Of a DNA stretch of 25,898 bases, positions 1 to 25,898 are shown piece by piece; position 1 is the first letter of the stretch, and each line of letters opens with the position of its first letter. The notes below the pieces were generated by a model. It ran no database searches. It saw nothing but the letters and a program-made list of their open reading frames with translations, and was not told the DNA's origin. The position numbers and the translations under genes are program-made. Where the stretch lies: positions 1 to 25,898 of the IMG/VR virus record IMGVR_UViG_3300030333_002846; one strand, 5' to 3'. The DNA is from a virus.

Positions 1-1040
1 ATTTGTTCTATCCGCTCACCCCTTTTTTTAAACAATACTAAGTGGGATGGGTGTTTTTTCTTACCCACATCAAAGCCACCAAAGATTTGGTCGCCAGTTT
101 CCCAGTTTTTATATTTTTTAGTTGCAGGGACTGACCGCAAAGTGTCATCTTCACATTTAGTGATATCTTCTTCATTGAAATAAGACTCTGTAGCAAAATG
201 AGGAATCAACATAAACTCCGAAGAAAAAGATTTAGGTCTAGCCTTTTGTTGTGCTAACAAATACTTTTCGCTCATTATTTCAGGGGCCAACACTCTTCTC
301 CCGGGCACTGGGTCTAGTGCTGGTAATGTTCTAGCCTTGAACCGTTCGTCACTTTGTAACTTAGATAATATGTCGTTTGGCATCATAGGTGTGCCCACAA
401 CAATTACAGGAGCATCTTTCAAAGGTATAAACATTGACTCTGTCATAAAGTGGTCTTCTACTTTAGTTATCTGCCCTATATTTAGTGGGTTCTCTGGGTC
501 TCGTAGCACGTCATCAGCAATCAAAGCACCATTTACGTGCATACCTCGTTTGAAAGAAAACAACCCCCCATGCATAATTTCCATAGGTTTGTTGTTTTTA
601 TAAAACCTAGCTGAAAAATCAGCCTTTGGATTTCTGTTTATAAGGAGCTCAGGAATAATAGGATTTCTTGAAATGGTTTTATTTATCTCAGCAATATGAT
701 ATTTTGCCATACCATCACTATAAGAAAGGTAAAGTATAGACATGTCCCTAGGAGCTTTCAATAATCTCCAAACACTAAAAGCATGTCCTAAAATAGTTGA
801 TTTAAAATGCCCTCTGGGTAATACCCCAACATAATTCAAACCTGTTTCTAAACATTCTTCAATATCTTCTGCAAGTAAACTTACATGCCAAGCTTTAAAA
901 TACTCTGGGTTATCATATGATTCTGCCCATATATTTTCAATAAACTCCCGGAATGTCCCGACTTCATACCTTTTTTGTTCAAGTAATCCATCAGATAACA
1001 TATTAAATGCATTTTCAACGCTTAGAACATCTTTAGCCAT
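1..1040 (-). CDS. terL: Terminase large subunit (partial, C-terminus off the left edge)
   Basis: This is the ATPase-nuclease motor that packages phage DNA into proheads and cuts the concatemer. 346 codons are visible from ATG at 1040 and the frame stays open to the window edge. A Walker A-like loop PRGHFKST lies at residues 75-82 and a Walker B ALIADD at 172-177. The surrounding RGMHVNGALIADDVLRDPEN is typical of phage terminases. Near residue 319, GGFDVGKKKHPSHLVLF starts the RNase H-fold nuclease domain, with its first metal-binding Asp; the other catalytic acids lie outside the window. It starts 2 bases after the stop of the putative small subunit, as expected for a terS-terL pair. Identification is firm; the packaging type (cos, pac or other) cannot be told from this part. 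Confidence 0.93.
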   Translation of the reverse strand, partial: MAKDVLSVENAFNMLSDGLLEQKRYEVGTFREFIENIWAESYDNPEYFKAWHVSLLAEDIEECLETGLNYVGVLPRGHFKSTILGHAFSVWRLLKAPRDMSILYLSYSDGMAKYHIAEINKTISRNPIIPELLINRNPKADFSARFYKNNKPMEIMHGGLFSFKRGMHVNGALIADDVLRDPENPLNIGQITKVEDHFMTESMFIPLKDAPVIVVGTPMMPNDILSKLQSDERFKARTLPALDPVPGRRVLAPEIMSEKYLLAQQKARPKSFSSEFMLIPHFATESYFNEEDITKCEDDTLRSVPATKKYKNWETGDQIFGGFDVGKKKHPSHLVLFKKRGERIEQ

Positions 1041-1042
1041 AC

Positions 1043-1543
1043 TTATATCTCTCGGTGTTTTTGTTCAATAGCTTTTAACTTTACGCCAATTCGTTGTAAA
1101 GTGTCTTGGTCTGTTACCTCTTCAATTAAAACAGTCATTATATCTTGAACAAACTCCATATTTATCATACCTTGTAATACTTCTCTTTGTCCTTTTATAC
1201 CAATATCTGCCGCCCTAGCCGCATCTAAAGGTCTGTCAAAAGTAAGACCCCGTATTTCATTGCCTGCTTTGTTAGCAATCTGTGTATAGGTATCTAATTG
1301 TTCTGCCTGTAATCTAGCAAACCTTTGTCCCTCGGATTCTGCCAAATTTCTTTGGGTGTCGGCTATAGCCACAGCTTTCTGTTCACCCCATTTGTCTCTT
1401 TTAGCCCACATATAAATAGTGGGGGGTGCCACTTGATGCTCGTCAGTTGAAACTTCTTTGGCTATCTCTTTGGCTGTCTTGTCTCCTTTAAGAAATAGCT
1501 CCATTGCTTTCAACTTTATTTCATCTGGTATGTGTTTTGGCAT
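1043..1543 (-). CDS. terS: Probable terminase small subunit
   Basis: The small terminase subunit binds the packaging site on phage DNA and loads the large subunit. The 166-residue protein begins with a helix-turn-helix-like segment (residues about 5-52): IKLKAMELFLKGDKTAKEIA followed by VAPPTIYMWAKRDKW, which resembles the DNA-binding N-terminus of many phage small terminases. The rest is predicted mainly helical and charged, suited to oligomerisation. It lies directly upstream of terL with a 2-base gap. An AAGGA site 9 bases before ATG 1543 supports the start. The call rests on position plus the HTH pattern; small terminases diverge too much for a firm sequence call by eye. Confidence 0.75.
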   Translation of the reverse strand: MPKHIPDEIKLKAMELFLKGDKTAKEIAKEVSTDEHQVAPPTIYMWAKRDKWGEQKAVAIADTQRNLAESEGQRFARLQAEQLDTYTQIANKAGNEIRGLTFDRPLDAARAADIGIKGQREVLQGMINMEFVQDIMTVLIEEVTDQDTLQRIGVKLKAIEQKHREI

Positions 1544-1548
1544 ATTTT

Positions 1549-2064
1549 TTAATCCTTGAATTGGTCATATATACTGTTAGAATCATTCATTCCATATCCT
1601 GCATCAGATACGTGTTGTGAATCTATGTTTCCTCCCAATGGTGTTCCATCAGAATTTAAGAATTGAGAGAAATCCCAGTATCCTGTTTTATCTGTATGAG
1701 CTGTAAAACAACTTGGAAATTTTATTTTAGCACCATGAGGCATTTTTATAGTGTCATATTTCATACCTATTTCTCCTCTAGTACATATCCCAGCCCATAT
1801 ATGTTCTTGTTCTGCAATAGGTGTATAGTTTCTTCTTTTCAATAAAGTACCTGTAGTTCTTTGCAAATTTTTTACTTCTTGGTTACTTCCACAATCTGTG
1901 AATTTACACCAAACAACTGTGCCATATTTCTTTTTTACATCTTCTATGGTAGGGAGTTTCTTTGGGAATTTATCTTTGTATTCCCTTTTAGGTCCTTCCT
2001 TCTTGCCCGGAAAGAACATTTGAAAACCTCTAACTACCTTGGTTAGTCCACCAGCTATACTCAT
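1549..2064 (-). CDS. Hypothetical protein with four spaced cysteines
   Basis: I do not recognise this 171-residue protein. A basic N-terminus (residues 20-46, rich in Lys) precedes a segment with C53-x4-C58, C94 and C119, which could form a metal site, though this is only inferred from spacing. The C-terminal 40 residues are polar and Asp/Ser/Gly-rich. A textbook AGGAGG lies 7 bases before ATG 2064, so the start is secure and translation probably strong. It sits between the RuvC-like resolvase and the terminase small subunit, so a part in DNA processing or packaging is possible by context alone. Confidence 0.7.
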   Translation of the reverse strand: MSIAGGLTKVVRGFQMFFPGKKEGPKREYKDKFPKKLPTIEDVKKKYGTVVWCKFTDCGSNQEVKNLQRTTGTLLKRRNYTPIAEQEHIWAGICTRGEIGMKYDTIKMPHGAKIKFPSCFTAHTDKTGYWDFSQFLNSDGTPLGGNIDSQHVSDAGYGMNDSNSIYDQFKD

Positions 2065-2065
2065 A

Positions 2066-2521
2066 CTAGAACCTCCTTTTGTTCCATAACGCTATGCATG
2101 CAGCATCAGCGTAGTCTTGTTCGGGAAATTTGTCTCCCCACTTTTCTATTGCAAACTTCATAATATCTTCTTTCTTTAAACTACCTTTTCCTAAAATTTC
2201 TTTTTTCCATTCGGCATGATGTATTAAAGATGTTTGTATATTATTCAATACTAAGACTGCCCAAGTAGCTCCAATTATACTGGCCAATGCAATTAATGAT
2301 TTTCTGTTCTGTACAAAAATTGCAGCTTCTACAGCAGCATTATCTATTATATTTATTTTACTCATTTCCTCAGAAAATTCAACTACGATTTCCGGAAACC
2401 TTTCAGCAGAACTTTTCTTGTCACTGCCCCATTTATATAAATCAACTAAATTTTCGTCTTCATCTACTACAGCACCATGAATTGCTCTGCTTGATGTATC
2501 GAGCCCTAAAAACTTCTGCAT
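2066..2521 (-). CDS. RuvC-like Holliday junction resolvase
   Basis: It probably cuts four-way DNA junctions left by recombination-dependent replication, so that the terminase receives unbranched DNA. The 151-residue length fits phage RuvC-type resolvases. The RNase H-fold acidic residues are readable: D8 in FLGLDTSS (first strand), E65 in NAAVEAAIF, and D136 with D139 in PEQDYADAACIALW, the usual C-terminal D-x-x-D helix followed by A-x-x-x-A. An AAGGGA site precedes ATG 2521. It is the last gene of the recombination block and lies 1 base after the stop of the coiled-coil gene. Activity on other branched DNAs, as in some phage RuvC relatives, cannot be excluded. Confidence 0.88.
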   Translation of the reverse strand: MQKFLGLDTSSRAIHGAVVDEDENLVDLYKWGSDKKSSAERFPEIVVEFSEEMSKINIIDNAAVEAAIFVQNRKSLIALASIIGATWAVLVLNNIQTSLIHHAEWKKEILGKGSLKKEDIMKFAIEKWGDKFPEQDYADAACIALWNKRRF

Positions 2522-2522
2522 A

Positions 2523-3020
2523 CTAATCCCTTTTAGTCCTAAGAGTTACTACTCTACTAACTGTCCCATAAGCTTCTTTATATGTTTCGAGTAATCCTCT
2601 TAGCCTTTTTACTTCTGCTGTTTGCTCAATAATATCTTTCTTTAGTTGTGCCAAAGCGTCAAAAGAGTCTAATACTTGGCCTCTAATCAAATCATTAGTT
2701 GGGCGCTTATTACCCTTTTGTTCGTGCTCCTTAGAAACCGTGTATGCTGCTTTACTGTACCCTTCACTAAATGAAGCTTCTAAAGCTCCTAATACCGCTT
2801 CTATGTCAGCAATTTTTGTTTGGAGGAACGCATTATAACCACCATAAATAGTTAAATACTTTTCTAGTTCTTTATCAGTAGCGTTTGCTAATTCTGAAAA
2901 AACAAGCTCTTCTGTCTCAGGTAACTTAGGGTCAAAAATTGGTATACCTAAAGCCTCAACTCTTTTATTTACCCTACCTAATGCCTTCATAGGTGTCCAT
3001 TTAGTAGTCCTCTCTTCCAC
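2523..3020 (-). CDS. Coiled-coil hypothetical protein, GTG start
   Basis: I do not recognise a family for this 165-residue protein. It is almost entirely charged and helical, with heptad-like stretches around residues 45-90 and 115-155 that suggest a coiled coil. There is no signal peptide, membrane segment or catalytic motif. The start is GTG at 3020, with GGGGAG 7 bases upstream, and the GTG overlaps the stop of the Cas4-like gene by one base (TAGTG), which implies translational coupling. Because it sits between a Cas4-like nuclease and a RuvC-like resolvase, it may be an accessory recombination factor, but this is inference from position only. Confidence 0.72.
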   Translation of the reverse strand: MEERTTKWTPMKALGRVNKRVEALGIPIFDPKLPETEELVFSELANATDKELEKYLTIYGGYNAFLQTKIADIEAVLGALEASFSEGYSKAAYTVSKEHEQKGNKRPTNDLIRGQVLDSFDALAQLKKDIIEQTAEVKRLRGLLETYKEAYGTVSRVVTLRTKRD

Positions 3021-3694
3021 TATACACTCCCCATGGGCACTAATTTACAGTTACACCAAGAACTCCCCGTACATTTTTCTGGCGCAATTAATAATTCTTG
3101 TATTCTAAAGCACCTTTCTAAAATACCACTCCACTGCTCAGGGTCTCTGTCAACAATAAAGGTTTTTATCTTTTGGTCGTTTTTATTCTCATATAAAACA
3201 GTCCCTTTTTCATAGCCACCCATATTTAAATACATCTGTATCTGAATTTGGTGCTCTGGTTTAGGACCTCTAAGCTTTGAAAAACCCGCAGTATTTATAG
3301 ACTTCAATTCTATGGGTGTAATTCCATAACTATAATGCTTTATCAAAAAGTCTATACGTCCTGAAATTGGAGGAATATCTTGTTTTACAGATACTTCTCT
3401 ATCAACTAAAATATTTAAAGCTTTGAACCACGTTTCCACACGTTCTTCTAAGAAACTTCCATTTTGAAATATTCTCTGTAGATTAGCTGGTAATGGTTGG
3501 TCTACCATTTTACCGTGATAGCATAACCATACGTACCTATCACAAGCGTTACTAATAACAGATGGGTGAAATACCCCTGTTCTAGGCGCTGTCATAGTTC
3601 CCTGTAGGTGGTCATCTATTATTTCCGATAACCACAAATCATTTTTTATGTGATTCTTTGGACCTATTGGCTTAATTTGTTTAATTCCAGCCAT
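3020..3694 (-). CDS. Cas4/RecB-like PD-(D/E)XK exonuclease with Fe-S cysteines
   Basis: It is a probable DNA exonuclease that makes single-stranded ends for recombination. The nuclease core is readable: D115 in SGRIDFLI, then E129 and K131 in TPIELKS, then Q149-x5-Y155 in HQIQIQMYLN, the RecB-family QxxxxxY-type helix. Cysteines frame the core as in Cas4 proteins: C51 (with C58 nearby) before it, and C208, C214 and C216 after it, consistent with a [4Fe-4S] cluster. The 224-residue length fits Cas4-like phage nucleases. AAAGGA precedes ATG 3694. The neighbours are a RecA-like recombinase and a RuvC-like resolvase, and there is no CRISPR array or cas1 here, so a recombination role is more likely than spacer acquisition. 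Confidence 0.88.
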   Translation of the reverse strand: MAGIKQIKPIGPKNHIKNDLWLSEIIDDHLQGTMTAPRTGVFHPSVISNACDRYVWLCYHGKMVDQPLPANLQRIFQNGSFLEERVETWFKALNILVDREVSVKQDIPPISGRIDFLIKHYSYGITPIELKSINTAGFSKLRGPKPEHQIQIQMYLNMGGYEKGTVLYENKNDQKIKTFIVDRDPEQWSGILERCFRIQELLIAPEKCTGSSWCNCKLVPMGSV

Positions 3695-3996
3695 AATTTT
3701 TCCTTTACTTTTTCTTGTGTTTTTTCTTTTATATGTATAATATACTCAATATCTTCTAATAATAGCAGTTCTTTATCTCTTTGCGCGTCTCTTTTAGAAA
3801 GATGCCCATATATTCCATCAGCCTCAACTACCATTTTTATCTCTGGTATGTAGAAATCTACTATATAAGGATGGTAGTAAACTTGCTCATCGTATCTAAG
3901 TCCAAACTCATCTAAACATTTAGCTATAATAAGTTCCTGTTCAGTAAAATCTCTAGGAGGTAAGTTCATCTTGAAGCTTTTCAAACAGTTTATCAT
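3664..3996 (-). CDS. DUF559/Vsr-like small endonuclease
   Basis: This small PD-(D/E)XK-fold protein is related in pattern to DUF559 and very-short-patch-repair nucleases. Residues 30-90 carry the signature: FGLRYDEQVYYHPYIVDFYI, then VVEADGIYGH, then RDKEL, with likely active-site D47, E58, D60 and H65. Its substrate is unknown; nicking or mismatch/branch cleavage is plausible. It overlaps the recA-like gene at its start and the Cas4-like gene at its end. The start is uncertain: AGAGG directly abuts ATG 3996, too close for normal use, while the in-frame ATG at 3969 lacks a clear site and would cut the overlap with recA to 17 bases. The domain is intact with either start. Confidence 0.82.
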   Translation of the reverse strand: MINCLKSFKMNLPPRDFTEQELIIAKCLDEFGLRYDEQVYYHPYIVDFYIPEIKMVVEADGIYGHLSKRDAQRDKELLLLEDIEYIIHIKEKTQEKVKEKLWLELNKLSQ

Positions 3997-4894
3997 CCTC
4001 TAAAAACTTTCCTTTTATACCATTTAGGCCCATAGCTTTTATATCCCCATATGAATACCAAGCGCCTTTTTGTATAATTAGTTTTTGTTCTACTGCATCC
4101 CGAATATAACTTTCAAGAACATCAATTCCACCTTCTACCCTAAACGGAACAATAGCTGAATCCCAGTTTTCACCACCTGTTTTAGTTTTTCGTAATCTGA
4201 TATTCATATCAAACCCTACTTTTTTATCTCCTTCTGTTATCCAACCCTTTCGCTGCACTTGCAAAATAGAATGAGAAAAGAACACTTGTCCTTGACCTGC
4301 TGGCATTGCGTCTAATGCTACAGGACCCATACTAGCACGTACTTGGTTTATAGCAACAAAAGCTGAACCATTTTGGAGATATGGAAATAATCTAGGGAAC
4401 GCTGTGTTTACAAACCTTGATTGCCACGCCATTGGGCTTTTACCAAATTCTTCTTCTAATATATTTGTTGGCACAAGACCAGCTATACTATCTAATACTA
4501 TAACCTCAAAACCATTTATCATTGCTTGTCGAACGTGTTCTAAAGCTTCTTCTCCGGTAGTTGGTTGAGACACAAGTATCTTTTGGTCATCAACCCCACA
4601 GGTTCTCATCCAATCTTTATCATATGAAAGCTCTGTGTCTATCCAAACAGCTTTACCTCCCATTTTCTGAGCATTTACAACTATCTGTGATGCTAAATAA
4701 GACTTCCCTACATTGGTCGGACCATATATAAGAGTCATTTTCTTGAATGGTATGCCCCCTCCAGTAAGTTTATCTAACGCTGGTATATTAAAAGGTATTC
4801 GATTTGTTACAAAATCATTGCTGTCACCTTTTTGAAAATTTAAATCTTTGTTTTTTAAAAGTTTTTCAATAGCATCTTCAGCATTTTTATCCAT
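3953..4894 (-). CDS. recA: RecA-like recombinase
   Basis: An ATP-dependent strand-exchange protein that drives homologous recombination and repair of phage DNA. The ATPase core is clear: Walker A GPTNVGKS at residues 58-65, a catalytic Glu in WIDTE (E88), Walker B VIVLDS at 131-136, and the allosteric Gln in FVAINQVRAS (Q184). At 313 residues it is shorter than bacterial RecA and lacks the large C-terminal domain, like many phage RecA/UvsX-type proteins. AGGAG lies 8 bases before ATG 4894, and the start overlaps the end of the MazG-like gene by 8 bases. It sits within a block of three nucleases and a resolvase, which supports recombination-dependent replication. Confidence 0.92.
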   Translation of the reverse strand: MDKNAEDAIEKLLKNKDLNFQKGDSNDFVTNRIPFNIPALDKLTGGGIPFKKMTLIYGPTNVGKSYLASQIVVNAQKMGGKAVWIDTELSYDKDWMRTCGVDDQKILVSQPTTGEEALEHVRQAMINGFEVIVLDSIAGLVPTNILEEEFGKSPMAWQSRFVNTAFPRLFPYLQNGSAFVAINQVRASMGPVALDAMPAGQGQVFFSHSILQVQRKGWITEGDKKVGFDMNIRLRKTKTGGENWDSAIVPFRVEGGIDVLESYIRDAVEQKLIIQKGAWYSYGDIKAMGLNGIKGKFLEDDKLFEKLQDELTS

Positions 4895-5129
4895 CTTTGT
4901 GTCTCCTTCTTACTGATTCCGCCCACGCAAAATAAGTTGCGCAAGTCTGAATAAGCTCTATAAATAGTTTTGTGTCGTTATTGCCAAATATTTCTTCTGC
5001 AATATGTCCATTTTTCTCAACAGTTAATATATTCCACCAAGAGTCGTCGTGATTCTGTTCACCCCACAACTGGTCTTGTCTTTCTCTTTCTGCTAAGATA
5101 GCTTCTAAAACAGACGCTCTGCTGGGCAT
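4887..5129 (-). CDS. MazG-like / NTP pyrophosphohydrolase-like protein, degenerate site
   Basis: This small helical protein matches the common phage pattern AERERQDQLWGEQNHDDSWW followed by a MazG-type helix and ELIQTCATYFAWAES. MazG relatives hydrolyse nucleoside triphosphates or related nucleotides. The usual metal-binding EExxE appears here as EKNGH, so two of the three acidic residues are missing and catalysis is doubtful. I place the start at ATG 5129, preceded by AAGGA at 7 bases and 1 base after the upstream stop. An ATG five codons earlier (5144), with GAGG at 9 bases, is also possible. The end overlaps recA by 8 bases. Confidence 0.75.
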   Translation of the reverse strand: MPSRASVLEAILAERERQDQLWGEQNHDDSWWNILTVEKNGHIAEEIFGNNDTKLFIELIQTCATYFAWAESVRRRHKDG

Positions 5130-5130
5130 A

Positions 5131-5349
5131 TTATTTTCCTTCATCTAACATGTCCTCTATTTGAGCATCTACCTTTCCTTTTATAAACTCCCAGACAACA
5201 TCAGCCACTTTTTTTGACTCTTCTAGCTGAGGTTCTACAGGAAGTTCGGTATCTATTTGGTCAACAGTCAAGTCAACCCTACCGTATTGGTTTTGTTCTA
5301 ATGGACCTACTCTAAATGTAAATCCTAAATGTGCACTAACTTTTGCCAT
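5131..5349 (-). CDS. Small acidic hypothetical protein
   Basis: I do not recognise this 72-residue protein. The N-terminal half (residues 1-35) looks like beta strands (KVSAHLGFTFRVG, YGRVDLTVDQI) and the C-terminal half like an acidic helix (residues 42-72, ending in EDMLDEGK). AGGAG lies 6-7 bases upstream of ATG 5349, and the gene begins 1 base after the stop of the PD-(D/E)XK nuclease, so expression is probably coupled. No catalytic or membrane motif is visible. It lies in the recombination/nucleotide block. Confidence 0.7.
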   Translation of the reverse strand: MAKVSAHLGFTFRVGPLEQNQYGRVDLTVDQIDTELPVEPQLEESKKVADVVWEFIKGKVDAQIEDMLDEGK

Positions 5350-5350
5350 T

Positions 5351-5794
5351 TTATTCTCCTTTTTTGTTTGCCGGCGCTTTTCGCCAGTTTAAATCTTTTT
5401 CTTTTAGAAAAAACAATCCTGCCAGTGGAACTAAAACTAGTTTACTTAGGTTATCATCCCCACCCATTTTTACCCTGTGTGGATAATCCTCAACAATTTT
5501 CTCTACAATTTCTTTTAAGGTAGCTACTTTGAAAAATAAAGACATATACTCTTCATTTCTAACCTCTAAATTATGCCACCAATATTCAGATTCTGTTTTA
5601 TATAAGCCACTCGGCTTACCATCAAATTCTATTTCTATCGCTAGGTTACCTGTATTTTTCCACATACCCATTTCAGTTTTAACTTCAATTGGTTTATTTG
5701 CTAGTATCTCAGCCAGCTTTTTTTCCCTTATTTCACCAAGTATCAAGTCGTGTGAAAAGTTTTTATTTAGTTCGTATTTTTTCTTAGTTATCAT
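5351..5794 (-). CDS. PD-(D/E)XK-family phage endonuclease-like protein
   Basis: The pattern is that of a recurrent phage nuclease family. An N-terminal HDLILGEIREKKLAEIL supplies the first acidic residue, then IEVKT gives the E-x-K core (D27, E48, K50 counted from the longest possible start). GNLAIEIEFDGKPSGL and ESEYWWH follow, as in proteins usually annotated as putative endonucleases. The substrate is unknown. I choose ATG 5794 (MITKKKYELNK), because the longer frame to ATG 5827 overlaps the DUF3310 gene by 44 bases and has no ribosome site; ATG 5803 is a third option. The preceding GATAAG is only a weak ribosome site, so translation may depend on the upstream gene, whose end it overlaps by 11 bases. 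Confidence 0.78.
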   Translation of the reverse strand: MITKKKYELNKNFSHDLILGEIREKKLAEILANKPIEVKTEMGMWKNTGNLAIEIEFDGKPSGLYKTESEYWWHNLEVRNEEYMSLFFKVATLKEIVEKIVEDYPHRVKMGGDDNLSKLVLVPLAGLFFLKEKDLNWRKAPANKKGE

Positions 5795-6044
5795 TCTTAT
5801 CATGAAAATGCAATAACAACATTGCATAGTGTATTATTTTTAGTATATCTTTACGAGGTGTGCCTTTTTTGTCATATCTTGAGGCGTACTTTAGAATGTT
5901 TCCTCGACAGAAAGCCTTAGCATCACCACAGGCTTCTATAAAGTCTAAGGTCTGTACCTCACCCTCACTGTAGTGCTGGTCGTATGTATTGTTTACATAC
6001 TCAGCTATTTCTTTTATTATTGCTTCTTCGTTGTACTTACTCAT
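5784..6044 (-). CDS. DUF3310 (SaV-like) protein
   Basis: This 86-residue protein carries the DUF3310 pattern: QHYSEGEVQTLDFIEACGDA (residues 23-42), FCRGNILKYASRYDKKGTPR (45-64), then DILKIIHYAMLLL. The family is widespread in phages and its biochemical role is not established. ATG 6044 has no Shine-Dalgarno. Instead a sigma70-like promoter (positions 6054-6081) ends 9 bases before the ATG, which would give an mRNA with only a few bases of leader. The gene follows the DNA polymerase after a 23-base gap and would be the first gene of a new transcript reading into the recombination block. Confidence 0.85.
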   Translation of the reverse strand: MSKYNEEAIIKEIAEYVNNTYDQHYSEGEVQTLDFIEACGDAKAFCRGNILKYASRYDKKGTPRKDILKIIHYAMLLLHFHDKNDN

Positions 6045-6053
6045 CGTATGTAT

Positions 6054-6081
6054 ATTCTATCAGTTTTTTAGTTCCAGTCAA
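6054..6081 (-). promoter_or_regulatory. Sigma70-like promoter for the DUF3310 gene
   Basis: Read on the minus strand there is TTGACT (6076-6081), a 16-base spacer, then TAGAAT (6054-6059), each hexamer matching the sigma70 consensus at five of six bases. The -35 lies in the last codons of the polymerase gene. The -10 ends 9 bases before ATG 6044, so transcription would start about 2-3 bases before the start codon. No ribosome site is present between them. Prediction from sequence only. Confidence 0.55.
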
Positions 6082-8038
6082 TCAGGTCATCAAAGGTTAA
6101 GGGCTTCAAGTCTTTCTTTATTGCCCATGAACCTTGAAATATTTCCATATCTACATCTAGTGGAATCTCAAGACTATTATTTTTTAACAGCTCTTTTATT
6201 TTATATGGAACACTCTCTAGTTCAGAATCATGTATTTCACATATAATTTCATCATGGACTTGTAATAATAAATTGCTCTTCTTGTTATCTAAATACTTAT
6301 CTACTTCTAACATTCTTTCACTTAATAAATCTGCACTAAGCCCCTGTACTAAATAATTTACACCTTTATACCCAAAGTCTCGATTGATTTTATACAGTCT
6401 GCCATATTTACTTCTAATTTGCCCATCTAATGCTACCTTGTTGACTGCTTTATCAAAGAACTCTTTAGACCCTTCCATAGCAGCAAAGTATTGTTTTTTA
6501 TATTGCCCTGCTTCTCTAGGAGTAGTGTTTAGTTGTTGTGACAGTTTTTTATTTCCTATCCCATATATAGTTCCAAATGTAATTGCTTTAGCCGCCTGAC
6601 GATACTCTTTGAACTTTTCAGATGACTCATCTACACTAAAAGCTAGTTTAGCGGCCTCACTATGAAAATCAACATCATCTTTATTCAATATCTCGTCTAT
6701 TTGTTTGTTTCTGAAGTGAAACATAAACACACGTACTTCCATTTGGCTATAATCAAAGCCCACTAAAGAATAACCTTTTCTAGGTACAAACAAACGCCTT
6801 ATAGAAATTTGAGCTCTGTCAGCTGTATCATAAGACTCGTCGCCTACAAAAGACCAAGTTTTTAGTACCTCGTCTGATAAATCCTTATTCATAGATATAC
6901 CTTTGGCACTTACAGTCGCAGCAATTTTACCTTTTATATCCTTGCGCTCGTCCTCTGATAAGTCCCGTTCTTTTAGTTTAAAGTGGTTCCTAGGTATATT
7001 TTGTAGGTTAGGCCCTCGACTTGATAATCTACCCGTAGCAGTACCCCAATTGCAAAAAGACGTATGCATAACATCTGTTTCTATATAAGGCTCTATATAT
7101 GTAGATACTAGTTTTTCTAAGGTTCTGTATTGCCTAATTAAGCCTGCAAGTCTGTGGTTTATACTTACTAGAGCTGCCTCACTCCATGAGTCTTGCCCTT
7201 TGGGGGTTTTTACAGGGGACTCTATACCTAATTCTGTAAAGACTATCCCTATTTGCGCTGGACTAGAAACATTAAATTCCTTACCAGCTAAGTTATATAT
7301 TTCTTGTTGTACTTCTTCTAGTCTTGTACTTATAGCTTCTTTAGATTGCTTGGCATATTCTCTATCTATGGGTATACCTCTGCGCTCCATCTTATACAAA
7401 ACCTTAGTTAAATCACACTGCATATCAAATATACGTTGTTGTTTAGTTCTTTGTAGCTCTTTACTAAATCTCTCATAAAGGTCTGCGGTTAAAGAAACAT
7501 CTTTTTTACAGTACTCTCCTAATATGTCAGGAGGCGCTAAAGAAAAATCTTTATTCCACTTGTTAGAACGTAACACTTTTTTAGTGTCAATATCATACTG
7601 AACTGCTTCTTGTCCTACTCTTCTTTTACCTGTAGGGGTCAACCCAAGTTCTTTTATTTCCGAGTGCTCAATTAGACGTGCCATGACGATAACATCAACT
7701 AGTTTTTTTGATAAAACTTCTAAGCCCTCATTGTGTAAAAAATGTAAGTCAAACTTTATGTTGTAACCAATATAAGTTTTTACTGACTCGTTTAAAAGAT
7801 TAATAAGTTGTTGTAACTTTTCAAAAGTAAGGTTTTCACCTTGATGGTGTCTGAATGGGTAGTATTGCGTCAAACCTAAATGATTTGGTTCACCAACTCC
7901 TACCCCGCAAATTTGATTGGATTTATATGGTTCCAGTCCATTTGTTTCAACATCAACCACCAAGGTCGGTGCTACCTCTAATACCGACCTCAGTGAATTA
8001 ATGTCGTGTTGAAAGGAACTATTCGTAACTACTGACAA
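6068..8038 (-). CDS. polA: DNA polymerase I (family A) with 3'-5' exonuclease
   Basis: This is the replicative phage polymerase. The N-terminal proofreading exonuclease shows Exo I VVDVETNGL (D29, E31), Exo II GYNIKFDLHF (N93, D97) and Exo III YCKKD (Y176, D180). The polymerase domain shows TATGRLSSRGPNLQNIPR, motif A GFDYSQMEVRV (D429), the O helix R480-x3-K484-x3-F488-x3-Y492, and motif C QVHDEI (H596, D597, E598). F488 corresponds to E. coli Phe762. There is no 5'-3' exonuclease domain. About 60 residues (351-410) separate NIPR from the RRLFVPRKGY palm strand, far more than usual. The start is TTG 8038 with only a weak AAGAAAG site; no ATG lies ahead of Exo I, and an in-frame stop lies just upstream. 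It follows the SSB gene by 12 bases. Confidence 0.95.
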   Translation of the reverse strand: MSVVTNSSFQHDINSLRSVLEVAPTLVVDVETNGLEPYKSNQICGVGVGEPNHLGLTQYYPFRHHQGENLTFEKLQQLINLLNESVKTYIGYNIKFDLHFLHNEGLEVLSKKLVDVIVMARLIEHSEIKELGLTPTGKRRVGQEAVQYDIDTKKVLRSNKWNKDFSLAPPDILGEYCKKDVSLTADLYERFSKELQRTKQQRIFDMQCDLTKVLYKMERRGIPIDREYAKQSKEAISTRLEEVQQEIYNLAGKEFNVSSPAQIGIVFTELGIESPVKTPKGQDSWSEAALVSINHRLAGLIRQYRTLEKLVSTYIEPYIETDVMHTSFCNWGTATGRLSSRGPNLQNIPRNHFKLKERDLSEDERKDIKGKIAATVSAKGISMNKDLSDEVLKTWSFVGDESYDTADRAQISIRRLFVPRKGYSLVGFDYSQMEVRVFMFHFRNKQIDEILNKDDVDFHSEAAKLAFSVDESSEKFKEYRQAAKAITFGTIYGIGNKKLSQQLNTTPREAGQYKKQYFAAMEGSKEFFDKAVNKVALDGQIRSKYGRLYKINRDFGYKGVNYLVQGLSADLLSERMLEVDKYLDNKKSNLLLQVHDEIICEIHDSELESVPYKIKELLKNNSLEIPLDVDMEIFQGSWAIKKDLKPLTFDDLIDWN

Positions 8039-8050
8039 AACAAAACTTTC

Positions 8051-8731
8051 TTAAAAAAGTTCGTCGTCGTCTTTGTCTTCAGTCAATCCACCTTCGGGCA
8101 GTGTAAATGTGCCGTATCTTTCAAAGAAATAATCTTTGATTAGTGGAAGGTCATCAATTTCAGCCATCTTGTCTTCAGGAATTGTATCCTGTTTTGGAGT
8201 AGCTGTAATTGAGTAAGATGTGTCATACATCCCTTGTCCTGTTCTTTTGACTCTTATAACGCCTTTATTCAAAGCGCCCCAGTCACTATAAACGTCTACT
8301 AGCTGATTCCATATATAGTCGCTTCTTCCAAAGCTTAGAGATATAATTCTAAAATCGTTTATATCTTCTCTATACATTTTCTTGCCAGCAGGCCCTTCAA
8401 CTTCTTCCCAATCGTCATTTCGTTTTTCTGTATGGATTACGTTGTGTACGTATGCCCATATAGCAAACTTGTGTGACGGTCTGTTCTCGTCTGGGATGGC
8501 ACTTGTGTCCACCCTGTCATCTTTTAGAACGTTTGTAAATCCATTCCCTACTCTTAGGGTGTATAGATAAATTTCGTCTAAAAACTTATCGTCTTCAGCT
8601 CCAGTAGCTATTGAAGACATAAATACTTGGTCCCCATCTCTGAACCAAAGTTCCCTTCCGGGAGCATTGTTAGCAGAAGCGGGTCTCCTAGTCTCATCTA
8701 TTCTTTTTTGTATTCGTGCTATACCACTCAT
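8051..8731 (-). CDS. Single-stranded DNA-binding protein, acidic tail
   Basis: This protein probably coats ssDNA at the fork and recruits the polymerase and primase. Its N-terminal part carries ELWFRDGDQVFMSSIA (residues 27-42) and SHKFAIWAYVHNVIH, patterns seen in phage ssDNA-binding proteins with an OB-type domain. The last residues, EDKDDDELF, form an acidic tail with a terminal aromatic residue. Phage T7 gp2.5 ends in the same way and uses the tail for protein contacts. The 226-residue length also fits. AGGAG stands 6 bases before ATG 8731. The gene lies between primase and polymerase. The family call is from pattern, not a profile search. Confidence 0.8.
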   Translation of the reverse strand: MSGIARIQKRIDETRRPASANNAPGRELWFRDGDQVFMSSIATGAEDDKFLDEIYLYTLRVGNGFTNVLKDDRVDTSAIPDENRPSHKFAIWAYVHNVIHTEKRNDDWEEVEGPAGKKMYREDINDFRIISLSFGRSDYIWNQLVDVYSDWGALNKGVIRVKRTGQGMYDTSYSITATPKQDTIPEDKMAEIDDLPLIKDYFFERYGTFTLPEGGLTEDKDDDELF

Positions 8732-8742
8732 TTGTTCTCCTA

Positions 8743-9603
8743 TTAAAAGATTGTTGTATTTTTTATTACCTTGTGTAATGTCTCGGTATTTCTAATTTCT
8801 TGGACATCTTTATAATTTTTGGGTAACCTTAAATATGATAACAAAAAACGATTGTTCATGTCAACCGTAGCTTTGTTTATCCCTTTTTGCCCAGCAGCGT
8901 CATTGTCTAGTGACAACACAACTTCTGATGGTCGTAAGGAACTTATCAACTCTACTTGTTTTCGGGAGATACTTGCTCCCAAAATGGCTAAACTAGAATA
9001 TCCGTGTTGATTCAACCACATACAATCTAATGCCCCTTCTACTAAATAAATTTTATTTGTATCTAGTATTTGGTTTATACCAAAGAGTGTTTGCGCTTTA
9101 GCAAATCCTTTGGAGTACATGTATTTAGGAATAGCATTTCTTCTTCTTGCTATCCAACCCAACACTTCGTTATCTATATTTTTTACAGGTATCATAAAAT
9201 CTAAGTATTTATTAGTCCTGCAATCCCATCGTTTTATAGTAGATTTATCAAAACCTCTTTCATAAATCCAATGGTTACTTGGCATATCTTCCAGTCCTTC
9301 GGGTTCTTCATATGAAATTGGCTTTTCTTCAACTGTTAGTTCGTCTAAGAAATCCCAGTCTAAGTCAAGCTCTTCTTCTTGTATTTCTGCATTTATCTCA
9401 TTCCAAGATTTACCTGAATATTCTTTTATAAACCCTTTTAAGCCGCCTTGTCCACAACCAGCAAAACAAATCCACACACCTTTTTCTAAATTTAGGGCGC
9501 AAGATTCTCGTCTGTCTTCGTGAAAAGGGCAACTTATCATTACTTCTTCAGTGTTTTCTACAGAGATACCATATTTCAAAAGGATAGAATGCCAATCAAT
9601 CAA
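8743..9603 (-). CDS. dnaG: DNA primase with CHC2 zinc finger and TOPRIM domain
   Basis: It synthesises RNA primers on ssDNA for lagging-strand replication. The N-terminal CHC2 zinc finger is complete: C25, H28 (SCPFHED), C46 and C50 (WICFAGCGQGG). The TOPRIM domain has E189 (IYLVEGALD), D233-x-D235 (LSLDNDAAGQKG) and a later KDVQEI (D266) that resembles the KDxxE motif. At 286 residues it lacks a helicase-interaction domain, and the helicase is a separate gene nearby. The start is TTG 9603, supported by AAAGGA 7 bases upstream; it overlaps the stop of the preceding small gene (TTGA), implying coupling. No ATG begins the frame before the zinc finger. Confidence 0.92.
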   Translation of the reverse strand: MIDWHSILLKYGISVENTEEVMISCPFHEDRRESCALNLEKGVWICFAGCGQGGLKGFIKEYSGKSWNEINAEIQEEELDLDWDFLDELTVEEKPISYEEPEGLEDMPSNHWIYERGFDKSTIKRWDCRTNKYLDFMIPVKNIDNEVLGWIARRRNAIPKYMYSKGFAKAQTLFGINQILDTNKIYLVEGALDCMWLNQHGYSSLAILGASISRKQVELISSLRPSEVVLSLDNDAAGQKGINKATVDMNNRFLLSYLRLPKNYKDVQEIRNTETLHKVIKNTTIF

Positions 9604-9794
9604 TCTTGTTTCCTTTTTGTAGTAGTAAGAAATAACACAACTTTATTTACAAATCCGTTTTCATCAACAACTCTTCTGTTTCTGATGTCACCAACTGTAA
9701 TTTTTGTTATTGGTTTTCCTCTACCTTTACTTTTTCCTGTTGTGACTACTATGTCATCTTCACTAGTGCCACCTAACCATGAAAAAATACCCAT
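9600..9794 (-). CDS. Small basic protein between helicase and primase
   Basis: I do not recognise this 64-residue protein. It begins MGIFSWLGGTSEDD and ends in a basic KRKQD tail, with a predicted beta-rich middle (DIVVTT, KITVGD, KVVLFLTTTK). The start at ATG 9794 is set by a perfect AGGAGG 6 bases upstream; longer readings to 9824 would overlap the helicase and lack such a site. Its stop overlaps the TTG start of the primase. A strong ribosome site and position between helicase and primase suggest a replisome accessory, which is inference from context. Confidence 0.68.
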   Translation of the reverse strand: MGIFSWLGGTSEDDIVVTTGKSKGRGKPITKITVGDIRNRRVVDENGFVNKVVLFLTTTKRKQD

Positions 9795-9804
9795 TATCGG
9801 CCTC

Positions 9805-11058
9805 CTATTCATACTCGACTTCAAAGTCGGTTAGTTCGTGTATTGTACCATTATCTACACCCCATTGCATATACAACCTATCATGCGCTAACTCACCATC
9901 TCGATATTTCGCAAAGTGTATTAACCTCTTATCGTCATAGTCTTCGACCTTAGCCATCGCAACTGCTACATCGGCTGCTCTAATCAATGCGTCCCCAAAA
10001 GCTACTTGCGCAGCTGATGGTGGGATAAATTCATTAGAGGCATCCCTGTTAGCTTGTGTTGATACCATAATTGGAGTATTTGTAGATATTGCTAAATTTT
10101 TTAACCCGTAAAAAATACCATGTGACTGCTCCCAAGCAGCTTTATCTGTATCTTTTGTTGTCAGTAAATACACACCATCAATAACAACAAATTTAGGGTT
10201 ATGTTTTCTTATCAATCCTGCGATTGATTCGAGAGATATTCCTGTTTGACCTGCAATACCATCACAAATCAATAAAGAATGCTTATTTGATTCTTTTAGG
10301 AACTTTATATAAGAGTCTATATCCATGTCATCACCATGACGTATAGCTCTATGGGAAAAATTGTAACCTTTCATTTTAGCCAGCGCCACGTCTAAACGCA
10401 TAACAATCTGTGGATTAGGCATTTCTGTAGATATTAGTAGTGTTTTATACCCATTATGCACTGCCGTAGCTGCTGAATGTACACATAACCATGTTTTACC
10501 TACTGTTGGTCGCGCAAATGCTGCTATAAGTTCTCCGGGTTGCCAGCCGATACCATTTTGGTTTATGAATTTAAAGCTAGTAGGTACACCCATAAGCCCT
10601 TCACCCATTTTCCTACGTGTTTTTCTGCTCTCCCACTCCTGTACTCTTTCTGTTGTACCAGCATCATATGTCTTAATATCTTCGTCATATACTAAATCAA
10701 CGTCAGATAACCCACTCATAATATTAGCTATTGCTTGTTTAGGGTTTTCTTTTACTAATTCCCTTTGCTGTTGGACTGTTCTAACCACGGCTCGTTGTAA
10801 GACTTGGCTTTTAAACATGTCTAGTGCGTATGAGAACGTCTGCGACTTCGCAGTTGGGTCTAAGGTAGGAAAATTTTCTATAAGCACCTCTTCAGTAGGA
10901 AAGTTATTGTACTTATCTAAATAATCCCCAATAAACTTGAACGCATCTCCATGCTTTGCAAAATCATTGGAATGATAATTAAATTCTTTTAACTTGTCAG
11001 AGTCGTTTAAACCAAATATTATGGCCGACTCTATAAATTCATAACTTGGGCTTGCCAA
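9805..11058 (-). CDS. dnaB: DnaB-type replicative helicase
   Basis: The fork helicase, a hexameric RecA-fold ATPase. Residues 1-120 form the helical N-terminal part that usually binds primase. The core follows: GVPTSFKFINQNGIGWQPGE (158-177), Walker A ARPTVGKT (182-189), catalytic Glu in LLISTEMP (E212), Walker B KFVVIDG (D294), and STQANRD (near residue 340) as the DnaB H3-type Gln motif. The 417-residue length is normal for phage DnaB/gp41-like helicases. The start is TTG 11058, with a TAGGCG site overlapping the stop of the upstream gene one base away. It opens the replication block of helicase, small protein, primase, SSB and polymerase. Confidence 0.93.
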   Translation of the reverse strand: MASPSYEFIESAIIFGLNDSDKLKEFNYHSNDFAKHGDAFKFIGDYLDKYNNFPTEEVLIENFPTLDPTAKSQTFSYALDMFKSQVLQRAVVRTVQQQRELVKENPKQAIANIMSGLSDVDLVYDEDIKTYDAGTTERVQEWESRKTRRKMGEGLMGVPTSFKFINQNGIGWQPGELIAAFARPTVGKTWLCVHSAATAVHNGYKTLLISTEMPNPQIVMRLDVALAKMKGYNFSHRAIRHGDDMDIDSYIKFLKESNKHSLLICDGIAGQTGISLESIAGLIRKHNPKFVVIDGVYLLTTKDTDKAAWEQSHGIFYGLKNLAISTNTPIMVSTQANRDASNEFIPPSAAQVAFGDALIRAADVAVAMAKVEDYDDKRLIHFAKYRDGELAHDRLYMQWGVDNGTIHELTDFEVEYE

Positions 11059-11059
11059 T

Positions 11060-11299
11060 CTATTCGCCTATCTTTGTGTATAAAACTGTATTTAAATCTG
11101 AATATATATAATAATTTACATCAGGTGTATGCAGTTTGTCAATTTCTTCCTTAGCAATGTCAAAAGATGAGTACTCACCAAAAACCCAAAAATTTTGTGG
11201 GTTTAAGTTTTCAGCGATTATTTTAAATTTTTGCGATTCTTTCTCTTTGGGTTTCGTTTTCTGTATTAGTTTCCCTCTGAGCCTCTTCCTTCTGGGCAT
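11060..11299 (-). CDS. Small hypothetical protein overlapping the sigma-like gene
   Basis: I do not recognise this 79-residue protein. The first 25 residues are very basic (PRRKRLRGKLIQKTKPKEK). Residues 26-75 look like a small alpha/beta domain with aromatic residues (NFWVFGEYSSFDIAKEEI, VNYYIYSD). The first 77 bases overlap the 3' end of the sigma-like gene in another frame. ATG 11299 is supported by GGAG 8 bases upstream, and no ATG, GTG or TTG start stands just after the sigma stop, so the overlap looks real. It ends one base before the TTG of the helicase. Confidence 0.68.
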   Translation of the reverse strand: MPRRKRLRGKLIQKTKPKEKESQKFKIIAENLNPQNFWVFGEYSSFDIAKEEIDKLHTPDVNYYIYSDLNTVLYTKIGE

Positions 11300-11918
11300 T
11301 TTCTTGCTCCATTCTTTGTATTAGTTTGGTTTTTATGTTTTCCCTAACTTTGTAAGACGAACTGTAAAAGTCTAATACTTTATCAGCTAGATGTCTAAAA
11401 AATATTAAGTCTGACTTTTGATAATAACTTTGATAAAGGTCTGCAAAAAATAAAACTCTTTTTATAAACTCGTGTCTTAGCTTTACGGTGATTTCATCCA
11501 TAGTCAAACCTTTTAACTTTAGCTCTAAAAAATATTTCTCATTGTTTGCTAGCTCTTGGTTTTCTAACCACAAAGAAATTTCAGTTTCTTCTAAAGCATC
11601 TACAGGATTAATAAGGGCCTGTAAAATTTTAGCTGATACATGAAAATTATCTCCGTTATATGTTTCATCTAAACTTCTTGATATAGGTATTCTTTGCGCT
11701 TTAGTAATTAGGGTACGTATTGTGTTTACCAAAGATGTGTGTAAATATGTATGGAATAATACTCCTTTAGTTTCGTCAAATTTCTTAGCCGATTTTACTA
11801 AGGCAATTCTTAGCTCTTGAGCTATATCTTCACGGTCCATTCCAATAATATCTGTAGTAGATAACATTTTTTGGATTTTAGGTTCCCATTGAAGGACTAA
11901 TTTGTCATTTATTTCCAT
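11223..11918 (-). CDS. Sigma70-family-like transcription factor
   Basis: It is a probable phage sigma factor or sigma-like protein that directs host RNA polymerase. Residues 27-82 match sigma region 2: GMDREDIAQELRIALVKSAK, FDETKGVLFHTYLHTSLVNT and an Arg/Lys-rich end. Residues 130-148 (FLELKLKGLTMDEITVKL) resemble the start of region 4, but the following recognition helix is not clear. The last 30 residues are a charged Glu/Gln/Arg tail overlapping the next gene. ATG 11918 has no ribosome site; a TATAAT lies 6 bases upstream, suggesting a leaderless transcript. An alternative is a diverged sigma-like regulator that acts without region 4. Confidence 0.78.
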   Translation of the reverse strand: MEINDKLVLQWEPKIQKMLSTTDIIGMDREDIAQELRIALVKSAKKFDETKGVLFHTYLHTSLVNTIRTLITKAQRIPISRSLDETYNGDNFHVSAKILQALINPVDALEETEISLWLENQELANNEKYFLELKLKGLTMDEITVKLRHEFIKRVLFFADLYQSYYQKSDLIFFRHLADKVLDFYSSSYKVRENIKTKLIQRMEQENAQKEEAQRETNTENETQRERIAKI

Positions 11919-11924
11919 ATTGTA

Positions 11925-11952
11925 ATTATATTAGATTTTCTATAGCTGTCTA
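11925..11952 (-). promoter_or_regulatory. Sigma70-like promoter for the sigma-like gene
   Basis: On the minus strand TAGACA (11947-11952, five of six to consensus) is followed by a 16-base spacer and a perfect TATAAT (11925-11930). Six bases separate the -10 from ATG 11918, so transcription should start at or within a base or two of the A of the start codon. The -35 overlaps the last codons of the helix-turn-helix gene. Prediction from sequence only. Confidence 0.6.
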
Positions 11953-12332
11953 GCTGTCCGGGCTTTGTGGTAACAACCTAAAGAACAGTAACTATTTTTA
12001 AAGTTTTGTTTGTATTTTTGAACTATTTGACTACGTTTACGATAAAAAGGTATTCTACAGGTAGCACAGTTAATTTTTAAGTTATAATACTGAAAGTGAC
12101 ATGTCCCATCATGTACTAATTTTGTACTAATTTCCCCACATATTTTACAATGTCTGGGATTCTTCATTTTTTTAGCCCTTACAGTAGGAATATTAAATTG
12201 TTTTAGTACTTTGAATATATACTGTCTAGACACATTAAATGCATCCCCAATCTGTTGGAGCGTATCATGTGGATTGTCGTATCTATACTGTATAATTTTA
12301 GAAGTCTGAGATTGACGCTTGCTGTCTTTCAT
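11940..12332 (-). CDS. Helix-turn-helix protein with two zinc-binding motifs
   Basis: It is a probable DNA-binding regulator of 130 residues. Residues 24-46 form a helix-turn-helix (TLQQIGDAFNVSRQYIFKVL). Cysteine pairs follow: C62-x2-C65 with C78, then C89-x2-C92 with C116-x3-C120, the second resembling the treble-clef/zinc-ribbon found beside HNH nucleases and in phage regulators. No HNH catalytic histidine motif is evident, so I favour a regulator over a homing endonuclease. The start at ATG 12332 overlaps the previous gene by 35 bases and has only a weak AAGAG ribosome site. It lies directly upstream of the sigma-like gene, whose promoter sits in its 3' end. Confidence 0.72.
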   Translation of the reverse strand: MKDSKRQSQTSKIIQYRYDNPHDTLQQIGDAFNVSRQYIFKVLKQFNIPTVRAKKMKNPRHCKICGEISTKLVHDGTCHFQYYNLKINCATCRIPFYRKRSQIVQKYKQNFKNSYCSLGCYHKARTARQL

Positions 12333-12489
12333 ACTCTTTTACTTCTTCAGAAATTTGAGATTTCCATTTAGCTGCTAAATAGTCTGCATCAACATCCCCA
12401 GATTCTCCGGGACCATTTTTTATCCCGGGTGAAGCAGCAACTATTCTAGTCCATTGTGCATCTGTAAATGATACTGTTACGTCTGGCAT
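12298..12489 (-). CDS. Small hypothetical protein after the fibre gene
   Basis: I do not recognise a named family for this 63-residue acidic protein. It begins MPDVTVSFTDAQWTRIVAA and continues as a probable helix (ADYLAAKWKSQISEEVKEYE). Small proteins with a similar opening occur near tail genes in marine phages, as far as I recall, but I cannot confirm homology here. AAGGAG precedes ATG 12489, and the start overlaps the stop of the hub-fibre gene by one base (TAATG), so it is probably translated together with the virion proteins. Confidence 0.66.
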   Translation of the reverse strand: MPDVTVSFTDAQWTRIVAASPGIKNGPGESGDVDADYLAAKWKSQISEEVKEYERQQASISDF

Positions 12490-12761
12490 TATTTATTCTC
12501 CTTTAATTCGTCTATTTCTTTTTTTAATTCTTGTACACTTTTTATTAATATAGCAGTTAACTCTTCATACCTTAATGCTAATGAACCTTCCTTACCACTT
12601 GCAATATCTAAATCTGGTAAAAGTTTTTTTACATCTTGAGCAATTAATCCTAAGTGTATTTTGTTATCATACTTTGCTATATACTTTTTAGGTTTTAATT
12701 TATTTATAACAGCTAATCCATATGATGAGTCATTTATATTTGTTTTTAAAGATAAATCAGA
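12489..12761 (-). other. Peptidase_S74 intramolecular chaperone domain
   Basis: This is the last 90 residues of the hub-fibre protein. The family motif S-D-x-x-x-K-x-x-I is present as SDLSLKTNI, with S1416 as the expected catalytic serine, D1417 beside it and K1421 in place. Cleavage is expected just before S1416, leaving a mature fibre of about 1415 residues. The domain ends with a short heptad helix (VQELKKEIDELKENK). Confidence 0.85.
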
Positions 12762-15700
12762 AGATATAAGACTACCATTATGTTTTATATCCCCTCCGGC
12801 TTCTATATCACCAGTTGTATATAAATCAGCATCAATACTTCCTAAGCCTGCGTTAGACATGTAAACTCTAGCGGTTCCCCCAAACGAAAATCCTAGTTGA
12901 TTAGCACTACTTCGGTACATTCCGGTGTCTGGGTCGGCTACAAAAGAAAATCCCGGAGTAGAATTGTTTCCTTCTTCTCCTAAAATACTTGTAGCATTAA
13001 TACTAGCTCTGTGAGTACTTCCTGTATAAAAAGATATTGTATTAGTGCTTCTGGTAATATATTCGGTAGTAGCACCATTCCAAGTAAAACCCCCTCGAGT
13101 ATATATATAATCTGTCCCATGGGTAAGAGATAGCCCGTTTCCAGATAAAGTCATATGTTGAGTTCCACCAACTGAAAAGTCCATAGCAGATGTGGAGTTA
13201 TCTTCTTGATAAAGTCCTGTCTGAGTTTGATTTGCAAAGGCTAATGATGGGTCTCCAGCACTTCCATCTGCTAAATCTATAGTACTAATACTACCACCTG
13301 TAGATACTGCTGCAGCTGTACCTGATGTATTTACTACATATAGAACACCTCCAGACATGTATATTGAACCTGCTTCAGACCCATTTGTGTTCCAATTTAT
13401 AGCGCTAAGGTCTGTAGTATCGCTATGTAATTCTAAATGAGTATTCAGAATTTGTATATTAGCTTTATTATTACCTGTACTCTCGTCATCACCAAAAGCA
13501 GAAAAAGCTTGACCTATATTTGTCCCTATATTTAAAGTTTGCGCATAAGAAAATACATTTGAACTACTTATAGATGGGGTGTAAAAAGCTAACCCAAAAT
13601 TACCTGTATCAAATTCAAGGGGTTTTATCTTACCCGCTCTAAAATTACCCAATATATTAGCGCCACTTGAATGCTCCGCCCCAGCTTTTCTTGAAACATT
13701 AAATGACGTTGTACTATTTTTAGAAACGATTTTTATAATTTCATCGTCAATTAACACTGTTTGACCTAACCAAAAACCTCTTTCACCAGACGCATTACCA
13801 TCGTTTGTAACGGTTACTTCTGTCTCTGTTTTATCTAAATCCTCGTTTAAATTACCTAATAAATCTACATTAGCGTCAGTAGTAAAATTCAATTCTCCAT
13901 TAGGAACTATTTCACTAAAAGGTATTTGGTCAATTGCTTCTGGGCCTTTTACATAGCTCTGCATTATAACTTTTGCATATTCACCATGTGTTGTATTAAT
14001 GTCTATGGTTACAGTGGCTAAGGTTATTATTTCTGACTGATAGTAATGTTTAATGTTTTGTTCGTAAAGCGCTTTTGACGCTACCTTTAACACAGAATTA
14101 CCTACTGTATAGTAAACTACAAAAGTTCCCCCGGCAGTTAAACTCGAAACGGAACCTCCAGTTATTTTATATGTTTTACCTTTATATCCTAAATTACCGC
14201 CCTTCCATTTTATTGCTTGTATACCTGTAGACCTTATCTTAAACCCTAAAGTAAGAGGTTCTACTTTTGATGGTAGCCCGCCACCCCCTGCACCTGTACC
14301 TCCCTTAGCTGCTGCTAAGTTTTTATAACCAATTCCTCTTTTTTGGTCTTGCATACCCACAACATTATAAGTAGCCAGTTGAACTCCATCATCCTCAGAG
14401 TAGTCTATTTTAGTTACAGTAAATACTGTGTCTACGTTTACCAAATCGTTTTTTATTTTTATCAAATCTCCGGCTCGTACTTCAACATCAAATCTAACCT
14501 TGTCTGAAGCTGAAATCCCACTGCCACTACTCCACTTAACTCGAACATCTCTATCGGTCTCAGTCACACCAATTGCGTCTACATAACCATATACTCCTGT
14601 TAAATTATCGTTTGAATCAAGTTGATTTACAGTAGTTCCTATTTTTATTCCTTCTGTTATAGGGTTTGTACTACCGCTTAAGTTTAATATTTGAGTTGAA
14701 GTTCCAGATAAAGACTGAATGGTATCAAAAAAATGGTATCTTGGTGGTCTATAGGTAGCTACCCACCCCCTAATAGTTTCTTGAGAACTTCTTTGTAATA
14801 TACCAAAAACTTTTTCTCTAATTATAGTAGGAGATAATATTCCTTTGGTCCACTGATAATTTCCTAATCTAATAAACCCAAAAGAATTTTGTGGGGTGTA
14901 CGATAAGGTCATAGTGCTACCTGAAACGTCCCCAACCCAAGTTTTACTTGAGCCCCCTACTTTCCAGTATTCATCAAAATTTTCATCTGCGTTACCTGAA
15001 ATAATGTGCTCATCTATATGAGACAGCAAAATACCAGTAGAAGATATGTTTTGATAGGTTCCTGATGATTGAGTTGCTTCTTTACCAACATATTGTATTC
15101 TAGCTACGTGGTAGGCAAGAACATGTGCATCATTATCGTGAGTAGTAGCTGTTGTACCATTTTGACCCCTTTCGACACCTATATTATTTGCATGGTCTAA
15201 AGAAGTGATTTTCATAACTTCCGGGTTTGAACCATCATCTACTAAAATGTATTGCCCTACATAAAATCCTGCGGTTCTAGCATCTGAATCTACTGATATA
15301 GTGGTAGCAGCCGCATCGGTTATTGCAGCATTTAATTGCTTTAATCTTACATTTAAGTGTTCGGCACTTTCATTATTAGTACCGGGTGATGTATCAACAA
15401 AACCATGTTCATTTAATTCAGTTCCGTCTATCAAGCACATCCCGCCGGGAGTAATAGTTCCCGATGTACCATTAAAAACAAATGCTTTATCAAGGTCCCC
15501 CGTGTTTACTATAGTTGTAGCTTCAACATACATAAAAGTAGCGGTTTTTTCTACTGGGACAGCAGCTTCCCCGTCTTCTGCGTTTTCAGTAGGACTAACA
15601 GGTTCAAAAAATGTAATTTTAGCACCTGTAAAAATTTCACTTGATGGTCTACCTAAATCATACGTAGTCATCGGAATTAATCTACCAGTTTCTGAGAATG

Positions 15701-17006
15701 ACCCCGAAGCTGTCGTGGCTACGGATGGGAAATATATGCTTAACCCTTGGTCAAATGTACCATCACTAGGGGTTGCACTTCCCCCATAAGTAGCTGCTGT
15801 TGTTGGAAATGTCCCATTCTTAAAATAATTAAAAAAAGCTTTAGGGATTTCATTATTTGCTGTAGCATCTAAAAAATTAGGTGATGCATAATAACTATAC
15901 CCAGATGTTCTTTCATCTGTTGCAGTACCATTGTGGGGGTCTTCAACGGCTAAATTTTGTACAATAGTCAAAAGAGATTTAGCGTCGTCAGTATCTACTA
16001 GCAAATAACCGTTCTTGCCATCAGGGCTGTATTTAACTACAGAATCTTGAAATCTAGCATCAGTAGATGCTGCTGTATTACTAGTTACCTCAATATTGTC
16101 ACTATTGCGCACAACTAAAGATTTAATAATACCACCCCTAGAGTTTGGGGGTGTACTGTTTGTCCCTCTAATAACTGTAATTTCATCCCCTACGGCAAAA
16201 GCATATCTTGTGGCCGGGTCATCTGCTGAATAACCGGCTGAAAAAGATGCCGTTGCTCGAGTAACAGTCAACACTGGGCCTGTAGCACTTCCACCAACAC
16301 CAGTTATAGTCATTTGTTCACTTTGGTCTGAACTGTTAGTTATTTGTATAATGTCTGTTTTTTTAAACCCAGTTCTATTTTCAACATTTACAGTGGTATC
16401 TCCTGAACCACTACCTAAAGCGGTCCTAACTGTAGTTGATGGAGCCCCAATTGTTCCTTTATCTGTGTGTACTTCCGTTGCCGCCCTATCGTAATGTTGA
16501 TAAAAACGGTCGTGTACACCCGGTATAAAATAACCTAAGTGACCTACAGTAGTTTTATCTTGAATTTCTTTTAGCATGTCATGGCAAGAAAGAACTAAAA
16601 CATTACCATGTCTTGCATCATAAGTTTCTTGAATTGTATAAACTATTCCATAAAAATAAGGTTGGTTCGTTTGACCATCCATAATTCTAATTTTTGAAAA
16701 TTGTGTTACACTACCTGACCAAGGCCCTTGAGCTCCAGCGGTAGCAGGATTCCCAACCATTGGTTTAGCTGGACGATTTTTTATTGTAATGGTAGCTTGC
16801 TTAGGTTCATGTATTACATCTTTTATACTAATCGAAACAACCGCTGTATTGGCTGTTGTAGAGTATACATATGCTCCTGATGAAAAGGTTGTCTCTCTAA
16901 AATCTACCCATCTAGCGCTTCCCGTAACATCGGAATTTGCAATGGCCGCTGCTCCACTAACAGACTCATAATAAGCAACTATGGCTCTTTGGTTTCTTGA
17001 TGACAT
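12489..17006 (-). CDS. Tail hub-fibre fusion with C-terminal S74 chaperone
   Basis: This 1505-residue protein probably forms the tail tip and binds the host. Residues 1 to about 890 look like a baseplate hub: IKDVIHEPKQATITIKNRPA, then FSKIRIMDGQTNQPYFYGIV and VLVLSCHDMLKEIQ (gp27/late-control-D-like style), ending near AGDLIKIKNDLV. Similar beta-modules occur at about 196-280, 562-640 and 1055-1125. A Gly-rich linker (901-913) precedes a fibre region with two copies of a DTGMY/FSFGGT-type repeat (about 1250-1292 and 1350-1389). Residues 1415-1505 are the intramolecular chaperone of the Peptidase_S74 family (SSDLSLKTNI, HLGLIAQDVKKLLP, LRYEELTAILIKSVQEL, terminal coiled coil), which trimerises the fibre and then cuts itself off. 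AAGGAG supports ATG 17006. Confidence 0.88.
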   Translation of the reverse strand: MSSRNQRAIVAYYESVSGAAAIANSDVTGSARWVDFRETTFSSGAYVYSTTANTAVVSISIKDVIHEPKQATITIKNRPAKPMVGNPATAGAQGPWSGSVTQFSKIRIMDGQTNQPYFYGIVYTIQETYDARHGNVLVLSCHDMLKEIQDKTTVGHLGYFIPGVHDRFYQHYDRAATEVHTDKGTIGAPSTTVRTALGSGSGDTTVNVENRTGFKKTDIIQITNSSDQSEQMTITGVGGSATGPVLTVTRATASFSAGYSADDPATRYAFAVGDEITVIRGTNSTPPNSRGGIIKSLVVRNSDNIEVTSNTAASTDARFQDSVVKYSPDGKNGYLLVDTDDAKSLLTIVQNLAVEDPHNGTATDERTSGYSYYASPNFLDATANNEIPKAFFNYFKNGTFPTTAATYGGSATPSDGTFDQGLSIYFPSVATTASGSFSETGRLIPMTTYDLGRPSSEIFTGAKITFFEPVSPTENAEDGEAAVPVEKTATFMYVEATTIVNTGDLDKAFVFNGTSGTITPGGMCLIDGTELNEHGFVDTSPGTNNESAEHLNVRLKQLNAAITDAAATTISVDSDARTAGFYVGQYILVDDGSNPEVMKITSLDHANNIGVERGQNGTTATTHDNDAHVLAYHVARIQYVGKEATQSSGTYQNISSTGILLSHIDEHIISGNADENFDEYWKVGGSSKTWVGDVSGSTMTLSYTPQNSFGFIRLGNYQWTKGILSPTIIREKVFGILQRSSQETIRGWVATYRPPRYHFFDTIQSLSGTSTQILNLSGSTNPITEGIKIGTTVNQLDSNDNLTGVYGYVDAIGVTETDRDVRVKWSSGSGISASDKVRFDVEVRAGDLIKIKNDLVNVDTVFTVTKIDYSEDDGVQLATYNVVGMQDQKRGIGYKNLAAAKGGTGAGGGGLPSKVEPLTLGFKIRSTGIQAIKWKGGNLGYKGKTYKITGGSVSSLTAGGTFVVYYTVGNSVLKVASKALYEQNIKHYYQSEIITLATVTIDINTTHGEYAKVIMQSYVKGPEAIDQIPFSEIVPNGELNFTTDANVDLLGNLNEDLDKTETEVTVTNDGNASGERGFWLGQTVLIDDEIIKIVSKNSTTSFNVSRKAGAEHSSGANILGNFRAGKIKPLEFDTGNFGLAFYTPSISSSNVFSYAQTLNIGTNIGQAFSAFGDDESTGNNKANIQILNTHLELHSDTTDLSAINWNTNGSEAGSIYMSGGVLYVVNTSGTAAAVSTGGSISTIDLADGSAGDPSLAFANQTQTGLYQEDNSTSAMDFSVGGTQHMTLSGNGLSLTHGTDYIYTRGGFTWNGATTEYITRSTNTISFYTGSTHRASINATSILGEEGNNSTPGFSFVADPDTGMYRSSANQLGFSFGGTARVYMSNAGLGSIDADLYTTGDIEAGGDIKHNGSLISSDLSLKTNINDSSYGLAVINKLKPKKYIAKYDNKIHLGLIAQDVKKLLPDLDIASGKEGSLALRYEELTAILIKSVQELKKEIDELKENK
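12840..13259 (-). repeat. Fibre repeat, two copies in the hub-fibre protein
   Basis: Residues about 1250-1292 (13131-13259) and 1350-1389 (12840-12959) share the pattern P-x-(L/F)-x-F-x(4)-T-G-(L/M)-Y-x(n)-F-S-x-G-G-T-x(3)-M-x-L/N-x-x-G-L. This kind of repeat is common just ahead of S74 domains in phage fibres and probably forms a trimeric beta shaft. About 55 residues of non-repeat sequence separate the copies. Confidence 0.7.
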
Positions 17007-17016
17007 TATTTACTCC

Positions 17017-17592
17017 TTATGGGAACGCTATTACATCTGCGGTTAAGGAACCTCTTCTAAACTTAGCCACAAACTGTATAGTAAAATTCCACCTGTCTTC
17101 CATTGCAGGCGCTAATGCAAATTGAAATTGTTGTACTCCTACAGAATATATACCACCTCCTGTAGACAACCCAGAACCAGTTCCGGTAGCTTTTGCTTTT
17201 GTGGCATCACCTATTTCAATTTGTAAATCATTACCTGAATCTGTTGTCAAAGTAGTAAGTTTTTCTTCTAAATAATTTTTATACGGAATGTAATAAACTT
17301 TACTGTTAGTACCTCCGCTGCCATCTGGTCCTACAACCGTTTCGTTAGCCATACCCCAAAAGTTAGACGTAGTGTTCGATGTATCACCGCCAATAGTGTC
17401 AATTATACCCGACACGGTTATTGTTGGTCTTGTTGCACCTAAATCAAAAATTTCAGGTTCAGAATAAGGAATAGCAATATGGATAGGAGTTCTTGCAAAG
17501 GCTTGAGTAAATTGGTCAACCTTTAACAATAATCTCCACGAAGCATCATTATGTGTGTTGTCCCTTAAGAAAACATTTAAGTTTGCATCCAT
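17017..17592 (-). CDS. Tail protein in the distal-tail position
   Basis: A 191-residue virion protein without a recognised family. The N-terminal part (SWRLLLKVDQFTQAFA, IPYSEPEIFDLG, RPTITVSGIID) and the C-terminal part (YSVGVQQFQFALAPAMEDRW, FTIQFVAKFRRG) are beta-rich, with a Gly/Thr-rich loop near 132-148. It lies between the tape-measure-like gene and the hub-fibre gene, where siphophages encode the distal tail protein, so that role is the best guess by position. AGAGG stands 8 bases before ATG 17592, just after an AT-only inverted repeat. Confidence 0.65.
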   Translation of the reverse strand: MDANLNVFLRDNTHNDASWRLLLKVDQFTQAFARTPIHIAIPYSEPEIFDLGATRPTITVSGIIDTIGGDTSNTTSNFWGMANETVVGPDGSGGTNSKVYYIPYKNYLEEKLTTLTTDSGNDLQIEIGDATKAKATGTGSGLSTGGGIYSVGVQQFQFALAPAMEDRWNFTIQFVAKFRRGSLTADVIAFP

Positions 17593-17604
17593 TTATATTG
17601 CCTC

Positions 17605-17629
17605 TTATTAATTGTTTTTATATTAATAA
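17605..17629 (-). repeat. Perfect 8-base AT inverted repeat before the tail gene
   Basis: TTATTAAT and ATTAATAA flank a 9-base loop in the 46-base gap between the tape-measure stop and the next start. In RNA it would be a weak hairpin abutting the AGAGG ribosome site; in DNA it could be an operator. It contains no G or C in the stem and no following U-run, so it is not a convincing terminator. Confidence 0.45.
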
Positions 17630-17638
17630 CTTTCATCT

Positions 17639-18400
17639 TTATTCCCAACCTAACATTCCTAAGTTTTCATTTGTGTGGCTGAACGCAGTCCAATACGAAT
17701 CTCTTCGGGATATATTTACTGCCCGGTCTTGCGGAAACATATTAAAAACATCTTCTTGGGTTTGAGGATTTGCTCCTATAGCTGCTGCCGCGACTGCTAA
17801 ACTTGCCCCACCTGTTGCAGGCGCTAGGGCTACACCGGCTGCTATCGTCAAAGGTCTATTAGTAATTATGGCCTTTAATATAGCACCCCATGGAACCTCA
17901 CTTATTCCTTTTTTTATAACGGCTGCCAAAAAGTTCATAGTATCCCCTTTGTTATTAAACCAAGCGTTCTCTAACCACTCGGCAGCAGCTTCTGCTTTTT
18001 CTTGTATTAAGGGTATCCAACTAACCATACGTCTAATTACTCTTACAAAAATAGGCATAAAGGGAGCTAACATAACATCAACCATAGCTCCTAAAATTTG
18101 AAATATAGTACCTAATGTACCTGTAAATATCTGGGATTGTTTTAAAATTGATGCAATGCTAAATTGAATACCGAAAGTACCTCCAATAGCTTTAGTCATT
18201 TTACTTAAGAACCCTATTGTTTTCTTAGGTCCTTGAATAATAGATGATTCTAAAACTCTTTTTTTAGCTTCGCTTATAGCCGCTCGAGCTCCTCCAGCCT
18301 CTTCTATAGCTTGTTGAGCGGCACCAATAGAAACCTGAGCGCCTGCTATTATGCTCATTATTAAATCTTCTATAGATGTTCTTTGTCTAGCTGTTACCAT
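17639..18400 (-). CDS. Short tape-measure-like tail protein
   Basis: It is the best candidate for the tail-length ruler. The 253-residue protein is helical and hydrophobic in the middle: SKMTKAIGGTFGIQFSIASI (residues about 66-85), then TLGTIFQILGAMVDVMLAPF and FVRVIRRMVSW, a pattern seen in the C-terminal part of tape-measure proteins that contacts membranes. Residues 178-211 (AIITNRPLTIAAGVALAPAT onward) are another Ala-rich hydrophobic stretch. It directly follows the frameshifted chaperone pair, as tape measures nearly always do. It is much shorter than most siphophage tape measures, implying a short tail or a divided function. AAAGG precedes ATG 18400. Confidence 0.72.
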   Translation of the reverse strand: MVTARQRTSIEDLIMSIIAGAQVSIGAAQQAIEEAGGARAAISEAKKRVLESSIIQGPKKTIGFLSKMTKAIGGTFGIQFSIASILKQSQIFTGTLGTIFQILGAMVDVMLAPFMPIFVRVIRRMVSWIPLIQEKAEAAAEWLENAWFNNKGDTMNFLAAVIKKGISEVPWGAILKAIITNRPLTIAAGVALAPATGGASLAVAAAAIGANPQTQEDVFNMFPQDRAVNISRRDSYWTAFSHTNENLGMLGWE

Positions 18401-18411
18401 ATTATTACCTT

Positions 18412-19013
18412 TTAAAATTTACCTAATGTTGTTTGACTCATTTGTCTTAATTCTTGTTCATGCTGTATATCTTGAAAAACTGACTCAAAAGACATTATCA
18501 TGTAAATTTCTGTTTCAGTTAACTCGTGTATTGCCTCCCATGAAATACCTATTTTTAATAACCTTAATATTGTAGCCCAATGAGTAAAAACTAATCTTTC
18601 ATCAGCATTTACTTTATTATTATCTACTAAAAATAATTTTATCCTTTTTTTATTTCATCAGGCGAAATACCTCCTTCATCAGACCCAAAAGCTGTTGGAA
18701 CCAATGATTCTAATGCTTTTCCTAATCTTTCATCAATTGATAGCAAAAATGCTTCTGTTGTAGCTCCCCAAGGTGCTTCAACTATCATTTGTTTTAAACA
18801 TTCTCTAATGTATAAATCCCCATCAAACGACTGTTCTCCTCCGCCACCTACCTTTAAACATTTAGAAACTAGTTGATTTCTTTTTACCCACGATAATTGT
18901 TTTACCGTAACCTCAAAAGAATCGCCAGTTTCATCTATAGTTAATGTATGTGTTTGTAAATCGGACTTTACTTGATATTTTGAATAATCAAAATTTTTAC
19001 TTTGCTTTCCCAT
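18412..19013 (-). CDS. Tail assembly chaperone long form, made by -1 frameshift
   Basis: Slipping by -1 at the A7 run (18645-18651) lets ribosomes bypass TAA 18639-18641 and add 77 residues, giving about 200. The added part reads RIKLFLVDNNKVNADERLVF, then THWATILRLLKIGISWEAIH, then ELTETEIYMIMSFESVFQDI and a polar helix ending in GKF, with stop TAA at 18412-18414. This matches the gpG/gpGT scheme of lambda-like phages, where the long form recruits the tail tube subunit to the tape measure. The extension has no start codon or ribosome site of its own that I can find, and it fills the gap before the tape-measure gene exactly. Confidence 0.82.
18639..19013 (-). CDS. Tail assembly chaperone, short form (gpG-like)
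   Basis: This 124-residue cytoplasmic chaperone of tail assembly is not expected in the virion. It begins MGKQSKNFDYSKYQVKSDLQ, has a beta-rich N-terminus (TLTIDETGDSFEVTVKQLSW) and a helical C-terminal half with VKRNQLVSKCLKVGG and EAFLLSIDERLGKALESL. Such two-part proteins stand between major tail protein and tape measure in siphophages and myophages. It ends in ISPDEIKKG before TAA. GGAG precedes ATG 19013. The call rests on gene order, fold pattern and the frameshift signal at its end. Confidence 0.8.
   Translation of the reverse strand: MGKQSKNFDYSKYQVKSDLQTHTLTIDETGDSFEVTVKQLSWVKRNQLVSKCLKVGGGGEQSFDGDLYIRECLKQMIVEAPWGATTEAFLLSIDERLGKALESLVPTAFGSDEGGISPDEIKKG
18645..18676 (-). other. 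-1 ribosomal frameshift signal
   Basis: On the minus strand the heptamer A AAA AAA (18651-18645) stands in the correct register (ATA AAA AAA GGA TAA). The zero-frame stop follows one codon later. An AAGGAGGT (18676-18669), fully complementary to the 16S rRNA tail, lies 17 bases upstream; internal Shine-Dalgarno sites stimulate -1 shifts in dnaX, though there at about 10 bases. I see no strong downstream hairpin. Confidence 0.75.
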
Positions 19014-19033
19014 TATTACTCCTTCTTTATTTT

Positions 19034-20917
19034 TTATGGGTATACCCCCACGCCATCTTCTATTAATATTCTAAGCGACCTGAATGTCATGTCAAGTTCT
19101 ACTTCTAAAGCGCTTTCACCTCCTATACCGTGATTAGCGCTTAATATAAATAATCCTTGTTTATTTAGTTGATTGGTTGGAACTGTTGTGGTTGTTGTCC
19201 CCTGCATTCCATTTGAACTATCCGAGCTAGATGTCGGAATGTCTATTCTTATAAAATCGTTTGTACCTCTTTCAAATATTAAACTCGCTGCAAAACCTAT
19301 TTTATTCGCATTGTCACCACCAAAATCACCTTCTAATAGAAGTTGTTTGAAAAATTCAAGACCTCCTGTTTCAGCTGTTGAACTTGCTGCTACAGAGTCC
19401 GGTAATACAATAGTAGCTGACATTGAGTACTCTCTAGCACCCTCTCTAATTTCGTAGGGGCCTCTAGCTCTTTTTCCTTGTTGACTAATATAATATCTTG
19501 GTTCTTCTCCATTTGATACAGATATAGCAAAACTTCTAATTTTTGCTACTTCTATTCCGGCTGTATTGCCTGCATGGTGCAACATTTTTATGGTGCCTTG
19601 TGAAAAATAATATGGCGCTGTACTTGGGTATCCAGTACCATCGTTGTTACCATTACCATTGTGATAAGGCTCACCTACATCAGTTTGTGTAATAGACTGC
19701 ATCAAAGAAAATCTTGGCATACTTGCTGTTGGGTTAGCTCCATAGTATAAGTCTCCAGATTGTGGAGCATTTGAACTACCGGTTCCTTGTTGCAAAGAAC
19801 TGTTTTGATTGTGTACCATGTTCATAAAGTTTACACTATCCCATGACATAGATAACATACCACCTTCTTCTGCAGATAAGGTAGCAGAGCCTATCATACC
19901 ACCTAAATATCTTCTATCAAAGTTATTAGCAGCTGTTTCTCCACTGTCTTTCATATGTACATGCCAAGAAACAGTAGATAAGTCATTTTCTTCAACTATT
20001 TCATGTATATAATATGCGCTTGAAGCTACTTCTGCCACTAAATCGTTTTCTGCGTGGTCAAAACTTAATGGGTAATTTAATTTAATGTAAGCCCCAGTTC
20101 CAGTCGTACTACCAGAGTTTGGTAATCCTACAACTCTGCGAACCTCACTTGTTTTTGTTGTGTTGTTTGTATTAGCAGCATCATATATACAAATATAATC
20201 TCCCGCCACAAGATTGTGGTTACCCCCTCCGTCCATCTGAATTGTGATAAACGTATCACCTTTTTTTGCGCCTCCCGCAGGTAGGTCCATAGAAGCTGAA
20301 CCAGAAGTAGAAGAAGGAACAGTTGTTACTTTACCGAAAGGGAACCTAAGAGGCCAGCCATTTATTAATGTAATTCCACTTACAGCACCATTTAAAGTTT
20401 GTTGGCCTGAATAAGCAATGTTCCAGTTTCTTTTACTCTCTGTCCCCAAAAACCTTCTACCCTCAATACTCATTTCTGGGTCTGGGGTATTTACTGATTC
20501 ATAAACTCCGGGAAGAAATGTTATATATTTAGAGTCATCATTATCACTTGCTGCAGAAATTTCTTTCACATCAGCGGTTGCTCCATACGCAAATTGTAAT
20601 GGCCTGTCTAAAAGAACTGTTATAGTATTTCCCGGGTCTGTGCCTACTTGTTGAGTTCCTGATAATTTTTCTATCCGCCTTGCTTCCCACTCAATTCTAT
20701 TAGTTGCACTATAAGCACCAATTCTTATCATATCCCCTTCCACAAAAGCTGCTGATGCAATGGTATTAATCGTAATACTTCGGTCACCTATGTTTGCAGC
20801 TGCTTGTAGTTCTGCTGTCGCGGTTGCAGTGGTCCCAAGCATCATTTCAGCGTCAGCGCCTTGAACGGTTTCTGCTGCAAAGGTAAGTTGTGCTTGGTCG
20901 CTTCTATATATTGCCAT
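19034..20917 (-). CDS. Major tail (tube) protein with inserted beta-modules
   Basis: This probably forms the tail tube. Characteristic tube features are QTLNGAVSGITLINGWPLRF (residues 172-191), FDRRYLGGMIGSATLSAEEG (333-352) with GGMLSMSWDSVNF, and a second half with IRSFAISVSNGEEPRYY, REGAREYSMSATIVLPDS and LEVELDMTFRSLRI. It is followed by the frameshifted chaperone and tape measure, the standard order. At 627 residues it is unusually long. Two beta-modules (about 36-118 and 210-298) account for some of this, and the second interrupts the tube core. GGAG stands 9 bases before ATG 20917, and an AT dyad element lies farther upstream. Confidence 0.82.
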   Translation of the reverse strand: MAIYRSDQAQLTFAAETVQGADAEMMLGTTATATAELQAAANIGDRSITINTIASAAFVEGDMIRIGAYSATNRIEWEARRIEKLSGTQQVGTDPGNTITVLLDRPLQFAYGATADVKEISAASDNDDSKYITFLPGVYESVNTPDPEMSIEGRRFLGTESKRNWNIAYSGQQTLNGAVSGITLINGWPLRFPFGKVTTVPSSTSGSASMDLPAGGAKKGDTFITIQMDGGGNHNLVAGDYICIYDAANTNNTTKTSEVRRVVGLPNSGSTTGTGAYIKLNYPLSFDHAENDLVAEVASSAYYIHEIVEENDLSTVSWHVHMKDSGETAANNFDRRYLGGMIGSATLSAEEGGMLSMSWDSVNFMNMVHNQNSSLQQGTGSSNAPQSGDLYYGANPTASMPRFSLMQSITQTDVGEPYHNGNGNNDGTGYPSTAPYYFSQGTIKMLHHAGNTAGIEVAKIRSFAISVSNGEEPRYYISQQGKRARGPYEIREGAREYSMSATIVLPDSVAASSTAETGGLEFFKQLLLEGDFGGDNANKIGFAASLIFERGTNDFIRIDIPTSSSDSSNGMQGTTTTTVPTNQLNKQGLFILSANHGIGGESALEVELDMTFRSLRILIEDGVGVYP

Positions 20918-20938
20918 GTTTAATTACTCCATATTTTA

Positions 20939-20962
20939 TGTAGCATATTATATTATACTACA
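20939..20962 (-). promoter_or_regulatory. AT-rich dyad with TATAAT, upstream of the major tail gene
   Basis: The 24 bases from TGTAG to CTACA are symmetric at 20 of 24 positions. On the minus strand they include TAGTATAATATAATAT (20945-20960), identical to the element at 24930-24945. It contains overlapping TATAAT sequences that could act as a -10, followed by a leader of about 28 bases with a ribosome site. No good -35 is seen, so a phage-specific promoter or operator is possible. Confidence 0.5.
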
Positions 20963-20964
20963 AA

Positions 20965-21405
20965 CTAAGTAGTTTCTAATAAAACTGCGTTGTTTTCTAA
21001 AGATATAGAAATTGTACCTGTCCATACCCTAGCTTGGTCAGAAACTTCTTCAGCAAAACTTATGAAGGTTTGGCGCTGGAAATTAGTTAAAGAATGCATT
21101 CGTGCGTGTGTAATTTTTCTTACTTCGCGCATCAAATTAAATAATCTTTGTCTACTATTCAGTGTATACAATTCTATCTCTATACTATAAGAACGGTCAC
21201 CATATTTACGATTACCTATTGGAGTCTCGCTCATAGCTGGACTACCCGTTCTTCCTATTAAATGGTCGCCCGCATTTAAATCAAAACGAAATGGTTGATT
21301 AGCGCCATTTACAGTTGTCAGTGTAGGTTTTGTTACATTAGATGCATTCCACTGACTGTTAAGGTCTGTCATTACTGCATCTATAGCTATCGGCTCATCA
21401 GGCAT
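20965..21405 (-). CDS. Putative tail terminator / head-tail completion protein
   Basis: A 146-residue protein standing between the head-tail connector and the major tail protein, where the tail terminator is usual. Its middle and end fit an alpha/beta terminator fold: YSIEIELYTLNSRQRLFNLM (residues 72-91), a helix with REVRKITH, then ARVWTGTISISLENN. GAGG stands before ATG 21405, and the start overlaps the stop of the connector gene. The call is by gene order and general fold pattern; no motif proves it. Confidence 0.62.
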   Translation of the reverse strand: MPDEPIAIDAVMTDLNSQWNASNVTKPTLTTVNGANQPFRFDLNAGDHLIGRTGSPAMSETPIGNRKYGDRSYSIEIELYTLNSRQRLFNLMREVRKITHARMHSLTNFQRQTFISFAEEVSDQARVWTGTISISLENNAVLLETT

Positions 21406-22538
21406 TAAAACACCTCAAAGCCACGTAAACTATCAAGGTTAGCGTTTATTTCTGATGTCCAAGAGGTTATTCTGCTGGATATGTCGTATCTATCCATACC
21501 ACTAACCACCGCGCCACCAAAATCAGCGCTTCTTGCTATTTCTGTAGCTGCTAGTTTTTTTGCCATGTCAGTTACCATACCACCCTGTCTCATGTCTGTC
21601 TGAATATCCCTACCATATAGATAAGTAATTTTTACAGGCATAGTAAATTCTCCCCCACCCCATCTCCATACTGGCGCATTATACGACTGGAATCTTGCAG
21701 GTAGTAAGAAGTATCTAGAAAATTGTACTAAATTTGTGTCAGGAACTAAAAAATAATCATTCTTTCTGCCTTGAGTTTTAGAATCCCAATTAGCCCCATT
21801 CCATATTTGTAAATCTAGTATTTTATATGCGTCTGCTCTGTCAAGATGTAATCCATTTAAGTTAAATTGTTGATACTCATTATAAGCAATGTTTGGTCGC
21901 CATGATTTTCGAGATTGCATATCTATATAAGACTGCGCTTCCATTATATATTGTTCTACAGTAGCCTTACTAGGAACTGTAGAACTTGTAAAGTCAGTAC
22001 CACTGAGAACGTTTTTAAGTTGCATCAACTCATAAACGTCTTTAGTCGTACAGTAAGCGGCATAAGGTCTCATTTGTATGCGTTTTATCGTTGGGGATGT
22101 GGTAACACTACTAGGTGAAGATATTCTTACCCAATACAATGTACTACTGTTTATAGCTACTGTCGCCCAATCACTAAGTAAATTAGCCGGAAATATTTCT
22201 GCGCCATCTTTATCGAAAGCATACTGCCCGCCTTCATCATCATCTACGTCTAATTGGTATCTACCTGAAGCTGGTATAAACTCTGTCCATGCTGAACCAT
22301 TATAATATTCATACTGTAGGGCTCCTAAACTTCCGGCAGTATCAACATCAAATATAGCCATGTCAAATTTTGATGCGTGGCCTAAGTAAAGGTGATGAGC
22401 TGTGGAATTAAGAATTGTAAATGACGTACCTGCAGGGCTCTGAGACTCTAAGGTAACATCAGTATAATCACTACTGGCTGTACCTACACCGTCCCAATTG
22501 AACACTTTATCAAATACTGCTCCAGCAGTTGTTGCCAT
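21405..22538 (-). CDS. Head-tail connector (adaptor) with N-terminal beta domain
   Basis: Residues from about 161 to 377 resemble head-tail adaptor proteins: YCTTKDVYELMQLKNVLSG, then VPSKATVEQYIMEAQSYIDM and KITYLYGRDI, with a helix near MAKKLAATEIARSADFGG. This protein would join the portal to the tail. Residues 1-155 are an added beta domain (HHLYLGHASKFDMAIFDVD, LQYEYYNGSAWTEF, STLYWVRIS), a pattern found in other phage virion proteins. AGGAG stands 7 bases before ATG 22538. Function is inferred from domain pattern and place in the tail module. Confidence 0.72.
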   Translation of the reverse strand: MATTAGAVFDKVFNWDGVGTASSDYTDVTLESQSPAGTSFTILNSTAHHLYLGHASKFDMAIFDVDTAGSLGALQYEYYNGSAWTEFIPASGRYQLDVDDDEGGQYAFDKDGAEIFPANLLSDWATVAINSSTLYWVRISSPSSVTTSPTIKRIQMRPYAAYCTTKDVYELMQLKNVLSGTDFTSSTVPSKATVEQYIMEAQSYIDMQSRKSWRPNIAYNEYQQFNLNGLHLDRADAYKILDLQIWNGANWDSKTQGRKNDYFLVPDTNLVQFSRYFLLPARFQSYNAPVWRWGGGEFTMPVKITYLYGRDIQTDMRQGGMVTDMAKKLAATEIARSADFGGAVVSGMDRYDISSRITSWTSEINANLDSLRGFEVF

Positions 22539-22547
22539 TTATATCTC

Positions 22548-22796
22548 CTAGGAGTCTTTGTCTCCTTTATTGTCATTGATTGCTTCTTGAGCCTCTATAA
22601 CTTCAGGTGGAATGTTTCCCTCACCATCTACCTGTGTATCGTCTTTTCCTCTAAGGTACATTAGTACACCTTGTAAGTTTTGTACTTGTCCGACTAGTTG
22701 TTCTCTGTGTGCATTTACTTTGTTTAGTTCATCGACTAAAGCTTCCATCTTTTCAGTAACTGCTTTTAAATCACTTTGTACATCTATCTCTGCCAT
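22548..22796 (-). CDS. Small coiled-coil protein
   Basis: This 82-residue acidic protein has one long heptad helix (residues about 8-50: DLKAVTEKMEALVDELNKVN and on to YLRGKD) and a flexible acidic end (EAQEAINDNKGDKDS). Small coiled coils of this style are frequent among phage virion genes, but I cannot assign a role. GGAG lies 9-10 bases before ATG 22796. The 38-base gap upstream is purine-rich and shows no dyad. Confidence 0.65.
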   Translation of the reverse strand: MAEIDVQSDLKAVTEKMEALVDELNKVNAHREQLVGQVQNLQGVLMYLRGKDDTQVDGEGNIPPEVIEAQEAINDNKGDKDS

Positions 22797-22834
22797 GTTT
22801 CTTTTCTCCTTCTATTTCTTTTTACTTTTTTATT

Positions 22835-23158
22835 TTAGGATGCGTCAATAATAGCTATCCAACTAATGGAATCTCCATCATTTTCTGCATCAGCATATAT
22901 AGTATTTAGTTCTACGTAAGCAGAGTCTGCTGCTCCAAGTGAACCAATATCCATTGACCAAGTCTCATGTCTTTGTATTTTTTTACCAACGTATGCCACA
23001 GGGTCACCACTACTAATAGTTGATTTCCCTATATATACAGGTCCTTTATTTTTTCTGCCTCCTGTAATTTCTATCCATCTTACTTTGCTTGCAGTGGAAG
23101 AAAGTTGGACTTCTGTTCCTGAAGTGCTTACTGTTGTTGTTCCTGTTTCTATTAACAT
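22835..23158 (-). CDS. Probable virion protein, beta-sandwich
   Basis: A 107-residue protein with alternating beta-strand pattern (TTTVSTSGTEVQLSSTASKV, VRWIEITGGRKNKGPVYIGK, then SAYVELNTIYADAENDGDSI). It has no signal peptide, membrane segment or cysteine. Placement among virion genes and its Ser/Thr/Gly-rich beta composition suggest a decoration or minor structural protein. AGGAGG stands just before ATG 23158. No family recognised. Confidence 0.62.
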   Translation of the reverse strand: MLIETGTTTVSTSGTEVQLSSTASKVRWIEITGGRKNKGPVYIGKSTISSGDPVAYVGKKIQRHETWSMDIGSLGAADSAYVELNTIYADAENDGDSISWIAIIDAS

Positions 23159-23167
23159 AAAATCCTC

Positions 23168-23713
23168 CTAATTATAATGGTCTATATACGAAATAGTAAC
23201 TACTAAAGTTTTAGTACCATAACCCCCATCGGACTGGTTATAATCGGTTGTAGTGTCAAATCGCAAAGTATTTCCTTCACTTAAATAAAGAGGAGTGTCT
23301 TTTGTAATAATATCTACATAAGTATCTGCGTTTAGTTCTGTTTCATGAGCTAACCAATGAGCCATGTCTGCATGTTGTGCTTCAGTCATATTAACATATG
23401 GGGTTGTAGTGTTAATTGCATTAGAAGTAGAATAGTTTCCTCCGAAACTACTATGAGATGAATAATAATTATTATTTGTCTTCCATTTTCCAGTCGAAAG
23501 TATAACATCTATGTCATATGTAGAACTCTCATGTTCATTTGTGACTCTTAAGAGTTGAACTTCCCATAAATGCCCCCAAGGAACAACTAAATCCGAAAGT
23601 CCGGCACTTTGACCAGTAAGACCATGTCCTATATTACTGTTTTCAGCTCCTACTGGGTGTTGTTCTGTCATTGGTATTGAAAATTCACAATTTTTTAAAT
23701 TCGGTATTGCCAT
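23168..23713 (-). CDS. Probable virion protein, unknown family
   Basis: I do not recognise this 181-residue protein. It is rich in Asn, Ser, Thr and Tyr, with beta-like stretches (LVVPWGHLWEVQLLRVTNEH, STYDIDVILST) and a polar loop near 78-100 (NNNYYSSHSSFGGNYSTSNA). The end (KTLVVTISYIDHYN) looks like a final beta strand. Composition and place in the block suggest a virion surface or fibre-associated protein. GGAGG stands 9 bases before ATG 23713, and its gene follows the 397-residue virion protein by 4 bases. Confidence 0.62.
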   Translation of the reverse strand: MAIPNLKNCEFSIPMTEQHPVGAENSNIGHGLTGQSAGLSDLVVPWGHLWEVQLLRVTNEHESSTYDIDVILSTGKWKTNNNYYSSHSSFGGNYSTSNAINTTTPYVNMTEAQHADMAHWLAHETELNADTYVDIITKDTPLYLSEGNTLRFDTTTDYNQSDGGYGTKTLVVTISYIDHYN

Positions 23714-23717
23714 TTAA

Positions 23718-24911
23718 TTAGTCCTCCATTGACTCAAAGGAAACGATAATATCGACTCCTCTATTTGCATCTTGTGGCATAAATCCTGATGATTTAGCAT
23801 TAGCTGTAAGTGAATCACCCTCAACCATGTAAATAGGTCTATTTAATAATTCAATTGATTTACCCATTGGAACCTTTACCCCTTGAGCAAGTCTCACTGA
23901 AGCATCATTCCCTGTAGGTGTAACAGCCGCTGAACCTGCAGTGTCATTTACTGCTCCTAAACCTGCTAGACTTACATTCACATAAGTCCCGGCTGCTTCA
24001 GGGTTTGCAGCCATTATACTATTTATTTTTAATACTCGGTCAGAAGGACACTCAAACAAAGTATCCTCTGTTCTAGAGCTTTGCAAAATAACTAAACTAG
24101 CTGCCACCCCTCTCCCAGAATAACTTGCCCCACTACCAGAACCACCATCAAGACGTCTAAACCTATTTGGGACAATATTTTTACCCCCATCAGGCGAAAT
24201 TATAAATTGTTGTAAGTAACAATATGTATTTTGGGTACTACCACTCCCAACACTAGCTAAAAGATAGGTGTTACCATATCCTATCATACCTGAATAACTG
24301 CTATCCATAGTTATAGACACAACTCCAACGTCTCCCGGCTCACATGATTGGTCTATCATATTAAAAAGATGTGCCCTAGAACCTTCATGCACATAATTTC
24401 TAAATGAGTCTGTATAACCACCGGTAACTTCGTGTACTTTACCAAAACCATAGTCATTAGGAGTAGATTGATAATTAGAACCATCAAATGTTTTTAATGG
24501 GTTTGTTTGGTCAATATTACCCCAAAAACTTGAAATATTTGCAAAGTTACCAGAACCACCCATAGAAACTGACATATCATAGTTCCCGATGTCTGGGTTA
24601 ACTTTGTAACCTAAAGCACCATTGGGACTAGAAGCCAAAAATTCAGTTTCGTCATAAACCAGTGTCATAGCATCCGAATTATAACTCATACTTGTTGTAC
24701 TTCTTCCTGAATCATATGCTTGTGCACACATCATAAGAGTATCTGAAAGAGTATATCCAAAAATAGATGTAGCTGTGGGATGGTCCCAAGAAGTTGTTGT
24801 GGTATTAGCAAGTACTCTTGGGCTAACAAAAGTAGCCCCATTAGTTTTTAAATTAAAACCTAGAGTTCCTACATGTAACTCTGATATTGCTGCTATATTT
24901 GGATTTGCCAT
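23718..24911 (-). CDS. Probable virion/receptor-binding-like protein
   Basis: A 397-residue Ser/Gly/Asn-rich protein. The C-terminal 120 residues form a recognisable beta-sandwich type found in phage virion and fibre proteins: EDTLFECPSDRVLKINSIMA, then YVNVSLAG, KVPMGKSIELLNRPIYMVEG and DIIVSFESME. The first 270 residues are unlike anything I can name, with repeated aromatic/Gly beta stretches and a GGSGSGASYSGRG linker near 255-270. AGGAG precedes ATG 24911. An AT dyad with TATAAT sits in the upstream gap, so this may be the first gene of a virion transcript. Confidence 0.68.
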   Translation of the reverse strand: MANPNIAAISELHVGTLGFNLKTNGATFVSPRVLANTTTTSWDHPTATSIFGYTLSDTLMMCAQAYDSGRSTTSMSYNSDAMTLVYDETEFLASSPNGALGYKVNPDIGNYDMSVSMGGSGNFANISSFWGNIDQTNPLKTFDGSNYQSTPNDYGFGKVHEVTGGYTDSFRNYVHEGSRAHLFNMIDQSCEPGDVGVVSITMDSSYSGMIGYGNTYLLASVGSGSTQNTYCYLQQFIISPDGGKNIVPNRFRRLDGGSGSGASYSGRGVAASLVILQSSRTEDTLFECPSDRVLKINSIMAANPEAAGTYVNVSLAGLGAVNDTAGSAAVTPTGNDASVRLAQGVKVPMGKSIELLNRPIYMVEGDSLTANAKSSGFMPQDANRGVDIIVSFESMED

Positions 24912-24929
24912 ATTATTTCTCCTATATGT

Positions 24930-24945
24930 ATATTATATTATACTA
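24930..24945 (-). promoter_or_regulatory. AT-rich dyad with TATAAT, upstream of virion gene block
   Basis: The minus-strand 16-mer TAGTATAATATAATAT here is identical to that at 20945-20960. The overlapping core GTATAATATAATATAC (24928-24943) is symmetric at 14 of 16 bases. It lies 18 bases before ATG 24911, within the 50-base gap after the fibre gene. It may serve as a -10 region, an operator or both; the -35 is not evident. Confidence 0.5.
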
Positions 24946-24961
24946 TCTTGTTTTCTAAAAG

Positions 24962-25441
24962 TTATTGCATACCGAAAATTAGTGAGTATGCTAACGCTTG
25001 ACCAGCTGAAGCTCCACCACCTGCATATGAACTAACATCGGACGCTGGGATAGTTTTCATTGTTCCACCATCGTTTACTACAAAACCATCTGTGTCAGCA
25101 ATTGTTATTGAACCTCCTACAGAAGTCCCACCATCAAGTAGGTTTAGTTCTGCAGCTGTCGCTGTTACGGCAGTTCCATTTATAGCTAGTTTACTGGTAC
25201 CAATATTGAATGTAGCATTGTCTTCTACTCTAGCTACTTCTGTACCATCATATTGTTGGAATATAATATCTTTAGCGTCTGTAAGAGGTTTTATAACTAC
25301 GTCACTAGAAGAGTTAGCAATACTTAATTTATTGCCCACTAATCCTAAACTAGCGTTGTCTTCTATACGGATAACCTCTGTTCCGTCATATTGTGAAATA
25401 ACTAAGTCGTCTGAATCAACTGCTGGTTTCAGTACCACCAT
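24962..25441 (-). CDS. Tail-fibre-like protein, 3' part after a frameshift
   Basis: This frame carries the C-terminus of a fibre protein that enters from the right edge. It has two tandem 46-residue-period repeats (residues 2-41 and 48-87) built on VV(L/I)KP, QYDGTEV and R(I/V)EDNA. After them come NGTAVTATAAELNLLDGGTS, TIADTDGFVVNDGGTMKTIP and the end ASAGQALAYSLIFGMQ, all common in marine phage fibres. ATG 25441 lacks a ribosome site and lies inside the upstream frame. The repeat alignment shows that this is a continuation, not an independent gene. I annotate it separately because the frame is broken in the given sequence. Confidence 0.72.
   Translation of the reverse strand: MVVLKPAVDSDDLVISQYDGTEVIRIEDNASLGLVGNKLSIANSSSDVVIKPLTDAKDIIFQQYDGTEVARVEDNATFNIGTSKLAINGTAVTATAAELNLLDGGTSVGGSITIADTDGFVVNDGGTMKTIPASDVSSYAGGGASAGQALAYSLIFGMQ
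25181..25438 (-). repeat. Two tandem fibre repeats, 46-residue period
   Basis: Copy one (25319-25438) and copy two (25181-25300) align with VVLKP/VVIKP at the start, SQYDGTEV/QQYDGTEV in the middle and GNKLSI/TSKLAI at the end. The 18 bases between them encode ANSSSD. The residue before copy two is Asp (SDVVIKP), which helps to locate the frameshift before copy one. Confidence 0.75.
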
Positions 25442-25898
25442 CTTGAAGTTTTATATCACCAGTTGTAGAGTTTAAGTGTAACTCTCCAGTTGAGTCTATA
25501 GATATAGGGGTTGCCGCAATAGTTAACCCTGTAGTTCCATCGTGTGTAAATGTAGCATCATCTCCGGCACCTAAACTAAGTATTGCAGAATCGCTATCTA
25601 ATTTTAAATCATTGCTAACTAAAACTGCGGTTGAAGCATCAATATCTATAGTAGCCCCAGTAATAGTTAAGGTATTGCTGCTGTGAGTTAAGGTCACATT
25701 ACCATTATTAAAGTTTACCACTCCACCTGAAGCCAAAAATAAATCTGACCACATCAAACTTGTAGTTCCTAAAGCAGTACCATCACTGGTCCCGGGAGAA
25801 AGACTATTCTCAGCTAACTCTATTTCTTTCGCATTATTAGCATAAAAGTTTATTTTGTTAGCGTCTTCAAAATCTATTTTAGTTTGGTCGTCCTCACC
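25416..25898 (-). CDS. Tail-fibre-like protein, 5' part (partial at right edge, frameshifted)
   Basis: The frame is open to the right edge, so the true start is outside. It reads DDQTKIDFEDANKINFYANN at the edge side, then ENSLSPGTSDGTALGTTSLM, WSDLFLASGGVVNFNNGNVT and LTHSSNTLTITGATIDIDAS, patterns shared by many marine phage tail fibres (host-binding or fibre shaft). It then ends early in DIKLQDGGTETSS with TGA at 25416-25418. The internal TTG at 25757 is not a credible start, because the frame and its fibre-like sequence continue upstream. The abrupt end is explained by one extra base near 25438. Confidence 0.75.
   Translation of the reverse strand, partial: GEDDQTKIDFEDANKINFYANNAKEIELAENSLSPGTSDGTALGTTSLMWSDLFLASGGVVNFNNGNVTLTHSSNTLTITGATIDIDASTAVLVSNDLKLDSDSAILSLGAGDDATFTHDGTTGLTIAATPISIDSTGELHLNSTTGDIKLQDGGTETSS
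25436..25440 (-). other. One-base insertion breaking the fibre frame
   Basis: The minus strand reads CAA GAT GGT GGT ACT GAA. Removing one G of the doublet at 25438-25439 gives CAA GAT GTG GTA CTG AAA, that is QDVVLK. This matches SDVVIK at the start of the second repeat and joins the two frames perfectly. It may be a real mutation or a sequencing/assembly error. Confidence 0.7.

Follow-up and report, generated by a model that had tools for sequence, protein, structure and literature searches.

Organization of the Locus

The window, i.e., the whole stretch of DNA analysed, was a virus record of 25,898 nt whose genes lay on the minus strand, as did all the features described below. It came from an uncultivated virus that is probably a tailed bacteriophage. 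The order of the genes was a 627-aa ORF encoding a probable tail tube protein (19034..20917), gpG, T, and a 253-aa ORF in the tape-measure position (17639..18400). The frame of gpG, the putative tail assembly chaperone of 124 aa, occupied 18639..19013, with the ATG at 19013 and the zero-frame stop TAA at 18639..18641. The codons at its 3' end were GAT GAA ATA AAA AAA GGA TAA. They contained a slippery heptamer, A_AAA_AAA, followed by G (18645..18651), which was in register, with a single sense codon between it and the gpG stop. Ribosomes that slipped by −1 would read on as AGG ATA AAA... for 77 codons up to the TAA at 18412-18414. This −1 frame, the T domain, took up 18412..18645 including its stop, and the open −1 frame itself began at 18654. 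The fusion, gpGT, would be about 200 aa long. The T stop (18412) and the start of the next ORF (18400) were separated by 11 bases, and in the T frame of the window the first 25 codons from the slip site contained no ATG, GTG or TTG. An earlier sequence-only reading had described the heptamer in the right register one codon before a stop, the 77-codon open frame ending 11 bases before the ORF in the tape-measure position, and the lack of a start in the downstream frame; all of its coordinates and counts were correct.

The gene order fitted the position of gpG/gpGT, with the tube and the tape measure assigned by position and one weak match. The 627-aa ORF matched Pfam Phage_tube_2 weakly (E 0.09), and its place in the order was as in HCTV-2. 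The 253-aa ORF had no profile match. The ORF at this place in the relatives was 253-743 aa long (a range including one ORF truncated by a contig end), and that of the window was the shortest in the family. If it is the tape measure, a very short tail would be predicted. Furthermore, Rfam and tRNA scans of the window gave no matches.

Identity of gpG

The family of gpG was compared with known chaperones by profile and by fold. The tail assembly chaperone family phrog_25860 was matched by 16 of the 21 family members, with a best E of 1.1e-6. The relatives were also weakly similar to XkdN-like chaperones, with weak matches to Pfam Phage_TAC_5 in 11/21 (best E 0.0028) and to PHROG 389 in 6/21, whereas the gpG of the window reached 13.4 bits against Phage_TAC_5, under the curated cut-off of 27. 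The top fold match of gpG in the PDB was another protein of the XkdN-like kind, YqbN (3klu), and was not significant (E 0.75). The gpG model was of moderate confidence (pLDDT 70). With this model, the Foldseek matches were the chaperones of HHTV-2 (E 5.2e-6) and Bacillus phage Gemini (E 5e-4), with Mu FS-gp41 as a weak match (E 9e-3). In addition, the gpG profile aligned with HCTV-2 gp40 (E 2e-5), and a sequence search of the PDB gave no relevant match. Judged by profile and fold similarity, gpG is probably a tail assembly chaperone.

Conservation of the Slippery Heptamer

A7 runs were common in the window (14 on the coding strand and 2 on the opposite strand) and in-register heptamers were present in many of its other genes, so the A7 alone was not significant. 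A −1 frame open for 77 codons would occur by chance with P of about 2e-4 to 4e-3. A chance A7 was possible when the window was considered alone, and was ruled out by the conservation among relatives. The relatives were obtained by scans of viral contigs, which gave 7, then 24, then 80 loci; 70 distinct sequences, the window included, were used, of which 55 were non-redundant. No relative was found in cellular genomes. In GenBank, megablast found no close phage, and tblastn gave only HHTV-2, weakly.

In the alignment, each of the 70 distinct sequences had a canonical heptamer, always in one and the same column, and none of them combined the lack of a slippery run with a separate start for the downstream frame, as relatives speaking against the sequence-only reading would have done. 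The heptamer was A_AAA_AAA in 67 sequences, A_AAA_AAC in one (L108) and U_UUA_AAA in two (L107 and L126). Among the 67, the run was exactly A7 in 63, A8 in one and A9 in three. All of the relatives' heptamers were of the form X_XXY_YYZ and in register, with the gpG stop 1-5 codons later. The three A9 members (L119, L123 and L125) formed a diverged clade, in which the gpG stop was 5 codons past the heptamer. In the tree, the two U_UUA_AAA members were sisters and the A_AAA_AAC member was separate, which indicates that the heptamer changed at least two times, always to a canonical form. Moreover, in counts that ignore shared ancestry, the first Lys codon of the site was AAA in 53/53 non-redundant members, whereas AAG made up 27% of the Lys codons elsewhere in gpG, and in the same set the codon preceding the site was always ATA for Ile (27/27) and always GTA for Val (15/15).

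Because the heptamer was conserved in 70/70, and not because of the A7 alone, we conclude from this comparison that the locus very probably uses a programmed −1 ribosomal frameshift of the gpG/gpGT kind at A_AAA_AAA. Frameshifting by −1 in phage tail chaperone genes is a long-established mechanism.

The same run might instead act on RNA polymerase, whose slippage on A7 would add one A to some mRNAs, or remove two, and such mRNAs would be translated straight through. Most relatives did have an A homopolymer, and the three distant members had A9; in their clade, polymerase slippage could contribute. However, the run was exactly A7 in 63/70 and A6 followed by C in L108, and L107 and L126 had TTTAAAAG, with an A run of only 4, all of them in the register of the ribosomal heptamer. 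Furthermore, a downstream hairpin at ribosomal spacing would be unexpected if an elongating polymerase slipped. As an explanation for the family, polymerase slippage is therefore very unlikely.

Downstream Hairpin

For stimulation by a hairpin, the stem-loop was expected to begin some 5-9 nt past the heptamer on its 3' side. The window had a candidate 3' hairpin of 7 bp at 18619..18637, 7 nt past the heptamer, which was A+U-rich and weak alone. Dinucleotide-shuffle z values were −2.0 and −2.8 for the folded stretch as a whole, and the synonymous-shuffle z of the hairpin was only −1.1 to −1.3. In the family, RNA structure peaked just 3' of the heptamer, at +4..+62, with a mean synonymous-shuffle z of −1.28 and with z below −1.5 in 45% of the members, compared with values that mostly lay from −0.6 to 0.2 elsewhere. 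In a test that ignores shared ancestry, a member's own two arms paired better with each other than with arms swapped in from elsewhere in the family; with z −5.7, this column pair ranked first of 108. The stem drifted in exact register among lineages, and the hairpin of the window differed from that of its nearest relative. A hairpin directly 3' of the heptamer was supported for the family and weakly for the window.

A second predicted hairpin of the window (18583..18613) was rejected. Its pairing was not retained in the nearest relative (L010/L048), as seen on inspection of L010.

Upstream Shine–Dalgarno-like Element

The Shine–Dalgarno-like (SD-like) sequence AAGGAGGT was located at 18669..18676, 17 nt 5' of the heptamer, and its role is doubtful. 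The reported spacing for −1 stimulation by an SD sequence is 9-14 nt (PMC5009743); the gap of 17 nt in the window was outside this range and did not agree with a dnaX-type spacing. The sequence-only reading had already regarded the gap as longer than the spacing known in dnaX, and this held, whereas conservation of the element across the family was not borne out by the alignment. AAGGAGGT was common only to the clade of the window and some scattered relatives, with SD-like sequence upstream in about a third of the relatives. As a family-wide conserved element it was rejected, since the mean best SD-like match (−6.27) was the same as that of synonymous shuffles (−6.12 ± 0.22). The SD-like 8-mers of the relatives peaked 14-19 nt upstream of the heptamer, and most of this peak could be attributed to the Gly/Glu-rich linker. 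Strong matches at gaps of 14-19 were in mild excess, with 15 compared with 9.1 ± 2.0 in synonymous shuffles. Across the family, the downstream hairpin, which was absent from the sequence-only reading, was a better-supported stimulator than AAGGAGGT.

A trade-off between the SD-like element and the hairpin was also considered and rejected; the raw rank correlation of −0.25 (P 0.04) was gone with independent contrasts (r −0.12, P 0.33). It would be conceivable, if rather unlikely, that the slip site stays constant in the family as its stimulators are replaced, with many lineages using the hairpin and the clade of the window having largely lost it and relying on a strong SD-like element at 15-18 nt, beyond the known working spacing.

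The T Domain

The T domain was a collinear −1-frame extension of gpG in 70/70 sequences. It started with KKR in most of them and had motifs including YW and LLK.GI.W. The median dN/dS of T was 0.21 over 51 pairs, with 0.28 for the window and L048, and the domain was under purifying selection. The AlphaFold model was helical with a pLDDT of 92. On this comparative and predicted evidence, the T extension is a real protein, a conserved domain modelled as helical. In a profile search, as had been suggested for it, the 77-residue extension gave nothing better than E 0.02 and no match to known T domains. The fold search likewise gave no significant match.

Instead of being fused to gpG, the T domain might be made as a separate protein, through termination-reinitiation or initiation at a non-AUG codon. 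In 18 of the 55 non-redundant sequences (e.g., L054, L064, L065 and L085), an ATG in the T frame was at or overlapping the gpG stop, as TAATG or ATGA, and the SD-like sequence found upstream in some relatives is in line with such a start. However, 26/55 had no ATG, GTG or TTG up to +45, the window had none in the stretch given above, and the heptamer was kept in every relative, with or without the ATG. Separate translation in place of a fusion is thus most improbable, and the 18 sequences with an ATG at the gpG stop might produce a free T domain in addition to the frameshift product. Although homopolymers invite errors and the virus record of the window is metagenomic, the chance that a mistake in sequencing or assembling the run split one continuous gene is practically negligible, as the same frame junction recurred in 70 distinct sequences that came from many samples, three of the junctions were not homopolymers of 7 or more, and the gpG stop was always within 1-5 codons.

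Proposed Mechanism and Comparison with Known Systems

The programmed −1 frameshift joining the two chaperone frames, as proposed from the sequence alone, gained support from the 70/70 heptamers, the collinear T domain under purifying selection and the chaperone similarity of gpG. We infer that slippage occurs, at a rate that would leave most ribosomes in the zero frame, that a stimulator acts on it in the window, and that the products serve in tail assembly. Most ribosomes would read gpG through to its stop and release the 124-aa protein. A minority would slip one base back, as both tRNA-Lys re-pair with the −1 codons, and would read AGG instead of GGA-TAA to give gpGT. If the proteins work as they do in lambda, the tape measure protein would bind to the G part and tail tube protein would be recruited by the T domain, with tail assembly depending on the G:GT ratio.

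The gpG/gpGT frameshift of lambda has been described in a review (PMC5009743). The locus of the window was similar to that of lambda and its counterparts in long-tailed phages in the overlapping frames between the putative tube and tape measure genes, the proposed −1 shift late in the first frame, and the T domain as a C-terminal extension. It differed from the lambda type in the heptamer, which was A_AAA_AAA in the window, and in having no detectable similarity to known T domains. The distant relative HCTV-2 (Haloarcula californiae tailed virus 2, NC_021319) is listed in the same review with the viruses believed to shift by −1 (PMC5009743). The joined product of its gp40/gp41 is annotated, like the fusion proposed here, and gp40 ends with GCA AAA AAC TGA, so that an A_AAA_AAC is directly before the stop, in the same place as the site of the window. 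The gene order of tail tube, chaperone and tape measure, as assigned in the window, was shared as well. However, the T domain of HCTV-2 has about 164 aa compared with 77 in the window, and its host is archaeal, whereas the window carried PolA, DnaB, RecA and a sigma-70 region 2 protein of the bacterial type. HHTV-2 was rejected as a frameshift parallel, because no in-register heptamer was found at the end of gp47.

The E. coli dnaX cassette had in common with the window an A-rich heptamer and an SD-like motif upstream, together with the 3' hairpin of the family. It was different in that the SD gap of the window, 17 nt, was outside 9-14 nt and the SD was not conserved in the family. In addition, the dnaX shift shortens the protein, whereas the shift of the window would extend it.

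The present results correct the annotation of an uncultivated virus group, as the T domain would be missed where there is no usable start, which is the case in many members. Moreover, the 70-member alignment, with its three canonical heptamer forms and arm-specific hairpin pairing, provides a data set on selection at phage frameshift sites.

Two other regions of the window, both on the minus strand, were also recognizable. A replication module at 2066-11918 contained RuvC-like, RecA, PolA, DnaG-like primase, DnaB and sigma-70 region 2 proteins. These genes suggest a bacterial host, though the nearest named chaperones are those of haloarchaeal viruses. Furthermore, a tail protein of 1505 aa at 12489-17006 carried a C-terminal S74 endosialidase-type intramolecular chaperone domain.
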